Below are positions 1 to 64,000 of a DNA stretch of 64,000 nt, piece by piece; positions within the stretch are counted from its first letter, which is position 1; the number at the start of each line of letters is the position of its first letter. The position numbers and the translations under genes are program-made. The notes under the pieces are model-generated. The model was given only the letters and a program-made list of their open reading frames with translations. It ran no database searches and was not told the DNA's origin. The stretch comes from Catellatospora sp. IY07-71 (GTDB lineage Bacteria; Actinomycetota; Actinomycetes; Mycobacteriales; Micromonosporaceae): the NCBI RefSeq assembly GCF_018326265.1, contig NZ_AP023360.1, positions 6,569,001-6,633,000 of the forward strand, given 5' to 3'.

Positions 1-2405
1 GTCTCGCCGAGCTGGCCGCGAGCTGCGGCACGAGCCCGTTCACGGCGTACCTCACCGGCCTGGGCCTGCTGCTGGCCGGGCTCACCGCCCGCGGGGACGT
101 GCTGGTGGGCGCGGTCGCGGCCCGGCGTGCCGAGCCGGAGCTGGACCGGGTGGTCGGCCCGCTGGTCGACGTGCTGCCGGTGCGGCTGCGGCTGGACGGC
201 GACGCGAGTCTGCGCGACGCGCTGGTCATGGCCGCGGCGACGACGGCCCGCGCGCTGGACCTGCCCCGGCCGTCCACCGAGGACCTGTTCCAGGCGATCG
301 GCACCCAGCCGCGCGGCGCGATGCTCACCCCGGTGGTGCTGTCGGCGCAGCCGTCCGGGATGCCGGTGCGCGCCCGGGGCGGGGCGGTGACCCTCGAGCT
401 GCTGGGCGAGCTGGGCTGCGGCGGGGCGCAGAGTCCGCTGACGGTGTATGTCAACGAGACCGTGGACGGCACCGAGCTGCAGTTCGGGTACGACCTCGGC
501 CTGCTCGACGCGGCCGCCGCGGGCGCGTTCGCCGACCGGCTGCTGCTGGTGCTCGGCGGGCTTGCCGGCGACCCGGACCGGCCGCTGGCGCAGCTGCCGC
601 TGGTCGGCGACGCCGAGCGGGCGGAGCTGCTGCGCCGTGCCGCCGGACCCGCCCTGGGCGCGCCGCCGACGGTGGTCGACGCGATCGAGCGCCAGGTCGC
701 GGCGCGGCCGGACGAGTTAGCCGTCGTCGGAGCGGCGGGGCAGCTGACGTTTCGGGAGCTGTGGGACCTGTCGACCGAGGTCGCCGGGGTGCTGCGCGGC
801 GCCGGCACCGGCCGGGGCGACGTGGTGGGCGTCTGCCTGCCCCGTGACCACCGGCTGCCCTCGACGCTGCTGGGGGTGTGGCGCGCGGGCGCGGCGTACC
901 TGCCGCTGGAGCCGGAGCTGCCCGCCGAGCGGCTGGCGTGGCTGGCCGCCGACGGCGGCGCGCGGATCGTGCTGTGCCGTAAGGCCACCGCGGAAGCGGC
1001 GGCCGTGGCCGGGACACGGGCGCTCGACCTGGACGCCGCTCCCCCGGCCGAGAGGGTGGAGCTGGAGCCGGTGCTCGGTGCGGACCTGACCTACCTGCTG
1101 TACACGTCCGGCTCGACCGGCACCCCGAAGGGCGTCGCGGTGGCGCAGTCGGGGCTGTCGGCGCTGGCCGCCTCGCTCGGCCGGGAGCCGGGCATCGGCC
1201 CCGGCGACCGGATGCTCGCGGTGGCGACGCTCAGCTTCGACACTTCGTGCGCGGAGATCTGGTCGAGCCTGTCGGCGGGCGCGCGCTGCGTGGTCGTCGA
1301 GCGTGACGCGGCCGTGGACGGGCACCGGCTGGCCGAGCGCATCGCCGCGCACGGGATCACGGTGATGAACGTGCCGCCGACGATGCTGCGTACGCTGCTG
1401 GCCGCGGGCTGGGCCGGTGCTCCGGGCCTGCGCATCTGGAGTGGCGGCGAGACCCTCGACCCGGCCCTGGCCCGGGACCTGCTCGGCCGGGTCGGCGAGC
1501 TGTGGAACGTGTACGGCCCGACCGAGGCGACCGTGCTGTCGGCGGCGTACCGGGTGCACGTGGTGGACGAGACCGTCCCGATCGGGCACCCGATGCCCGG
1601 CGAGCGCCTCTACGTGATGGACCCGCTGGGCCGCCTCGCCCCGCCGGGCGCGGCCGGTGAGCTGTGGATCGGCGGCGCGGGACCGGCGCTGGGCTACCAC
1701 CGCCGCCCGGAGCTGACCGCGGCCGCGTTCGTGCCGGACCCGTACGTGCCGAGTGGGCGCTGCTACCGCACCGGCGACCTGGTGCGCCTGCGCGCCGACG
1801 GCGAGCTGGCGTTCTGCGGCCGCCGCGACCACCAGCTGAAGATCCGCGGCTACCGGGTGGAGCTGGGCGAGATCGAGTCGGCGCTGCGGGACCATCCGCT
1901 GGTCGCGCACGCGGTCGTGGTCGCGCACGGCCAGGGTGCCGAGGCGCACCTGGTCGGCTACCTGGTGGGCCGGGCCGCGATCACGGGAGATGAGGCCGCC
2001 GCGCACCTGCGCGCCCGGCTGCCCGAGTACCTGGTTCCGCACCGCTGGGTGGTGCTGGACGCGTTCCCGGTCATGCCCAGCGGCAAGGTGGACCTGGCCG
2101 CACTGCCGAGGCCGGGGGCAGACCGGCCGCACACACCGCCCGAGTCGGTGATGGAGCAGCTCGTCGCGGAGATCTGGGCGCAGACGCTGACCGCCGAGCG
2201 GATCGGGACGCAGGACAGCTTCTTCGGCCTGGGCGGCCACTCGCTGGCCGCGACGCGGGTGGCGGGGCGGCTGCGGGACACGCTCGGCTGTGCCGTGCCG
2301 GTGCGGCTGCTGTTCGACCATCCGGTGCTGTCGGAGTTCGCCCGGCAGCTGGAGAACCTTGTCATCGCCGAGATCGCGGCCGAGTCCGGCCTCCGGGGGA
2401 ACTGA
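1..2405 (+). CDS. NRPS module, 5'-truncated by window edge (C-A-PCP)
   Basis: The frame is open from nucleotide 3, so the gene begins upstream of the window. About 800 residues are visible. The first ~200 are the C-terminal half of a condensation domain. An adenylation domain follows, with A3 (YTSGSTGTPKG, near nt 1100), A5 (NVYGPTEAT), A7 (YRTGDLVR), A8 (GRRDHQLKIRGYRVELGEIE) and the A10 lysine (SGKVD). The carrier domain has LGGHSL, with the phosphopantetheine serine codon at about nt 2241. By hand alignment to GrsA-Phe the pocket reads roughly D-T-A-N-I-S-V-V-L-K; I cannot assign a substrate. The stop lies 2 bp before the next NRPS start, so the genes are coupled. Module identity is certain; the product is unknown. 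Confidence 0.96.
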   Translation, partial: LAELAASCGTSPFTAYLTGLGLLLAGLTARGDVLVGAVAARRAEPELDRVVGPLVDVLPVRLRLDGDASLRDALVMAAATTARALDLPRPSTEDLFQAIGTQPRGAMLTPVVLSAQPSGMPVRARGGAVTLELLGELGCGGAQSPLTVYVNETVDGTELQFGYDLGLLDAAAAGAFADRLLLVLGGLAGDPDRPLAQLPLVGDAERAELLRRAAGPALGAPPTVVDAIERQVAARPDELAVVGAAGQLTFRELWDLSTEVAGVLRGAGTGRGDVVGVCLPRDHRLPSTLLGVWRAGAAYLPLEPELPAERLAWLAADGGARIVLCRKATAEAAAVAGTRALDLDAAPPAERVELEPVLGADLTYLLYTSGSTGTPKGVAVAQSGLSALAASLGREPGIGPGDRMLAVATLSFDTSCAEIWSSLSAGARCVVVERDAAVDGHRLAERIAAHGITVMNVPPTMLRTLLAAGWAGAPGLRIWSGGETLDPALARDLLGRVGELWNVYGPTEATVLSAAYRVHVVDETVPIGHPMPGERLYVMDPLGRLAPPGAAGELWIGGAGPALGYHRRPELTAAAFVPDPYVPSGRCYRTGDLVRLRADGELAFCGRRDHQLKIRGYRVELGEIESALRDHPLVAHAVVVAHGQGAEAHLVGYLVGRAAITGDEAAAHLRARLPEYLVPHRWVVLDAFPVMPSGKVDLAALPRPGADRPHTPPESVMEQLVAEIWAQTLTAERIGTQDSFFGLGGHSLAATRVAGRLRDTLGCAVPVRLLFDHPVLSEFARQLENLVIAEIAAESGLRGN

Positions 2406-2407
2406 TC

Positions 2408-5400
2408 ATGACCATGACCGACGACACCCTGCGCGCCCTGATGGAGAAGCGGGTGGCCGCGGCGCAGGCCGCCGCCCGCACCACGCCCGGCACCACGATC
2501 CCGGCCCGCCGCGACCCCCACGCCCCGCAGCCGCTGTCGGCGGCGCAGCGGCGGCTGTGGTTCAACAGCCAGTTCGAGCACGACCCCGCGATCTACCACG
2601 TGCCGCTGGTGCTGCGCCTGTCCGGGCCACTGGACGGCGACGCGCTGCTCGGGGCGCTGCGCGCGGTCGTGCAGCGGCACGAGGTGCTGCGCAGCGTCAT
2701 CGCGCACCACGGCGACGAACCCATGGCCGTGGCCGGGCCCGCCGACCGGGTGAGCCTGACCCGCGCGGAGGTCACCGCCGCCGAGCTGGACGCGGCGATC
2801 GCCGCGGAGGTCGCCCGGCCGTTCCGGCTGGACGCGGAGCCGCCGCTGCGGGCGCTGCTGCTGCGGCTGTCCGAGCAGGAGCACGTGCTGGCGCTGACCG
2901 CGCACCACATCGCCACCGACGCCTGGTCCCAAGACCTGATCATGGACGAGCTGGCGGCGGGGTATGCGGCCGCGCGCGGGCAGGGCGCTCCCCCGGCCCC
3001 GGTGCGGCTGCAGTACGCCGACGTCACCGAGTGGGCGCAGGACCGCCCCGGCGGCGATGCCGGGTGGTGGGCCGAACGCCTGGCCGGGCTCGACCCGGTG
3101 CTGGCCCTGCCGACGGACCGGCCCTACCCGCCGGTCGCCGACTGGCGCGCGGGCTACGTACCGCTCACGCTGCCGCCGGAGCTGGCCCGGCGGGTGCGGG
3201 AGGTCGCCCGCGAGGCCGGGGCCACCCCGTTCATGGTGCTGCTGGCGGCCTGGCAGGCACTGCTGGGCAGGCTGTGCCGGACCGCCGACGTGCCGGTCGG
3301 TGTACCCGAGTCGGGGCGGCGGCACCGCGACACCGAGGGCGTCGTCGGCTGCTTCATCAACACCCTGGTCCTGCGCACCGACCTGTCCGGCGACCCGACC
3401 GGCCGCGAGCTGCTGGCCCGGGTGCGCGAGACCACCCTGGACGCGTTCGCCCACGCCGACGTGCCGTTCGAGCACGTGGTGGAGGCCGTCGCGCCGCAGC
3501 GCAGCACCGCCACCACGCCGCTGTTCCAGTCGATGCTGCTCCTGCTGGACGAGCCGCTGCGCGACCCGGTGCTGCCCGGCGTCACGGTGACCCGGCTGGA
3601 CTCGCCGCTGGACACCAACAAGTTCGACCTGTGCCTGTCGCTGACCGGCCACGCGGACGGCTATAACGGTTTCGTCAGCCACCGGGCGGACCTGTTGGAC
3701 CGGGCCACCGTGGCCCGGTGGGCGCGCTGGTTCACCCGCCTGCTCGACGGCTTGGTGGCCACCCCGGACCGCCGGGTGTCCGAGCTGGATCTGCTCGACC
3801 CGGCCGAGCGGGCCGAGCTGGTCTCCTGGGGCACCGGACCCGAGCTGCCCGCGGGGGCGCCCGCCACCGTGCTGGAGGCGGTGCTGGCGCAGGCGGCGGC
3901 CCGGCCGGACGCGGTCGCGGTGGACGCCCGCGACGGCAAGCTCAGCTACGGCGAGCTGGCCCGTGACTCGGCGGCCGTCGCGGCGGCGCTGCTGGCGCAC
4001 GGGGTCGAACGGGGTGCGCCGGTCGGGCTCTGCCTGCCCCGGCACCGGCACCTGCCCGCCGCGCTGGTGGGGGTGATGCGCGCCGGTGCGGCATACCTGC
4101 CGCTGGAGCCGGACCAGCCGGTGGCCCGGCTGCGGCACCAGCTCACCGACGCGGGTGCGGGCGTGCTGGTGGCCGCCGCCGACACCTGGGACCTGGCCCG
4201 GGAGCTGGCCGAGGGCACCGGCGCGGTGCTGCTGGACCTCGCCGACGCGCTGTCGGCCGAGCCCGCCGCGCTACCGGAGGTCGGTGCGGACGATCTCGTG
4301 TACGTGCTCTACACGTCCGGTTCGACCGGGCGGCCCAAGGGCGTGGAACTGACCCACGGCAACCTCGCCGCGTACGTCGCCGCCAACTGCGAGCTGCTCC
4401 CGGTCACCCCCGACGACGTGATGCTCGGGCTGACCGCGCTGTCGTTCGACGTGGCCGGGCTGGAGCTGTGGGTGGCGCTGACCAGGGGGCTGCGGCTGGC
4501 GCTGGTGGAGCGCTGCGACGCCGTGGACGGTCACCTGGTGGCGCGGCGGATCGCCGAGGCCGGGGTGACGGTGCTGACGGCGACGCCGACGACGTTCCGG
4601 ATGCTGGTCGCGGCTGATTGGCGGGCCCCGGACGTGCGCCTGGTCGCGATCGGCGAGGCCGTCGACCCGGGCCTGGCCCGCGAGCTGCTGGCCCGCACCG
4701 GCGAGGTGTGGAACGGCTACGGCCCCACCGAGACCGCGGTGACCTCGACGATGTACCGCGTGACGGCCCCGGTCGGCCCGACCGTGCCGATCGGCACGCC
4801 GATGGCCGGGGAACGGGTGTACGTGATGGACGCGGCCGGCCGCCTGGCCCTGCCGGGCACGGTCGGCGAGCTGTGGATCGGCGGGGCCGGGGTGGCGCGC
4901 GGCTACCGCGGGCGGCCCGACCTGACCGGGGCGGCGTTCACCGCCGACCCGCTGCGCCCGGACGAGCGCTGCTACCGCACCGGTGATCTGGTGCGCTGGC
5001 GCGCCGACGGGCTGCTCGACTTCGTCGGCCGCGACGACGGGCAGGTGAAGGTACGCGGGCACCGTATCGAGCTGGGCGAGATCGAGGTGCAGCTGCGGGC
5101 GGTGCCGGGCGTGGCGCAGGCGGCCGTGACGGTGGCCGCCGCGGGCGGAGACGCGCACCTGGTCGGCTACCTGGTGGCGGGGCCGGGGGCGGCCGTGTCC
5201 ACGGCGGAGCTGGAGACGCGGCTGCACGCGGTGCTGCCCGATCACATGGTGCCGCGCCGCTGGGCGCTGCTGGACGCGCTGCCGATCAACGCCTCCGGCA
5301 AGCTGGACCGCCGGGCGCTGCCCGAACCGCAGCGGGCGGTACGCGAGCACGTGCCGCCGCGCACCGAGGCCGAGGAGCTGGTGGCCGACGTGTGGGCCGC

Positions 5401-5602
5401 GGTGCTGCGCCGCGACGGCCTGTCGGTGCACGACGACTTCTTCGCCCTGGGCGGGCACTCGCTGGCGGCGACGCTGGTGGCCGGGCGGCTGCGCGAGGCG
5501 CTGGACCTGCCGGTGCCGGTGCGGCTGCTGTTCGAGCAGCCGGTGCTGGCCGGGTTCGCGGCCGCGCTGGAGGCGCTGCTGCTGGCGGAGGTGGTCCGGT
5601 GA
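2408..5602 (+). CDS. NRPS, single module C-A-PCP
   Basis: 1064 residues forming one complete elongation module. After a ~38-residue linker the C domain opens with the C1 motif (PLSAAQRRLWF) and has the catalytic motif HHIATDAWS (His166/His167, Asp171). The A domain has A3 YTSGSTGRPKG near residue 634, A5 NGYGPTETA, A7 YRTGDLVRW and A10 NASGKLDRR. The PCP serine is about Ser1018 in LGGHSL. The approximate pocket is D-V-L-T-V-I-G-V-T-K, with an unusual FDVAGLEL A4 region; I do not predict a substrate. No epimerase or methyltransferase domain is present. The ATG at 2408 is 2 bp after the preceding stop, and the gene overlaps the next by 4 bp (GTGA). It should condense its amino acid onto the chain from the upstream module. 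Confidence 0.97.
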   Translation: MTMTDDTLRALMEKRVAAAQAAARTTPGTTIPARRDPHAPQPLSAAQRRLWFNSQFEHDPAIYHVPLVLRLSGPLDGDALLGALRAVVQRHEVLRSVIAHHGDEPMAVAGPADRVSLTRAEVTAAELDAAIAAEVARPFRLDAEPPLRALLLRLSEQEHVLALTAHHIATDAWSQDLIMDELAAGYAAARGQGAPPAPVRLQYADVTEWAQDRPGGDAGWWAERLAGLDPVLALPTDRPYPPVADWRAGYVPLTLPPELARRVREVAREAGATPFMVLLAAWQALLGRLCRTADVPVGVPESGRRHRDTEGVVGCFINTLVLRTDLSGDPTGRELLARVRETTLDAFAHADVPFEHVVEAVAPQRSTATTPLFQSMLLLLDEPLRDPVLPGVTVTRLDSPLDTNKFDLCLSLTGHADGYNGFVSHRADLLDRATVARWARWFTRLLDGLVATPDRRVSELDLLDPAERAELVSWGTGPELPAGAPATVLEAVLAQAAARPDAVAVDARDGKLSYGELARDSAAVAAALLAHGVERGAPVGLCLPRHRHLPAALVGVMRAGAAYLPLEPDQPVARLRHQLTDAGAGVLVAAADTWDLARELAEGTGAVLLDLADALSAEPAALPEVGADDLVYVLYTSGSTGRPKGVELTHGNLAAYVAANCELLPVTPDDVMLGLTALSFDVAGLELWVALTRGLRLALVERCDAVDGHLVARRIAEAGVTVLTATPTTFRMLVAADWRAPDVRLVAIGEAVDPGLARELLARTGEVWNGYGPTETAVTSTMYRVTAPVGPTVPIGTPMAGERVYVMDAAGRLALPGTVGELWIGGAGVARGYRGRPDLTGAAFTADPLRPDERCYRTGDLVRWRADGLLDFVGRDDGQVKVRGHRIELGEIEVQLRAVPGVAQAAVTVAAAGGDAHLVGYLVAGPGAAVSTAELETRLHAVLPDHMVPRRWALLDALPINASGKLDRRALPEPQRAVREHVPPRTEAEELVADVWAAVLRRDGLSVHDDFFALGGHSLAATLVAGRLREALDLPVPVRLLFEQPVLAGFAAALEALLLAEVVR

Positions 5603-8600
5603 CGGTCACCGACACCCAGCGCAGCCTGCTGAAGTCGCGCCTGGCCCAGGCCCGGCGCACGGTCGCGGCCCCGGCGGGCATCCCCGCCGGTGACCCGGAC
5701 CAGCCCGCCCCGCTGTCGCGGGCGCAGGCCCGGCTGTGGTTCCTGCACCAGCTGGAGCCGGACAGCCCCGCCTACCACGTGCCCGCGGCGGTGCGGCTGC
5801 GCGGCCCGCTGGACACCGAGGCGCTGATCGCGGCGGTACGCGAGCTCGCCGCCCGGCACCACGTGCTGCGTACGACCTTCGCCGAGCACGACGGCGAGCC
5901 GCTGGCGGTGCTCGGCGACGCCGACCGGGTGCCGGTCGCGGTCGTCGACGCCGACCCGGCCCGGCTGACCGAACTGCTGCTGGCCTGCCGGGACCGGCTG
6001 TTCCGGCTGGACCGGGAGCCGCCGCTGCGGGCCGAGATCTTCCGCCTGGCCCCCGACGAGCACGTGCTGCTGCTGGTCGTGCACCACATCGCCTGCGACG
6101 CGTGGTCGCTGGACCTGATGCTGGGCGAGCTGGGCGAGCTGTACACCGCCCGGGTCGCCGACGGCCCGGCACCGGCGGCGCCGCCGCTGCAGTACGCCGA
6201 CTTCGCCCGCTGGCAGGCCGCCCGCCCCGCGCCGGAGTCCGACCTGGACTGGTGGGCCGGGCAGCTGTCCGGCCTGGAGCCGGTGCTGGACCTGCCGGTG
6301 GACCGGCCCCGGCCCGCGCTCGCCGACTGGTCGGCCGGGCAGATCCCGGTGGAGCTGCCCGCCGCGCTCGCCGAGCGCATCGGCGCGCTGGCCGCGGCGA
6401 GCGCGGCGACGCCGTTCATGGTGCTGCTGGCGGCCTGGCAGGCGACGCTGGCCCGGGTGTGCGGCACCGAGGACGTCGCAGTGGGGGTGCCGCACGCGGG
6501 CCGCCACCACCCCGGCGTGGAGCGGATGGTCGGCTGTTTCATCGGCACGCTGGTGCTGCGCGGCGACCTGTCCGGCGACCCGACCGGCCGTGAGCTGCTG
6601 ATCCGGGTACGCGAGCGGGCGCTGGACGCGTTCGGGCATGCCGAGACGCCGTTCGAGCGCATCGTGGACCGGCTCCAGCCGGAGCGTTACCTGGCCACCA
6701 CGCCGATCTTCCAGGTGCTGCTGAACGTGCTGGACACCCCGGCCGCGCCGCCGAGCCTGCCCGGCGCGGCCGAGCTGGAGCTGCCGATCCGCACCACCAA
6801 GTACGACCTGAACCTGGCGCTGTCCAGGACGGACGGCGGCTACCGGGGCGGCCTGCTCTACCGCGCCGACCTGTTCGACGAGGTCACCGCCCGGCGGCTG
6901 GCCGGCTGGTTCCGCACGCTGCTGGACGGGCTGGTCGCCGACCCGGACCGGCCGGTCGGCGAGCTGCCGCTGGAGGCGGCCCAGGTGGGCGGCCCGGACG
7001 GCCCGTGTGCCGAGTACGCGCTGGACCAGCCGCTGCACGCGCTGATCACCGGGCACGCCGTCACCAGCCCGCGTGCGGTGGCGGTGGTCGCCGCCGACGG
7101 GACGCTGGACTACGCCGAGCTGGACCGGCGCGCCTCGGTCGTCGCCGGGCGGCTGCTGGCGGCCGGGATGCGGCCGGAGGAGCCGGTCGCGGTGCTCACC
7201 GAACGCGGCGTCAGCCTGCCGATCGCGATGCTGGGCGTGCTCCGGGCGGGCGGCGTCTACCTGCCCGTGGACCCGGGCTACCCCGACGGGCGGCTGTCGG
7301 GCATCCTCGACACGGCCGGGGCCCGGTTCGTGCTGACCGAGGCCGAGCACGCCGGGCGGGTCCCGGGCCGCCAGGCCCTGGTGGTAGCCGAGCTGACCGG
7401 CGAACCCGCCGCGACCGTCACGGTGTCGCCCGACCGGCTCGCCTACCTGATCTTCACCTCGGGTTCGACCGGGCAGCCGAAGGGCGTCGCCGTCGAGCAC
7501 CGGCACATCACCCACTACCTGAACGCGGTCCGGGACCGGATCGGGCGGCCGGGCTCGTACGCCCTGGTGTCCACGCACGCCGCCGACCTGGGCCTGACGA
7601 ACCTGCTCGGCGCGCTCACCACCGGCGCGACGGCGTACCTGGTGGACCGGGAGACCGCCACCGACCCGGGCGCGTTCGCGGCGTACCTGGCCGCGCACCC
7701 GGTCGACGCGGTCAAGATGGTGCCCAGCCACCTGGAGCTGCTGGCCGCGCACGGCGACCTCGCCGCGCTGCTCCCCCGGCGGCTGCTGGTCCTGGCCGGC
7801 GAGCCGGTCCCGTGGGAGCTGGTGGAGCGGGTCGAGCGGGCCCGGCCGGACCTGGACGTCCAGGTCCACTACGGACCGACGGAGACCACCGTGTCGGTGC
7901 TCGGCTGCCGCACCGCCGACATCCCGGCTGCTCAGCGGCACGGCATCGTGCCGATCGGGCTGCCCTTCGCGAACGTGCGCTGCCGGGTGACCGACCCGGC
8001 CGGGCGCGAGGTGCCCGCCGGGGTGCCCGGCGAACTGCGCCTGGGCGGCCCGAGCGTGGCGCGCGGCTACCTGGGGCTTGCCGACGGCCGCTTCGACGGC
8101 GGCTGGTACCGCTCCGGCGACCGGGTGCGGGTGAACGCGGCCGGGCTGGTCGAGATCCTGGGCCGGGTCGACGACCAGGTGAAGATCCGCGGCTTCCGGG
8201 TGGAACTCACCGAGGTCGCCACCGCGCTGCGGGAGGTGGCCGGGGTGGGCGAGGCCGTGGTGCTGCCGGTCGGGCAGGCGCACACCCGGCGGCTGGCCGC
8301 GTGGATCACGCCCGCGAGCGCCGATCCGGTGCTGGTCCGGGCCGCGCTGCGGGACCGGCTGCCCGACTACATGGTCCCGGCCGCGATCACGCCCCTGGCA
8401 GCGCTGCCGCTGACCGCCAACGGCAAGGTGGACCGGGCCGCGCTGCCCGAGCCCGCACCGCCCGCGGCGGCCGGCGGGACACCGCCGTCGACGCCGATGG
8501 AGCAGCGGGTCGCCGCCGCCTGGGCGCAGGTGCTGGAGTGCGGCGAGGTCGGCGTGGACGACGACTTCTTCGCCCTCGGCGGGGACTCGTTCAAGGCCGT

Positions 8601-10878
8601 CCGGGCGGTGCGCGCCATCGACCCGCAGCTGCGCGTGATCGACCTGTTCACCCGCCCCACGGTGCGCGAGCTGGCGGCGCACCTGGACGGCGGCGCCCGC
8701 CCCGGCGGGCTGCTGCACCGGCTGGCCGGTCCGGCCACGGCCACGCTGACCGTGGTGTGCGTGCCGTACGGCGGCGGCTCGGCGGCCGCGTACGGTCCCT
8801 TCGCGACGGAGCTGGCGCAACGGCTGCCGGACACGGCCGTGCTGGCCGTCGAGCTGCCCGGCCACGACCCGGCCCGCCCGGACGAGCCGCAGCTCCCGCT
8901 GCCCGACCTGATCGACCGGATCGCCGCCGAGCTGCCCGCGGGTCCCGTGCTCGTCTACGGGCACTGCGTCGGCTCGGCCGCGGCCACCGAACTCGCACTG
9001 CGTCTGGAAGCGGACGGCCGCGAGGTCGCCGGGCTGGTCGTCGGCGGCAGCTTCCCCGCGGCCCGGCTGCCCGGACGCCTGTCGGCCTGGCTGCACCGGC
9101 GCTTCCCGGCGACCTGGTGGACGTCGGACCGGGCGTACCGGGACTTCCTGCGTTCGCTGGGCGGCCTGGACGACGACGAGGGGCTCGACGCGGACGTCAT
9201 CCTGCGCGGCCTGCGCCACGACGTGGACCAGGCGCAGTCCTGGTTCACGCACGAGCTGACCCGGCCCGACCGGCGGCGGCTGCGGGCCCCGGTGCTCTGC
9301 GCGATCGGCGCCCGCGACCGCTCCACCGAACTCTACGAGGAGCGCTACGCCGAGTGGGGCGCGTTCGCCGACCGGGTCGAGCTGGCCGTGGTGCCCCGCG
9401 CGGGCCACTACTTCCTCAAGCACCAGGCGTCGTGGCTGGCCGAACGGGTCGCCGCCGCGATCGCGGGCTGGCGCGCGGGCAAGCTGCCACCTCCGCTGGC
9501 CGCGGACTCGGTGACCGGCGGCGCGGCCCGCCGCGACCTGCGCGAGTTCTACCTGATGGCGGCCGGGCAGTCGATCTCGCTGATCGGGGCGGCGCTCAGC
9601 TCGTTCGCGCTGGGCGTGTGGGCGTATCAGCAGAGTGGCCGGGTGGCCGACTACGCACTGGTCACCATGCTCGCCCTGCTTCCCGCGATCCTGCTGCTGC
9701 CGCTGGGCGGCGCGGTCGCCGACCGGGTGGACCGGCGGCGCGTCATGCTGGCCTGCAACGGGATGGGCGCGCTGGTCATGTCCACGATGGTCGCGCTGCT
9801 GGCCGTCGACCGGCTCAGCATCGCCGGGGTCGGAGTGCTGGTCGGGCTGCTGTCGGCGGTGACCGCGTTCCACCGGCCGGCGTACCTGGCGGCGGTGGCG
9901 CAGCTGGTGCCCAAGCCGTATCTGGGCCAGGCCAACGCGCTGGCGAACCTGGGACCGGGCATCGGCCAGCTGATCGCCCCGCTGGCCGGTGGGGCGCTGA
10001 TCACCGCGCTGGGCCTGCCCGGAGTCGTGGTGGTGGACGTGCTGTCGCTGCTGGCCGGGTTCGCCACGCTGCTCGCGGTGCGGCTCCCGGACCGGCTGTT
10101 CCGGCGGCAGGAGGAGACGTTCACCAGGGCGATCGCGGGCGGCTGGCGCTTCCTGGTCCGGCGGCGACCGTTCCTGATCATGATCGGGTTCTTCGTGGTG
10201 GAGAACTACCTGGCCATGCTCGCCCTCGCGGTCACCGTGCCCACGGTGTACGCCTTCAGCGACGCCACCGGCGTCAGCGTCGTCACCGCCTGCAGCGGCC
10301 TCGGCGCGGGACTCGGCGCGCTGGCCATGGTGCTGTGGGGCGGCTCGCAGCGCCGCGCCCTCGGCATGGTCGGCTTCGTCTCCGGCGTCGGCCTCGGCGC
10401 GCTGCTGGTGGGCCTGCGCCCGTCGCTGGCGGTGGCCGCCGCCGGCAGCCTCGTCTGGTACGCGTCGCTGACCGTCCTCAACGCCCACTGGCTGGCTCTG
10501 ATCCAGGTCAAGGTCGGCCTCGACCTGCAGGGCCGGGTCCTGGCCACCAACCAGATGCTCGCCGTCGCCATGACCCCGCTGGCGTTCCTCACCGCACCGC
10601 CACTGGCCGAAGCGGTCCAGCCGCTGCTGATGCCGGGCGGGGCGCTCGCCACGACGGTCGGACGGGTGGTCGGCGTGGGTGACGGCCGCGGCAACGCCCT
10701 CATCCTGATCGCCTGCGGGCTGGCCCTGGCGATCTGGGGCCTGCTCGGCCTGGCCTACCGGCCGCTGCGCCGGATGGAGGACGACCTGCCCGACGCCGTG
10801 ACCGGCGCGGAGATCGCCGACAGCCTCGACGAGGTCCAGGCCGCCGCCGACCGCCTGGCGGCCGCGAGCGCACGCTGA
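5599..10878 (+). CDS. Terminal NRPS fused to MFS exporter (C-A-PCP-TE-MFS)
   Basis: 1759 residues from the GTG at 5599, chosen because it forms a GTGA overlap with the previous stop and begins at the usual N-terminal linker. Order: C domain (HHIACDAWS near residue 162), A domain (FTSGSTGQPKG near 620, HYGPTETT), PCP (LGGDS, about Ser997), thioesterase, then from about residue 1314 a full MFS transporter of roughly 12 membrane segments resembling the EntS/MFS_3 group. The TE nucleophile elbow reads GHCVG (Cys1123) where Ser is usual; candidate acid Asp1240 and base His1270 (AGHYFL). The A4 region lacks the common FD and reads THAADLGLTN. Known family roles: the TE releases the peptide and MFS proteins export small molecules. 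Coupling of release to export at the membrane is inference. No frame break separates the two halves. Confidence 0.96.
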   Translation: MTVTDTQRSLLKSRLAQARRTVAAPAGIPAGDPDQPAPLSRAQARLWFLHQLEPDSPAYHVPAAVRLRGPLDTEALIAAVRELAARHHVLRTTFAEHDGEPLAVLGDADRVPVAVVDADPARLTELLLACRDRLFRLDREPPLRAEIFRLAPDEHVLLLVVHHIACDAWSLDLMLGELGELYTARVADGPAPAAPPLQYADFARWQAARPAPESDLDWWAGQLSGLEPVLDLPVDRPRPALADWSAGQIPVELPAALAERIGALAAASAATPFMVLLAAWQATLARVCGTEDVAVGVPHAGRHHPGVERMVGCFIGTLVLRGDLSGDPTGRELLIRVRERALDAFGHAETPFERIVDRLQPERYLATTPIFQVLLNVLDTPAAPPSLPGAAELELPIRTTKYDLNLALSRTDGGYRGGLLYRADLFDEVTARRLAGWFRTLLDGLVADPDRPVGELPLEAAQVGGPDGPCAEYALDQPLHALITGHAVTSPRAVAVVAADGTLDYAELDRRASVVAGRLLAAGMRPEEPVAVLTERGVSLPIAMLGVLRAGGVYLPVDPGYPDGRLSGILDTAGARFVLTEAEHAGRVPGRQALVVAELTGEPAATVTVSPDRLAYLIFTSGSTGQPKGVAVEHRHITHYLNAVRDRIGRPGSYALVSTHAADLGLTNLLGALTTGATAYLVDRETATDPGAFAAYLAAHPVDAVKMVPSHLELLAAHGDLAALLPRRLLVLAGEPVPWELVERVERARPDLDVQVHYGPTETTVSVLGCRTADIPAAQRHGIVPIGLPFANVRCRVTDPAGREVPAGVPGELRLGGPSVARGYLGLADGRFDGGWYRSGDRVRVNAAGLVEILGRVDDQVKIRGFRVELTEVATALREVAGVGEAVVLPVGQAHTRRLAAWITPASADPVLVRAALRDRLPDYMVPAAITPLAALPLTANGKVDRAALPEPAPPAAAGGTPPSTPMEQRVAAAWAQVLECGEVGVDDDFFALGGDSFKAVRAVRAIDPQLRVIDLFTRPTVRELAAHLDGGARPGGLLHRLAGPATATLTVVCVPYGGGSAAAYGPFATELAQRLPDTAVLAVELPGHDPARPDEPQLPLPDLIDRIAAELPAGPVLVYGHCVGSAAATELALRLEADGREVAGLVVGGSFPAARLPGRLSAWLHRRFPATWWTSDRAYRDFLRSLGGLDDDEGLDADVILRGLRHDVDQAQSWFTHELTRPDRRRLRAPVLCAIGARDRSTELYEERYAEWGAFADRVELAVVPRAGHYFLKHQASWLAERVAAAIAGWRAGKLPPPLAADSVTGGAARRDLREFYLMAAGQSISLIGAALSSFALGVWAYQQSGRVADYALVTMLALLPAILLLPLGGAVADRVDRRRVMLACNGMGALVMSTMVALLAVDRLSIAGVGVLVGLLSAVTAFHRPAYLAAVAQLVPKPYLGQANALANLGPGIGQLIAPLAGGALITALGLPGVVVVDVLSLLAGFATLLAVRLPDRLFRRQEETFTRAIAGGWRFLVRRRPFLIMIGFFVVENYLAMLALAVTVPTVYAFSDATGVSVVTACSGLGAGLGALAMVLWGGSQRRALGMVGFVSGVGLGALLVGLRPSLAVAAAGSLVWYASLTVLNAHWLALIQVKVGLDLQGRVLATNQMLAVAMTPLAFLTAPPLAEAVQPLLMPGGALATTVGRVVGVGDGRGNALILIACGLALAIWGLLGLAYRPLRRMEDDLPDAVTGAEIADSLDEVQAAADRLAAASAR

Positions 10879-10912
10879 CCCCACCCGAGCGCCGATCGGG
10901 ACCGCGGCGCGG

Positions 10913-10945
10913 CCGGGCCGCCCGGAGCACCTCCGGGCGGCCCGG
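10913..10945. terminator. Bidirectional terminator hairpin
   Basis: A 15-bp perfect GC-rich stem (10913-10927 with 10931-10945) closes on a 3-nt loop between the convergent NRPS and FMN reductase genes. There is no U-tract, as is common in actinobacteria. Confidence 0.8.
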
Positions 10946-10951
10946 TGCCGC

Positions 10952-11551
10952 TCACGCCGGGTAGGGGGACGCCGCGCGGGCCGCCCGGAGCGCGCCCGAC
11001 CACCAGGCGAGCTGGTCCAGCATCGTCTTGGCGTACCCGGCGGGCTCGTCGGACAGGGGCCGCCCGTCCCGCCAGGCGGTGAAGTAGTTCGGGAAGGCGA
11101 GGCCGTCGCGGATGGTGACCGCGTGCAGCTCGCTGAACACGTTCTCCAGGTGCAGCACCGCGTGTCGGCCCCCGGCCCCGCCGCCGTAGCTGACGAACGC
11201 CACCGGCTTGGCCGCCCACTGCGTGAAGTGCCAGTCGATCGCGGCCTTCAGCGCGGCCGGGTAACTGTGGTTGTACTCCGGGGTCACCACGATGAACCCG
11301 TCGGCGGCCTCCAGCGCGGCGGTCAGGGCGGCCATCCCGGCCGGGCGCGGGTAGTCGGCACCGGCCGGCTTCGGCGGCATCGCGGGCAGCGCCAGCGGCA
11401 GCTCCACCTCCGCGAGGTCGACGACCTCCACTTCGAAGCCGCCGTGTGATCGGGCCTGCTCGGCGACCCATGATGCGACGACGGGCCCGAACCGCCCCTC
11501 CCGGACGCTTCCGACGATGACGGCCAGCCTGTGCTTGATCTCGTTTTCCAT
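10952..11551 (-). CDS. NADPH-dependent FMN reductase family protein
   Basis: 199 residues. A flavodoxin-like reductase begins with the phosphate-binding VGSVREGRFG (residues ~11-20) and has the family motif TPEYNHSYPAALKAAIDWH, then SYGGGAGG. Such proteins reduce free or bound flavin, or quinones, with NAD(P)H in the cytosol. The ATG at 11551 is preferred over further-upstream in-frame starts because it gives the canonical N-terminus (MENEIKHRLAVIVGS). It is divergent from a MmyB-like regulator 102 bp away, an arrangement in which the regulator often controls the adjacent oxidoreductase. The substrate is not deducible. Confidence 0.92.
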   Translation of the reverse strand: MENEIKHRLAVIVGSVREGRFGPVVASWVAEQARSHGGFEVEVVDLAEVELPLALPAMPPKPAGADYPRPAGMAALTAALEAADGFIVVTPEYNHSYPAALKAAIDWHFTQWAAKPVAFVSYGGGAGGRHAVLHLENVFSELHAVTIRDGLAFPNYFTAWRDGRPLSDEPAGYAKTMLDQLAWWSGALRAARAASPYPA

Positions 11552-11653
11552 GAGCACCACCCTGCGCGCCCGCCGCGCCCGCAACCAGACCGCGCTCAGG
11601 CTGGCCCCCGCAGGGCCAGGCTGTCCCGGCCATACCGCCATAGACTTCCCGGC
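11552..11653. promoter_or_regulatory. Divergent promoter region, FMN reductase / XRE regulator
   Basis: This 102-bp gap separates the two divergent starts and must hold both promoters. I see no convincing dyad operator or -35/-10 pair. Confidence 0.5.
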
Positions 11654-12496
11654 GTGGGATCACCGTTGGGGGACTTCGTCCGGGCCAGACGCGACAGCAT
11701 CCAGCCGGAGCAGCTCGGACTGCCCGACCACGGCCGCCGCCGCGCGCCGGGGCTGCGCCGCTCGGACCTGGCCACCCGCGCCGGCATCAGCGTGGAGTAC
11801 CTGACCCGCATCGAGCAGGGCCGCGACCGCAACCCGTCGCTGTCCGTGGTCAACGCGATCGCCGACGCCCTCAGCCTCAGCATCGCGGACCGCACCCACC
11901 TGCACCACCTCGCGAAGATCACCGGCGGCGCGTGCGCGGGGATGCGCCGACCCGCCCCGCCGGACCGTACGGTGCGGCCCGGCGCCCTCGCGGCGCTGCG
12001 CCTGCTGGAGCCCGGCATCGCCGTCCTCACCAACGGCCTGGGCGACGTGCTCGCCCACACCAGCGGGTTCGCCCTGCTCACCGCCGGATCGGGCCTGCTC
12101 GACACGGACGCGCCGAACCTCACCCGCTACGTCTTCACCGACCCGCGAGCGCACTCGTTCTTCCCCGACTGGAACGCCGTCGCCGACGAGCAGGCCTTCG
12201 CCCTGTGGACCGGCCCGTCCCGGGACGCCGTCGAGTGGTTCTCCACCGACCTGGCCCCCACCGCGGGACCTGAGTTCACCCGGCGCCTGCACCTGCACAC
12301 CCCGCCACCCGCCGGCACCCTGCGCGTCCACCACGCCTCCGGCCACGACCTGCGCCTGGACCGCGAGACCCTGGACCTGTCCGCCGACGCCCAGCGCGTC
12401 ACCCTCTACCTGCCCGCCGACGAAGCGACCGCCGAAACCCTCACCCGGCTGCACGCCGACGAACCCCGCACTCCGCATCTGCGCCTCGTCGCCTAG
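11654..12496 (+). CDS. XRE/MmyB-like transcriptional regulator
   Basis: 280 residues from the GTG at 11654, which gives GDFVRARRDS, the normal start of this family. The N-terminal helix-turn-helix (residues ~5-75) contains RRSDLATRAGISVEYLTRIEQG. The C-terminal ~170 residues match the MmyB-like ligand-binding domain (…LEPGIAVLTNGLGDVLAHT…, ending …LTLYLPADEATAETL-type). Length is typical (about 280). In this family the C-terminal domain is thought to bind a small lipophilic ligand and the neighbouring oxidoreductase is a common target. Repression or activation of the divergent FMN reductase is inferred from position. Confidence 0.93.
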   Translation: MGSPLGDFVRARRDSIQPEQLGLPDHGRRRAPGLRRSDLATRAGISVEYLTRIEQGRDRNPSLSVVNAIADALSLSIADRTHLHHLAKITGGACAGMRRPAPPDRTVRPGALAALRLLEPGIAVLTNGLGDVLAHTSGFALLTAGSGLLDTDAPNLTRYVFTDPRAHSFFPDWNAVADEQAFALWTGPSRDAVEWFSTDLAPTAGPEFTRRLHLHTPPPAGTLRVHHASGHDLRLDRETLDLSADAQRVTLYLPADEATAETLTRLHADEPRTPHLRLVA

Positions 12497-12612
12497 TAGG
12501 CGGTGTCCCGAAACCGTGGTCCGGGTGGCGACTCGTCGGCGGTGAGATCGGGGCCGGTACGAGACGAGGGTGCTACCGTCGCCGTTCACCCGGGAACCTG
12601 GAGCGCACTGCC

Positions 12613-13104
12613 ATGAAGTACACCGTCTCGATCGAGATCGCGCAGCCGCGGGAGCGGGTGGCCCAGCTGCTCGCCGACCCGGCACACCTGCCCATGTGGC
12701 TGCGGGGCCTGGTGCTGCACGAGCCGCTGAACGGGGCGCACGGACAGGTCGGCACCAGGTCACGGGTCGTGCTCCAGATGGGGCAGCAGAAGATCGAGGC
12801 CACCGAGACCATCACCCGCCGCGAACCGGCCGACCTGCACGGGATCCCGAAGGACAGCGTCGTTCACTTCGAGCGCGAGATCGTCAGCCAGGGCATGTGG
12901 AGCGCCGCACGCGAACGACTGACCGAGGCCGGTCCGGAGACGACGCTCTGGGTGAGCGAGAACGAGTACCGGTTCAGCGGCCTGCTGATGCGACTGGTGG
13001 GCCTGCTCATGCCCGGCTCCTTCCGCAAGCAGTCGCTACAGCACATGCAGGACTTCAAGGCGTTCGCCGAACAGGGCAAGGACGTCCGCGAAGCGAGGAT
13101 CTGA
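12613..13104 (+). CDS. SRPBCC (START-like) family protein
   Basis: 163 residues. It begins MKYTVSIEIAQPRERVAQLLADP, the usual first strand and helix of the SRPBCC fold, with LPMWLRGL following and a C-terminal amphipathic helix (…LQHMQDFKAFAEQG). These proteins bind hydrophobic ligands in a helix-grip cavity; no ligand can be assigned. It stands alone, 116 bp after the regulator gene, and is followed by repeat-rich DNA. The fold assignment is good, the role unknown. Confidence 0.88.
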   Translation: MKYTVSIEIAQPRERVAQLLADPAHLPMWLRGLVLHEPLNGAHGQVGTRSRVVLQMGQQKIEATETITRREPADLHGIPKDSVVHFEREIVSQGMWSAARERLTEAGPETTLWVSENEYRFSGLLMRLVGLLMPGSFRKQSLQHMQDFKAFAEQGKDVREARI

Positions 13105-13135
13105 TCTGGCGCCCGCCGCGCCCACCAAGGCGCGC

Positions 13136-13204
13136 CGATCTTGCGCGAACTGTGGGTGCGACACGCCAATATCGCCCAAATGGGCAACAGTTCGCGCAAG
13201 ATCG
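13136..13204. repeat. Perfect 18-bp inverted repeat with nested small hairpin
   Basis: Arms 13136-13153 and 13187-13204 (outer sequence CGATCTTGCGCGAACTGT) are exact reverse complements around a 33-nt loop. The loop itself contains a short GCCCA-AA-TGGGC dyad. It lies just after the SRPBCC gene in a convergent intergenic region, so it could terminate transcription or be a dispersed REP-like element. Confidence 0.85.
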
Positions 13205-13241
13205 ACGCGATCATGGCGGGCGGAGGTCAGCGGGCGCGGTG

Positions 13242-13306
13242 ATGATCGCGACCTCGTGTCACAACCTTGCGTCCAGCCCCATGTTCCGACACGAAACCGC
13301 GATCAT
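13242..13306. repeat. Imperfect inverted repeat, copy A of a local family
   Basis: Left arm 13242-13260 (ATGATCGCGACCTCGTGTC) pairs with 13288-13306 with three central mismatches. Clearly related arms recur at 25485-25654. It sits between the convergent 3' ends of the SRPBCC and PP2C-like genes. Confidence 0.8.
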
Positions 13307-13380
13307 GGCGCGGGGTGCGGGTTGGGGGTGCGGGGGCGCGCAGGGTGGGCATCGTGGCGCGGGGATCGCGCGGCGGCTGG

Positions 13381-14232
13381 TCAGCGGGGCGCGGGGTCGA
13401 AGAGGCAGAGGGCGACGGTGGCGTCGTCGTGGCGCTTGTGGCGGGGGCGGGAGTAGCCGTCGGCATCGGCGGTCTCCGCCCGGCGGACCTGGCGGATCAG
13501 CTCCACCGGCCCGTCTGCGGTGAGCACGTCCAGCAGCCCGGCCCAGTCGTAGAGCCCGAACAGGTCGACCGCGCACGAGGCGCCGTCGGTCAGCAGCGCC
13601 GCGCGCCGTACGGCCCGGGGGCCGCGCAGGGGCAGCCGCCCGGTCACCGCCTGTGCCGCCGCGGCGGGATCGGCCGCGGCGACCCAGTAGCCGCCGGGTG
13701 TGTTGGTGAGTTCCCGCTTGCGGACGGCGGCCGTGAGCTGCCGGGCACGGTGCACGGCGGAGCCGACGGACACGTCGCCCGCGAGCGCCTCCCTGCGGAT
13801 CTGCTCGTACACCCGGTCGAACCGGTCGTCGACGACCGCGACCGTCTCGGCTCCGACGTCGGCCACGAGCGGGCTGTCACAGAGGACCAGGTATTCCAGC
13901 TCGGTGCCGGCATTGCGGACGAGGCAGGCGGTCGCGGCAGGCGTGCTCGGGTTGGCCAGGTCGCACCCGGGATGGTCGCGGGCGACCCGTTCGATGGCGG
14001 TGGCCAGCAGGTCCGGCAGCGTGGCGGCGGGCGCGCCGTCGGCGGCCTCCCTGAGCCGCGCCACGAGCCGGCGGGTGTACCAGGCCGGGCCGTGCGCGCA
14101 GCCGGTGTCCAGGTCCGGGTGGGCCGAGACGCCGTCGAGCACGCCGACCAGGGCGCCGTGGTGGAAGACCTGGTCCTCGTTGGGGCGGCCCGGTGCGGCC
14201 TCCGTCGCCGTGATGACCCGCATCTGACCCAC
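13381..14232 (-). CDS. PP2C-like protein phosphatase
   Basis: 283 residues. Spaced PP2C metal-site motifs are visible: RPNEDQVF (N-terminal Asn-Glu-Asp), GVLDGVSAHP (the VxDGxGG equivalent), TPAATACLV, LLTDGAS (the SDG motif with Thr) and KRHDDATVALC (the DDxT motif). This supports a metal-dependent Ser/Thr phosphatase fold. A middle stretch (TNTPGGYWVAAADP) matches bacterial PP2Cs that screen signalling proteins. No kinase or membrane segment is nearby, so its target is unknown. It is divergent from the SRPBCC-ArsR operon. GC use is like its neighbours. Confidence 0.85.
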   Translation of the reverse strand: MGQMRVITATEAAPGRPNEDQVFHHGALVGVLDGVSAHPDLDTGCAHGPAWYTRRLVARLREAADGAPAATLPDLLATAIERVARDHPGCDLANPSTPAATACLVRNAGTELEYLVLCDSPLVADVGAETVAVVDDRFDRVYEQIRREALAGDVSVGSAVHRARQLTAAVRKRELTNTPGGYWVAAADPAAAAQAVTGRLPLRGPRAVRRAALLTDGASCAVDLFGLYDWAGLLDVLTADGPVELIRQVRRAETADADGYSRPRHKRHDDATVALCLFDPAPR

Positions 14233-14297
14233 CTCGCCCGTCCCGTCGCCGTGGACCCACCATAGCGATCAAGGGCGAGTACGCGTACCCGTAAAAC

Positions 14298-14312
14298 GCA
14301 ACCAAAGGTTGC
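14298..14312. promoter_or_regulatory. ArsR-type operator, distal copy
   Basis: GCAACCAAAGGTTGC is a 6-3-6 dyad, identical to the copy at 14343-14357; the repeats start 45 bp apart. It lies between the PP2C-like gene and the SRPBCC-ArsR operon. Binding by the ArsR protein encoded at 14828 is inference. Confidence 0.75.
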
Positions 14313-14342
14313 ACATGCCCGGGGACCGCGGTAACGTGATAC

Positions 14343-14357
14343 GCAACCAAAGGTTGC
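14343..14357. promoter_or_regulatory. ArsR-type operator, proximal copy
   Basis: Second exact copy of GCAACCAAAGGTTGC, ending 15 bp before the ATG at 14373. Occupancy here would block the start region, which fits autorepression by the operon's own ArsR protein. Confidence 0.8.
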
Positions 14358-14372
14358 GAAAGGCTGTGCAGC

Positions 14373-14831
14373 ATGGAGTACGGAACCATCGAGCGCGACA
14401 TCCACGTCGACGCCAAGCCCGAAGTGGTCTTCGAGGTCATCAGCCGCCCCGAGCACATGCGCGAGTGGTGGCCCGACGACGCCCGCTACGAGCCGGTCGC
14501 GGGCGCGGAGGGCGAGCTGGTCTGGCACAACGCGGAGACCGGCGAGACGTCGACCGTCGCGTTCGCCGTCGAGGAGGTGGACCCGCCGAAGCGGTTCTCC
14601 TTCCGGTGGTGCTTCGCCGAGCCCGCGCGGCAGGGTCCGTCGCTGTTGGTCACCTTCGACCTGGTCCCGGCCGGGGCGGGCACGCTGGTCCGGATGACCG
14701 AGTCCGGCTTCCGCGAGATGGGCTGGGAGATCGCGGTCCTGGAGGAGAACTACCGCGACCACGTCAGCGGCTGGGACCACTACGTCCCGCGCCTGGGCGC
14801 CTACATAGCCCGGCTGGTCGGCACGCCATGA
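14373..14831 (+). CDS. SRPBCC/AHSA1 family protein
   Basis: 152 residues. The N-terminal IERDIHVDAKPEVVFEVISRPEHMREWWPDD and central PPKRFSFRWCF are characteristic of the AHSA1/SRPBCC proteins that travel with ArsR regulators. A C-terminal helix includes EENYRDHVSGWDHYVPRLGAY. No cofactor motif is seen; the family binds small hydrophobic compounds. It is first in a three-gene operon with ArsR and a second SRPBCC protein. Its stop overlaps the ArsR start (ATGA), so the two are translationally coupled. Two identical operators precede it. Confidence 0.92.
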   Translation: MEYGTIERDIHVDAKPEVVFEVISRPEHMREWWPDDARYEPVAGAEGELVWHNAETGETSTVAFAVEEVDPPKRFSFRWCFAEPARQGPSLLVTFDLVPAGAGTLVRMTESGFREMGWEIAVLEENYRDHVSGWDHYVPRLGAYIARLVGTP

Positions 14832-15184
14832 GCACCGCGGTCGACGACGAGCTGTGGTCGGCCATCGGCGACCCGATCCGCCGCACGATGATCGACCTGC
14901 TGCTGGCGGGCGGGCCGGGCACGGCCACGTCGCTGAGCGAGCGGCTGCCGGTGACCCGCCAGGCCGTCGCCAAGCACCTGGCGGTGCTGGACCGGGTCGG
15001 GCTGGTGCACGCCACGCCCGCCGGGCGCGAGCGGCACTTCCAGGTGGACGAGGCGCAGCTGGCCCGTGCCGTCGCACAGCTGTCGGCGGTCGGCGCGAGC
15101 TGGGACGCCCGCCTGCGCCGGATCAAGCGGATCGCCGAGGCGATCCAGCGCAACCTCGACAACGAGAACACGGGAGGAGATTGA
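14828..15184 (+). CDS. ArsR-family winged-helix repressor
   Basis: 118 residues. The ATG at 14828 overlaps the previous stop. The winged helix runs from DELWSAIGDPIRRTMIDLLL through SERLPVTRQAVAKHLAVLDRVGLV to the wing AGRERHFQV. No CxC or CxxD metal-binding motif is present in the recognition region, so it is not an arsenic-type sensor. ArsR/SRPBCC operons like this are common in actinobacteria. It probably represses its own operon through the two GCAACC-N3-GGTTGC sites. Confidence 0.94.
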   Translation: MSTAVDDELWSAIGDPIRRTMIDLLLAGGPGTATSLSERLPVTRQAVAKHLAVLDRVGLVHATPAGRERHFQVDEAQLARAVAQLSAVGASWDARLRRIKRIAEAIQRNLDNENTGGD

Positions 15185-15185
15185 G

Positions 15186-15629
15186 ATGGTGGACATCCTG
15201 CACCAGGTCGGCGTCGTCGCGCCGCTGGACGAGGTGTACCGGGCGGTCAGCACGCCGGAGGGTCTGGCCGGCTGGTGGACGGTCGACACGACGGGCAAGA
15301 GCGAGGTCGGCGAGCAGCTGGCCTTCCGGTTCGGCGAGCTGGGCGGCTTCGACATGGAGGTGCTCGCCCTCGACCCGGCCGGGCACGTGCGCTGGAAGGT
15401 GGTCGACGGCCCGCCGGAGTGGATCGGCACCGAGGTCGACTGGCAGCTGAAGCAGCGTGGCGCGTACACGAACGTGCTGTTCAAGCATGAGGGCTGGCGG
15501 GAGCCGGTCGAGTTCATGCACCACTGCAGCACCAAGTGGGCGACGTTCCTGCTCAGCCTGAAGGGTCTGGTGGAGACGGGCCGCGGCCGTCCCTCCCCGG
15601 ACGACGTGAAGATCGACGACTGGAACTGA
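15186..15629 (+). CDS. SRPBCC family protein, third gene of ArsR operon
   Basis: 147 residues. It starts MVDILHQVGVVAPLDEVYRAVSTPEGLAGWW, the standard AHSA1-like opening (ligand-binding START fold), and ends in a helix preceded by FMHHCSTKWATFLLSLK. The ATG at 15186 follows GGAGGAG within the ArsR 3' end and lies 1 bp after its stop. Two SRPBCC paralogues in one ArsR operon suggest related ligands or subunits. No ligand is assigned. Confidence 0.92.
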   Translation: MVDILHQVGVVAPLDEVYRAVSTPEGLAGWWTVDTTGKSEVGEQLAFRFGELGGFDMEVLALDPAGHVRWKVVDGPPEWIGTEVDWQLKQRGAYTNVLFKHEGWREPVEFMHHCSTKWATFLLSLKGLVETGRGRPSPDDVKIDDWN

Positions 15630-15646
15630 CCGCCCTGCCGGATCGT

Positions 15647-15708
15647 CCGGCCCGCCCGGCACACGGGGAACGCGCGCTCCAGGGAACGCGCGGGTGCCGG
15701 CGGGCCGG
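15647..15708. terminator. Convergent terminator
   Basis: Arms 15647-15662 and 15694-15708 (GTGCCGGCGGGCCGG) pair with one bulged base. The loop contains a second CGCGCG dyad. It separates the ArsR operon from the minus-strand 53-residue gene. Confidence 0.65.
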
Positions 15709-15715
15709 GCGGTCC

Positions 15716-15877
15716 TCAGCCGTGCGTGATGCGGATGCACTCCTGGCCGATGTTGACGACCTCGATCTCCTCGACCTGGGGCGAGGTGTCGACGGTCTCG
15801 ACCAGCTCCGACGGCTCGACGCGCGCCGGCAGGGTGCGCCACTTGTCGGTGGGAACGCGCTGCTCTGTCGCTTCCAT
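15716..15877 (-). CDS. 53-residue acidic peptide, unknown function
   Basis: This short gene starts at an ATG (15877) with an AGGA sequence about 10 nt upstream. Almost every codon ends in G or C, so it looks translated. The peptide starts MEATEQRVPTDKWRTL, has an acidic middle (ELVETVDTSPQVEEIEV) and ends NIGQECIRITHG, with a single Cys eight residues from the end. No signal peptide or membrane segment is present. It lies 33 bp downstream of the flavin reductase gene on the same strand, so the two are probably cotranscribed. A short acidic protein with a distinct tail could be a peptide precursor, but no maturation enzyme is adjacent; an ordinary small protein is equally possible. Confidence 0.6.
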   Translation of the reverse strand: MEATEQRVPTDKWRTLPARVEPSELVETVDTSPQVEEIEVVNIGQECIRITHG

Positions 15878-15910
15878 GTACGGATCCTACCGGCTACGGC
15901 AAGGGCGCGG

Positions 15911-16414
15911 TCAGTGCGCGAGGCGGGTGTACGCCCCCATGTGGTACAGCAGCGGCTCGCCGGGCCGGTGCTCGGCGCTGACCGGCCGTCCGATCACGAC
16001 GATGTGGTCGCCGACGGGGATGCGCTCGACGATCTCGCAGGTCAGCGTAGCGAGCACGCCGTGCAGCAGCGGCACGCCGTAGGGGCCCTGCCGCCAGGTG
16101 CGGGTGTCGGCGAAGCGGTCGGCGCCGCGAGTGGCGAACGTCCGGGCGAGCTGCTCCTGTTCGGCGGCGAGCACGTGCACGGCCACGTGGCGCGCCCGCT
16201 CGACGGCCGGCAGGCTGCTCGCGTCGCGGTCGATGCAGAACGAGACGAGCTGCGGGCGCAGCGACACCGAGGTGAACGTGGTCGCGGTGAACCCGGCCGG
16301 GCCGGGGGCGGTGACCACCGTGACACTGGTGGCGTGGTGCCGCAGCGTGCCGAGGTAGTGGTGCAGCTCGATGCCGGTGACGGCGGGCGCCGCGGGCTGT
16401 GCGGTGAGCGTCAT
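15911..16414 (-). CDS. Flavin reductase domain protein
   Basis: 167 residues of the FMN-binding split-barrel flavin reductase family. Recognisable features are LGTLRHHATSVTVVTA at the N-terminus, GFTATTFTSVSLRPQLVSFCID (flavin-binding strand) and the C-terminal GDHIVVIGRPVSAEHRPGEPLLYHMGAY. It should reduce FMN or FAD with NAD(P)H for a flavin-dependent monooxygenase. The SsuD-like monooxygenase at 20516 is a plausible partner although it is 4 kb away on the other strand. A palindrome at 16513-16537 lies in its promoter region. The 53-residue peptide gene follows 33 bp downstream. Confidence 0.93.
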   Translation of the reverse strand: MTLTAQPAAPAVTGIELHHYLGTLRHHATSVTVVTAPGPAGFTATTFTSVSLRPQLVSFCIDRDASSLPAVERARHVAVHVLAAEQEQLARTFATRGADRFADTRTWRQGPYGVPLLHGVLATLTCEIVERIPVGDHIVVIGRPVSAEHRPGEPLLYHMGAYTRLAH

Positions 16415-16512
16415 GGCGGCGCCTCTCAGGTCGGGGTGGACGAGGGCGTCACCGGTGAACTCGGCCCGGCACTCGTCACCTGACGCTAGCAGCCCGGGTG
16501 CGCCCCGTCACC

Positions 16513-16537
16513 ATATCCTACCGAACTTGTAGGCTAT
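16513..16537. promoter_or_regulatory. Palindromic operator candidate upstream of flavin reductase
   Basis: ATA-t-CCTAC-7 nt-GTAGG-c-TAT matches at eight of nine base pairs. It is AT-richer than its surroundings and lies ~100 bp upstream of the flavin reductase start, just past the ABC exporter stop. The regulator is not identified. Confidence 0.6.
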
Positions 16538-16538
16538 G

Positions 16539-18491
16539 TCACTGGTGACTGGACCAGGTCGCGAACATGCCCGCGTAGCGGCCCTCCGCGGCCAGCAGCT
16601 CGGCGTGCGATCCGATCTCGACGATGCCCGCCTCGTCGAGCACCACGATCCGGTCGGCCCGCATCGCGGTGGACAGCCGGTGCGCGATCAGCAGCGCGGT
16701 CCGCCCCTCCAGCAGCCGGTCGAGGGCCTGCTCGACGCGCAGCTCCGAGCGCAGGTCCAGGTTGGACGTGACCTCGTCGAGCACCACGACGCGGGGCCGG
16801 GCCAGGAAGGCCCGCGCCAGCGCCAGCAGCTGCCGCTGGCCCGACGACACGGACTGGCCCCGCTCGTGCAGCGGCGCGTCCAGCCCGGCCGGGGTGCGCT
16901 CGACCAGGTCACGCAGCCCCACGGCGTCGACGGCCGCCCAGATCTCCGCGTCGTCGGCGTCCGGCCGGGCGAAGGCGATGTTGTCGCGGATCGACCCGGC
17001 GAACATGAACGGCTCCTGCGGCACCACGCCGATCTGCCGGCGCAGCGACGTCAGGCTCACGTCACGCAGGTCGTGCCCGTCGATGAGGACCCGCCCGAAG
17101 TCCGGGTCGTGCAGCCGGGTGACCAGCTTGGCCAGCGTCGACTTGCCCGCCCCGGTCGGCCCCACGCACGCGATGGTCTCCCCCGGCTCGATGCGCAGGG
17201 TGATGTCGCGCAGCACCGGCCGAGCCGGGTCGTAGCCGAAGGTGACCTGCTCGAACGTGATCCCCCCGGCCACCGGCGGCAGCGTGACCGGGTCGGCGCG
17301 CTCGGGCACGGCCGGCTCCAGCGCCAGCAGCCCGCGCAACTTGCTCACGGCCGCGCGGCTCTGCTGGTAGTTGGTGTAGAGCTGCACCAGCTGCTGCACC
17401 GGGGCGAAGAACGCGTTGAGGTACAGCACGAACGCGGTCAGCACACCCACCGTCAGCTCGCCGCGCAGCACCATGTGGCCGCCTGCCAGCAGCAGCGCGG
17501 CCATGCCGAGCATGCCGATGACCGAGGTGCCCGGCCCGTAGATCGCGCTGATGTGGCCGGTGAAGTCGTTGGCGTCGCGGTAGCGGCCGACGACGGTGCG
17601 GTGCTGGGCGATGTTGCGGTCCTGGCGGTGGTACGCGGTGACCACGCGGACGCCATGCAGGCTCTCGGCGAGGTCGGTGAACATGGCCGCGATGGTGTCG
17701 CGCTGGCGGGCGTAGCCGACGTCGGAGGCGCGCCGGAACCACAGCGACGCGGCGAACAGCGCGGGCACGACCAGCAGCAGCGTGAGCGCGGCCAGCCCGG
17801 CGTCGTAGTGGATCAGAACCGCGGTCACCACGACCATGGTCAGGCCCTGCACCGCGAACTGGGCCAGGCCCTCCTGGAGCAGCTGCTGCAGCGACTCGAC
17901 GTCCGACGACATCCGGGTCATGATGACGCCGGCCTTCTCGTTGGTGTAGTAGTCCATGGACAGCCGCTGCAGGTGGGTGAAGACGCGGACCCGCAGGTCG
18001 CGCATGCCGTCGGCGGCCAGGCGGCCGGTCTGGCGCATCCGCGCGGTGGTGGCCGCCCAGCCCGCGAGCACCGCGACCACGAACGCCCCCGCCGACCACA
18101 ACAGCACCGGCAGGTCGCGGGCCACGATGCCGTGGTCGATGCCGACCTGCACCAGGTACGGCCCCGCCTGCAGCAGCAGGGTCTCGGCCAGCACCGTGGC
18201 GCACGCGGCGGCGAACAGCCCGCGGCGGCGGGTGAGCAGCCCCAGCATGCTCAGCTGCGGCTCGCCGCCGGGCCGGTGGGCGAAGCGGTCGGGCGGGGTG
18301 CCGTGGTCGGGTTCGCTGTCCTCCAGCCGCCGTACGCCCGCCGCCAGCTCGTCCGGGATGCCCGCGAACGGCAGCCCCACGGCGCCGTCGCGGCGCGCGC
18401 CCCGCCCCGCGCCCACGGCCGACAGCCCGCCCATCGGCCCCGACCCGGGACCGCCGCCCGGACCGCCGAACCCGCCGCCGAACATGCTCAT
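16539..18491 (-). CDS. ABC exporter half-transporter (TMD-NBD), consensus Walker B
   Basis: 650 residues. An unusual Gly/Pro-rich N-terminus (MSMFGGGFGGPGGGPGSG) and ~80-residue cytosolic extension precede six membrane helices (~95-380). The ATPase domain has Walker A GPTGAGKST, Q-loop VPQEPF, Walker B VVVLDEVTSNLD with the catalytic Glu, and AHRLST. The signature is degenerate (VSSGQ instead of LSGGQ). Its partner, encoded just upstream, has the reciprocal pattern (good LSGGQ, Asp in place of the Walker B Glu). Together they form the one-consensus, one-degenerate pair typical of heterodimeric exporters such as TM287/288. ATG overlaps the partner's stop. The substrate is unknown. Confidence 0.95.
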   Translation of the reverse strand: MSMFGGGFGGPGGGPGSGPMGGLSAVGAGRGARRDGAVGLPFAGIPDELAAGVRRLEDSEPDHGTPPDRFAHRPGGEPQLSMLGLLTRRRGLFAAACATVLAETLLLQAGPYLVQVGIDHGIVARDLPVLLWSAGAFVVAVLAGWAATTARMRQTGRLAADGMRDLRVRVFTHLQRLSMDYYTNEKAGVIMTRMSSDVESLQQLLQEGLAQFAVQGLTMVVVTAVLIHYDAGLAALTLLLVVPALFAASLWFRRASDVGYARQRDTIAAMFTDLAESLHGVRVVTAYHRQDRNIAQHRTVVGRYRDANDFTGHISAIYGPGTSVIGMLGMAALLLAGGHMVLRGELTVGVLTAFVLYLNAFFAPVQQLVQLYTNYQQSRAAVSKLRGLLALEPAVPERADPVTLPPVAGGITFEQVTFGYDPARPVLRDITLRIEPGETIACVGPTGAGKSTLAKLVTRLHDPDFGRVLIDGHDLRDVSLTSLRRQIGVVPQEPFMFAGSIRDNIAFARPDADDAEIWAAVDAVGLRDLVERTPAGLDAPLHERGQSVSSGQRQLLALARAFLARPRVVVLDEVTSNLDLRSELRVEQALDRLLEGRTALLIAHRLSTAMRADRIVVLDEAGIVEIGSHAELLAAEGRYAGMFATWSSHQ

Positions 18492-20293
18492 GCGGCCACT
18501 CCCTGGTCGATGCCGCTGTCCACGCGGTCATGGCCGGACTGCATGGTGGCCAAAACCTCGGTGTAGCGGGGCTCGCCGGCCACCAGCTCGGCGTGGGTGC
18601 CCTGCGCGGCGACGCGGCCGTCCTCGATCAGCACCACGGTGTCGGCCAGGGCGATGGTGGACAGCCGGTGCGCGACGATGACCGTGGTCCGCCCGTGCAG
18701 CAGTCCGCGCAGGGCGTCGTGGATGCGCTGCTCGACGTGCACGTCGACGGCGCTGGTGGCGTCGTCGAGCACCAGCACCGGCGGGTTGACCAGCAGCGCG
18801 CGGGCGATCGCGACGCGCTGGCGCTGCCCGCCGGACAGGGTGTACCCGCGCTCGCCGATGACGGTGTCGTAGCCGTCGGGCAGGGCGCGCACGAACCCGT
18901 CCGCCCCGGCGGCCTCGGCGGCGGCCACCACCTCGGCCAGGCTCGCGTCCGGGCGGCCGAAGGCGATGTTGTCGCGGATGGACACCGAGAACAGGAACGG
19001 CTCGTCGGGCACGATGCCGACCTGGTCGCGCAGCGTGTCCAGGGCGTAGTCGCGGACGTCGCGGCCGTCGAGGCGCACCGTGCCGGCGGTGGCGTCGTAG
19101 TAGCGGGCCAGCAGCCTGGCGACGGTCGACTTGCCGCTGCCGGTGCGGCCCACCACCGCGACCGTGGTGCCCGCGGGGATGCGGAGGTCCAGCCCGCGCA
19201 GCGCCACGGTGCCGTCCGGGTACGCGAAGTCGACCCCGGCGAACTCGATGTCTCCGCGCAGGCGTGTGCGGACCGGGTCGGCGCGTTCGGCGATCTCGCT
19301 GCGGGTGTCGAGCACCTCGTAGATGCGCTGGGCGGAGGCGGCGGCCCGCTGGCCCATCATGATCATCATGCCGAGCATGCGGAACGGCGGCTGGAGCATG
19401 AGCACGTACGAGTTGAACGCGACGATCGCGCCGACCGAGGCGTGTCCCTCGATCGCCATCCAGCCGCCGCACAGCAGCACCATCGCCAGGCCCAGCCGGG
19501 GCAGGTTCTCCAGCGTGGGCGACCAGCGGCTGCGGATGAACGCGTCACGCCGGTAGGCCCAGCGCACCCGGTCGGCCGCCGCCGCCAGCTGCGTCACCTG
19601 GCGCTGCTCGCCCGCGAACGCCTTGACGATGCGCACCCCGTTGATCGCCTCGTCGACGACCGTGGCGACCTGAGCCAGCCGGGACTGGATCAGCCACGAC
19701 ACCGGGAAGATGGCCTTGCGCATCCACACGCCCATCAGCGCGATCACCGGCATGGTGGCCATCGCGACCACGGCCAGCAGCGGATCGATCGACACCATCA
19801 GCGCGAACGCGAACACCGCGATCAGGCACTGCACCAGGATCGACGGCCCGAACGCCAGGTACATCTGCACGGCCCGGATGTCCGAACCGGACCGCGACAT
19901 CAGCTCGCCGGTCTGCACCCGGTCGTAGAAGCCGTACGGCATCCGGATCAGGTGCGCGTACATGATGTTGCGCAGGTCGTACTCGATCTCGTACGCGGTG
20001 CGCAGCAGATAGCGCCGGGCCAGGTAGTTGACGAAGCCCTGCGCCACGGCCAGCCCCGCCAGCCACCACACGTACCGGTCCAGGCTCGCGGTCCGGGCGA
20101 CGAGCGCGTCGTCGATGCCCAGGCGCAGCACGTTCGGGATCTGCACCTGCACCAGCAGGCCGACCAGCGACAGGGTGAGCGACGTCAGCAGCAGCCCTTT
20201 GTGCGCCAGCACCACCGGCAGCGCGCGCCGCAGCCATGACCTGCTCTGGTCGGGATCGATCGTCGACTCGGGGGCACGGTATGGCGCGGACAT
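18488..20293 (-). CDS. ABC exporter half-transporter (TMD-NBD), degenerate Walker B
   Basis: 601 residues. The ATG at 20293 is chosen because it follows a CTGGAG ribosome-binding sequence and precedes a normal cytosolic N-terminus; a longer form would start at 20341. Six membrane helices are followed by an NBD with Walker A VGRTGSGKST, VPDEPF in which the Q-loop Gln is replaced by Asp, LSGGQRQRVAIARAL and Walker B VLVLDDATSAVD (Asp for the catalytic Glu). These losses mark the degenerate site of a heterodimeric exporter. It is cotranscribed with the downstream partner (4-bp overlap). Confidence 0.95.
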   Translation of the reverse strand: MSAPYRAPESTIDPDQSRSWLRRALPVVLAHKGLLLTSLTLSLVGLLVQVQIPNVLRLGIDDALVARTASLDRYVWWLAGLAVAQGFVNYLARRYLLRTAYEIEYDLRNIMYAHLIRMPYGFYDRVQTGELMSRSGSDIRAVQMYLAFGPSILVQCLIAVFAFALMVSIDPLLAVVAMATMPVIALMGVWMRKAIFPVSWLIQSRLAQVATVVDEAINGVRIVKAFAGEQRQVTQLAAAADRVRWAYRRDAFIRSRWSPTLENLPRLGLAMVLLCGGWMAIEGHASVGAIVAFNSYVLMLQPPFRMLGMMIMMGQRAAASAQRIYEVLDTRSEIAERADPVRTRLRGDIEFAGVDFAYPDGTVALRGLDLRIPAGTTVAVVGRTGSGKSTVARLLARYYDATAGTVRLDGRDVRDYALDTLRDQVGIVPDEPFLFSVSIRDNIAFGRPDASLAEVVAAAEAAGADGFVRALPDGYDTVIGERGYTLSGGQRQRVAIARALLVNPPVLVLDDATSAVDVHVEQRIHDALRGLLHGRTTVIVAHRLSTIALADTVVLIEDGRVAAQGTHAELVAGEPRYTEVLATMQSGHDRVDSGIDQGVAA

Positions 20294-20397
20294 CACACTC
20301 CAGGGATGAGCGGATGGACGGGCGGACATCCACGATGGCACGCCGCCCGGCCCGCGGTAACCGTAGCGGCTGTTCAGTCACGAAGTAGCCCCCTCGG

Positions 20398-20448
20398 CGC
20401 ACTTTTTCTTTAATTCCCATAGGCTTAATATGAAATAGTCGCTCGATG
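20398..20448. promoter_or_regulatory. AT-rich promoter segment upstream of SsuD-like gene
   Basis: Within the 222-bp divergent gap between the ABC exporter and the SsuD-like gene, this stretch has clearly low GC (TTTTTCTTTAATTCCC, then TTAATATGAAATAG). It ends ~70 bp before the ATG at 20516. It is a likely promoter or regulator-binding zone; no perfect dyad is seen. Confidence 0.5.
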
Positions 20449-20515
20449 GATTGTGGCGGGCCCGACGGCCGTGCCAGCATCCGAAGCAGCAACCCCCAGC
20501 AGCGGAGACAGCCCG

Positions 20516-21670
20516 ATGAGCCTGACGTTCCACTGGTTCCTGCCCACCTACGGCGACAGCCGCTTCATCGTCGGCGGCGGCCACGGCGTGCCCACCGGCA
20601 CCGCCGGCGGCGCGCGACCGGCCACCCTGGCCTACCTCGGCCAGATCGCCCGCACCGCCGAGCAGCTGGGCTTCGTCGGCGCGCTCACCCCGACCGGCGC
20701 GTGGTGCGAGGACGCCTGGCTGTCCACCGCGATGCTCACCGAGGTCACCGAGCGGCTGAAGTTCCTCGTCGCGTTCCGCCCCGGCCTGCTGTCGCCCACC
20801 CTGGCCGCGCAGATGGCCGCCACCTTCCAGCGCCACTCCGACGGCCGGCTGCTGCTCAACGTCGTGACCGGCGGCGAGGCCCACGAGCAGCGCGCTTTTG
20901 GCGACCACCTGGACAAGGACGCCCGCTACGCCCGCGCCGACGAGTTCCTGCACATCACCCGCTCGCTGTGGCGCGGCGAAACGGTCGACCACTTCGGCGA
21001 GCACCTGCGCGTCGAGGGCGCCACGCTGGCCCGCGTGCCCGACCCGGTGCCGCCGGTCTACTTCGGCGGGTCGTCCGCGGCTGCCGGGCCGGTCGCCGCG
21101 CGCCACGCCGACGTGTACCTCACCTGGGGCGAGCCGCCCGCGCAGGTCGCGGGCAAGCTCGACTGGATCCGCAAGCTCGCCGCCGACGCGGGCCGCGAGC
21201 TGCGCTTCGGCATTCGGCTGCACGTCATCTCCCGCGACACCACCGCGGAGGCCTGGGCGCAGGCCCGCAATCTGCTGGAAGGCATCAGCGACGCCGACAT
21301 CGCCGCGGTGCAGGCCGGGCTGGCCCGCAGCGAGTCCGAGGGACAGCAGCGCATGCTCGCCCTGCACGGCGGCCGGCGGGACAGCCTGGAGATCGCGCCG
21401 AACCTGTGGGCCGGGGTGGGCCTGGTCCGCGGTGGCGCGGGCACCGCGCTGGTCGGCAGCCACACCGAGGTCGCCGACCGCATCGCCGAGTACGCCGACC
21501 TCGGCATCAGCGAGTTCATCCTGTCCGGGCACCCGCACGTGGAGGAGGCGTACTGGTTCGGCGAGGGCGTGCTGCCGATCCTGCGCGCCCGTGGCCTGTG
21601 GACCCACCCCGCGGGTGATCCGGCGCACGAGAAGCCGGAGATCCCGTTCGCCGCCGCCGGCTCGCGCTAG
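20516..21670 (+). CDS. SsuD-like FMNH2-dependent monooxygenase (luciferase-like)
   Basis: 384 residues, about the length of alkanesulfonate monooxygenase SsuD. The start MSLTFHWFLPTYGDSR is SsuD-like, and LSPTLAAQMAATFQRHSDGRLLLNVVTGG and PPVYFGGSS are family motifs of the luciferase-like TIM barrel. ATG 20516 is preceded by AGCGGAGACAGCCCG. SsuD-type enzymes use FMNH2 from a separate reductase to cleave C-S bonds of sulfonates. No sulfonate ABC importer is nearby, so the substrate is uncertain. The flavin reductase at 15911 could supply FMNH2. Confidence 0.93.
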   Translation: MSLTFHWFLPTYGDSRFIVGGGHGVPTGTAGGARPATLAYLGQIARTAEQLGFVGALTPTGAWCEDAWLSTAMLTEVTERLKFLVAFRPGLLSPTLAAQMAATFQRHSDGRLLLNVVTGGEAHEQRAFGDHLDKDARYARADEFLHITRSLWRGETVDHFGEHLRVEGATLARVPDPVPPVYFGGSSAAAGPVAARHADVYLTWGEPPAQVAGKLDWIRKLAADAGRELRFGIRLHVISRDTTAEAWAQARNLLEGISDADIAAVQAGLARSESEGQQRMLALHGGRRDSLEIAPNLWAGVGLVRGGAGTALVGSHTEVADRIAEYADLGISEFILSGHPHVEEAYWFGEGVLPILRARGLWTHPAGDPAHEKPEIPFAAAGSR

Positions 21671-21680
21671 GCGTCGGCCC

Positions 21681-22442
21681 GTGAACGGATCGGCGAACCT
21701 ATCGGGCACGGCCACCCACACCTGCCCACCGGTGCCGTCGACGGGCCTGTCCGGCGGGCTGATCCCCCACGCCGTACGGCCCGACCGCTGGTGCTGGGCG
21801 CCTGACCTCGGGTTCCACCACAGGTCGGCCCCGCACCGGCGGGTCCGGCTCAGACCCGCCGCGGGTCTGCTCACGCGCGGGCACACCATCGGCGTCCGGC
21901 GTGCGGTGGCGCTGGGTGCCGGTGGCGCGCCCGCCGATGTGGCCCACGCCTTCAGCGAGCTGGAGGCGTGGGCCGCCTTCACCGACGCCGACGTCTTCGC
22001 CGAACTCGGCCACGCCCTGTCCGGCCTGCCCGGACCGGACGCCGGAGACCACGCCGCACGCGCGGTGGTGCTGCGCGCCCTGGACCGTATCGACGTGACG
22101 CTGCTGCCGACGTCCTGGCAGGGGCCGCTTGCCCTGGCCGCGTCCGGGCAGGGCGCGTCGCCCCAGGAGGCGGCCCGGCTGCGCGCGGTCTGCGACGCGG
22201 CGTACGGGCGGCTCACGCGGTTCGAGACCGGCTGGCCACCGGCCCGCACCGACCGGCAGGCCTGGTGGGACTACGCCGCCGCGCGGGCCTGCACCGCACT
22301 GCGTGACGAGGACTGGGTCGCCGCGGCCCGCGCCGTCACCGACCTGTACGGGCTGACCGGACCGGCCGAGAAGCAGGCCACCGGCTGGCTGCGGCAGATC
22401 GCCGGCACCCACGCGCCCGCGCTGCCCCGATCGCCGGGCTGA
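21681..22442 (+). CDS. Hypothetical protein
   Basis: 253 residues from a GTG 10 bp after the SsuD-like stop; a shorter form starting near 21890 is possible, since only the part from AHAFSELEAWAAF onward looks well folded. That part is helical and Ala-rich with PEKQATGWLRQIAG near the end. I recognise no family. A strong hairpin follows immediately, which supports a real 3' end. A stretch (GDHAARAVVLRAL) is nearly repeated at 23227-23262 outside any clear gene, suggesting a decayed paralogue there. Confidence 0.55.
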   Translation: MNGSANLSGTATHTCPPVPSTGLSGGLIPHAVRPDRWCWAPDLGFHHRSAPHRRVRLRPAAGLLTRGHTIGVRRAVALGAGGAPADVAHAFSELEAWAAFTDADVFAELGHALSGLPGPDAGDHAARAVVLRALDRIDVTLLPTSWQGPLALAASGQGASPQEAARLRAVCDAAYGRLTRFETGWPPARTDRQAWWDYAAARACTALRDEDWVAAARAVTDLYGLTGPAEKQATGWLRQIAGTHAPALPRSPG

Positions 22443-22464
22443 ATTCGACGTTCTCGTCCGACGA

Positions 22465-22498
22465 CCAGGGGCGGACACAGTCCCGTGTCCGCCCCTGG
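22465..22498. terminator. Strong rho-independent-type hairpin
   Basis: Perfect 14-bp stem (CCAGGGGCGGACAC, 22465-22478, with 22485-22498) and a 6-nt loop, 22 bp after the stop at 22442 and just before the convergent 22518 gene. It probably works in both directions. Confidence 0.85.
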
Positions 22499-22517
22499 CT
22501 CTTCGGCGATCTGTGCC

Positions 22518-22868
22518 CTACGGAACCTGCCGGTCGACTCGGATCTCCAGCACCCGGCAGATTACGAATCCCTGATGAACGTCGTCCCCGACATCGAGGG
22601 CGGCATAGGTCCCGACGAGGCGCTGAGGAATTCCGACGAACGAGTTGAGGGATTCGAAATCTACAGACTCGGAGATCGAAAGCCTGTCATAGGAATGCCT
22701 CAACTTCATTCCCGCCACATCCATGAATGCGACGTCGAGCGTGTCGTCGTGGTCAGAGTTACGGTCGCTGCGCAGCACGAGATGACGCTGCGAAACGGTG
22801 TACGACCACACGCGGAACCGGCGTTCGAACCGCAGCGGCAGGCGGCCGCGTAACTCTTGCACGTTCAT
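22518..22868 (-). CDS. Hypothetical protein in low-GC patch
   Basis: 116 residues starting MNVQELRGRLPLRFERRFRVW. The sequence is a mixed beta-rich protein (YTVSQRHLVLRSDR, TLDVAFMDVAGMKLRH) with no signal peptide or membrane helix. Codon use is clearly less GC-biased than the surrounding genes, with many A- and T-ending codons, which suggests recent acquisition. I recognise no family. No convincing partner gene is adjacent upstream. Confidence 0.6.
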   Translation of the reverse strand: MNVQELRGRLPLRFERRFRVWSYTVSQRHLVLRSDRNSDHDDTLDVAFMDVAGMKLRHSYDRLSISESVDFESLNSFVGIPQRLVGTYAALDVGDDVHQGFVICRVLEIRVDRQVP

Positions 22869-23304
22869 ATCGACCCTTGTGGCTCGCGAACGGGTTCTCT
22901 ACGATGACACCCTCTCGATACCACGTGACGCGGGCCTGAACCTCCGGTGGCGCCTGCCGTATGACACGACGGCGTGTGGCCGGATCAAAGAACGCTGCGT
23001 GACACATCCACTCCCAAGACGATGTTCGGAGCGGAACGATAAGCCCAAAAATTGATCCCCGCTGTCCCCCGGGAAGTCGGTTTCGGCGCAGGCGCACGGT
23101 GAACCCGCATGCCGCGCCAGTCACGCAGGCGGAATCGACCCAATGCGATGGACCTGCCATCGTCCGCAGAGCCGCCGAAGCTGAGTGACGTGCGTCACGC
23201 ATCACCGCCCACGAGCCGGCGGACCGGCGATCACGCCGCGCGGGCGGTGATGCTGCGCGCCTTGACGACAGCCGGGCGGTCACCCGCACCCGCCCGCGCT
23301 GACC
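22869..23304. other. 436-bp low-GC region with no convincing gene
   Basis: It has the same shifted composition as the 22518 gene. A minus-strand reading frame runs through it (containing RRRVIRQAPPEVQARV and REGVIVENPF), but its continuation overlaps the 22518 gene out of frame and it lacks a clear start, so it may be a gene remnant. A 37-bp piece at 23227-23262 resembles part of the gene at 21681. Confidence 0.45.
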
Positions 23305-24243
23305 TCAGGTCCGGGGCAGGCCCAGCACCCGGCGCAGCGCGTTCTTCAGGATCTCCAGCTCGGCGTCGACCGTGTAGACGTGGTCCTGGTCGAGCGTGAC
23401 GGCGACCAGGTGCCGCGCGGGCTCGCGGCTGACCTCGTAGTAGTAGATCGCGCCCTGCTCGACGTCGAGCACGACCCGGGCGAGCCGTCCGGTGTGCAGC
23501 CTGCCCAGGCGGCCCTCCAGCGAGCGCCGCAGCTCGATCAGCGCGAGCCCTTCCTGCTCGTACAGGCCGCGCCGCTGGTGCGGGCTCAGCTGCCGCAGCC
23601 GGTAACGGGGCTGCTCGAACACGTCCACGCTGAACACCCGCTGCGGCGCGCCCGCGGGGTCGTCGTCCGGCGGCTCGTACAGCGCGACGTAGTGCAGCCG
23701 CTCTATGGTCAGCGCGTCCCGGCACGCCTCCAGCAGCACCCGGTCGGAGGAGTCGGCCTGGTAGTGGCCGGGCACCGTCGACACGGCAATCTCCTCGGCC
23801 GGCGGACGGGTCGTCGCCGGGTTCTCGATGACCTCCTGCACGTCCTCGACCCGGAAGTAGAAGCAGCCGATCGCGAACGTCGTCACGCCCAGCACCAGCG
23901 TGACCATACCCACGACGTCCTGCACCACCTCCTCGGCGAACAGCTCGCTGGCCGCCGAGACGAGGAAGCCGTGGATCGCCGTGCCCAGCCCCGCCAGGAT
24001 CAGGAACGCGCCCCGCGCCCGCTGCACGTTGAGCCAGCCGGGCCGGGCCAGGTAGAGACCGCCCGCGGTCAGGCCGACGACGACCACCGCCACGCCCGCC
24101 CGGCCGAAGTTGAACGGGTCGTCGCCGAGCAGCGCCAGCAGGATCTCGAAGATCAGCGGCAGGGCGATGGTACTGGCCAGGATCCCGGCCATCCGCTGGG
24201 ACCAGTTCACCCTGGTGGCGGGTGTGGACTCGGCAGCCGACAT
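23305..24243 (-). CDS. Four-helix membrane protein with cytosolic C-terminal domain
   Basis: 312 residues. Four hydrophobic segments are visible at about 19-41, 47-66, 77-99 and 106-128. A ~180-residue soluble domain rich in Leu, Arg and Asp follows (…[23 protein letters not shown]…, …[25 protein letters not shown]). No enzymatic motif or known domain was recognised. It is divergent from the cation/proton antiporter gene with a 162-bp gap, so shared regulation is possible. Function unknown. Confidence 0.8.
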
Positions 24244-24360
24244 TCGCTTACCTCCGCGGGGGTGGGGAAGATGGCGCGATCATCGTACGGGCGGATGCGA
24301 ACACCGTTCAGCCCACATTGGACGGCGAACGTGCACGCGGCGGCTAACCTGGCTTCCGGT

Positions 24361-24385
24361 ACGGGTACGGCTTCGGTGTACCCGT
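24361..24385 (+). promoter_or_regulatory. Hairpin/dyad just upstream of antiporter start
   Basis: ACGGGTAC-9 nt-GTACCCGT is a perfect 8-bp dyad ending 20 bp before the GTG at 24406 and before its GGAAGGGAA ribosome-binding sequence. It could be an operator or a leader hairpin affecting translation. Confidence 0.55.
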
Positions 24386-24405
24386 CACCGGATCGGGAAG
24401 GGAAC

Positions 24406-25488
24406 GTGGAGCTGGTGCGCCGGATCGGCCTGCTGGGACTGTTCGTGCTCGCCGGGCTGGCCGCCGCGTGGGCCCTCGACGTCGACGTGGCGGCGGTGTC
24501 GCACTCCCCCGCCTACCGCCTCGGCGCGTACGCGCTGCTGGCCGTCGGCCTGTACGGCGCGACCTACGGCATCGACCTGCGGCAGGCGCGGGCCGACGGG
24601 CGGGTCATCGGGCTCGCGGTGACCGTCGGGGTCGTCGTCAAGGCCCTGCTCATCGGCGTGAGCCTCGCGCTGGCCTGGCAGGACCCGCTGTTCCTGCTGC
24701 TCGGCGTCGCCGTCGCGCAGATCGACCCGCTGTCGGTGGCCGCGCTGCTGAACGACACCCGGATGAGTGAACGCGCCCGCACCGTGCTGGCCGCGTGGTC
24801 CTCCTTCGACGATCCCGTCACCGTGCTGCTGGCGATCTACGCCGCCGGGGTGGCCGCGACCGTCTTCGGGCTCGGCGGCGCCGCGTCTGACGGCAATCCG
24901 CTGCTCACCTACGGTGCCGACCTGGCCGGCAACGCGGCGCTGGCCGGTGCCGCCTGGGCGCTGTGGCGCCTGGCGCGGACGCGGGTGTGGCTCCAGTACG
25001 TGCTGCTGGCGGTGGTGCTGTGCGTTGCGGTGGCCACGGGCTGGATGCTCGCGGTCGCGATCGTGGGCCTGTTCGCCCGGCCCGCGGCGCTGGAGCCGTG
25101 GATCCCGCGGATCACCCAGACCGCCCTCTACGCCGCCGCGACCGGGCTCGGCGTACTGCTCATCGACGGGATCGCCTCGGTGCGGGGCGTGACGCTTGGG
25201 GTCGCCGCGTTCGCCGCGCAGGCCCTCGCGGCCTGGCTGCTGACCAGGGGCATGCCCCGCGCCGACCGCTGGCACCTGGCCGCGGCGCAGCAGAACGGCA
25301 TCACCGCGATCATCCTGGCGCTCACCCTGCAGATCGACTTCGACGGCGTGGTGGCCGTGGTCGCCCCCGCCATCCTCACCGCGAACCTCCTGCACGCCGC
25401 GGTCAACCGCCTCCTCGACCGCAACCTGACCACTCCCACGCCAACCCCCACCCCACCCCGCCCCGACCCCGGCCTCACCGGGCGATGA
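24406..25488 (+). CDS. Cation/proton antiporter-like membrane protein
   Basis: 360 residues from the GTG at 24406 (GGAAGGGAAC upstream). About ten hydrophobic helices are visible. The two acidic patches expected in CPA-type Na+/H+ exchangers appear: [14 protein letters not shown] (the TDP-like unwound helix) and [17 protein letters not shown] (paired Asp residues). It probably exchanges Na+ or K+ for protons across the cytoplasmic membrane. The Pro/Thr-rich C-terminal tail ([10 protein letters not shown]) is low-complexity. It is shorter than typical CPA1 members, with no regulatory domain. Ion specificity cannot be read from the sequence. Confidence 0.85.
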
Positions 25489-25654
25489 TCGCGATCTCGT
25501 GTCACAAAGTCGGGCCAGACCACAGCTTCCGACACCAACCACCGATCTTCACCGGCAGCGCCCACCGCTAGTCGGCTCCCCGCCAGGTGAAGATCGCGGT
25601 CTCGTGTCGGGAAGTGGGGCTGGGCCTCAGGTTTGGACACCAACTGGCGATCAT
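25485..25654. repeat. Composite inverted repeats, copies B and C
   Basis: Four related arms occur: 25485-25503 (ATGATCGCGATCTCGTGTC), 25529-25553, 25585-25609 and 25636-25654. The inner two pair with each other (…CGATCTTCACC with GGTGAAGATCG…) and the outer two pair with each other, so a nested cruciform is possible. Arms match copy A at 13242-13306. It overlaps the antiporter stop and ends before the convergent gene at 25672. Confidence 0.8.
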
Positions 25655-25671
25655 GGCGAAGGATGGCGGGG

Positions 25672-25929
25672 TCAGCGGGGCCAGGGCCAGGTGAGGGCCG
25701 CGGCGGGGAAGCGGCTCAGGTATTCGCCGTCCAGCTCGGCCAGCCGCAACGCGAGCATGTCCCGGTCGCGGGGCATGCCCGCGCGGCTGACCAGCTCGCC
25801 CAGTGCGTGCGCGTTGGCGAGTTCGCGCCGCAGCGCACCGTCGTCCAGTTCCGCGGCCGGCTCGCACCGCAAGGTCGGCCAGCCGATCGCCGCCGCCGCG
25901 CGACGGATCGCCACCCAGCACAGCGCCAC
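25672..25929 (-). CDS. Small hypothetical protein, downstream of flavoprotein
   Basis: 85 residues from a GTG at 25929 with GGGAGGA five bases upstream. It is a helical Ala/Leu/Arg-rich protein (ALRRELANAHALGELVSRAGMPRDRDMLALRLAELDGEYL in segments) ending LTWPWPR. No known domain was recognised. It lies 74 bp after the flavoprotein stop on the same strand, probably in the same transcript. Codon use fits real coding sequence. Confidence 0.6.
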   Translation of the reverse strand: MALCWVAIRRAAAAIGWPTLRCEPAAELDDGALRRELANAHALGELVSRAGMPRDRDMLALRLAELDGEYLSRFPAAALTWPWPR

Positions 25930-26003
25930 CGCATCCTCCCGAACGCATCCGCGAACAACGGTGAAGTCCTGGGAAGTTCCCCGACCCGGCACGGTCCAAA
26001 CCG

Positions 26004-27614
26004 TCACCCGGCACGGTGCGGGCCGTAGACCAGGCGGTGTCCGGTGTCGATGACCGTACGGTAGAGGCCGCCGGTGACCGGCCGGGCGCGCGCGATCGCG
26101 GCCAGCGCCGCATTCGCGCCCGGCCCGCCGTGCACACCGGGCCCCGGATGCGCCGACGCCCCTGCCAGATAGAGCCGGTCGACGACCGTGTCCGAGCGGC
26201 CCAGGCCAGGCACGGGGCGCAGCATCAGCTGCTGCGCGATCGCCGCGGTGCCACCGCCCAGCGCACCGCCGACCATGTTCGCGTTCTCGTTGGCCAGCTC
26301 CGCCGGGCCCTGCACCGACCGGCCTATGACCAGTTCGGCGAAGCCCGGCGCGGCCGCCGTCAGCAGCTGCTCGATGCGGTGCGCGTACGCCGCGATCTCG
26401 GCGCTGTCCCGGTCGTTCCCGGACAGGCGGCGCGGCAGGTGCGTGTAGGCCCAATACGTCTCCGTGCCCGGCGGTGACCGCGTCGGATCCACCCGGCTCA
26501 TCTGGCCCGTCAGCAGGAACGGCACCTCGGGGTCGTCCTCCACCGCCAGCGCCGCCGCCGACCGGCTCAACCCGGCCAGGTCCCCGCCCAGATGCACGGT
26601 GCCCGCCAGCTCCGCGCCCCCGGCGGCCCACGGCACCGGGCCCCGCAGCGCCCAGTCCACCTTCACCGTCGGCCGGTCGTAGCGGAACACCTCCAGATCC
26701 GCCAGCAGCCGCCGCGGCAGATGCGCGGCGCCGACCAGATCCCGATACAGGCTGGGGGCGTCCACATCGGCCAGCACCGCCCGCCGCGCCCGCCACGCAC
26801 GCCCGTCGGCGGTCAGCACGCCCAGCGCCCGCCCGTGCCCGACCACCACCCGCGTCACCCGCGCGCCGCACACCAGCTCGCCCCCGCACGAGCGCAGCCG
26901 CCGGGCCAGCGCGTCGGTCAGCGCCTGCGCCCCGCCCTCCGGCGCCGGGAACCCGAACTGCTGCCCCAGCATGGCCAGCAGCCACCCGTACGCCCCCGAC
27001 CCGGCCCCGTCCGGCCCCACGTCGGCGTGCATCGCGCAGCCGGTCAGCAGCAGCCTGGCCCCCTCCCCGTCGAACAGCTCCTGCCCCAGTTCGGTGACCG
27101 ACAGCGCCATCAGCCGGGCCAGGCGCAGCAGCCCGGCGGACCCGGCACGCCGCAGCAGGGCGCCCGCCGCGCGCACCGGCGGGAACGGCGTGAACATCGT
27201 CTCGATCACGGCGTCGGCCAGCCGCCGCCAGTGCGCGTACGCCACCAGCCACCGCTCGCCGTCCCCCGCGGCGAACTCCTCCACCGACTCGGCCGTGCGC
27301 AGGGGATCCCGGTGCAGCAGCACGGCCCGGCCGTCGGGCAGCACGTGCGCCAGCACCGCCGGGGCGTGCCGCCAGATCAGCCCGTGCCGCTCCAGCTCCA
27401 GCCCGGACAGGATCGGCGAGCACGCGGCAAACGGGTAGAAAGCGCTGCACAGGTCGGCACGGAAGCCCGGCGCGGCGATGTCGGCGCTGCGCACCCCGCC
27501 GCCTGGCACGGCCGCCGCTTCCAGCAGCACCACGTCCCAGCCCGCATCCGCGAGCACATTGGCCGCGACGAGCCCGTTCGGGCCCGCGCCCACCACTACG
27601 GCGTCGGCGTCCAC
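26004..27614 (-). CDS. Phytoene-desaturase-like FAD oxidoreductase
   Basis: 536 residues. The N-terminal dinucleotide fold VVVGAGPNGLVAANVLADAGWDVVLLEA binds FAD. The C-terminal end (LYLAGASAHPGPGVHGGPGANAAL) is the conserved FAD-contacting segment of the CrtI/PYROXD2 superfamily. Length matches the bacterial PYROXD2-like group. No carotenoid gene (crtB, crtE) is nearby, so carotenoid desaturation is not supported and the substrate is unknown. GTG start. It is divergent from the DUF4142 gene. Confidence 0.93.
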   Translation of the reverse strand: MDADAVVVGAGPNGLVAANVLADAGWDVVLLEAAAVPGGGVRSADIAAPGFRADLCSAFYPFAACSPILSGLELERHGLIWRHAPAVLAHVLPDGRAVLLHRDPLRTAESVEEFAAGDGERWLVAYAHWRRLADAVIETMFTPFPPVRAAGALLRRAGSAGLLRLARLMALSVTELGQELFDGEGARLLLTGCAMHADVGPDGAGSGAYGWLLAMLGQQFGFPAPEGGAQALTDALARRLRSCGGELVCGARVTRVVVGHGRALGVLTADGRAWRARRAVLADVDAPSLYRDLVGAAHLPRRLLADLEVFRYDRPTVKVDWALRGPVPWAAGGAELAGTVHLGGDLAGLSRSAAALAVEDDPEVPFLLTGQMSRVDPTRSPPGTETYWAYTHLPRRLSGNDRDSAEIAAYAHRIEQLLTAAAPGFAELVIGRSVQGPAELANENANMVGGALGGGTAAIAQQLMLRPVPGLGRSDTVVDRLYLAGASAHPGPGVHGGPGANAALAAIARARPVTGGLYRTVIDTGHRLVYGPHRAG

Positions 27615-27724
27615 CGGTGTTCCGTACCCAGGAACCGGCCCGGCGATGCCTGCCCGTTTGAGGGCGGGTCGCGGACGGGTAGTGCTGCGGGATGCAGTGC
27701 ACGCCTAGGAGGGGGTTGAACATC

Positions 27725-28267
27725 ATGGGACTGTGCAAACGCATGTTCGTGCTGCTCGCGGCGCTGGCCGTGACGATGGTCGGCGGCGCCGGCGCCGCGA
27801 TGGCCGCGGTGCAGCCGTCGGAACAGGACAACTCGTGGATCGTCGCGGCGCACCAGGCGAACCTGGCGGAGATCGCCACGGGCAAGATGGCGCAGGACAA
27901 AGGCACCTCGGCGGTGGTCAAGGACCTCGGTGAACGGTTCGTGACCGACCACACCAAACTCGACGACTCGCTCAAGACGCTGGCAGGCGATCTCAACGTG
28001 ACCCTGCCCACCGAGCCGAACGCCGAGCAGAAGGCCGTCGCGCAGCAGCTCTCCGACACCGCGGCCGGGGCGGACTTCGACAAGATGTGGATCGAGCAGC
28101 AGCTGGCCGCACACGCCAAGAGCATGACGGCGACCCAGCAGCAGATCGACAAGGGCGAGGCGGCCCAGGTCAAGCAGGCGGCCGAGCAGGCGCTGCCGAT
28201 CATCAAGGCACACCACGAGGCGCTCATGAAGGCCGCGCCGAACTTCGGCGTCCAGCCCAACCAGTAA
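27725..28267 (+). CDS. Secreted DUF4142 protein
   Basis: 180 residues. ATG 27725 follows AGGAGGGGGTTGAAC, a strong ribosome-binding site. An N-terminal signal peptide (MGLCKRMFVLLAALAVTMVGGAGAAMA) is followed by the helical DUF4142 domain (…NLAEIATGKMAQDKGTSAVVKDLGERFVTDHTKLDDSL…), a ferritin-like bundle seen in many periplasmic or secreted bacterial proteins. Its biochemical role is not established. It is a single gene with its own hairpin terminator. Confidence 0.92.
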   Translation: MGLCKRMFVLLAALAVTMVGGAGAAMAAVQPSEQDNSWIVAAHQANLAEIATGKMAQDKGTSAVVKDLGERFVTDHTKLDDSLKTLAGDLNVTLPTEPNAEQKAVAQQLSDTAAGADFDKMWIEQQLAAHAKSMTATQQQIDKGEAAQVKQAAEQALPIIKAHHEALMKAAPNFGVQPNQ

Positions 28268-28278
28268 CGCGAATGATC

Positions 28279-28312
28279 GAAGCTCCCGTCCTGGCGACCA
28301 GGCGGGAGCTTC
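28279..28312. terminator. Bidirectional terminator
   Basis: GAAGCTCCCG (28279-28288) pairs with CGGGAGCTTC (28303-28312), with a further CTGG/CCAG pairing inside. It lies between convergent genes ending at 28267 and 28315. Confidence 0.85.
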
Positions 28313-28314
28313 CG

Positions 28315-29286
28315 CTATGAGACCCGGGCCCCGTTGAGGTGGTGGCGCACCTTCGCCAGGGCCGTGCCCGGGAGACCCGCCAGCGTGGCCGGAGTGAGCC
28401 GCCACCCGCCCTCGACACCGCGCGGGGCCTCGACGGGCTCGAACAGGTTGCCGTCGGACGGCGGCTCCGGGCGGCCGAACTGCGCGAGCTGCCCGTACAG
28501 CGAGAGCAGGCGCTCGGCCAGCGCCGGGGCCAGCCGCCACTGCCACATCACGGTCGAGGACGCCCGGCCGACGAAGCTCTGCCGCCGGGGGTGCTCCAGC
28601 AGCCGTACGATCCGGTCGGCCACCTCCTGCGGCGGGCTCAGCGGCCGCGGCGGCAGCACCTGGCGGCCCATCTGGTTGGCGGCCCACGCGAACAGCGGCG
28701 TGTCCAGCGAGCCGGGCAGCACCGTGCACACCGACACCTCGGCCACGCCGTCGGCCCGCAGCTCCTGCCGCAGGCTGTCGGCCATGCCCTGTACCGCGTG
28801 CTTGGCCATGATGTACGCCCCCAGGTACGGCAGCGACACCTCGGACAGCACCGAGCCGACGACGATCAGCACCCCTCCCCCGGCGGCGCGCAGCCGCGGC
28901 ACGGCGGCCCGGGCCCCGTGCAGGTAGCCGAACACGTCCACGTCGATGGTGCGGCGCACCTGGTCCAGCGGCAGGTCCAGCAGGCGGCCGTACAGGGCCA
29001 CCCCGGCGTTGTTGATCCAGGCGTCGACGTGGCCGAAGCGCTCCTGGGCGGCCTCGGCCAGCCGCTCCACGGCGTCCGGGTCGGCGGTGTCGGTCGGCAC
29101 CTCCAGCACGTCGGCGCCCAGCTGGCGGCACTGCTCGCCGATCTGGGCCAGGCCGCGCGGGCTGCGGGCGGCCAGCACGAGCTGGGCGCCCCGGCGAGCC
29201 AGGGTCAGTGCCGTGGCGGCGCCGACCCCGCTGGAGGCGCCGGTGATCACGACGGTGGACTCGATGATCGATCTGGTCAGTGGCAT
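28315..29286 (-). CDS. Short-chain dehydrogenase/reductase with C-terminal extension
   Basis: 323 residues. Classical SDR elements: TGASSGVGAATALTLARRG (cofactor glycine motif), NNAGVALYG, and the catalytic Ser-Tyr-Lys set in GSVLSEVSLPYLGAYIMAKHAVQG. The ~70 residues beyond the usual ~250 (from PSDGNLFEPVE) are extra and typical of a subgroup of actinobacterial oxidoreductases. It probably uses NADPH on an unknown carbonyl or hydroxyl substrate. It stands alone and convergent to the DUF4142 gene. Confidence 0.93.
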   Translation of the reverse strand: MPLTRSIIESTVVITGASSGVGAATALTLARRGAQLVLAARSPRGLAQIGEQCRQLGADVLEVPTDTADPDAVERLAEAAQERFGHVDAWINNAGVALYGRLLDLPLDQVRRTIDVDVFGYLHGARAAVPRLRAAGGGVLIVVGSVLSEVSLPYLGAYIMAKHAVQGMADSLRQELRADGVAEVSVCTVLPGSLDTPLFAWAANQMGRQVLPPRPLSPPQEVADRIVRLLEHPRRQSFVGRASSTVMWQWRLAPALAERLLSLYGQLAQFGRPEPPSDGNLFEPVEAPRGVEGGWRLTPATLAGLPGTALAKVRHHLNGARVS

Positions 29287-29336
29287 CCGCTAGCAGTACC
29301 CGCCCCAGCTGCGGCTACACGGCCGGGACGGGGTGA

Positions 29337-30614
29337 TCAGGCGGTGGCGGGCACGGGCCGGCCGAGCGTGGCGCGCAGGGTGAGCCGCAGCTGGCGGCCA
29401 CGCAGCGGCAGCCCGGCCCGCCGGGCCATGGCCGCCCCGGCCACCGCCGAGGCCAGCACGGTGGCCACGCCCGCGAGCACCAGCGCGGTGCGCGCCCCGG
29501 CCTGCTCGGACAGCAGGCCGAGCAGCGGCGCTCCGGCCGCGCCCGCGATCGAGCTGGTCATCGCCAGCGCGGCGAGCACCCGGCCGCGCATGTCGGCGCG
29601 GGTGTCCAGCTGCACCCGGGTGGCCACGGTGGTGTCGATGAGCACCGCGCCCGCCGCGATGGGCAGCATGGCCAGGGCGAAGCTCCAGGTGTCCGGGGCA
29701 AGCCCGGCCAGCACCTGGAGCACGCTGGTGACCAGGCCCGCGCCGATGAGGGTGCGGTAGCCCAGCGCCGGGCGGCGGGCGGCGAGGAAGCCGCCGACGA
29801 CGGTCCCGGCGGCGAAGACGGTGGAGAGCATGGCGTAGCCGCCCGCCCCCGCGTGCAGCGGGCCGTCGCTCATCGCGGCCATGGTGACCTGGTAGTTGCG
29901 CCCGAGACTGCCCAGCACCAGGGCCAGCCCGAGCGTGATCAGGACCATCGGCTGGCGCAGCAGGTACGCGAGCGCGCCGCCCCGCGCCCGTGGGGCCGTG
30001 TCCGCCGCCGGCACCTGGAGCGGGTGCAGATCGCGGGGGCGGATGGCGAGCACCGCGAGGACCACGGCCGCGAAGCTGAGCGCGTTCGCGCCGAACAGCA
30101 CGGCCGGGCCCGCGGCGGCCACCACGACGCCGCCCAGGCTCATGCCGAGGATCCGGCCGAGCGAGCTGACCAGCGAACCCAGCGACAGCGCGTTGCCGAG
30201 CGCGGACTGCGGCACGGTGGTGGCGGCGAAGCGGCCCATGACCGGGCCCTCCAGCGCGGCCACGGCGCCGCCGAGCACGGAGACGGCGTACACCAGCGCC
30301 AGGTCGCCGCCGGACGGGCTCCAGGCGATCAGCGCGAGGGCGGCGGCGAGCGCGGCGTGGGCCAGCTGGGTGGCGATGAGCAGCGGCCGCACGGGCAGCC
30401 GGTCGGCGAGCATCCCGCCCAGGCCGCCGAGGACGAGCACGGGCAGGGTCTGCAGCATGATCGCGGCGCCCATCCGGGCGGCCGAGCCGGTCTCCTGCAG
30501 GACGTACCAGTTGACGCCGAGCACCTGCATCCAGGTGCCGACGACGGAGACCAGACACGCGCCGGTCCAGACGCGGAAGCCGCGGTGACGCAGCGCGGCG
30601 AAGGTCGACTGCAC
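29337..30614 (-). CDS. MFS transporter (MFS_3-like)
   Basis: 425 residues with about 12 membrane helices. It begins MQSTFAALRHRGFRVWTGACLVSVVGTWMQVLGVNW, the usual first helix of the EntS/MFS_3 exporters, with GGLGGMLADRLPVRPLL between helices 2 and 3 (motif A) and a charged C-terminal tail. Substrate unknown; efflux of a small organic molecule is typical. It is not in an obvious operon; the downstream SDR on the same strand begins 50 bp beyond its stop and may be cotranscribed. Confidence 0.93.
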   Translation of the reverse strand: MQSTFAALRHRGFRVWTGACLVSVVGTWMQVLGVNWYVLQETGSAARMGAAIMLQTLPVLVLGGLGGMLADRLPVRPLLIATQLAHAALAAALALIAWSPSGGDLALVYAVSVLGGAVAALEGPVMGRFAATTVPQSALGNALSLGSLVSSLGRILGMSLGGVVVAAAGPAVLFGANALSFAAVVLAVLAIRPRDLHPLQVPAADTAPRARGGALAYLLRQPMVLITLGLALVLGSLGRNYQVTMAAMSDGPLHAGAGGYAMLSTVFAAGTVVGGFLAARRPALGYRTLIGAGLVTSVLQVLAGLAPDTWSFALAMLPIAAGAVLIDTTVATRVQLDTRADMRGRVLAALAMTSSIAGAAGAPLLGLLSEQAGARTALVLAGVATVLASAVAGAAMARRAGLPLRGRQLRLTLRATLGRPVPATA

Positions 30615-30699
30615 AGCTTTGTGCCCTTCTCACCGGGGGTGGGCGGAAGGGGCAAGTGTGCAAGTGCGTCAGTGTGCGCGGGCCGGACAGTGACCCGGT

Positions 30700-31833
30700 T
30701 CACGCCCGGCGGGAGGTTTGAAACCGCTGGTCAGGCCGTTCGGAGGAGCCCGGATGAGCTGCGCGGCGGGTGCCGGTGACCATACGGGCGTCACGGGCGG
30801 CGAACCAGCCGCGCAGCCAGTGGTAGGTGGCCATGGGCGGAATGAGCACGCTGGTGGCGACCATGGTCAGGCGCTCGGCGGCCTGCGGCGGGCCGGGCCG
30901 GATGCGCGCGAGCGCGAACTCCCCCGTGCCCGCCGCCCAGCCCAGGGCGCTCGCCGCGCAGGTGACGGCGGCCGTGCGCCGGGTCGCCGGGCGGCGGGTC
31001 AGCGCGGTCACCACCCCGGAGACCACGGCCAGCACGCCGCACGCGGTGATGGCGGTGTGCCGGGTGCGGCGGCCGCGCGGCACCTCCAGCAGCTGCCGCC
31101 AGCGCGGGCCGTACAGGCGGCGCAGCAGCGCGTCGTCGGCGTTGCCGCGCTGGGTGCGCACGCTCACCCAGCGGTCCTCGGACCGCACCGGGTGGCGTAC
31201 CCGGCGCAGCCCGTGGCGCAGCTGCCAGCCCGCCGCGCGCACGCGGAACGCCAGCTCGGCGTCCTCCCGGTAGGCGCGCGGGAAGCGCTCGTCGAAGCCG
31301 CCCGCGGCGGCCAGCGCCTCGCGGCGGTACGCCATGTCGGCGGTGATCCAGCGGCCGGTCTCCAGGCCCGCGGTGCAGCGCTCCCAGTCGGTGGGCCGCC
31401 GGTCATGCGGCAGCGGCACCTCGATCCGCCCCAGCACCCCGCCGACCGGGTCCGGTGCGGCCAGGTCGTGCAGCAGCGCGCGCAGCCAGCCGGGGCGCGG
31501 CAGCACGTCGTCGTCGAGGAAGGCCACCCACGGGTGCCGCGCGTGCCGCCAGCCGACGTTGCGGGCGGCGGCCGGGCCCGCGCCGCGCCCGGCCAGCACT
31601 CGGGTGCACGCCCGCAGCGCAGCGGGCACGGTCACCTCGACCGGCCGGTCTCTGACGATCAGCAGCTCGACGGGCGCACCGTCGCCGACCTCCCGGGCCA
31701 GGATGCGCAGCAGCGCGTCGAGGCTCGGCCGCCCGACGGTCGGGATCACGATGCTGACCCCGCCGCCGGGCGGCGACCACGGCAGGCCGCCGCCGCTGAC
31801 CGGGCGCACCAGGTGCGGATGCACGGCGGTCAC
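30700..31833 (-). CDS. GT2 family glycosyltransferase
   Basis: 377 residues from the GTG at 31833, which overlaps the stop of the carbamoyltransferase (GTGA), so the two are coupled. The GT-A domain starts GGGVSIVIPTVGRPSLDALLRI and contains the nucleotide-sugar/metal motif WVAFLDDDVLPRPGW and YREDAELAFRVRAAGW. Two or three hydrophobic segments near the C-terminus suggest membrane attachment. It should move a sugar from an NDP-donor to an acceptor. Its position next to the heptose genes suggests a surface glycan or glycosylated product. Confidence 0.9.
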   Translation of the reverse strand: MTAVHPHLVRPVSGGGLPWSPPGGGVSIVIPTVGRPSLDALLRILAREVGDGAPVELLIVRDRPVEVTVPAALRACTRVLAGRGAGPAAARNVGWRHARHPWVAFLDDDVLPRPGWLRALLHDLAAPDPVGGVLGRIEVPLPHDRRPTDWERCTAGLETGRWITADMAYRREALAAAGGFDERFPRAYREDAELAFRVRAAGWQLRHGLRRVRHPVRSEDRWVSVRTQRGNADDALLRRLYGPRWRQLLEVPRGRRTRHTAITACGVLAVVSGVVTALTRRPATRRTAAVTCAASALGWAAGTGEFALARIRPGPPQAAERLTMVATSVLIPPMATYHWLRGWFAARDARMVTGTRRAAHPGSSERPDQRFQTSRRA

Positions 31834-33488
31834 GCCCCGCCGAACGCCGCCGCTCGGCGGACCGTGTACGGGCCGAGCACCAGCAGCGCCACCGGCGCCG
31901 CCCCGAACAGCTCCATGGCCTGGCGGGGCGTGTCGACGATGGGCTGCCCCGCGATGTTGAGCGACGTGTTGACCAGCACCGGCAGCCCGGTACGGCGGTC
32001 GAACTCGGCCAGCACCGAGGCCATCCGCGGCTCGGCGGCCGGGTCGACCGTCTGCACCCGTGCCGTGCCGTCGACGTGCACCACGGCCGGGATGCGCTCC
32101 CGCCAGCCGTCCCGCACCCGGTGCGTGAACAGCATGTACGGGCTGGGCAGCTGCCCCTCGAAGATCTCCGCCGCACGCCCGGCCAGCACCATCGGGGCCA
32201 CCGGCCGGAAGTGCTCGCGGCCCTTGATGTCGTTGAGCCGGGCGGTGGTGGCCGGATCGCCCGGGTTGGCCAGCAGCGAGCGGTGCCCCAGCGCGCGGGG
32301 GCCGTACTCGGCGCGCCCGTCGTACCAGGCGACCACGCCGTTGTCCGCCAGCACTCGCGCCACGACGGCGGCCAGGTCGCCGGGGCGTTCGTACGGCAGC
32401 GCGGCGCGGATGAGCTCCGCCTCCAGCTCGGCGTCGGGGAAGCCGCGGCCCAGGTCCGCGCCGGGCATGGGCTCCGGCAGCACGTCGGCCTCGGCGCTCA
32501 GGTGCAGCGCCGCGCCCAGTGCGGTGCCCGCGTCGCCCGCGGCGGGCTGGACCCATACCCGCTGATAGGGCCCTTCCGCCGCGAGACGGGCGTTGGCGAC
32601 GCAGTTGAGGGCGACGCCGCCCGCCATCGCGAGCCGGGCCGGGCCGCCGGCCGCGTCGTGCAGCCAGCCGGCCAGTTCCAGCAGGACCTCCTCCAGCCGG
32701 CGCTGCACGCTGGCGGCCAGGTCGGCGTGCTCGGGGTCGAGCCGGTCGTCCTCGCCGTGCCGGGGCTTGGCCAGCGCGGCCCAGTCCACGGCCGCGACCT
32801 GGAAGCCGCCGTCGGCAGTGGTCCGCACCAGCTCGCGGAACAGCGGCAGGAAACGGGGCCGGCCGTAGGAGGCCAGGGCCATCACCTTGTACTCGTCGCT
32901 GGAGCGCAGGAAGCCCAGGTGCGCGGTGAGGTCCTCGTAGAGCAGCCCGAGCGAGTGCGGCAGCCGCTGCCCGGCCAGCACCTCCAGCCGCCCGTCGCGG
33001 TAGCGCCCGGCCAGGTGGCTGGCGGCCTCGCCGCGCCCGTCCAGGACCAGGACCGCGGTGTCCTCGTCCGGCGGGTACGGCGCGGCCAGCGCGGCCGAGG
33101 CGGCATGCGCGACGTGGTGGGGCACGAACCGGACGGCGGCCGGGTCGAGGCCCGGCAGCGCCTCGGCGAGGAACGCCGGGGCGCGGCGGGCGTAGTCCTG
33201 GCGCAGCCAGTCCCACGGGTCGTCCAGGCCCAGCTCGTCCGCGGGCGCGCAGCGGCCGGGGTCGAAGGAGTAGCCGACCGCGTCAAGCTCGTCCGCGCCG
33301 ATGCCGGCCTCGTCGAGGCACCAGCGGGCCGACAGCACCGGCAGCTCCCAGGCGGAGAACGGCACCGGCCGCTTGCCGTGCTTGCGGCGGCTGAACCGCT
33401 CCTCCTCGGCGGCCGCGACGGTCGTCCCGTCCACCACCAGGGCCGCCGCCGGGTCGTGGAACACCGCGTTGATCCCGAGCACCTTCAT
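31830..33488 (-). CDS. NodU/TobZ-type carbamoyltransferase
   Basis: 552 residues. N-terminal MKVLGINAVFHDPAAALVVDG and EEERFSRRKHGKRPVPF are the hallmark of the family; VPHHVAHAASA, SSDEYKVMALASYGRP, LAMAGGVALNCVANAR and the C-terminal YreC-like AEYGPRALGHRSLLA are also present. Such enzymes transfer a carbamoyl group from carbamoyl phosphate, via carbamoyladenylate, to a sugar hydroxyl. Here the likely acceptor is a heptose, by analogy with carbamoyl-heptose in some Gram-negative cores; this is inference. It is divergent from the HAD-GT9 gene with ~200 bp between them and coupled to the GT2 gene. Confidence 0.93.
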   Translation of the reverse strand: MKVLGINAVFHDPAAALVVDGTTVAAAEEERFSRRKHGKRPVPFSAWELPVLSARWCLDEAGIGADELDAVGYSFDPGRCAPADELGLDDPWDWLRQDYARRAPAFLAEALPGLDPAAVRFVPHHVAHAASAALAAPYPPDEDTAVLVLDGRGEAASHLAGRYRDGRLEVLAGQRLPHSLGLLYEDLTAHLGFLRSSDEYKVMALASYGRPRFLPLFRELVRTTADGGFQVAAVDWAALAKPRHGEDDRLDPEHADLAASVQRRLEEVLLELAGWLHDAAGGPARLAMAGGVALNCVANARLAAEGPYQRVWVQPAAGDAGTALGAALHLSAEADVLPEPMPGADLGRGFPDAELEAELIRAALPYERPGDLAAVVARVLADNGVVAWYDGRAEYGPRALGHRSLLANPGDPATTARLNDIKGREHFRPVAPMVLAGRAAEIFEGQLPSPYMLFTHRVRDGWRERIPAVVHVDGTARVQTVDPAAEPRMASVLAEFDRRTGLPVLVNTSLNIAGQPIVDTPRQAMELFGAAPVALLVLGPYTVRRAAAFGGA

Positions 33489-33537
33489 GAGGCCACCCGT
33501 TCCCCGGCAAAACTCCGGCCAATCTGACTTCTACCGC

Positions 33538-33558
33538 AAATCTCCTGGCAGGAGATTT
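33538..33558. promoter_or_regulatory. Perfect dyad in heptose-locus divergent promoter
   Basis: AAATCTCC-TGGCA-GGAGATTT has two perfect 8-bp arms, in an AT-richer 200-bp gap between the carbamoyltransferase and HAD-GT9 genes. It is followed by TTTTCTCC. It may be an operator serving both transcripts. GC is visibly lower here than in the flanking genes. Confidence 0.65.
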
Positions 33559-33692
33559 TTCTCCTTGTCGGAGTTCGGCAATCTCCAGCGAGGACGTTTC
33601 CGTCTTTGCCGGTACGCCAGGCGATCTTCGCGTTTGGGAAGATCCGGACAGGGTACGGCCACCGGGTGCTCGACACAGTTGATGACAACAGC

Positions 33693-35249
33693 GTGACCAG
33701 GGTCTTCGACGCGGTGCTGTGCGACCGGGACGACACCCTGATCCGCGACGTACCCCGCATCAGCGACCCCGGCCTGGTCGTGCCGATGCCCGGCGCGCGG
33801 CGGGCGCTGGACCGGCTGCGCGCCGCGGGCCTGCGCATCGGCGTGGTGTCGAACCAGGCGGCTGTCGGTGACGGGTACACCACCCGGGCACAGGCCGACG
33901 CCGTCGACGCGCGCGTCGAGCAGCTGCTCGGGCCCTTCGGCAGCTGGCAGCTGTGCTGCCACACCCGCGACGGCGGCTGCGGCTGCCGCAAACCCGCACC
34001 GGGACTGATCCAGGCCGCCGCCCGCGAGCTGGGCGTGCTCCCCCACCGCTGTGTCGTGATCGGAGACATCGGCACCGACCTGGCCGCCGCGGCCGCCGCG
34101 GGCGCGACCGGCCTGCTCGTGCCCACCGCACGGACCAGGGCCGAGGAGATCAGCGCCGCCGCGTACCGCGCGGACGACCTCGGGGCGGCGGCGGACTGGA
34201 TCCTCGCCCGCCAGGATGTCCTGCGGCCAGGTCCGGCCCGGTCCGGCCAGCCCGGTCACGTGCTGGCCGTACGCACCGATTCCGCCGGGGACGTGCTGCT
34301 CATGGGACCCGCGATCCGCGCGCTGGCCACCCACGCCCGTGAGGTGACCCTGCTGACCGGCCCGCTGGGCGAGGCGGCCGGGCGGTTGCTGCCCGGCGTG
34401 ACGCGCACGCTCGTCTGGCGGACGCCGTGGATCGAGCGCGATGCGGCGGCAGTCGAACCGTCCGAGGTGGACCGTCTGGTCCGGACCGTGCGCGAGCTGA
34501 GCGTCGACGAGGCCGTGGTGTTCACCTCCTTCCACCAGTCGCCCCTGCCGATGGCGCTGCTGCTGCGGCTGGCCGGGGTCGGGCGGATCAGCGCGATCAG
34601 CGAGGACTACCCCGGCGCGCTGCTGGACGTGCGCCACCACGTGCCCGACGACCTGCCGGAGGCCCAGCGCGCGCTGTCGCTGGCGGCCGCGGCGGGACAC
34701 GTCCTCCCTGACGGCGACGACGGCCGGTTGCGTACGAACCTTCCAGCTGCGGATACACGCGGCCGGCTCGTCGTCGTCCACCCCGGCGCGAACGCGGGCG
34801 CGCGTGGCATTCCGCGTAAACGGGCGGTGGGGATCGTGCAGGCGCTGGCGCAGGCCGGATACGAGGTCGCCGTCACCGGCGGGCCGGGCGAGGCGGAGCT
34901 GACCGCCGAGGTCGCCGGAGACGTTGCCACCGATCTGGGCGGGCAGACCGACTGGGCGGCGCTCGGCCGGCTGCTGGCGCGCTCCGCCTGCCTGGTCGTC
35001 GGCAACACCGGACCGGCGCACCTGGCCGCCGCGGTCGGCACGCCCGTGGTCAGCCTGTACGCCCCCACGGTGCCGTTGGCGCGCTGGGGCCCGTACGCCG
35101 TGCCGCACGTGCGCCTCGGCGACCCCGACGCGCCCTGCCGCGACAGCCGGGCGGTCAACTGCACCCTGCCCGGCCATCCGTGCCTCGGCGCGATCGACCC
35201 GAACGAGGTGGTCGCCGCCGTGGACCGTCTTCTCGGGAGCGCGTCATGA
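33693..35249 (+). CDS. Fusion: GmhB-like HAD phosphatase + GT9 glycosyltransferase
   Basis: 518 residues if the GTG at 33693 is the start (33666 GTG is an alternative). Residues ~1-170 are a HAD-IIIA phosphatase: nucleophile motif CDRDDTL, VVSNQAAVG, a compact Cys/His zinc cluster (CCHTRDGGCGCRKP) and GDIGTDLAAA. This matches GmhB, which removes the 7-phosphate of heptose bisphosphate. The rest is a GT9 heptosyltransferase-like domain (HVLAVRTDSAGDVLLMGPAIRAL, VVVHPGANAGAR, VVGNTGPAHLAAAVGTP). This fuses a pathway enzyme to the transferase using its product. The next gene starts within its stop codon (ATGA). Confidence 0.88.
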   Translation: MTRVFDAVLCDRDDTLIRDVPRISDPGLVVPMPGARRALDRLRAAGLRIGVVSNQAAVGDGYTTRAQADAVDARVEQLLGPFGSWQLCCHTRDGGCGCRKPAPGLIQAAARELGVLPHRCVVIGDIGTDLAAAAAAGATGLLVPTARTRAEEISAAAYRADDLGAAADWILARQDVLRPGPARSGQPGHVLAVRTDSAGDVLLMGPAIRALATHAREVTLLTGPLGEAAGRLLPGVTRTLVWRTPWIERDAAAVEPSEVDRLVRTVRELSVDEAVVFTSFHQSPLPMALLLRLAGVGRISAISEDYPGALLDVRHHVPDDLPEAQRALSLAAAAGHVLPDGDDGRLRTNLPAADTRGRLVVVHPGANAGARGIPRKRAVGIVQALAQAGYEVAVTGGPGEAELTAEVAGDVATDLGGQTDWAALGRLLARSACLVVGNTGPAHLAAAVGTPVVSLYAPTVPLARWGPYAVPHVRLGDPDAPCRDSRAVNCTLPGHPCLGAIDPNEVVAAVDRLLGSAS

Positions 35250-36229
35250 GAATCCTGCTCTGGCACGTGCACGCCGCCTGGACCACCGCGTTCCTGCAAG
35301 GGCCGCACACCTACCTGGTGCCGGTCACCGCCGATCGCGGCCCGTACGGGCGGGGCCGCGCCCAGACCTACGACTGGCCGGGCTCCTGTGTGGAGCTGAG
35401 CCCGGCCGAGCTGGCCGAGACCGACGTGGACCTGCTGGTGCTCCAGCGGCCCGAGGAGTGGGCGCTGGCCGCGCGCTGGCTGCGCCGCACCCCGGGCCGC
35501 GACGTGCCGGTGGTGTACGTGGAGCACAACACCCCGCGCCGCGACGTGCCCGACAGCCCGCATCCGATGGCCGACCGCGACGACGTGACCCTGGTGCACG
35601 TCAGCCACTTCAACGACCTGTTCTGGAACTCGGGCGGCACCCGCACGGTCGTGGTCGAGCACGGCATCTGCCCGCCCGCGGCCGGGTACACCGGCGAGCT
35701 GGCCCGGGTCGGCGTGGCGATCAACGAGCCGCTGCGGCGCTGGCGGGTCACCGGAACCGACCTGTTGCCCCGGTTCTGCGAGGTGGCCGAGCTGGACGTG
35801 TTCGGCATCGGCGCCGGGCGGCTGCGCGGCCTGCTCCCGCCCGCCACCGGCCTGTACGACGACCCCCCGCAGCACGAGCTGCACCGGCAGCTGGCCCGCC
35901 GCCGCGTCTACCTGCACCCGATGCGGTGGACGTCGCTGGGCCTGAGCCTGCTGGAGGCCATGATGATCGGCGTTCCGGTGGTCGTGCTGGCCACCACGGA
36001 GGCCGTGGAAGCCGTGCCGCCGCAGTCCGGCGTGCTGTCCACGCGGGTGGACACGCTGGTCGAGGCGGTGCGCTGGCTGATCAAGGATCCCGAGACCGCC
36101 ACCGAGGTCGGCTTGCGGGGCCAGGCAGCGGTCCGCGCCCGCTACGGGCTCGACCGGTTCCTCGCCGCCTGGGAGCGGCTGTTCAAGGAGGTGGCGCCAT
36201 GTATGTCGACTCCATCGACGGCAAGGTGA
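35246..36229 (+). CDS. Glycosyltransferase (GT-B fold, GT1/GT4-like)
   Basis: 327 residues. The ATG at 35246 overlaps the previous stop. The N-terminus (MRILLWHVHAAWTTAFLQGPHTY) and C-terminal RVYLHPMRWTSLGLSLLEAMMIGVPVVVLATTEAVEAVP, with the acidic Glu in the donor-binding motif, are typical of GT-B retaining transferases. It probably adds a sugar in the same pathway as the flanking heptose genes. Its last 31 bp overlap the following gene, an unusually long overlap that implies tight coupling. Confidence 0.88.
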   Translation: MRILLWHVHAAWTTAFLQGPHTYLVPVTADRGPYGRGRAQTYDWPGSCVELSPAELAETDVDLLVLQRPEEWALAARWLRRTPGRDVPVVYVEHNTPRRDVPDSPHPMADRDDVTLVHVSHFNDLFWNSGGTRTVVVEHGICPPAAGYTGELARVGVAINEPLRRWRVTGTDLLPRFCEVAELDVFGIGAGRLRGLLPPATGLYDDPPQHELHRQLARRRVYLHPMRWTSLGLSLLEAMMIGVPVVVLATTEAVEAVPPQSGVLSTRVDTLVEAVRWLIKDPETATEVGLRGQAAVRARYGLDRFLAAWERLFKEVAPCMSTPSTAR

Positions 36230-36840
36230 TCCACAGTCACCTGCGCCGGCTGCAGCAGACCGCGAGCGCGTTCGAGCCGGAGGCGGGCAAGCTCGCCCGG
36301 TGGGGGCTGGTGCTGGCCCGTACGCTGATCGGCGGCGGGCGGCTGCTGGTCGCCGGGAACGGCGGCTCCGCCGCGCAGGCGCAGCATCTGGCCGCCGAGT
36401 TCGTCGGCAAGCTGCGCGAGGACCGCATCCCGCTCTCGGCGATCGCGCTGACCGCCGACACCTGCGGGCTCACCGCGATCGCCAACGACTACGGATACGG
36501 CCACGTGTTCGCCCGGCAGGTGCGGGCCCACGGGCAGCCGGGCGACGTGCTGCTGCTCATCTCGACCAGCGGCCGCAGCCCGAACCTGCTGGAGGCCGCC
36601 GACACCGGCCGGGCGCTGGGCATGCGCATCTGGGCGTTCACGGGCGACCGGCCCAACCCGCTGGCCGAGCGATGCGCCGAGGCGCTGGCCGTGCCCAGCA
36701 ACGACACCCAGATGGTGCAGGAGCTGCACCTGGCCGCCGCCCACCTGCTGTGCGAGTACGTCGACGCGGCACTGCCCCGCGCGCACGGCGCGCCGCCGTC
36801 CCCGGTCGAGCTGCGGGTCATGGCGGGAGCCCCGCGATGA
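36199..36840 (+). CDS. gmhA: SIS-domain sedoheptulose-7-phosphate isomerase
   Basis: 213 residues. SIS fold with the diagnostic segments GRLLVAGNGGSAAQAQHLAAEFVGK, LTADTCGLTAIANDYGY, and LLLISTSGRSPNLLEAADTGR, as in GmhA. It should convert sedoheptulose 7-phosphate to D-glycero-D-manno-heptose 7-phosphate, the first step to ADP-heptose. GmhA family members usually have about 190-200 residues. Active-site His near MVQELHLAAAHLLCEYV fits. The ATG at 36199 lies within the previous gene and follows AAGGAGGTGG. It overlaps the HldE gene (ATGA). Confidence 0.9.
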   Translation: MYVDSIDGKVIHSHLRRLQQTASAFEPEAGKLARWGLVLARTLIGGGRLLVAGNGGSAAQAQHLAAEFVGKLREDRIPLSAIALTADTCGLTAIANDYGYGHVFARQVRAHGQPGDVLLLISTSGRSPNLLEAADTGRALGMRIWAFTGDRPNPLAERCAEALAVPSNDTQMVQELHLAAAHLLCEYVDAALPRAHGAPPSPVELRVMAGAPR

Positions 36841-38291
36841 CCCCGCAGCTGCTGGTGGTGGGCGACTCGCTGCTCGATCTGGACGTGGCGGGCAGCGTGG
36901 ACCGGATCAGCCCGGACGCGCCGGTGCCCGTGTTCGAGGAGGGCGACGCCACCGCCCGGCCCGGCGGTGCCGCGCTCGCCGCGACGCTGCTCGCGCTGCA
37001 CGGGCACCGGGTGCGGCTGCTGACCGCGATCGGCGCCGACGAGGCCGGGCAGCGCCTGCGCGGCCTGCTCGACGAACACGGCGTCGAGGTGCTGCCGCTG
37101 CCCTATCGGGGACACACCCCGGAGAAGATCCGGCTGCTCAGCGGGCGGCAGGTGGTGCTGCGGCTGGACCGCTCGGCGGTCACCGAGCCGGTCGGCGAGC
37201 CGGCGGAGACCGCGCTGGTGGCGCTGGCCCAAGCCGACGGCGTGCTCGTCGCCGACTACGGGCGCGGCGTCACCAGCGCCAACGAGCTGCGCCGGGTGCT
37301 GGCCACGGTCGCCGGCAGCCGGCCGGTGGTGTGGGACCCGCACCCGCGCAGCCGCGGCCCGGTGCACGGGATGCGCCTGGTCACCCCGAACGAGCACGAG
37401 CTGCCCGCCGACGACGACGGGACCGCCCCGCACGCCGACCGGCTCGGCGCGCTGACCCGCCGCGCCGCGACCGCGCGGCTGGTCTGGCGCGCGGGCGCGG
37501 TCGCGCTGACCCTCGGCGCGCAGGGCGCGCTGCTGGCCGACGGCAGCCCCGTGCCACTGGTCGTCGCCCCGCCGCTGGTCGGCGAAGGCGACACCTGCGG
37601 CGCCGGGGACCGGTTCGCGGGAGCGGCCACGGCCGCACTGGCCGAGGGCGCGCTGGCATCCGAGGCGGTGCAGGTCGCGGTCGCGGCGGCGGCCCGGTTC
37701 GTGGCCTGCGGCGGCGCGCAGCACTACCGGCAGGACAGCCCCGCGGCGCCTGCGCCCGGCGCGTTCGGGCTGGCGGCAGCCTGCGAGGTGGTCGCCCGGA
37801 CCCGGGCCGCGGGCGGGCGGGTGGTGGCCACCGGCGGCTGCTTCGACCTGCTGCACGCCGGGCACGTGGCCACCCTGCGCGCAGCCCGCGACCTCGGCGA
37901 CTGCCTGGTGGTCTGCGTGAACTCCGACCGCAGCGTACGCGGGCTGAAGGGCGCGGGCCGGCCGCTGGTCGGCCAGGACGACCGCGCGCAGACGCTGGCC
38001 GCGCTCGGCTGCGTCGACGCGGTGGTGGTGTTCGACGACGCGACGCCGCTCGGGGTGCTGGAGCACCTGCGCCCGGACGTGTGGGTCAAGGGCGGCGACT
38101 ACAACCTGCAGGAGCCCGGCGCGGCCCAGCCCTCCGGCGGCGTGCTGCCGGAGGCCGACCGGGTCCGGGACTGGGGCGGGCAGTGCGTGCTGGTGCCGTA
38201 TGTGGCCGGGCACTCCACCACCGCCCTGATCCACAGCGCCCGGCGCACGGCACCCGCCGCGCCGGAGGAGGCACGAAGGAGCACGCCATGA
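36837..38291 (+). CDS. hldE: Bifunctional heptose kinase / adenylyltransferase
   Basis: 484 residues, two domains as in HldE. Residues ~1-310 are a ribokinase-fold sugar kinase (GDSLLDLDVAGSVDRISPDAPVPVFE, VADYGRGVTS, and the catalytic GEGDTCGAGDRF). From about 325 is a nucleotidyltransferase with GGCFDLLHAGHVATL (HxGH) and VWVKGGDY. Reactions: phosphorylation of heptose-7-phosphate at O1 and, after dephosphorylation by the HAD domain, AMP transfer to give ADP-heptose. It overlaps genes on both sides by 4 bp. Nucleotide specificity (ADP) is assumed from homology. Confidence 0.93.
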   Translation: MTPQLLVVGDSLLDLDVAGSVDRISPDAPVPVFEEGDATARPGGAALAATLLALHGHRVRLLTAIGADEAGQRLRGLLDEHGVEVLPLPYRGHTPEKIRLLSGRQVVLRLDRSAVTEPVGEPAETALVALAQADGVLVADYGRGVTSANELRRVLATVAGSRPVVWDPHPRSRGPVHGMRLVTPNEHELPADDDGTAPHADRLGALTRRAATARLVWRAGAVALTLGAQGALLADGSPVPLVVAPPLVGEGDTCGAGDRFAGAATAALAEGALASEAVQVAVAAAARFVACGGAQHYRQDSPAAPAPGAFGLAAACEVVARTRAAGGRVVATGGCFDLLHAGHVATLRAARDLGDCLVVCVNSDRSVRGLKGAGRPLVGQDDRAQTLAALGCVDAVVVFDDATPLGVLEHLRPDVWVKGGDYNLQEPGAAQPSGGVLPEADRVRDWGGQCVLVPYVAGHSTTALIHSARRTAPAAPEEARRSTP

Positions 38292-38971
38292 ACGCCAACC
38301 CGGGACGGGTGCTGGTCAGCGGCGGCGCGAGCGGCCTGGGCGCCGCCGTGGTGCGGGCGGTCGCCGACGCGGGCGGCAAACCGTACACGGTGGACCGGCA
38401 GCCGGTCGACGGCGACGGCGTGGTCGCCGACGTGGCCGACACCGCGGCGGTGACCGCGGCCGTCACCGAGCTGGCCCAGCGGACCGGCGGGTTCGACGCG
38501 GTGGTCACCGCGGCGGGCTGGGACCGGCCCGGCCGCCTGGCCGACGTGCCCGCCGACGAGTGGGATCAGGTGGTCAGGATCGACCTGCTCGGCACCGCGG
38601 CGGTGGTCCGCGCCGTGCTGCCGCACCTGCCGGTGACCGGCGGGCACGTGGTCACCATCGCCTCGACGCTGGGCCTGCGCGCGCTGTCGGACGCCACGGC
38701 GTACTGCGCCGCCAAGTTCGGCGTGGTCGGGTTCACCCGGGCGCTGGCCGTCGAGCTGGCCGGGCAGGTCGATGTGACGCTGCTGATCCCGGGCGGGATG
38801 CGCACCGCCTTCTTCGACGGCCGCACCGAGCAGTACAAGCCCGGCGCGGACGCCGCGCTCAACGACCCGGCGTACGTGGCGAACGCGGTCCTGTTCGCAC
38901 TGAGCCAGCCGCCCGGCTGCGCGGTCCGGGAGCTGATCGTGTGCCCCGACCGGGAGCCGTCCTACCCGTGA
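38288..38971 (+). CDS. SDR-family oxidoreductase in heptose locus
   Basis: 227 residues. NAD(P)-binding VLVSGGASGLGAAVVRAVADAG, then TAAGWDRPG, and catalytic STLGLRALSDATAYCAAKFGVVGF (Ser, Tyr, Lys). It is a classical SDR, not the extended HldD-type epimerase, so it is unlikely to be ADP-heptose 6-epimerase. It may oxidise or reduce a position of the sugar. Overlaps both neighbours by 4 bp and belongs to the same operon. Confidence 0.9.
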   Translation: MNANPGRVLVSGGASGLGAAVVRAVADAGGKPYTVDRQPVDGDGVVADVADTAAVTAAVTELAQRTGGFDAVVTAAGWDRPGRLADVPADEWDQVVRIDLLGTAAVVRAVLPHLPVTGGHVVTIASTLGLRALSDATAYCAAKFGVVGFTRALAVELAGQVDVTLLIPGGMRTAFFDGRTEQYKPGADAALNDPAYVANAVLFALSQPPGCAVRELIVCPDREPSYP

Positions 38972-39933
38972 CCGGCCCTCCGGCGGACATCCTGGTGCTG
39001 CGCGCGCTGGGCATCGGGGACCTGGCGACGGGCGTCCCGGCGCTGCGCGGCCTGCGCGCGGCGTACCCGGCGGCGGCGCTCACCCTCGCCGCCCCGGCCT
39101 GGCTCGCTCCGCTGGTGGATCTCATCGGTGCCGTCGACCGGCTCGACCCGGTCGACGGCCTGCGCTCGCGGCCGGGCTGGGGCCGGTACGACCTCACGGT
39201 CAACCTGCACGGCCGGGGGCCGCAGTCGCACCGGCTGCTGGCCCCGCTCGGTGTCCCGCTGTGGGCGTTCCGCAACCCCGAGGCGGGCTGCCTGATCGGT
39301 CCCGAGTGGCGGCCTGACGAGCACGAGGTGGCCCGCTGGTGCCGCCTGGTCGCCTGGTACGGCGCTCCGGCCGATCCGGCCGACCTGAGGCTGTCCGCCC
39401 CGCGCGCGGCGCCCGCCGAGGCCGGGGCGACGCTGGTGCATCCCGGCGCCAAGGCCCCGGCCCGGCGCTGGCCGCCCGAGCGGTTCGCCGCCGTGGCCCG
39501 CGCCCTGTCCGGCGCCGGGCACCGGGTCCTGATCACCGGATCCGCCGGTGACGCGGCATTGGCCCGGCACGTGGCCGGCCTCGCCGGTCTACCCGGATCG
39601 CAGGCGGTGGCCGGGCGGACCGACATCGGCGAGCTGGCCGGGCTCGTCGCGCACGCCCGGCTGGTGGTGTGCGGCGACACGGGCATCGGCCACCTGGCCA
39701 CCGCGTACGGGACCCCGTCGGTGGTCCTGTTCGCCGAGCTGGGCCCGCACCTGTGGGGACCACCGGCCGCCCGCCCATGGCATCGGGCACTGTGGCGCGC
39801 GGATCTGGCCGGCGAACCACCCGCCGCCGACACGCCGCATCCGGCGCTGGCCGCGTTGACCGCCGCAGAGGTCGTCGTCGCGGCCGGGCAGGCCATCGGC
39901 GACAGGAGCCACGCATCGCACCGGTTGCTGTAG
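38968..39933 (+). CDS. GT9 family glycosyltransferase (heptosyltransferase-like)
   Basis: 321 residues from a GTG overlapping the SDR stop. It starts DILVLRALGIGDLATGVPALRGLRAAYP and has LVHPGAKAPARRWPPERFAAVAR, ITGSAGDAALA and VVCGDTGIGHLATAYGTPSVVLF, the family's donor-binding regions. GT9 enzymes transfer heptose from ADP-heptose in LPS core synthesis. Here, in a cell with no LPS, the acceptor must be different. It is the last gene before a bidirectional terminator. Confidence 0.92.
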   Translation: MTGPPADILVLRALGIGDLATGVPALRGLRAAYPAAALTLAAPAWLAPLVDLIGAVDRLDPVDGLRSRPGWGRYDLTVNLHGRGPQSHRLLAPLGVPLWAFRNPEAGCLIGPEWRPDEHEVARWCRLVAWYGAPADPADLRLSAPRAAPAEAGATLVHPGAKAPARRWPPERFAAVARALSGAGHRVLITGSAGDAALARHVAGLAGLPGSQAVAGRTDIGELAGLVAHARLVVCGDTGIGHLATAYGTPSVVLFAELGPHLWGPPAARPWHRALWRADLAGEPPAADTPHPALAALTAAEVVVAAGQAIGDRSHASHRLL

Positions 39934-40019
39934 CCGTGGTCACCTGAACCAGGTCTTCGACGAGGCGAACCACCGGTCGGCGCGAGGCCTGCGTGCGGCG
40001 CTGTTCGGCGGGGATGGGG

Positions 40020-40060
40020 CCGGTGCCCGCGCACAGCCGAGCGGCCGCCGCGGGCACCGG
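40020..40060. terminator. Bidirectional terminator
   Basis: CCGGTGCCCGCG (40020-40031) pairs perfectly with 40049-40060 (12 bp) between the convergent GT9 and ABC permease genes. Confidence 0.8.
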
Positions 40061-40074
40061 TTCCGTCCTGCCGG

Positions 40075-40809
40075 TCAGGCGACGTCCTGGCGGGTGGTGA
40101 ACGCGATCGCGGCAGCCGCGAACAGCACCGCGTATCCGGCCAGCAGCGCGGCGGCACCCCACTGGGGCAGCCCGTCGGCGATGGAGGCCGGGATCCGCCC
40201 AACGGCGGTGCCTGCCGAGAACGGCAGGTACCTGGTGACGTCGCGGCCCACGAGCTGCCCGACGACGCCTTCGACCAGCGTCAGCCAGGCCAGCGCACCG
40301 GCCACCGCGACGGCGAGGTTGCGCACCAGCGCCCCGATGCCGACGCCGATCGCGGCGAACGCCGCGTTCCACACCACCCCGCCGGCCGCGGTGCGCCACA
40401 GCTCGGCGTCCGACCAGGGCATGCTGTGCCCGGCCGCGGTCAGCCACCCATAAGTCACGGCGAGCGACACCACCGCGCCCGCGGCGCCGAGCCCGAACCC
40501 GGCCAGGGTGGTGAGGGTCAGCTTCGCCGCCACGACCCGGCCGCGGCGGGGGCTGCCGAGGTAGGTGTCGGTGATCGTCTTGTGGCGGTACTCCCCCGCG
40601 ACCGCGACGATCCCGAGCACCAGCGCGATCAGCGAGGTCAGGCCGACGTGCGCGACGGCGCCGATCGCGGTCGTGGCCTGGTCGAGGGGCATGTTGGACA
40701 GCGGCCCGGCAGCGCCCGCGGTGATCAGGACGAGCTGGACGGCCAGCAGGATGGCGAACCCGCGGGTGGTGCGCAGCTTGAGCCATTCGTTTCCGATGAG
40801 CTTGAGCAC
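40075..40809 (-). CDS. ABC-2 type transporter permease
   Basis: 244 residues. After MLKLIGNEWLKLRTTRGFAILL come about six hydrophobic helices, with EYRHKTITDTYLGSPRRGRVVAAKL as the usual cytosolic loop of ABC-2 permeases. It pairs with the ATPase encoded immediately upstream (13-bp gap). A divergent sensor kinase/regulator pair is adjacent, as in many antibiotic- or stress-sensing ABC modules. The substrate is unknown. Confidence 0.9.
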   Translation of the reverse strand: MLKLIGNEWLKLRTTRGFAILLAVQLVLITAGAAGPLSNMPLDQATTAIGAVAHVGLTSLIALVLGIVAVAGEYRHKTITDTYLGSPRRGRVVAAKLTLTTLAGFGLGAAGAVVSLAVTYGWLTAAGHSMPWSDAELWRTAAGGVVWNAAFAAIGVGIGALVRNLAVAVAGALAWLTLVEGVVGQLVGRDVTRYLPFSAGTAVGRIPASIADGLPQWGAAALLAGYAVLFAAAAIAFTTRQDVA

Positions 40810-40822
40810 GGTGGTGGTCTCC

Positions 40823-41557
40823 TCAGCGCGTCGCGGCGGCGGTGTCGTGCTGGTCGGTGGTCAGGCGCAGGAACGCGTCCTCCAGGGAGCCCGCGTGCTC
40901 GCGCAGCCGGTCCATCGGCCCGTCGAAGGTGAGCCGGCCACCGGCCAGGATGACCACATGGTCGGCGGTCTGGGCGACCTCGGACAGGACGTGACTGGAC
41001 ACGATCACCGTGCGGCCGGTGGCGGCCCGCCCGCGCAGCAGCTCCCGCAGCCACGCCATGCCCGCTGGGTCCAGGCCGTTGGCGGGCTCGTCGAGCACCA
41101 GCACCTGCGGGTCGCCCAGCAGCGCGGCCGCCAGGCCGAGCCGCTGGCGCATTCCCAGCGAGTACCCGCCGACCCGGCGCCCGGCGGCCTCGGACAGGCC
41201 GACCTCGTCGAGGACCTCCTCGACCCGGGTGGCCGGCAGGCCGGCGGAGTGAGCGGCGATGCGCAGGTGGTCGCGGCCCCGGCGGCCCGGGTGGAAGCCG
41301 GTGGCCTCCAGCACCGCGCCGACCGTGCGGCGCGGATCCGGCAGGTCCGCGTACGGTCGGCCGCAGATCAGCGCCTGCCCGGCGGTCGGCCGGATCAGGC
41401 CCAGCATCATGCGCAACGTCGTGGTCTTGCCCGCGCCGTTCGGCCCGAGGAAGCCGGTCACCTGGCCGGCGGGCACGTCGAAGCTCAGCTCCCGCACCGC
41501 CTGCACCGGGCCGAAGTGTTTACTCAGTCCGCGGACCGAGATGTCGATGGATGTCAC
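40823..41557 (-). CDS. ABC transporter ATP-binding protein
   Basis: 244 residues from a GTG at 41557, chosen because it gives the family's usual beginning (MTSIDISVRGLSKHFG). Walker A GPNGAGKTT, signature YSLGMRQRLGLAAALLG (LGMRQ, as in drug-export ATPases), Walker B VLVLDEPANGLDPAGM and the His of the H-loop are present. It powers the permease downstream. The layout (ATPase, permease, divergent two-component system) is typical of drug- or cell-wall-stress modules. Confidence 0.93.
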   Translation of the reverse strand: MTSIDISVRGLSKHFGPVQAVRELSFDVPAGQVTGFLGPNGAGKTTTLRMMLGLIRPTAGQALICGRPYADLPDPRRTVGAVLEATGFHPGRRGRDHLRIAAHSAGLPATRVEEVLDEVGLSEAAGRRVGGYSLGMRQRLGLAAALLGDPQVLVLDEPANGLDPAGMAWLRELLRGRAATGRTVIVSSHVLSEVAQTADHVVILAGGRLTFDGPMDRLREHAGSLEDAFLRLTTDQHDTAAATR

Positions 41558-41735
41558 GGAAGACCTTTCGTCGACGGCCGGGCACACCCGTCCCGGCAAC
41601 AGCCCTCACCATCCCCGCCGGCACCCGGCCGCGTCGTCGCCTGCGCGCGCCATCTTCGACGTACCACGGATGCGGTACGCCACCTACCACCGCCAGGCGA
41701 TGCGGCCCGCAGACTCGGGGTTTTAACCTGGTGCG

Positions 41736-42932
41736 ATGACCGTGCTGGAACGGCTGCGCGCCGCCGCCGCACGCCGCCCGCACGCCGACATCGCGATCGC
41801 CGCCGTGGTCTACACGGTCACGCTCGTCACCACGGCCGCCGGACCGGCCGGCGCCCCCATCGACGCCCACGGCCTCAGCCTGGCCGCCCTCGCCTGCGGC
41901 GCACTCGCCGCGCGCACCTGGCAGCCGTTCACGGTCCTGCTGATCTCGATCCTCGCGGCCGAGGCGTACCTGCTGCACTACCACGACCACCGCGGGCAGA
42001 TGATCCTCGCCGCGCCACTGATCGCGCTGTACACCGTCGCCGAGACCTCCCGCCGCCAGCGAGCCCTGTTCGTGGGCGGCCTGGTGATGGCGGTGTTCGC
42101 CGGCGTCCACCTGCTGGCCAGGCCCGGCACCTGGCTCGGCGCCGAGAACCTCGCCCTCGGCGCGCTCGGCGCCCTGGCCGTCGCCGCCGGCACCGCCTCC
42201 CGCCACCGGCAGGCCTGGCTCGCCGAGGCCCAGGCCGCCGCCGCCCACGCCCAGGCCGACCGCGAAGCCGAAGCCGCCCGCCGCGTCACCGAGGAACGGC
42301 TGCGCATCGCCCGCGAGCTGCACGACGTCCTCGGCCACCATCTGGCCCTCATCCACGTCCAATCCGGCGTGGCCGCCCACGTCCTGCAGGCCGACACGCA
42401 ACCGCACGGCAGGCAGGCACGCGACGCCGTCGCACACATCGCCACGGCCAGCAAGACCGCCCTGGCCGACCTCGCCGACACCGTCGGCCTGCTGCGCCAA
42501 CCCGGCGAGCAGCTCCCGCCCGTGCAGCCCACCAGCGGCTTGGCCGGGATCGGCGACCTGGTACAGGGCTTCGCACGGCTGGGCCTCGCGATCACCCAGC
42601 ACACCGACGGACAGCCGCGGCCGGTCCCGGCCGCGACCGATCTGACCGCCTACCGGGTCGTCCAGGAGTCACTGACCAACGTCAGCAAGCACGCCGGCCC
42701 GGTTCCCGTCATCCTGCGCTGGACCTACCAGCCGCAGGCGCTGCAGGTCACCGTCGACAACAGTCCCGGCCGGCCGAACCGGCAGGGCCCCGATGCGAGC
42801 CAGGGCCACGGGCTGACCGGCATGCGCGAACGCGTCACCGCCCTCGGCGGCATCCTCACCGCAGGCCCGCTACCGGGCGGCGGCTACCGCGTCTGCGCCA
42901 CCCTGCCCCTGACCACCGGAGCAGCCACATGA
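41736..42932 (+). CDS. Sensor histidine kinase (NarL/HisKA_3 type)
   Basis: 398 residues. Several membrane helices fill residues ~15-160. A cytosolic coiled linker leads to the HisKA_3 dimerisation motif RIARELHDVLGHHLALIHVQ with the phospho-acceptor His196. The ATP-binding domain has N-box TAYRVVQESLTNVSKHA and G-box GHGLTGMRERV. It has no obvious extracellular sensor domain, so it probably senses an intramembrane or transporter-linked signal. Start 179 bp from the divergent ABC ATPase; ATGA overlap with its response regulator. Confidence 0.95.
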   Translation: MTVLERLRAAAARRPHADIAIAAVVYTVTLVTTAAGPAGAPIDAHGLSLAALACGALAARTWQPFTVLLISILAAEAYLLHYHDHRGQMILAAPLIALYTVAETSRRQRALFVGGLVMAVFAGVHLLARPGTWLGAENLALGALGALAVAAGTASRHRQAWLAEAQAAAAHAQADREAEAARRVTEERLRIARELHDVLGHHLALIHVQSGVAAHVLQADTQPHGRQARDAVAHIATASKTALADLADTVGLLRQPGEQLPPVQPTSGLAGIGDLVQGFARLGLAITQHTDGQPRPVPAATDLTAYRVVQESLTNVSKHAGPVPVILRWTYQPQALQVTVDNSPGRPNRQGPDASQGHGLTGMRERVTALGGILTAGPLPGGGYRVCATLPLTTGAAT

Positions 42933-43606
42933 CCATCACGGTCCTGCTCGCCGACGACCAGCCTCTCGTACGAGCCGGGTTCGCCTACTTCATCGACACC
43001 GCACCCGACATGGCCCTGGTCGGTCAAGCCACCGACGGCGCCGAAGCCGTCGCACTGGCCAGGGCCACCACACCGGACGTCGTGGTCATGGACATCCGCA
43101 TGCCGGGCCTCGACGGCCTGGCCGCCACCGCCCACCTCAGCGCCGATCCCGCTCTCGCCGGCACACGCGTGCTCATCCTGACCACGTTCGAACTCGACGA
43201 GTACGTCTTCACCGCGCTGCGCGCCGGTGCCGCCGGCTTCCTCGGCAAGAGCGCCGAACCCGCCGACCTGCTGCAAGCCATCCGCACCGTCCACCGCGGC
43301 GAATCGCTGCTGTCCCCGGCCGCGGTCAAGGCGCTCATCAGCCGATTCCTCGCCCAGCCGGAGCACAGCAGGCCGGCGGCCGCCGACCGGCTCACCGCGC
43401 TCACCGAACGCGAACGCGAAGTCGTGGCCCTGGTCGCCTCCGGCATGAACAACGACGAGATCGCCGCCCACCTCGTGCTCAGCCCGCACACCGCCAAGAC
43501 CCACGTCAACCGGGCCATGACCAAGCTCGGCGCCCGCGACCGCGCCCAGCTCGTCATCACCGCCTACGAGACCGGCCTGGCGTCAGCGCCCCAGCAGTCA
43601 CAATGA
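42929..43606 (+). CDS. NarL/LuxR-family response regulator
   Basis: 225 residues. The receiver domain has DDQPLVRAGF and the phospho-acceptor Asp55 in VVMDIRMPG, then LTTF and KSAEP. The C-terminal LuxR-type helix-turn-helix is LTEREREVVALVASGMNNDEIAAHLVLSPHTAKTHVNRAMTKLG. It should be phosphorylated by the kinase encoded upstream and probably controls the divergent ABC transporter. Its last 9 bp overlap a small minus-strand gene. Confidence 0.95.
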   Translation: MTITVLLADDQPLVRAGFAYFIDTAPDMALVGQATDGAEAVALARATTPDVVVMDIRMPGLDGLAATAHLSADPALAGTRVLILTTFELDEYVFTALRAGAAGFLGKSAEPADLLQAIRTVHRGESLLSPAAVKALISRFLAQPEHSRPAAADRLTALTEREREVVALVASGMNNDEIAAHLVLSPHTAKTHVNRAMTKLGARDRAQLVITAYETGLASAPQQSQ

Positions 43607-43714
43607 CGGCCAGACGTCGGCAGCGTCCTCCAGCAGGACTTCGGCGGCGATGGTGCCGATGCCGAGCCTGCGGGCGTCGGTCTCGGCCTTGGTGCGCCGG
43701 GCTCCGGTGCGCAT
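43598..43714 (-). CDS. Small 38-residue hypothetical protein
   Basis: ATG at 43714 with GGGAGGG eight bases upstream. The peptide MRTGARRTKAETDARRLG… is positively charged at the start, with ADVWPSL at the end. Codons are GC-ending. It overlaps the response regulator's 3' end by 9 bp antisense. No homologue is recognised; the strong ribosome-binding sequence is the main support. Confidence 0.4.
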   Translation of the reverse strand: MRTGARRTKAETDARRLGIGTIAAEVLLEDAADVWPSL

Positions 43715-43792
43715 GACGGCCCTCCCGAACCGCGAATGCAGATCGCGATGCGGGGGTATGGACCTCACGGTGCACAGAGAAGGAGACCCGCC

Positions 43793-44200
43793 ATGACGAA
43801 CGTGACCATGCCCATGCTCGAGACCTACCCTGCGGAGATCAACCTCGACCGCAGGCAGCTGGCCTCGGCCATCGACACGCTCATCGCCTGCAGCGAGGCC
43901 TGCACCGCATGCGCTGACGCCTGCCTGAGCGAGCCGATGATCGCCGAACTGGCCAAGTGCATCCGCACCAACCTCGACTGCGCCGACATCTGCTCGGCGA
44001 CCGCCCGGGTGCTGTCCCGGCACACCGGCTACGACGCCAACATCAGCCGCACCATGCTGCAGGCCTGCATCATGGCCTGCCGGGCCTGCGCCGACGAGTG
44101 CGAGCGGCACGCCGACATGCACGAGCACTGCCGCATCTGCGCCCAGGCCTGCCGTGACTGCGAGAACGCGTGTCAGCAGCTGCTGTCGGCGATGAAGTAG
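43793..44200 (+). CDS. Cys-rich four-helix copper-binding protein (DUF326)
   Basis: 135 residues with 16 cysteines in repeating CxxxC and CxxC patterns along amphipathic helices (ACSEACTACADAC, CIMACRACADECERH, CRICAQACRDCENAC). This is the signature of the DUF326/Csp copper-storage-type four-helix bundle. No signal peptide is seen, so it is probably cytosolic. ATG 43793 follows GAAGGAGACC. It is close to a Rieske protein and a multicopper oxidase, which fits copper handling. Confidence 0.93.
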   Translation: MTNVTMPMLETYPAEINLDRRQLASAIDTLIACSEACTACADACLSEPMIAELAKCIRTNLDCADICSATARVLSRHTGYDANISRTMLQACIMACRACADECERHADMHEHCRICAQACRDCENACQQLLSAMK

Positions 44201-44393
44201 CGGAACGGCCATCAGGACGACTGAACCGGTCCAAGCCGATTCCAGGCTGGAGCATCGTCACCGGTGCTCGTCTTGGGCCACTCAGCGGCTTGACCGCGAT
44301 CACGGCCGCCGGCACCAGATCAATACCGCAAAAAGGACATCTGGCACAGGGACCAGGTTACGATGCGTGTTGTCGATCAACGGGGGGCGCGGC

Positions 44394-44792
44394 ATGGGCT
44401 CGACAAGACGAACACTGCTGACCGGTGTAGGCGCGGCAGCGGCAGGGGGCCTGGTAGGCGCGAGCTCCCCCGCCGCCCCGGATTCTGCCGCCCCTGCGGC
44501 CGATCCCGTCGCGCTCGGGCCGGCTGCCGACATCCCGGTCGGCGGGGGCAAGGTCTACGGCACCGCGATGGTCGTAGTCACCCAGCCCTTCGCAGGCGAC
44601 TTCAGGGCGTTCACGTCGATCTGCACACATTGGGGCTGCCAGGTCGCCGCCGTGGAGAACGACCAGATCATCTGCCGCTGCCACGGCAGCCGCTTCTCGG
44701 CGACCGACGGCTCGGTCCTCACCGGCCCGGCCACCCTGCCGCTCGGCTCGACAGCCGTGGCCGTCAAGGACGGGCAGCTCATCCTCGGCTGA
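44394..44792 (+). CDS. Tat-exported Rieske [2Fe-2S] protein
   Basis: 132 residues. An N-terminal twin-arginine signal (MGSTRRTLLTGVGAAAAGG) is followed by a Rieske domain with CTHWGC and CRCHGSRF, giving the two Cys and two His that bind the 2Fe-2S cluster. It is a small, extracytoplasmic electron-transfer protein with no catalytic partner domain. Its neighbours are copper-related. Its electron partner is not identified. Confidence 0.9.
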   Translation: MGSTRRTLLTGVGAAAAGGLVGASSPAAPDSAAPAADPVALGPAADIPVGGGKVYGTAMVVVTQPFAGDFRAFTSICTHWGCQVAAVENDQIICRCHGSRFSATDGSVLTGPATLPLGSTAVAVKDGQLILG

Positions 44793-44916
44793 GCAGCCAT
44801 TCCATGGTCGTGCCCCGGCGGTGCCCTCGATCGCGTCCAGCCGGCCGTGCCGGGACGGCATCCCCAGGACGCTCGGTCGGCCGCGACCGCTGAGCCCGCC
44901 AGCCGGCGGGTGCCGC

Positions 44917-45210
44917 TCAGCCTGTGGTGCGGGCCGCTTCGAGACCCGCGACGATGGCCTCGAGCTGCGGGCGCTTCTCCGCAGGCGCGACGAATCCCAC
45001 GAACGGGCCGCCGTCGAACGACAGCGTCACCGAGACGAGCTGCTCTCGTTCGCTGCTGAACAGGCGTACCCGGCGGTCGATGTCCTGCCATGTCACGCTT
45101 CGGAACGACGAGGCCGGCACGCGGGTCTTCGACTGACCGCCGTGCAGCTTCTCGAACCATGCTCCATCCAGCACGAGCCGCTCGTTGGACTGACCATCCA
45201 CAAACAACAT
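44917..45210 (-). CDS. Hypothetical protein, possibly PH-like
   Basis: 97 residues. The ATG at 45210 is preferred because upstream sequence reads as non-coding. It is a beta-rich protein (VLDGAWFEKLHGG, RVPASSFRSVTWQDIDRRVRLF, LVSVTLSFDGGPFVGF) with a C-terminal helix (KRPQLEAIVAGLEAA). The pattern resembles a PH-like domain of the DUF4429 kind, but I cannot confirm it. It is flanked by the Rieske gene and a decayed sigma-factor fragment. Confidence 0.65.
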   Translation of the reverse strand: MLFVDGQSNERLVLDGAWFEKLHGGQSKTRVPASSFRSVTWQDIDRRVRLFSSEREQLVSVTLSFDGGPFVGFVAPAEKRPQLEAIVAGLEAARTTG

Positions 45211-45380
45211 CGGCGCAGCGTAGCCAACGGATCTTCGCCACGCCATCAACCGGTCGGCGGGCGGCCGGCGGTGGAAAGACGAGTGCATCCGCGCCCGGAT
45301 CCGGCGACGTCGGTGGGCGCTGTGAAACTTGTCGCCTTCGGCTGTCGATCGGCGATCGGTCTCACTCGTCGGAAAAGTAG

Positions 45381-45503
45381 GCGGGCCCGCACGCGAAGGC
45401 GCCGACCCGGCACGACACCGACTGGGCGGAGATCGTCGGGTCGTACGACGTCTTGCGCCGGCTGCACCGGTGGACCGAGGCGGCGGCCGGCCGGGCGGTC
45501 AAC
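45381..45503 (+). pseudogene. Remnant of an ECF sigma factor (SigJ-like C-terminal part)
   Basis: In the frame beginning after a stop near 45380 the translation reads AGPHAKAPTRHDTDWAEIV then GSYDVLRRLHRWTEAAAGRAVN. This matches the H-A-x-A-P…DTDW-x-QIVALYDxLL…NRAVA pattern of large ECF sigma factors with a DUF6596-type tail. The N-terminal sigma domains and the rest of the tail are missing, and the frame runs into the multicopper oxidase 3' end. It is too short to be functional. Confidence 0.65.
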
Positions 45504-47400
45504 CCACCTGAAACGGCCGCATCATGTCGTTGTCCTCGTGCTCCAGCAGGTGGCAGTGCCACACGTAACGCCCGGGCAGGTCGAACGTCGCCTTCACCCG
45601 GGTGATCTCGCCGGGGAAGGTGAGGACGGTGTCCTTCAAGCCGCGGTCGCCCGGCCGTGGCGGCTGGTTGCCGTCCACGCCCCGGCCGAGGACCTCGAAC
45701 TGCACCACGTGCAGGTGTACCGGGTGCACGTGGGCGCTCCAGTTGTGCAGTTCCCAGATCTCGGTCGCGTCGAGCGCCGGTCGTTCGGTGATCGGGTCGT
45801 GCCAGTGCAGCGGCCGGGCCTGCCCGTCCTTGCCGATGGCACCGAGGGTCATGGTGATCGAACGGTCGTGTTCCAGGTGCTCGTCCAGTGCCAGGCGGCG
45901 GATCCTGCTCGCGCGCCCGAGCGGCCGGATACGCGGCAGTTCCAGATCCTCCGGCGGGACGCTGCGGTCCCTGCCGGTGAGCCGGCCGACCGTGAACTTC
46001 ATTATCTGCCCGGTGGTGGCGATGTCGGAGGGGTCGAAGCTGTCGCTGCAGAGCACGTCCGGACCCTCGTTGATCAGGTACAGCTCGGTGCCCTCGCGCA
46101 GCCCCGTGAAGTCGACGACCACGTCGGCGCGCTCGGCCGGGCCGAGCAGCAGCTGCCGCTGTGACACCGGCTCGGGCAGGAACCCTCCGTCGTTGCCGAT
46201 CTGCCAGATCGGCAACGACGGCGACGCGGGGCGCTTCGCCCGCCGGTCCGCCACGATCTTCATGATCAGCACGCGGCTGTTGCAGCCGTTGAGCAGGCGC
46301 AGCCGGTAACGGCGCGGCTCGACCGGCAGCACCGGCCAGGTGCTGCCGTTGACCGTCATGGTGTCGCCGAGAAACGCCGGGTTCCAGATCGGCGGGAACG
46401 GGCCGTCCGGTATGTAGGGGCCGGCCTGGTCGGTGAACGCCCGGCTGCCCGGGTAGAACAGCGAGCCGTCGGTGTTGAACGAACGATCCTGGATCACCAG
46501 GGGGATTTCGTGGTACCGGGTGCCCGGCTCGTCGCCCGCCCGGGGCGCGGGCCCGGGGAGGACGCCCGGCGGCAGGTCCGCCGCGCCGCCGCGCAGCAGG
46601 TAGAACCCGGCCAGGCCCGCGTAGACGTTGACACGGGTGACGCCCAGGGCGTGGTCGTGGTACCACAGTGTCGCGGCGCGCTGGTCGTTGTCGTACTGGA
46701 AAGTCGCCGCACCCGGCTTCCAGGCGACGCCGTGGCGCTGGGCGAACTCGTCGCCGAACTGGTCGTAGAAGCTGCCCACCCTGGCGTGGCCGCGCGGGAT
46801 GTTCCGTGCGTCCGGCAGGTACCAGGCCTCCGGGTAGCCGCAGCTGTCCTGGGGCGAGCGCCCTCCGTGCAGGTGCGTGATGATCGGCACCGGCCCCCGG
46901 TAGGGCCCGGGCGTCGACGTGTGGCTGGGGCGGGTGTCCCGGCCGGTGACGCCGCCCGGCGGGTTGGCCCAGTGCAGCGTCGGGTCGACGGCCAGCAGGT
47001 GCGGCCGGAAGGCGCCGGAACCGTCGCGGAGGTCATTGATCCAGGTGACCCGCACCGGACGGTCCACCGTCGCCTCGATGGTGGCCGAGGGGGTGCGGAA
47101 GCCGCCCTGCGACATGTCGCCGTAGCCCCATACAGTGGTGCGCGGCAGGCCCTCGGGGAGGATCTGCTGGCGGAACTGGCGCACGGCGACCAGGTAGTGG
47201 GCGGGGCCGCCCGTCTCCTGGCGGGCGGGTGACAGCACCGACGGCAACCGCAACGGCGTGACGTACTTGCGGATCTTGTTCGGGGCGAGGGTCCCCGCGC
47301 GCCCCGCGCGCATCGCCCAGGCCCAGCCGCCCTGCTGCGAGAGCACCGTGGCGGCGCCCACCGCCGCCGTCGCCTGGAGGATCCGCCTGCGGTCGACCAT
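45499..47400 (-). CDS. Tat-exported multicopper oxidase (bilirubin oxidase-like)
   Basis: 633 residues. A twin-arginine signal (VDRRRILQATAAVGAATVL) precedes three cupredoxin domains. Copper ligands are in HLHGG, WYHDHA, HPVHLHVVQF and the C-terminal HCHLLEHEDNDMM (with the type 1 Cys, His and axial Met). The layout resembles CotA/bilirubin oxidase-type laccases. It would oxidise phenolic or metal substrates outside the membrane while reducing O2 to water. It is monocistronic with a long leader, near a copper-storage-type protein. Confidence 0.95.
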   Translation of the reverse strand: MVDRRRILQATAAVGAATVLSQQGGWAWAMRAGRAGTLAPNKIRKYVTPLRLPSVLSPARQETGGPAHYLVAVRQFRQQILPEGLPRTTVWGYGDMSQGGFRTPSATIEATVDRPVRVTWINDLRDGSGAFRPHLLAVDPTLHWANPPGGVTGRDTRPSHTSTPGPYRGPVPIITHLHGGRSPQDSCGYPEAWYLPDARNIPRGHARVGSFYDQFGDEFAQRHGVAWKPGAATFQYDNDQRAATLWYHDHALGVTRVNVYAGLAGFYLLRGGAADLPPGVLPGPAPRAGDEPGTRYHEIPLVIQDRSFNTDGSLFYPGSRAFTDQAGPYIPDGPFPPIWNPAFLGDTMTVNGSTWPVLPVEPRRYRLRLLNGCNSRVLIMKIVADRRAKRPASPSLPIWQIGNDGGFLPEPVSQRQLLLGPAERADVVVDFTGLREGTELYLINEGPDVLCSDSFDPSDIATTGQIMKFTVGRLTGRDRSVPPEDLELPRIRPLGRASRIRRLALDEHLEHDRSITMTLGAIGKDGQARPLHWHDPITERPALDATEIWELHNWSAHVHPVHLHVVQFEVLGRGVDGNQPPRPGDRGLKDTVLTFPGEITRVKATFDLPGRYVWHCHLLEHEDNDMMRPFQVG

Positions 47401-47694
47401 GGGGCACCCCTTGTGCCGCGGCCGCGGCGCTCGCGAAGCTGTCGCGGAGCGACTGTCCGCTCCGCCGGACGCCGCCCGTTTGGGCGGCTCCTGCCAGGAG
47501 GAACGAGCAAGTCGACCTTGGGAAACGAGCAGCGGGGCCGCCCTTGCCCGCCGGTTCCAGCTCGGAACACACCCGTTTGAAGCGGCGCAAGACCTGATCC
47601 TTGTCGACCGTGCACATCAGCTGCCGCACAACTCGCCCCGGCAAGGGGCCGAAACGGGACGAGCCGGATGTCGCCGAAGCCGCCGGGGCAGGTG
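47401..47694. other. 294-bp intergenic region upstream of multicopper oxidase
   Basis: It contains the MCO promoter. No clear copper-repressor dyad is seen. It includes a short Arg-rich minus-strand frame (MCTVDKDQVLRRFKRVC) without a good start or family match, so I treat it as non-coding. Confidence 0.4.
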
Positions 47695-48081
47695 TCAGCG
47701 GGTGTCGCGGCGCAACGGGTGGTCGGCGGGGATCTCGACCAGCACGATCCGCACGCCGTCCGGATCTTCGATCCACATCTCGTCCAGGCCCCACGGCTCC
47801 CGTCGCGGCTCGCGCAGGATCGCCACGCCCTGCGCCGCGAGGCGCGCCCGCTCGGCCCGCAGGTCGCGGACCTGCAGCCAGATCTCCACCGGGCCGCCCT
47901 GCCGGCCGTCGGCGCCCCCGGAGACCTCAAGCAGTCCCTGACCCAGGAAGAAGACGAGGCCCGGATGGTCGGGCGACCCGAACTCGCGGTAGACGGCCAG
48001 CCCGAGAACGTCGCGATAGAACCGGTGAGACCGCGCCACCTCGGATGGGCGGAGCAGGATGCGGCTGCTGAGAATCTCCAC
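47695..48081 (-). CDS. VOC-family (glyoxalase-like) protein
   Basis: 128 residues from a GTG at 48081. The vicinal-oxygen-chelate fold is supported by LRPSEVARSHRFYRDVLGLAVYREFG, PGLVFFLGQGLLEVSGG and the end DEMWIEDPDGVRIVLVEIP, which carries the usual metal-site Glu. Such proteins isomerise, cleave or bind small compounds including antibiotics. No substrate is indicated. It lies convergently after the multicopper oxidase promoter region. Confidence 0.85.
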   Translation of the reverse strand: MEILSSRILLRPSEVARSHRFYRDVLGLAVYREFGSPDHPGLVFFLGQGLLEVSGGADGRQGGPVEIWLQVRDLRAERARLAAQGVAILREPRREPWGLDEMWIEDPDGVRIVLVEIPADHPLRRDTR

Positions 48082-48187
48082 CCTCTCAGCATCGCGCGTC
48101 GCGGCGCGGTGCGCAGGCATGCCCCGCCGCACGACGAGCACGCGGGCCCCGGTGGCGGCGATCACCGATCCCGCACGGCTCGGCCGC

Positions 48188-48219
48188 GCAGTGCCGCCGC
48201 TGTGTCGCGGCGGCACTGC
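48188..48219. terminator. Terminator of GH54 gene
   Basis: A perfect 13-bp stem (GCAGTGCCGCCGC at 48188-48200 with 48207-48219) around a TGTGTC loop, 31 bp beyond the GH54 stop on the minus strand. Confidence 0.85.
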
Positions 48220-48250
48220 TGGTGCGGTCAGAGCCGAGGGCCGGCCCGGT

Positions 48251-49768
48251 TCATCGATAGCCCGCGGCGACGATGTTCGCCTGGACGGCGTTCTCGGTGG
48301 CATCGGACGGGTAGCCCGCAACCATCGCGCCCTCGTAGAACGTTCCTGCGCTGGCGTTGGCGCCGCCATCGGGCTTGCAGCAGTCACCGCCGCTGCCGAG
48401 CACGATGGCGCCCTGCTTCTTCATGGGGCTGTATCCGCTGGGAAGCGCGCCGTCCCAGAGCGTGTACAGACTGCCGGACTGGGCGTTGCTGCCCTTGATC
48501 GCGAATCGCGAGACGCCGTTGTTCTTCAGCGTCGCCGTGACGAACTTGCTGGTGAACGCCCGCTGGTTCGGGTTCCAGGTGCTGCTGCCGCCGGGGAACA
48601 GGCCCCATTCGAGATCGGCCTGCACCCAGGGCCCGGAACCCGAGCAGCCGCCGAACCAGCAGCTCGTGCCGAAGTAGATCGCGTCCATGGCGCCGGCCGC
48701 GTCGGCCTTGCGGGTGGTCTCGCTGTTGCCGTAGTCGAAGCAGCAGCCGCTGTTGACATGGGTGCCGCTGGTGACCATGTACATGCCCTCGGGTGCGCTC
48801 CCGGTCGGGACGCCCGTCAGGTGGCCGTCGCGCCAGTAGCTGTTGCCGGGGTTGATGTACAGCGAGTACGCCTTGCTGCCGCCGACCGTCAGCGACTCGG
48901 TGGTCGCCACGGCCGGGCGGCTCTGCGGTGATCCGGGGACGACGCTGGAACCCTGGTACCACAGGTCGTTGCCGCGCCCGGACTGGTCGAACAGCACCGT
49001 GATGACGCACGTGGTGCCGGCGCAGAACGAGTCCTGGGCCGCCGCGTCGGCCGTTCCCCCGGTGGTCAGCACGCCGATGTTGCGCGTGGTGTTGTCGGAG
49101 GAACGCCGGACCTGGTACAGGTTGCCGGTGTACGAGCGGTACAGGGCCCGGGTGGTGCTGTGCGCGGCGATGCACGGTGTGCCGCCCGCGGCGTAGATGT
49201 CGCATGGGCCGCCCCCGGGAGGCGGGGTCGAGGTCGGGGTCGGGCTCGGCGAGCCCGGCACCGATTGCGCCCACTGCTGGTTGGCGCCGCCGTGACACGC
49301 CCAGAGCAGGACCTTCGTGCCGTTGGCGGTCGCCGCGGCGTTGGCGTCCAGGCACAGGCCGGACTGGACGCCGGTGATGGTGCCGTTGGCGTTGAGGTTC
49401 CACTGCTGGTTGGTCTGGCCGTTGCAGTCCCAGATGATGGCCTGCGTGCCATTGGTCGTGCCCCGGCCGGAGGCGTCGAGGCACTTGTTGCCGTAGACCA
49501 TCAGCTGGCCAGCTGCGGTGAGCGTCCAGGCCTGGCCGGCGCTGCCGTTGCAGTCCCACAGCTGGGTCTGCAGGCCGTTGCTGGTGCCGGAGTTCGGCAC
49601 CTCCAGGCACCGGCCGGACTGGCCGCCCACGATCCGCGTGGGCGTGCCGACCGTCGCGGCCATTGCCACCTCGGCCTGGACCGCGACGGTGAGGCCCGCG
49701 GCGGCCAGCGCCAGGGTCATGGTGGCGGCGGCCGCCCAGCGGGAGCGGCCTGCCTTCGGGATGTCCAT
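48251..49768 (-). CDS. Secreted GH54 alpha-L-arabinofuranosidase with ricin-type lectin
   Basis: 505 residues. A signal peptide (~1-38) is followed by an N-terminal ricin-B/CBM13 module (GGQSGRCLEVPNSGTSNG, and QxW repeats) at about 44-175, a Pro/Thr linker (SPSPTPTSTPPPGGG), then a catalytic domain. The catalytic part (CDIYAAGGTPCIAAHSTTRALY, GCCFDYGNSETTRKADAAGAMDAIYFG, VLGSGGDCCKPDGGANASAGTFYEGAM) matches the AbfB catalytic domain of GH54. It would release arabinofuranose from plant polysaccharide. Usual GH54 enzymes have a C-terminal CBM42; here an N-terminal CBM13 replaces it. It begins a block of lectin-tagged secreted enzymes. Confidence 0.93.
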   Translation of the reverse strand: MDIPKAGRSRWAAAATMTLALAAAGLTVAVQAEVAMAATVGTPTRIVGGQSGRCLEVPNSGTSNGLQTQLWDCNGSAGQAWTLTAAGQLMVYGNKCLDASGRGTTNGTQAIIWDCNGQTNQQWNLNANGTITGVQSGLCLDANAAATANGTKVLLWACHGGANQQWAQSVPGSPSPTPTSTPPPGGGPCDIYAAGGTPCIAAHSTTRALYRSYTGNLYQVRRSSDNTTRNIGVLTTGGTADAAAQDSFCAGTTCVITVLFDQSGRGNDLWYQGSSVVPGSPQSRPAVATTESLTVGGSKAYSLYINPGNSYWRDGHLTGVPTGSAPEGMYMVTSGTHVNSGCCFDYGNSETTRKADAAGAMDAIYFGTSCWFGGCSGSGPWVQADLEWGLFPGGSSTWNPNQRAFTSKFVTATLKNNGVSRFAIKGSNAQSGSLYTLWDGALPSGYSPMKKQGAIVLGSGGDCCKPDGGANASAGTFYEGAMVAGYPSDATENAVQANIVAAGYR

Positions 49769-49819
49769 CGGGCTACCTCACAGAGCTCGGTGTGCGGACA
49801 GCGGCGGGTCCGGCCCCGG

Positions 49820-51925
49820 TCACGGCAGGGTCCACTTCTGGTTGGCGCCGCCGTTGCAGGTCCACAGGGTCACGATCGTGCCGTCGGCCGAACTGTTGCC
49901 CGACACGTCCAGGCACTTGCCCGACTGCGGGTTGCGCAGCGAACCGTCGGACTGCGCCGCCCAGTTCTGCGCCGCACCGCCCGTACACGTCCACAACTGG
50001 ATCTTCGTACCGTTCGCGGTCCCGCCGCCGTTGACGTCCAGGCACTTGCCCAGCGCCCGCAGCGTCGAACCCGACACCGTCCACGTCTGCCCGGCAGCCC
50101 CGTTACACGTGAAGAGCTGGATCTGCGTGCCGTCGGCCGACGAACCGTTGCGCACGTCCAGGCACTTGCCCGCCAGTCCCTTGATCGGACCGGTGCCGTT
50201 GGTGGCGGTGCCCTTGACCAGTACGAACTCGTCCACGTCGAAGAGGAAGCCACTCGGGCCGGTGAAGGTCAGGTACAGGTTCTGGGTGCTCGACGGAACG
50301 CCCGACAGGCTGGTGGTCACGTTCTGGAAGTTCGTCCAGCTGCCCGTGTTGGGCACGGTGACGCTGCCCAGCACGGTCCCGGTGACCGATCCGGTCCGGA
50401 CCTGGATCGTGCCGCCGGCGCCCGCGGACGCCACCCGGGCCCGGAACGAGGTGCTACCGGTCAGGTCGAGACCGTTGTACGCCGCCCAGTCCCCGGACTC
50501 GATGTTCCCCAGGACCTGGCCGCCGTTGGCACCCGACTTGGCCAGCGCCGAGACGCCGCCGGCGGAGGAGTACGACTCGGCCTGCCGGGTGATGTCGCCG
50601 GTGGGCGGGGTGCCGCCGAGGTCCTTGATCCGGATGTTGCGGTAGGAGACGTCGTCACCCGTGCCGTGGTTCTGGATGCCGATGTATCCGGCCATCGACC
50701 GGGCCGCGTTGGTGTTCGTGTAGTCGTTGATCTTCGAGCCGTTCAGGAACACCTGCAGCCGCTCGCCTTCGACGAGCAGTTCGAAGGTGTTCCACTCCCC
50801 CGGCGGGTTGAGTGCCGCGTCGCGGGCGGCGAGGTCGGCGGACTGCAGGCCGTAGATCGCGCCGGTGGTCCGGTCGGCGGAGTCGGTCGCGTCGATCTGG
50901 ACCTCGTAGCCGTTGTCCAGCGCCCCCTGCGGGGTGCTGCCGGCGGGGAACCCGATGACGACCCCCGAGTTGTCGTCGCCCGGCACCCGCCAGTCCAGCT
51001 TGAGCGAGTAGTTGACGTACTCGCGGGTGGTGTACCAGAGCATGCCCATGCCGCCCGACGAGGTGAGGGTGGCGTCGGAGTTGCCGAAGCTGCCGGGCCC
51101 GGTCTGCGACCAGCCCGTGGTCGAGCCGTTGTAGAGGGTGGTGTAGCCCGTCTCCGGGCGGCAGTCGGCCTTGGCCCGGCCGGCCGCGTAGCGGATGCCG
51201 CCCAGCAGGTGGCTGCGGAACGCCGTCTCGGAGTACGCCGACTGCGAGTGCCCGCCGCCGGTGTAGAAGGCCCGCCCGCCGTTGTAGGTCTTGCACCAGG
51301 CGTGCGGGTGGTCGGCGCCCATGGAGCCGCCCGAGTAGGAGGACTCGTCGACGGTGGCCAGCACCCGTGCGGTGGAGCGGGCGTTGGTCTGGTAGTTGTA
51401 CCACTCCTCGGTGCGCGTCCAGGTCTGCGGCAGGTGTGCCGTGGCCGGGTGCGCCCGGTTCTCGACCTTGATGTTGGCCTGCTGGATCGCCGGGTGAGAG
51501 GCGAAGTAGGCCCCGACGAGGTTGCCGTAGAACGGCCAGCTGTACTCGGTGTCGGCGGCGGCGTGCACGCCGACGAAGCCGCCGCCGGAGCCGATGTAGG
51601 ACTCGAACGCGGTCTGCTGGCTGGAGTTGAGGACGTCGCCGGTGGTGTTGAGGAAGACGACCGCCTCGTACTGGGCGAGGTTGCCGGTGGTGAAGGCGGC
51701 GGCGTCCTCGGTGGCGGTGACGGTGAAGCTGTTCGCCGCGCCGAGCGCCTGGATCGCCGAGATGCCGGCCGCGATCGAGTCGTGCCGGAAGCCGGCGGTC
51801 TTGGAGAAGACGAGCACGTCGTAGGGCGCGTCAGCGGCGCCGGCCGGGCCGGCCGGGACGGTGACGGCGAGGGCGGCGAGGACAGCGGTGGCCGCGCCGA
51901 GTGCCGGTCGCAGGAGTCTGTGCAT
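49820..51925 (-). CDS. Secreted ThuA + DUF1080 + CBM6-like + ricin lectin protein
   Basis: 701 residues. ATG 51925 follows AAGGAGAG and begins a signal peptide (~1-31). Residues ~35-255 are ThuA-like (VLVFSKTAGFRHDSI, GGGFVGVHAAADTEY, YTGGGHSQSAYSE). ~260-450 are a DUF1080/3-keto-disaccharide hydrolase-type jelly roll (GYTTLYNGSTTGWSQTG, WRVPGDDNSGVVIGF). A CBM6-like domain (RQAESYSSAGGV…) and a C-terminal ricin-B lectin follow. DUF1080 proteins act on 3-keto-glycosides. Its neighbour is a PQQ-type sugar dehydrogenase, so an extracellular oxidise-then-cleave route is plausible inference. Its lectin DNA is nearly duplicated in the neighbour. Confidence 0.92.
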   Translation of the reverse strand: MHRLLRPALGAATAVLAALAVTVPAGPAGAADAPYDVLVFSKTAGFRHDSIAAGISAIQALGAANSFTVTATEDAAAFTTGNLAQYEAVVFLNTTGDVLNSSQQTAFESYIGSGGGFVGVHAAADTEYSWPFYGNLVGAYFASHPAIQQANIKVENRAHPATAHLPQTWTRTEEWYNYQTNARSTARVLATVDESSYSGGSMGADHPHAWCKTYNGGRAFYTGGGHSQSAYSETAFRSHLLGGIRYAAGRAKADCRPETGYTTLYNGSTTGWSQTGPGSFGNSDATLTSSGGMGMLWYTTREYVNYSLKLDWRVPGDDNSGVVIGFPAGSTPQGALDNGYEVQIDATDSADRTTGAIYGLQSADLAARDAALNPPGEWNTFELLVEGERLQVFLNGSKINDYTNTNAARSMAGYIGIQNHGTGDDVSYRNIRIKDLGGTPPTGDITRQAESYSSAGGVSALAKSGANGGQVLGNIESGDWAAYNGLDLTGSTSFRARVASAGAGGTIQVRTGSVTGTVLGSVTVPNTGSWTNFQNVTTSLSGVPSSTQNLYLTFTGPSGFLFDVDEFVLVKGTATNGTGPIKGLAGKCLDVRNGSSADGTQIQLFTCNGAAGQTWTVSGSTLRALGKCLDVNGGGTANGTKIQLWTCTGGAAQNWAAQSDGSLRNPQSGKCLDVSGNSSADGTIVTLWTCNGGANQKWTLP
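49823..50190 (-). repeat. Near-identical ricin-lectin module, copy 1
   Basis: The lectin-coding segment of the ThuA protein matches that of the PQQ-type dehydrogenase (52003-52370) at the great majority of positions, including stretches without a silent difference. This is more than protein-level constraint would need and indicates recent duplication or gene conversion. Confidence 0.8.
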
Positions 51926-51999
51926 GGGAACTCTCCTTGGGATGAGAGGCGAGGCGGGCCCCTCACCTGCGCTCGTACGCCGGTGAGGGGCCCGTCGCG

Positions 52000-54870
52000 T
52001 CAGGGCAGGATCCACTTCTGGTTGGCGCCGCCGTTGCAGGTCCACAGGGCCACGATCGTGCCGTCGGCCGAGTTGTTACCGGACACGTCCAGGCACTTGC
52101 CCGACTGCGGGTTGCGAAGCGTCTGATCCGATGCCTGGTAGGTCCAGTTCTGCGCCGCGCCGCCGTTGCACGTCCACAACTGGATCTTCGTACCGTTCGC
52201 CGTCCCGCCACCGTTGACGTCCAGGCACTTGCCCAGCGCCCGCAGCGTCGAACCCGACACCGTCCACGTCTGCCCGGCAGCCCCGCTGCACGTGTAGATC
52301 TGGATCTGCGTCCCGTCGGCCGACGCACCGCCACGCACGTCCAGGCACTTGCCCGCCAGACCCTTGACCGGGCCGGTCCCCGCGGGAGCGGTACCGGTGG
52401 CCAGGGTGAACGAGTCGACGTCGTACAGGAACCCGGTGCCGGACCCGGCGAAGGTCAGGTACAGGGTGGTGGTGCCGGTCGGCGGGCTGCTGATCGTGCC
52501 GTTGACCGTGGTGAAGGTGTCCCACGAGCCGGTGACCGGCACGGTCGCCGAGCCGAGCACGGTGCCGGTGGCCGAGCCGGCCCGGATCTGGAGCGTGCCG
52601 CCGCTGCCCGCGGAGGAGACGCGGGCGCTGAACCCGGTCACGTTGTTGATCCGGTACGGCTGGAACGCGATCCAGTCCCCGTTGTGGATGTCGCCGACGG
52701 TCTTGCCACCCTCGGCGGCGCTCTTGTCGAAGGTGGCGATGCCGGACGAGGTCTTGAAGTGCTCGGCCTGGCGCTTGCGCGGCTGCAGGGTGTGCTGGGT
52801 GTGCGTGGTCAGGCCGCCGGCGTCGGTGTACTCGGCGTCGAAGACCCCGAAGATGTTGGCCGCGTCGTCGTGCTCGCCGTCGACGGGGACCGCGATCGTG
52901 CCGGTGCACCCGGTCTGGGACGTGATCTGGTGGCCGTGGCTGTCATGGCCGAGCACGTAGGTCATCTTGACCCTGCCGCAGTCGATCGAGGCGTCCTCCG
53001 GGTCGGTCGCCGTGATGCTGAACGACACGGTGTCGCCGAAGCCGAACAGCTGCCCGTTGGCGGGGCTGTTGATGGTCACGGTCGGCGCGGTGTTGCCGAC
53101 GCCGATCTGCACGCTCGCCGAACCGGTGGCGCCCTGCGGGTCCCGGACCGTCAGCGTGACGTTGTACGTGCCGTTGGCGGTGTAGGTCTTGCTCGGGTTG
53201 GCGGCCGTGGAGGTGGTGCCGTCGCCGAAGGCCCAGGAGTAGGTCAGCGCCCCGCCTTCGGGGTCCGACGATCCCGACGAGGAGAAGTTGACCGTCAGCG
53301 GGGCGGTGCCGGAGGTGCGGTCGGCGCTCGCCACGGCGGTCGGGGCCCGGTTGCCGCTGCCCACGTAGTCGAAGCGGTACAGGGCCGAGTTGGCGTCGCC
53401 GTTGTAGTAGCCGGTGCCGTAGTCGAGCACGTACAGCGCGCCGTCGGGCCCGAAGGCCATGTCCATGACCTGCTTGCCGATCCAGGGGAACGTCTCGATG
53501 GCGCCCCGGCTGCCGTCGGAGTTGACGTGGATCGGCTTGATCCAGCCCCGGCCGAACTCACCGGCGAAGAACTGGCCGTCGAAGCCCTGGGGGAACTTGG
53601 TGCTGGAGGACGAGGACGCGTCGTACCGGTAGACCGGGCCGCCCATCGGAGACTCCGAGCCGCTGCCGAACTCCGACGGGCTGCTGGCGTCGCCGGCGTA
53701 GCGGATCCAGGCCGTCTTGGCGGCGGGCAGGGTGGGCAGGCCGGTGTTGCGGAACGAGTTGTTGGTCGGGCCGCCGCCGCAGTTGTACTTCGATCCGGCG
53801 GTGTTGGACGCGAAGTCCCACTCGGCGTAGGTCTCGTTGGAGGTGTTGGTGCCGGTGCAGTACGGCCAGCCGTAGAAGCCCGGTCCGGTGACCCGGTTGA
53901 ACTCGACCTGCCCGCTGGGGCCCCGGCTGCTGGTGCTGCCGGCGTCCGGGCCGTAGTCGCCGACGTAGACCACGCCGGTGGCCTTGTCGACGCTGATCCG
54001 GAACGGGTTGCGGAAGCCCATCGCGTAGATCTCGGGACGGGTCCGGCTGTCGGAGTCGACGAACATGTTGCCGTCCGGAATCGAGTACGACCCGTTGGCG
54101 TTGACCTTGATGCGCAGGATCTTGCCGCGCAGGTCGTTGGTGTTGGCCGCGGAGCGCTGCGCGTCGTAGGCGGGATTGCGGTTGGTCCGCTCGTCGAGCG
54201 GGGAATAGCCGGCCGACTCGAACGGGTTGGTGTCGTCGCCGGTGGACAGGTACAGGTTGCCGGCGGCGTCGAAGTCGATGTCGCCGCCGGTGTGACAGCA
54301 CATGCCCCGGTCCGCGGCGACGTCCAGGATGTCGACCTTGCTCGCCTGGTTGACGGTGAAGTCGGAGTTGAGCGTGAACCGGGAGAGCCGGTTGACGCCC
54401 TGCCAGGCCGACCAGTTGCTGCCGGTGGACGGCGCGTCGCCGCTCGGCGTCGACAGCGGCGGCGCGTAGTACAGGTAGATGTGGCGGTTCGTGGCGAAGT
54501 TCGGGTCGACCCCGACGCCGTGCAGGCCCTCCTCGTCATGGGTGTAGACCGGGATGTTCCCGACGACGGAGGTGTTGCCGGCCGCGTCGGTGCGGCGCAG
54601 CGTGCCGTTGCGTGCCGTGTGCAGGACCGACCGGTCCGGCAGCACGGCCAGCGTCATCGGCTCACCCACCTCGGACACGCCTTTGGCGAGGGTAACCTGC
54701 TGGTAGTCGGTGCTGACGATGGTGTGCGCCTGCGCCGGCGCGGGGCCGCCGAGACCGGCGGGTCCCGCGGCGAGAATGGCGGTCGCGCCGGTCGCGGTCA
54801 GCAGCAGCGCTGAGCCTGCGGAGAACCATCGTCTGGTGCGGTGCGGGGGGAGGCCGTCCCTGATGGACAT
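52000..54870 (-). CDS. Secreted PQQ-type sugar dehydrogenase with PKD, CBM6-like and ricin domains
   Basis: 956 residues. ATG 54870 is preferred because AGGAAGG lies just upstream. After a signal peptide comes a ~430-residue six-bladed propeller of the soluble glucose/sorbosone dehydrogenase type (VGEPMTLAVLPDRSVLHTARNG, YTHDEEGLHGVGVDPNF, CCHTGGDIDFDAAGNLYLSTGDD, YAMGFRNPFRISVD), then a PKD domain (SGTAPLTVNFSSSGSSDPEGG), a further beta domain, a CBM6-like module and a C-terminal ricin-B lectin. It would oxidise sugars outside the cell if PQQ is present. A 25-bp palindrome lies ~70 bp upstream of its start. Confidence 0.93.
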   Translation of the reverse strand: MSIRDGLPPHRTRRWFSAGSALLLTATGATAILAAGPAGLGGPAPAQAHTIVSTDYQQVTLAKGVSEVGEPMTLAVLPDRSVLHTARNGTLRRTDAAGNTSVVGNIPVYTHDEEGLHGVGVDPNFATNRHIYLYYAPPLSTPSGDAPSTGSNWSAWQGVNRLSRFTLNSDFTVNQASKVDILDVAADRGMCCHTGGDIDFDAAGNLYLSTGDDTNPFESAGYSPLDERTNRNPAYDAQRSAANTNDLRGKILRIKVNANGSYSIPDGNMFVDSDSRTRPEIYAMGFRNPFRISVDKATGVVYVGDYGPDAGSTSSRGPSGQVEFNRVTGPGFYGWPYCTGTNTSNETYAEWDFASNTAGSKYNCGGGPTNNSFRNTGLPTLPAAKTAWIRYAGDASSPSEFGSGSESPMGGPVYRYDASSSSSTKFPQGFDGQFFAGEFGRGWIKPIHVNSDGSRGAIETFPWIGKQVMDMAFGPDGALYVLDYGTGYYNGDANSALYRFDYVGSGNRAPTAVASADRTSGTAPLTVNFSSSGSSDPEGGALTYSWAFGDGTTSTAANPSKTYTANGTYNVTLTVRDPQGATGSASVQIGVGNTAPTVTINSPANGQLFGFGDTVSFSITATDPEDASIDCGRVKMTYVLGHDSHGHQITSQTGCTGTIAVPVDGEHDDAANIFGVFDAEYTDAGGLTTHTQHTLQPRKRQAEHFKTSSGIATFDKSAAEGGKTVGDIHNGDWIAFQPYRINNVTGFSARVSSAGSGGTLQIRAGSATGTVLGSATVPVTGSWDTFTTVNGTISSPPTGTTTLYLTFAGSGTGFLYDVDSFTLATGTAPAGTGPVKGLAGKCLDVRGGASADGTQIQIYTCSGAAGQTWTVSGSTLRALGKCLDVNGGGTANGTKIQLWTCNGGAAQNWTYQASDQTLRNPQSGKCLDVSGNNSADGTIVALWTCNGGANQKWILP
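52003..52370 (-). repeat. Near-identical ricin-lectin module, copy 2
   Basis: Counterpart of 49823-50190; both lectins end in a …GANQKW-LP tail and share the segments GKCLDVNGGGTANGTKIQLW and GSTLRALGKC. Confidence 0.8.
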
Positions 54871-54938
54871 GAAGACCCTTCCTGACAAGTGATGGCCAGG
54901 CGGGCGCGAACCATCGCGCCGATGCCGTGGGGGTGCTG

Positions 54939-54963
54939 CCTGTCAGGTGCCGCACCTGACAGG
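54939..54963. promoter_or_regulatory. 25-bp perfect palindrome upstream of PQQ-type dehydrogenase
   Basis: CCTGTCAGGTGC and GCACCTGACAGG are perfect 12-bp arms around a single C. It lies in the 648-bp divergent gap, 69 bp from the dehydrogenase start. A related half (CACTTGTCAGG, minus strand) occurs next to the start codon. It is a likely operator. Confidence 0.7.
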
Positions 54964-55087
54964 TGGCGGCCTCTGACGGCGGATGGAGCCATCACAGATC
55001 GCCAGTCGATGGGTCCCGCGCCGCCGGTACGCCTCGACGAAAACTTGCCGATCCTGCCGATCCTGAGTCACGTGTCGCTTTAGGACG

Positions 55088-55101
55088 ACGTCATATGACG
55101 T
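55088..55101. promoter_or_regulatory. ACGTCATATGACGT palindrome
   Basis: Perfect 14-bp palindrome in the same gap. Its TATGACGT core resembles the TATGACRTCATA sites at 57449 and 63356, suggesting a shared regulator. Confidence 0.6.
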
Positions 55102-55124
55102 GTTATCAGGTAGTCGGCTCGGTC

Positions 55125-55142
55125 GATGTTATCGCTAACATC
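55125..55142. promoter_or_regulatory. LacI-type operator upstream of GH43 gene
   Basis: GATGTTA-TCGC-TAACATC has perfect 7-bp arms and the TGTTAnCGnTAACA pattern common for LacI-family regulators of sugar genes. A weaker second copy (TGTTATCGGTCACA) is at 55259-55272. Both are upstream of the GTG at 55519. Confidence 0.65.
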
Positions 55143-55258
55143 ACAGTTGTCAACCCACCCGCAGACATCGATCTCCGCCTGTTGATCGTCTTTCATGTGG
55201 ACGGTCTAGCTGACCTGCGCACACACGAAACCTTTTCGTCACATCTTGACTCAAGCTC

Positions 55259-55272
55259 TGTTATCGGTCACA
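55259..55272. promoter_or_regulatory. Weak second LacI-type half site
   Basis: TGTTATCGGTCACA matches the first half of the site at 55125-55142; the second half is degraded. It lies about 247 bp upstream of the GH43 start. Confidence 0.4.
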
Positions 55273-55518
55273 TTCGACTGACCGCGGGATGGTCGGCACC
55301 TTCATCCGCATCGGCTGGCAGGGCAACGATCGAGCACGTCAGGGTGGATCGGGCCAGGTGTGCGGCGTGCAGACGTCATACAGCGTGCTTCCGTTCTGCA
55401 GCAAAGTCGACCGCGAACGCGGATCCCCTCGCCGCCGCTCGCGCACGCGGCGACCAGATGCGCCGGGCACGCCGGGACGGGCGTCGCACCAGGTCGACGA
55501 CTTCCTCAAGGAGATCTC

Positions 55519-57357
55519 GTGACACATCCACCGATGCCGCGGACCGGCCGGAGCATGCGGGGGCTCGCCGCCGTCGCCGTCGGCCTGCTGCTCGCGCTCA
55601 CCATCGCGCCGGTCAGCGCCGGGGCGGACAACCCGATCGTGCAGACCATCTACACCGCCGATCCCGCCCCGCTGGTCCACAACGGCCGGGTATACCTGTA
55701 CACCGGCCACGACGAGGACGGCTCGACCTACTTCACGATGAAGGAGTGGCGAGTCTACTCCTCGGCCGACATGGTGAACTGGACCGACCACGGCGTGCCG
55801 ATGAGCCTGTCCACCTTCAGCTGGGCCAGCGCCGACGCGTGGGCCGGGCACGTGGCCTACCGCAACGGCAGGTTCTACTGGTACGTGCCGGTGAAGAACC
55901 GGGCGACCGGTGGCATGGCCATCGGCGTGGGCGTGTCCAGCAGCCCCACCGGCCCGTTCACCGACGCGCTCGGGCGGCCGCTGGTGGAGAACGGCGAGAT
56001 CGACCCTAACGTTTTCATCGACGACGACGGGCAGGCCTACCTGTACTGGGGCAACCCCCGCCTGTGGTACGTCCGGCTGAACTCCGACATGATCTCGTTC
56101 TCGGGCAGCCCGACCCAGATCCCGCTGACCACCGCCGGCTTCGGCACCCGCACCGGCAACACCAGCCGCCCGACCCTGTACGAGGAGGGTCCCTGGGTCT
56201 ACAAGCGCAACGGCCTGTACTACAACGTGTTCGCGGCCGAGTGCTGCTCGGAGTTCATCGGCTACTCGACGGCGCCCGGCCCGACCGGCCCGTGGACCTA
56301 CCGCGGGACCGTCATGCCGCGGCAGGGCAGCAGCTTCACCAACCACCCCGGCGTCATCGACTTCGCCGGTGGTTCGTACTTCTTCTACCACAACGGCGCC
56401 CTGCCCGGCGGCGGCGGTTACACCCGGTCGGTGGCCGTGGAGAAGTTCTCCTACAACAGCAACGGCACCATCCCGACGATCAACATGACGAGCTCCGGCG
56501 CGCCGCAGATCGGCACGCTGAACCCGTATGTGCGCCAGGAGGCCGAGACGATCGCGTGGGAGACGGGCGTCGAGACCGAACCCGCCAGCGAGGGCACCCT
56601 CAACGTCGGCTGGATCGACAACGGGGATTACATCAAGGTCAAGGGCGTCGCCTTCGGCACCGGCGCGTCGTCCTTCACCGCACGGGTCGCCTCGGCGGGC
56701 GCGGGCGGCAACATCGAGCTGCGGCTGGACAGCCTGACCGGCCCCGTGGCGGGCACCTGCGGGGTGGGCGGCACGGGCGGCTACCAGACCTGGGCGACGG
56801 TCACCTGCGGGGTCTCGGGGGCGACCGGCACCCGTGATCTGTATCTGCGGTTCACCGGCAGCGGCGGCGGCCTGTTCAACGTGAACTGGTGGCAGTTCGG
56901 CGGCGGCGTCTCCGGCGGCAACCAGCTGGCCAACGCCGACATGGAGGCCGGCACGACCGGGTGGGCCGTGTTCGGCAGCGGCACGCTGGCATCGAACACG
57001 TCCGTAGTGCACGGCGGCAGCAGGTCGCTGGCCATCACCGGCCGCACCGCCTCCTGGAACGGCATCCGCCAGGACGTCACCGCCAAGCTCGTCAACGGCA
57101 AGAGCTACACGACGAGCGTCTGGGTACGCACCCAGAGCGGGACGCCGTCGGCGAAGGTCACCCTCGCCCTGACCGCCAACGGCTCGACCTCTTACGTGCA
57201 GCTCACCCCCGCCGCGACGGTGAACTCGGGTGGATGGACCCAGCTGACCGGCACCGCGACCGTCTCCTGGACCGGGACGTTGTCGGGCGCGAGCCTCTAC
57301 GTGGAGACGGCAGCCGGGACCGACGGCTACTACCTCGACGACGCCTCGTTCCAGTAA
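55519..57357 (+). CDS. Secreted GH43 glycosidase with CBM6 and C-terminal CBM
   Basis: 612 residues from the GTG at 55519, preceded by AAGGAGATCTC. After a signal peptide (~1-36) is a five-bladed GH43 propeller: catalytic base Asp48 in TADPAPLVHNGRVYLYTG, EIDPNVFIDDDGQAYLYWG, and acid Glu in YEEGPWVYKRNGLYY. A CBM6-type domain (RQEAETIAWETG, NVGWIDNGDYIKV) and a CBM4_9-like jelly roll (NADMEAGTTGWAVFGSG) follow. It is probably an arabinofuranosidase or xylosidase acting on plant cell-wall glycans. It is divergent from the PQQ-type dehydrogenase; LacI-type sites precede it. Confidence 0.93.
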   Translation: MTHPPMPRTGRSMRGLAAVAVGLLLALTIAPVSAGADNPIVQTIYTADPAPLVHNGRVYLYTGHDEDGSTYFTMKEWRVYSSADMVNWTDHGVPMSLSTFSWASADAWAGHVAYRNGRFYWYVPVKNRATGGMAIGVGVSSSPTGPFTDALGRPLVENGEIDPNVFIDDDGQAYLYWGNPRLWYVRLNSDMISFSGSPTQIPLTTAGFGTRTGNTSRPTLYEEGPWVYKRNGLYYNVFAAECCSEFIGYSTAPGPTGPWTYRGTVMPRQGSSFTNHPGVIDFAGGSYFFYHNGALPGGGGYTRSVAVEKFSYNSNGTIPTINMTSSGAPQIGTLNPYVRQEAETIAWETGVETEPASEGTLNVGWIDNGDYIKVKGVAFGTGASSFTARVASAGAGGNIELRLDSLTGPVAGTCGVGGTGGYQTWATVTCGVSGATGTRDLYLRFTGSGGGLFNVNWWQFGGGVSGGNQLANADMEAGTTGWAVFGSGTLASNTSVVHGGSRSLAITGRTASWNGIRQDVTAKLVNGKSYTTSVWVRTQSGTPSAKVTLALTANGSTSYVQLTPAATVNSGGWTQLTGTATVSWTGTLSGASLYVETAAGTDGYYLDDASFQ

Positions 57358-57375
57358 GGCCCACCCAGGCCGGTG

Positions 57376-57394
57376 GCCGGCCGCGCGCCGGCCG
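57376..57394. terminator. Short GC hairpin after GH43 gene
   Basis: GGCCGGC-CGCGC-GCCGGCC forms a 7-bp stem 18 bp past the GH43 stop. Confidence 0.55.
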
Positions 57395-57448
57395 CCGGCC
57401 GTTCCTGTTCTGACGTCGGCGATCGACTGACGCGATGGTCGCAATTGC

Positions 57449-57466
57449 TATGACGTCATACGTGTG
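57449..57466. promoter_or_regulatory. Shared operator, copy upstream of beta-helix enzyme
   Basis: TATGACGTCATACGTGTG includes the 12-bp perfect palindrome TATGACGTCATA (57449-57460). It matches 63356-63373 at 16 of 18 positions. It lies 99 bp before the GTG at 57566. It looks like a GntR/FadR-type operator; the regulator is not in the window. Confidence 0.75.
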
Positions 57467-57472
57467 ATGTGA

Positions 57473-59965
<2,493 letters not shown>

Positions 59966-59993
59966 CCAGGTGGGAAAGGACGCGAAGCCGTCA

Positions 59994-60028
59994 GGGCAGG
60001 GTCGGCGCCGTGCGCGCCGGCCCTGCCC
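59994..60028. terminator. Bidirectional terminator
   Basis: GGGCAGGG (59994-60001) pairs with CCCTGCCC (60021-60028), with an inner GGCGC/GCGCC stem, between convergent genes ending at 59965 and 60111. Confidence 0.8.
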
Positions 60029-60110
60029 GTGTTCGCCGTGGCCTTCATCCGCGCCAGGTGTGCACTGCTCGCCGCGAAGGCCGGCCATCATGCCGACGGG
60101 GCCCGGGTGT

Positions 60111-61085
60111 TCACCCCGTCGCCTGCCACAGGCCGGTGGGCACCGTGGTGCGCATCGCCGCTGCCGCGGCCGCGACGTGCGCGGCCGATCCCATGCCGGT
60201 GACGACAGAGGTCACCGCCGGGTGACGGAGGGGAAACTGCAGGGCCGCGACGGGCAGCGTGACGTCGTGCGCCTGGCAGGTCTCGGCCAGCCGCCGTGCC
60301 CGCTGGAGCACCGGGTCGGGCGCGGGCGCGTAGTTGAAGTGCGCGCCGTCGGCCGGCCACGGCCTGGCGAGGATGCCGGAGTTGAAGGGCGCGGCGGCGA
60401 CCACGGCCACTCCCCTGCCGGCGCACTCGTCGAGCAGCTGCTCGCCCGACCGGTCGAGCAGCGTGTACCGGCCAGCCAGCATGACGACGTCGAGGTCGGT
60501 CTCACGCACCATGCGCAGGGGGGCCTGCCACTGGTTCATGCCCACGCCGACCGCGCCGATCACCCCCTGGTCGCGCAGCCTGATCAGAGCGGGAATGGCG
60601 TGGCTGACGGCTTCGTCGACGGCGTCGTCCGGGTCGTGGACGTAGACGACGTCGATGCGGTCGACGCCCAGCCGGGTGAGGCTCTCCTCAAGGCTCCGGC
60701 TGACTCCGTCGGCGCTGAAGTCCCATACCCGGATCAGGTCGTCGGCCACGGCGAAGCCGCCGGCGGCGAGATCGGAGCCGGTCGGCGCGGGGTGGGGCCG
60801 CAGCAGCCGGCCGACCTTGGTGGACAGGACGTACGCGTCGCGGGGCCGTTCGCGCAGCGCGTCGCCCAGCCGCAGTTCCGACAGGCCGAGCCCGTAGTGG
60901 GGCGCGGTGTCGAACAGGCGTATGCCCGCGTCCCAGGCGGCGCCGACGGCTCGCGCGGCGTCGAGGTCGGTCCTGGGGTGGCCCAGGTTGCCGATCCCGG
61001 AGGCGCCGAACCCGAGCGTGGTCACGTTCAGGCCGGTGCGGCCGAGCGGCCGGGTGGGCATGGCTGCCGGGGCTTGTGGAAACAC
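60111..61085 (-). CDS. Aldo/keto reductase, D-threo-aldose (L-fucose) dehydrogenase type
   Basis: 324 residues. A TIM-barrel AKR with catalytic tetrad Asp59, Tyr64, Lys90 and His150, and FDTAPHYGLGLSELRLGDAL, typical of the D-threo-aldose/L-fucose 1-dehydrogenase subgroup. It would oxidise an aldose such as L-fucose to its lactone. It is the last gene of a four-gene minus-strand set and fits the first step of oxidative 6-deoxyhexose catabolism. A second ATG (Met9) is an alternative start. Confidence 0.88.
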   Translation of the reverse strand: MFPQAPAAMPTRPLGRTGLNVTTLGFGASGIGNLGHPRTDLDAARAVGAAWDAGIRLFDTAPHYGLGLSELRLGDALRERPRDAYVLSTKVGRLLRPHPAPTGSDLAAGGFAVADDLIRVWDFSADGVSRSLEESLTRLGVDRIDVVYVHDPDDAVDEAVSHAIPALIRLRDQGVIGAVGVGMNQWQAPLRMVRETDLDVVMLAGRYTLLDRSGEQLLDECAGRGVAVVAAAPFNSGILARPWPADGAHFNYAPAPDPVLQRARRLAETCQAHDVTLPVAALQFPLRHPAVTSVVTGMGSAAHVAAAAAAMRTTVPTGLWQATG

Positions 61086-61100
61086 GGCGACTCCCGTCGG

Positions 61101-61439
61101 TCAGGTGGGATCAGTGGTCCCGGTTGGTGCGGCCGGGTCAGGCAGACGCCACACCAGCGGCAGCGGCCCGCGCTGGGACACGGCCATGTCGAGCAGCGGG
61201 TGGATGATCTGGTGCCAGCGTTCGGTCAGCTCCAGCCGGCCCATCGACGCCTCCATGCCGTCCCAGTCGTCGCACACGATCGTGTGGAACAGGTCGAGCC
61301 CGTCCCGCCAGATGTGCCACGAATGGACCCCGCTCTCGCGCAACGCCTGCTCGTGTTCCGGCGATAGCTTGGCGTGGATGCGTTCGTACTCCGCCTCCAG
61401 GCCGGGCTTGAGGCGGGTGTGCAGTCCGATCACCTGCAT
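61101..61439 (-). CDS. L-rhamnose/L-fucose mutarotase family protein
   Basis: 112 residues. MQVIGLHTRLKPGLEAEYERIHAKLSPEHEQALRESGV and HSWHIWRDGLDLFHTI are characteristic of the RhaM family (ferredoxin-like fold) that interconverts sugar anomers. Its partner is the aldose dehydrogenase 15 bp downstream. It supplies the anomer used by the dehydrogenase. Rhamnose and fucose cannot be distinguished from the sequence. Confidence 0.9.
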   Translation of the reverse strand: MQVIGLHTRLKPGLEAEYERIHAKLSPEHEQALRESGVHSWHIWRDGLDLFHTIVCDDWDGMEASMGRLELTERWHQIIHPLLDMAVSQRGPLPLVWRLPDPAAPTGTTDPT

Positions 61440-61491
61440 GGTGGCTCCTCGAGGGTCGTGGACCGGTCAGGGTGGGCGATGGCCGGCGCGG

Positions 61492-62259
61492 TCACCGGCC
61501 GAGCCAGCCGCCGTCGACGGGCACGAGCGCGCCGTGCACGTAGTCCGAGGCTGCCGACGCGAGGAAGACGGCCACACCCGCGAGGTCGGCCGGGGTGCCC
61601 CACCGTCCGGCCGGGATGCGGTCGACGATGGCGGCGTTGCGCACCGGGTCGTCGCGCAGCGCCTGGTTGTTGTCGGTCGCGATGTAGCCGGGCACGATGG
61701 CGTTGACGTTGACGCCGTGGACGGCCCATTCGTTGGCCAGCGCCTTGGTCAGCCCCGCGACGCCCGACTTGGCGGCGGTGTATCCGGGCACGGTGATCCC
61801 GCCCTGGAAGCTGAGCAGCGACGCCGTGAAAATGATCTTCCCGGTGCGCCTGGTGAGCATGGCCCGGCCGACCTCGCGGGCCAGGATGAACTGGGCGGTG
61901 AGGTCGACCGCGAGCACGTGGTCCCAGTCCTCGTCGCTGTGCTCGGCGGCGGGTGCGCGGGCGATGGTGCCGGCGTTGTTGACCAGGATGTCGACGGGAC
62001 GTTGCCGCCCGGTGAGCTCGGCGGCCAGCGCCGCGACCGCCGCACGGCGGGAGAAGTCGGCCGCTCGCACCTCGCAGCTGCGGCCATGGGCCGTCACCCG
62101 GCGGGCCACCTCGCTGCCTTCGGGCTCCAGCTGTGCGCTGACCGCGATGATGTCGGCTCCGGCGGCGGCGAGCGCCTCGGCGACGGCCAGGCCGATGCCG
62201 CGGCGGGCGCCGGTGACGACGGCGAGTTTGCCGGTGAGGTCGAACATCGCGGCGCTCAC
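61492..62259 (-). CDS. SDR oxidoreductase (KduD-like)
   Basis: 255 residues. TGARRGIGLAVAEALAAAGA, NNAGTIARAP and catalytic TASLLSFQGGITVPGYTAAKSGV are visible; the C-terminal ALVPVDGGWLGR is normal. It resembles 2-deoxy-gluconate 3-dehydrogenase/KduD, and in oxidative deoxysugar pathways an SDR like this acts on the 2-keto-3-deoxy acid. The start overlaps the stop of the Zn-dehydrogenase gene. Confidence 0.9.
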   Translation of the reverse strand: MSAAMFDLTGKLAVVTGARRGIGLAVAEALAAAGADIIAVSAQLEPEGSEVARRVTAHGRSCEVRAADFSRRAAVAALAAELTGRQRPVDILVNNAGTIARAPAAEHSDEDWDHVLAVDLTAQFILAREVGRAMLTRRTGKIIFTASLLSFQGGITVPGYTAAKSGVAGLTKALANEWAVHGVNVNAIVPGYIATDNNQALRDDPVRNAAIVDRIPAGRWGTPADLAGVAVFLASAASDYVHGALVPVDGGWLGR

Positions 62260-63281
62260 CGGCGGACCGCGCAGTCGAGCAGCACCTTCATCACGCCGGC
62301 CCCCGATTCGAGGGCGGCGAACGCTTCGCCCGCGCGGTGCAGCGGCTCCACGTGGGTGACCAGGTCGGCGGCCGGGATCCGGCCGGCGGCCACCAGGTCG
62401 ACGGCCGTCGCCATGTCGTCGCGGCTGTACAGGCGGGCGCCGAGCATCGTCAGCTCTCGCCAGAAGAAGCGGTGCAGGTCGATCTCCCGCGGGGTGGCGT
62501 GGATCGCCACCATCACCAGCCGCCCGCGCGGTGCCAGCGCGTGCACGGCCGTGGCGGCTCCGGCGGCCGCGCCGGACACTTCGAACGCGACCGCGGCGCC
62601 CGCGCCGCCGGTCCAGTCCTCGACGAGCGCGGTCGTGTCAGCGCCGGTGGGATCCGCGGCCGGGAAGCCGAGCCGGTCGGCCAAGGCTCGGCGCTGCGGG
62701 CTCGGCTCCAGCACCATGACGTGGGCTCCGGCGTGCCGGGCGACCACCGCGATGAGCAGGCCGACGGGACCACCGCCGATAACGACGGCGTGCTCGCCGG
62801 CGGTCAGGCCGCTGCGCCGGACGTCGTGGACGGCGACGGCGGTGGGTTCGGCGAGCGCGCCGTGGGCGAGGTCGAGGGTCTCGGGCAGGCGGACCAGCGC
62901 CTGGGCGGGCACGTTCCAGCGCTGCTGCATGGACCCGGCGCTGTCGATGCCGATGAAGGTGAGCCGTGGGCAGACGTGGCCGTGCCCGGCGGCACAGGTG
63001 CGGCAGTCGCCGCACGGCAGGACAGGCAGGACGGTGACCGGGTCGCCGGGGACCCAGCCGGCCACGCCGTCGCCGAGGCGGGCCACCGTTCCCGACATCT
63101 CGTGGCCGAGCACAGCCGGTGTGGCGACGCGCCTGTCCATGTCGCCGTGCAGGATGTGCAGGTCGGTGCCGCAGATCCCGGTGAAGGCGACATCGATCTG
63201 CACCTGCCCCGGGCCGGGTGCCGTCTCGGGCACGTCGATGACGCGCAGGCGGCGGTCGCCTTCGTATACGGCTTGGTGCAT
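62256..63281 (-). CDS. Zinc-dependent medium-chain alcohol dehydrogenase
   Basis: 341 residues from the ATG at 63281 (AAAGGGAAG upstream). Catalytic zinc Cys/His/Glu in GICGTDLHILHGD and LGHEMSGTV, structural zinc CGDCRTCAAGHGHVC, NAD fold VVIGGGPVGLLIAVVA. It is a sorbitol/threonine dehydrogenase-type oxidoreductase. It is the first gene of the minus-strand set, divergent from the amidohydrolase, and probably oxidises a sugar or sugar-derived intermediate. Confidence 0.92.
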   Translation of the reverse strand: MHQAVYEGDRRLRVIDVPETAPGPGQVQIDVAFTGICGTDLHILHGDMDRRVATPAVLGHEMSGTVARLGDGVAGWVPGDPVTVLPVLPCGDCRTCAAGHGHVCPRLTFIGIDSAGSMQQRWNVPAQALVRLPETLDLAHGALAEPTAVAVHDVRRSGLTAGEHAVVIGGGPVGLLIAVVARHAGAHVMVLEPSPQRRALADRLGFPAADPTGADTTALVEDWTGGAGAAVAFEVSGAAAGAATAVHALAPRGRLVMVAIHATPREIDLHRFFWRELTMLGARLYSRDDMATAVDLVAAGRIPAADLVTHVEPLHRAGEAFAALESGAGVMKVLLDCAVRR

Positions 63282-63355
63282 GACTTCCCTTTCGGACCGG
63301 TGCTGGGCGGAGGTGGTCGCGAGCGGCATTCCGGTACAGGCGGCCCGACCGCAGA

Positions 63356-63373
63356 TATGACATCATACGTTTG
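63356..63373. promoter_or_regulatory. Shared operator in divergent promoter of deoxysugar genes
   Basis: TATGACATCATACGTTTG, 75 bp upstream of the Zn-dehydrogenase start and 97 bp before the amidohydrolase start. Compared with 57449-57466 it differs at two positions. Its position suits control of both transcripts. Confidence 0.75.
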
Positions 63374-63469
63374 GTCCGATGACAATGTCAGCACAGCGGC
63401 TCGCACCGACGGTCACCGCACGCGGCCGCCGTCCGGCGTCCCGCGCGCTTTCACCCCTGGGAGCTGAAC

Positions 63470-64000
63470 GTGACCCTCGATCCGATCGCGACGATCATCG
63501 ACGCGCACCTGCATGTCTGGGATCCCTCGCGCGGCGTCTACCCCTGGCTCGGCGAGCACCTGGCACCGGTGAACCGCGCCATGGCGCTGCGGGAGGTCAT
63601 GCCTGAGCTCACCGACCGGGGAGTCGGGGCGGTGGTGCTGGTGCAGTCCGCCGACGACGGCTTCGACACCGACCTGATGTTCGAGACGGCGCGGTCTCAC
63701 CCCGAGGTCGCCGGGGTCGTCGGCTGGGTGCCCCTGGACCTGCCCGCGGTCGCCGCCGACAGGCTGGCTCGGCTGCGCGACGAACCGCTGTTCGCCGGGG
63801 TGCGCAACCTGATCCACGAGCGCGCGGACCCGCACTGGATCCTGCGCCCCGATGTGGACGCGGGCCTGGGCCTGCTGGAGCAGGCCGAGGTGCCGTTCGA
63901 CTTCGTCGCGGGCGGTCCGCAGGCCCTGGCCACCGCGGCCGAGGTCGCCCGCCGCCACCCCGGACTGCACCTGATCCTGGATCACCTCGGGGCGCCCCCG
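63470..64000 (+). CDS. Amidohydrolase family 2 (L-fuconolactonase-like), 3'-truncated
   Basis: 177 residues from a GTG at 63470 with GGGAG upstream; it runs past the window end. N-terminal IIDAHLHVWDPSRGVYPWLG has the metal-binding HxH; VLVQSADDGFDTDLMFETARSHPEVAGVVGWV and LILDHLGAPP follow. This is the amidohydrolase_2 subgroup that hydrolyses sugar lactones. It fits lactone opening after the aldose dehydrogenase. It is divergent from the rest of the set, with an operator between. Confidence 0.9.
   Translation, partial: MTLDPIATIIDAHLHVWDPSRGVYPWLGEHLAPVNRAMALREVMPELTDRGVGAVVLVQSADDGFDTDLMFETARSHPEVAGVVGWVPLDLPAVAADRLARLRDEPLFAGVRNLIHERADPHWILRPDVDAGLGLLEQAEVPFDFVAGGPQALATAAEVARRHPGLHLILDHLGAPP

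Follow-up and report, generated by a model that had tools for sequence, protein, structure and literature searches.

An NRPS termination module continuous with an MFS exporter in Catellatospora sp. IY07-71: a putative module for peptide release and export

Results

Gene organisation

The window analysed here, a 64,000-nucleotide stretch of the Catellatospora sp. IY07-71 genome, carries three NRPS genes with four modules in total, and all features described below lie on its + strand. Gene 1 is represented by its 3' part (positions 1..2405); it encodes A-PCP-C-A-PCP in a frame of 1686 aa that opens 2656 bases to the left of the window, and its true start may lie some 96 bases after the frame opening, because its orthologues align only from about codon 33. 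Gene 2 (2408..5602; 1064 aa) encodes C-A-PCP. Gene 3 (5599..10878), the last of the three, starts with a GTG that overlaps the TGA stop of gene 2 and is a single open reading frame of 1759 aa without internal stop, in which C-A-PCP-TE is followed by a complete 12-helix MFS domain. The three NRPS genes are kept together in four orthologous loci, and the tested flanking genes on either side are common to only one of these, that of C. bangladeshensis. The conserved cluster thus seems to consist of the three NRPS genes only and, since these are kept while the tested flanks mostly are not, a separate dedicated exporter seems to be absent from it.

The gene 3 protein contains, by Pfam, a condensation domain (aa 37-456; 5707..6966), an adenylation domain (aa 487-943; 7057..8427; AMP-binding part aa 487-825, C-terminal part aa 872-943) and a peptidyl carrier domain (PP-binding, aa 969-1029; 8503..8685). 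These are followed by an ObiF1-like thioesterase domain at about aa 1045-1284 (8731..9450; Pfam match from aa 1051), a linker at about aa 1285-1306 (9451..9516), the MFS exporter domain at about aa 1307-1719 (9517..10755), and the C-terminal tail of the MFS part (10756..10875). The C, A, PCP and TE domains of an NRPS termination module all exceed their Pfam family cut-offs in this one protein. With the stop-free frame, these domain calls and the 12 spans of the structural model, our analysis agrees with the first-pass annotation, which had described an NRPS and a complete MFS transporter of about 12 helices in one frame.

Thioesterase and terminal adenylation domain

Among solved structures, the TE is closest to that of ObiF1, which forms a beta-lactone and has an identical Cys/Asp/His triad; ObiF1 is also the best sequence and fold match for the PCP-TE part of gene 3. 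The predicted nucleophile, Cys1123 (codon 8965..8967), lies in the motif YGHCVG; aligned with ObiF1, it matches the catalytic Cys there, and the triad Asp and His fall at Asp1240 (9316..9318) and His1270 (9406..9408). Asp1240 and a Gly of the gene 3 TE align with Asp1254 (position II) and Gly1173 (position I) of ObiF1. The Cys nucleophile (GxCxG) is kept in 79/80 relatives (the best 80 of 436). Relative L066 has Ser in place of Cys, the triad His of L178 is absent from the alignment, and L183 is a TE-MFS frame with neither the Cys nor a PCP. The domain is predicted to be an ObiF1-type cysteine thioesterase, with beta-lactone formation by gene 3 being putative. The second-best profile match is the TE of SulM. 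Membership in its beta-lactam group was excluded, as the gene 3 TE carries His-Cys-Val and lacks the Gln-Cys-Asn motif.

The pocket code extracted from the terminal A domain, DLTKVAHVSK, is one we take to be Asp-like. By the same assumed code readings, an Asp-like pocket occurs in 76 of the 79 terminal A domains whose codes are readable among the 80 relatives, and a Ser-type pocket in 4/7 clade-2 loci. The literature searched yielded no pocket codes for the A-domain substrate, and the nearest solved A domains gave no decisive substrate match. Genes for PALP, ornithine-cyclodeaminase-like and carbamoyltransferase proteins lie 3' of the NRPS in 5/92 loci scanned, all of them with a DFTK-type pocket; with supporting genes in these five loci only, Dap was rejected as the general terminal residue and is not extended to gene 3.

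Exporter domain and linker

The MFS part matches MFS_1 (aa 1321-1655) with 84.5 bits (cut-off 33.4) and MFS_3 with 47.9 bits (cut-off 27). An AlphaFold model of PCP-TE-MFS built from an 81-row alignment has a mean pLDDT of 85.8 and a pTM of 0.82, and twelve transmembrane spans are counted from its listed MFS helices when helix 480-534 is read as two spans and helix 549-561 as none. The residues of motif A (GGAVADRVDRRR) are invariant or nearly so across the 81 sequences, and dN/dS of the MFS domain is about as low as that of the catalytic domains. These features indicate a complete, 12-span MFS domain that is, by sequence criteria, under purifying selection. In its two Pfam matches and its 12 spans it resembles MFS drug/H+ antiporters, from which it differs in being fused to an NRPS. 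Its fold matches include MdfA; searched alone against PDB sequences, it gave one chance-level match (E 0.58). A match to TIGR00900 stays below the family cut-off (147 vs 319.6). Both TIGR00900 and MFS_3 antiporters are presumably EntS-like.

The junction between TE and MFS is among the least constrained parts of the protein. A stretch that measures 40 aa in gene 3 spans 29-90 aa across the 81 sequences, and linker dN/dS is 0.39-1.09 vs 0.09-0.34 for TE and MFS, measured against three orthologues (L036, L037 and L038), with 0.37-0.56 for TE and MFS against two more distant relatives, all values being rough owing to high G+C. Because it is length-variable and weakly constrained, the linker resembles a tether more than a channel or other fixed conduit.

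Distribution and origin of the fusion

Of 436 relatives confirmed in a scan of named genomes, the best 80 make up the set used here, some species contributing two loci; TE and MFS lie in a single stop-free frame in 80/80 of them, a count that shows the fusion to be genuine and gives no frequency, since they were selected by their match to a TE-MFS query. These best 80 belong to Actinomycetota (68), Chloroflexota (8), Bacillota (3) and Spirochaetota (1). When the parts were searched separately in 81 same-family genomes, 52 of 60 TE matches (E <= 1e-15) were followed by an in-frame MFS. Four MFS matches beside a TE in these genomes show one stop each: that of L165 falls at residue 432 of 452, close to the natural end, and the other three have shorter alignments without a stop. 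Five of the 60 TE matches are Cys-TEs whose frames contain no MFS, so the TE, as judged from these frames, can do without the pump. A phylum-wide sample of 396 genomes gave at least three matches at E <= 1e-60, a lower bound because two candidates were scored per genome; the only fusion among them is the window's own.

In a careful MFS tree, a single branch parts 45 fused from 16 standalone domains (support 100/98), 16/77 rows having been left out (nine long or divergent standalone domains and seven near-copies or near relatives). A quick tree that kept all 77 rows returned the same split, 51 fused vs 26 standalone, with a support of 99. The split fits one ancient fusion with an apparently single origin of the fused MFS domains, and no loss of the fusion is seen within the fused group in either tree. 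In the TE tree, where support is weak, no single branch sets all the fused TEs apart (2 changes). The TE-MFS distance correlation is the highest among domain pairs (r 0.947, partial 0.60; 75 of 81 sequences). L207 was rejected as a second independent fusion, as no NRPS can be read in the frame shown upstream of its MFS.

A C domain (E <= 1e-20) lies within the fetched stretch for 16 of the 23 standalone MFS relatives, upstream and on the same strand in 13 of the 16. In Nostoc, a gap of 1 nt separates the MFS gene from the NRPS gene that precedes it. Thirteen plasmid records matched, two of which were examined: one has no features there, and the other shows an NRPS then an MFS as separate genes. 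No phage record matched. The ObiF1-type Cys-TE, the conserved terminal A pocket, the single apparent MFS origin and the unfused MFS genes adjoining NRPS genes had all been overlooked in the first-pass annotation.

Discussion

The known system closest to gene 3 is the obafluorin NRPS ObiF/ObiF1 (PDB 6n8e). ObiF1 (PMC6668435) shares the terminal C-A-PCP-TE, the catalytic Cys, the position II Asp and the position I Gly, but ends in an MbtH-like domain where gene 3 ends in an exporter, and it takes a beta-hydroxy amino acid as terminal residue whereas the gene 3 pocket looks Asp-like. The sulfazecin TE of SulM (PDB 8w2c/8w2d) likewise combines a Cys nucleophile with a position II Asp and differs by its Gln-Cys-Asn motif; the words MFS and transporter are absent from the available text of that paper (PMC11298585). 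Printed fungal gene models also contain a TE-MFS string: KS-AT-ACP-ACP-TE-MFS for a Verticillium synthase (PMC9495618) and a string containing Te-MFS for an Ophiocordyceps hybrid PKS-NRPS (PMC11057048). Both place an MFS after a TE as gene 3 does, but they are PKS or PKS-NRPS models, given in passages that make no comment on the fusion. The open literature searched yielded no account of a bacterial NRPS-TE-MFS protein, and in a further paper that was checked the MFS domains lie in neighbouring genes. Enzymes fused to a transporter of their product or substrate include MprF (synthase and flippase) and the Aas-type MFS-acyltransferase-AMP ligase fusions, which are non-NRPS proteins of other chemistry, unrelated to the gene 3 fusion.

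On balance, we favour the interpretation of gene 3 as a terminal release and export module in which an exporter is tethered to a cysteine thioesterase. The last module would add an Asp-like residue, and the peptide would pass from the PCP to Cys1123 of the ObiF1-type thioesterase, which would free it by hydrolysis or through intramolecular ring closure, the latter being closer to what its relatives do. Belonging to the proton-antiporter type, the fused MFS would keep the synthetase on the inner side of the membrane and export the product from the point of release. Because the same fusion recurs in distant bacterial groups, the release of the peptide is probably coupled to its export. The MFS would then transport what its own assembly line makes and work outwards, and the fusion would serve not as a sealed channel but by giving proximity, a fixed 1:1 ratio and rapid clearance. 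As NRPS and MFS share one chain, release should take place at the membrane provided the protein is uncleaved, and the anchoring of peptide release proposed in the first-pass annotation follows from the conserved single-frame fusion under that proviso. Of its further suggestions, conservation of the C-A-PCP-TE-MFS fusion held and speaks for a tethered exporter; the junction itself proved variable, which favours a tether over a channel, and a direct hand-over of the product would be speculative.

Several points count against this interpretation: the five Cys-TEs in MFS-less frames, the widely varying linker, the Ser of L066, the L183 frame with neither Cys nor PCP, the weakly supported TE tree, the single fusion in the phylum-wide sample, and the fact that a plain co-expression benefit would conserve the fusion too. 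The MFS could be an ordinary exporter, the fusion merely securing equal expression and membrane placement with no gain at the release step. The MFS-less Cys-TEs, the variable linker and the unfused relatives that adjoin NRPS genes as separate genes agree with this explanation, but one apparent origin, no loss of the fusion in the MFS trees and a spread over four phyla suggest more than convenience, and TE-MFS covariation is the strongest among domain pairs; we regard it as somewhat unlikely. It is quite improbable that the MFS part has lost transport and serves solely to anchor the synthetase in the membrane: any membrane domain would suffice for that, and transport is still putative for every member of the family, but this MFS is complete, with 12 spans, a (nearly) invariant motif A and a dN/dS about as low as that of catalytic domains. 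NRPSs and exporters are generally encoded separately, and the first-pass annotation had itself cautioned, setting it beforehand as refutation, that a frameshift near nt 9500 might join two genes. This was not borne out, and an artefact of sequencing or annotation is ruled out by the identical frame in all 80 kept relatives, with the 52 in-frame matches of the same family pointing the same way.

A more specific proposal, which we consider unlikely, is that the fusion is a safety device: the Cys-TE would close, at the terminal residue, a strained or electrophilic ring, possibly a serine beta-lactone where clade-2 members have a Ser-type pocket and some other strained form where the pocket is Asp-like. 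The tethered pump would expel the reactive product at once, before it acylates the cell's own proteins. If this were true, reactive products of a widespread and uncharacterised family would occur in at least four phyla and could be found by the C-A-PCP-TE(Cys)-MFS signature.

To our knowledge, the route of NRPS products from the assembly line to the exporter is largely open. With synthetase and exporter in one chain, the release and export coupling that we propose for gene 3 is directly testable on a single protein. The signature also allows clean genome mining for a group of Cys-thioesterases whose relatives form beta-lactones and beta-lactams, and the clusters that encode them can be small, of about three genes.

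Results

Gene 3 (positions 5599-10878, forward strand) encodes 1759 amino acids in which C, A, PCP, TE and MFS domains each score above the Pfam cut-off, bearing out the first-pass annotation, which had read C-A-PCP-TE followed by an MFS exporter in one frame. Its GTG start lies within the stop of gene 2 (C-A-PCP by Pfam); together with gene 1 (A-PCP-C-A-PCP by Pfam), whose open frame starts 2656 bases before the window, the three NRPS genes carry four modules. The host genome is a single contig of 8.6 Mb, and its nearest named relative is Catellatospora bangladeshensis (family Micromonosporaceae), with 97.7% identity in gene 3.

Genes 1 to 3 occur, in part or whole, in the same order at four orthologous loci, three in Catellatospora and one in Dactylosporangium. 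The flanking genes tested (nine downstream, seven upstream) are present beside the C. bangladeshensis locus; at the other three loci, the downstream genes were not found within ~10 kb (E <= 1e-20), nor the upstream genes within ~13 kb (E <= 1e-10). Since the flanks are common to C. bangladeshensis alone, the cluster seems to comprise the three NRPS genes, without another exporter. Two adjacent ABC exporter genes (16542-20341, reverse strand), found only in C. bangladeshensis among the four loci, appear not to belong to it, and a carbamoyltransferase gene (31833-33488, reverse strand; Pfam Carbam_trans_N/C), ~21 kb from the NRPS genes, appears not to belong either and was set aside for this distance. 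A run of carbohydrate-active genes (48254-59962: arabinofuranosidase, ThuA, GSDH, GH43) lies further along the window; four of the five tested have ricin-type lectin domains and three CBM6.

A scan of named genomes, made with a TE-MFS query, yielded 436 confirmed relatives. The best 80 of these (68 Actinomycetota, 8 Chloroflexota, 3 Bacillota, 1 Spirochaetota) all hold TE and MFS in one stop-free frame. Because this set was chosen via the joint query, 81 genomes of the same family were also searched with the TE alone and the MFS alone. An MFS follows in frame in 52 of 60 TE matches. Of the remaining eight, one lies where its contig ends, five are Cys-TEs in MFS-less frames, and two are short, free-standing and type II in appearance, with lengths of 260 and 298 aa. 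Such an adjacent TE is lacking in 24 of 76 MFS matches; one of these 24 appears to be the complementary piece of a gene broken across two contigs. A quick tree of the MFS domain separates 51 fused rows from 26 standalone ones by one branch (support 99), and a second tree does so for 45 fused and 16 standalone rows (support 100/98). In a phylum-wide sample of 396 genomes, with two candidates scored per genome, the sole fused match at E <= 1e-60 was the window's own genome, alongside two standalone MFS. On this sequence evidence, the fusion noticed at first pass is real, old and conserved in a single frame.

The best solved relative of the gene 3 TE is ObiF1 (E 4e-37); a PCP-TE-MFS profile ranked ObiF1 first (2.5e-81) and SulM second (4.2e-47), and a fold comparison again gave these two. 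In the alignment, the ObiF1 triad Cys1146, Asp1254 and His1284 is matched by Cys1123, Asp1240 and His1270 of gene 3, and a Gly occupies the site of ObiF1 Gly1173 (ObiF1 residues as numbered in the accessible text of PMC6668435). Cys with Asp in position II has been linked with beta-lactone and beta-lactam formation, and this Asp position is also common to type II TEs (accessible portion of PMC11298585). The Cys is kept in 79 of the best 80 of the 436 relatives; the same-family set, which partly overlaps that group, shows it in 29 of 30 fused proteins. In a second clade of fused proteins (clade 2) the motif is one residue longer, GHCGxG. Both short free-standing TEs have Ser at the nucleophile site. 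All five MFS-less TEs of the same-family set have Cys, which is therefore a trait of the TE family and not of the fusion alone. Among related loci from other genomes (L-numbers), L183 has a TE-MFS frame of 769 aa with GHG replacing GHC and no PCP, and the fused protein of L066 has a nucleophile Ser.

Twelve spans are predicted for the MFS domain from a structure model, and its motif A residues are invariant or almost so in 81 sequences. Against loci L036, L037 and L038, dN/dS is 0.09-0.19 for the TE, 0.20-0.34 for the MFS and 0.39-1.09 for the linker; pairwise distances correlate among all five domains, most strongly between TE and MFS.

NRPS-type domain matches lie near 22 of 23 standalone MFS relatives in the fetched stretches, some being A-type alone, for which other AMP ligases would score likewise. 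A C domain (E <= 1e-20) was found near 16 of the 23, upstream on the same strand in 13. Upstream frames of ten standalone MFS, mostly read by eye, have a reductase-like end in six, a C-type end in two, a TE with Ser in one, and one was unreadable; the six (L199, L200, L203, L205, L206, L208) place the MFS directly after NRPSs apparently ending in a thioester reductase, Pfam confirming this in the sole one tested, L206. In Nostoc sp. UHCC 0870, 1 nt separates a C-A-PCP-TE gene, its TE with GYS, from the following MFS gene. This is a Rosetta-stone pattern, a single exporter family that either adjoins NRPSs or is joined with them in one protein.

The terminal A domain was readable in 79 of the best 80 of 436 relatives; Lys occupies position 278 in 76 of them and His position 322 in 74, as in Asp-type pockets. 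Seven clade-2 loci were read, three with an Asp-like code and four (L187, L188, L189, L192; same-family genomes) with the Ser-type code DVWH[IV]SLIDK. These four have a TauD-like gene and a second NRPS gene nearby (at L188, the one locus tested in Pfam, a PKS and then TauD precede the fusion); they are candidate serine beta-lactone clusters. A Ser pocket combined with an ObiF-type TE would be expected to give a beta-lactone. The smallest clusters observed, at four Herpetosiphon and two Paenibacillus loci (L091, L094, L098, L099, L106, L112; Pfam run for L091), combine the fused C-A-PCP-TE-MFS with an A-PCP-type gene and a glycosyltransferase-like gene; a PPTase-like gene is also present in all four Herpetosiphon clusters. 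The same minimal cluster in both genera suggests transfer between phyla. Five further loci (L061, L062, L065, L087, L197) carry PALP, ornithine-cyclodeaminase-like and carbamoyltransferase genes 3' of the fused NRPS (by Pfam for L197), a set that looks like diaminopropionate supply plus carbamoylation; their terminal pocket is DFTK[IV]AHMIK.

Discussion

Most likely, the fused exporter domain keeps the synthetase on the inner side of the membrane, the Cys-TE takes over and then releases the peptide, and the MFS domain exports it, probably serving its own assembly line. Tethering and a fixed ratio follow from the fusion, and to this extent the earlier suggestion of release anchored at the membrane stands; its companion, direct hand-over to the exporter, fares less well, because the variable linker lends no support to a sealed passage.

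TE-MFS strings have been printed in a table for a fungal PKS model (accessible part of PMC9495618) and given in passing for a fungal PKS-NRPS model (accessible part of PMC11057048). A search of the open library turned up no publication describing a bacterial NRPS with the C-A-PCP-TE-MFS architecture. According to the first-pass annotation, similar fusions have been annotated in databases. Each component (NRPS termination module, Cys-TE, MFS exporter) is already known; their conserved fusion into one protein is a new variation on these.
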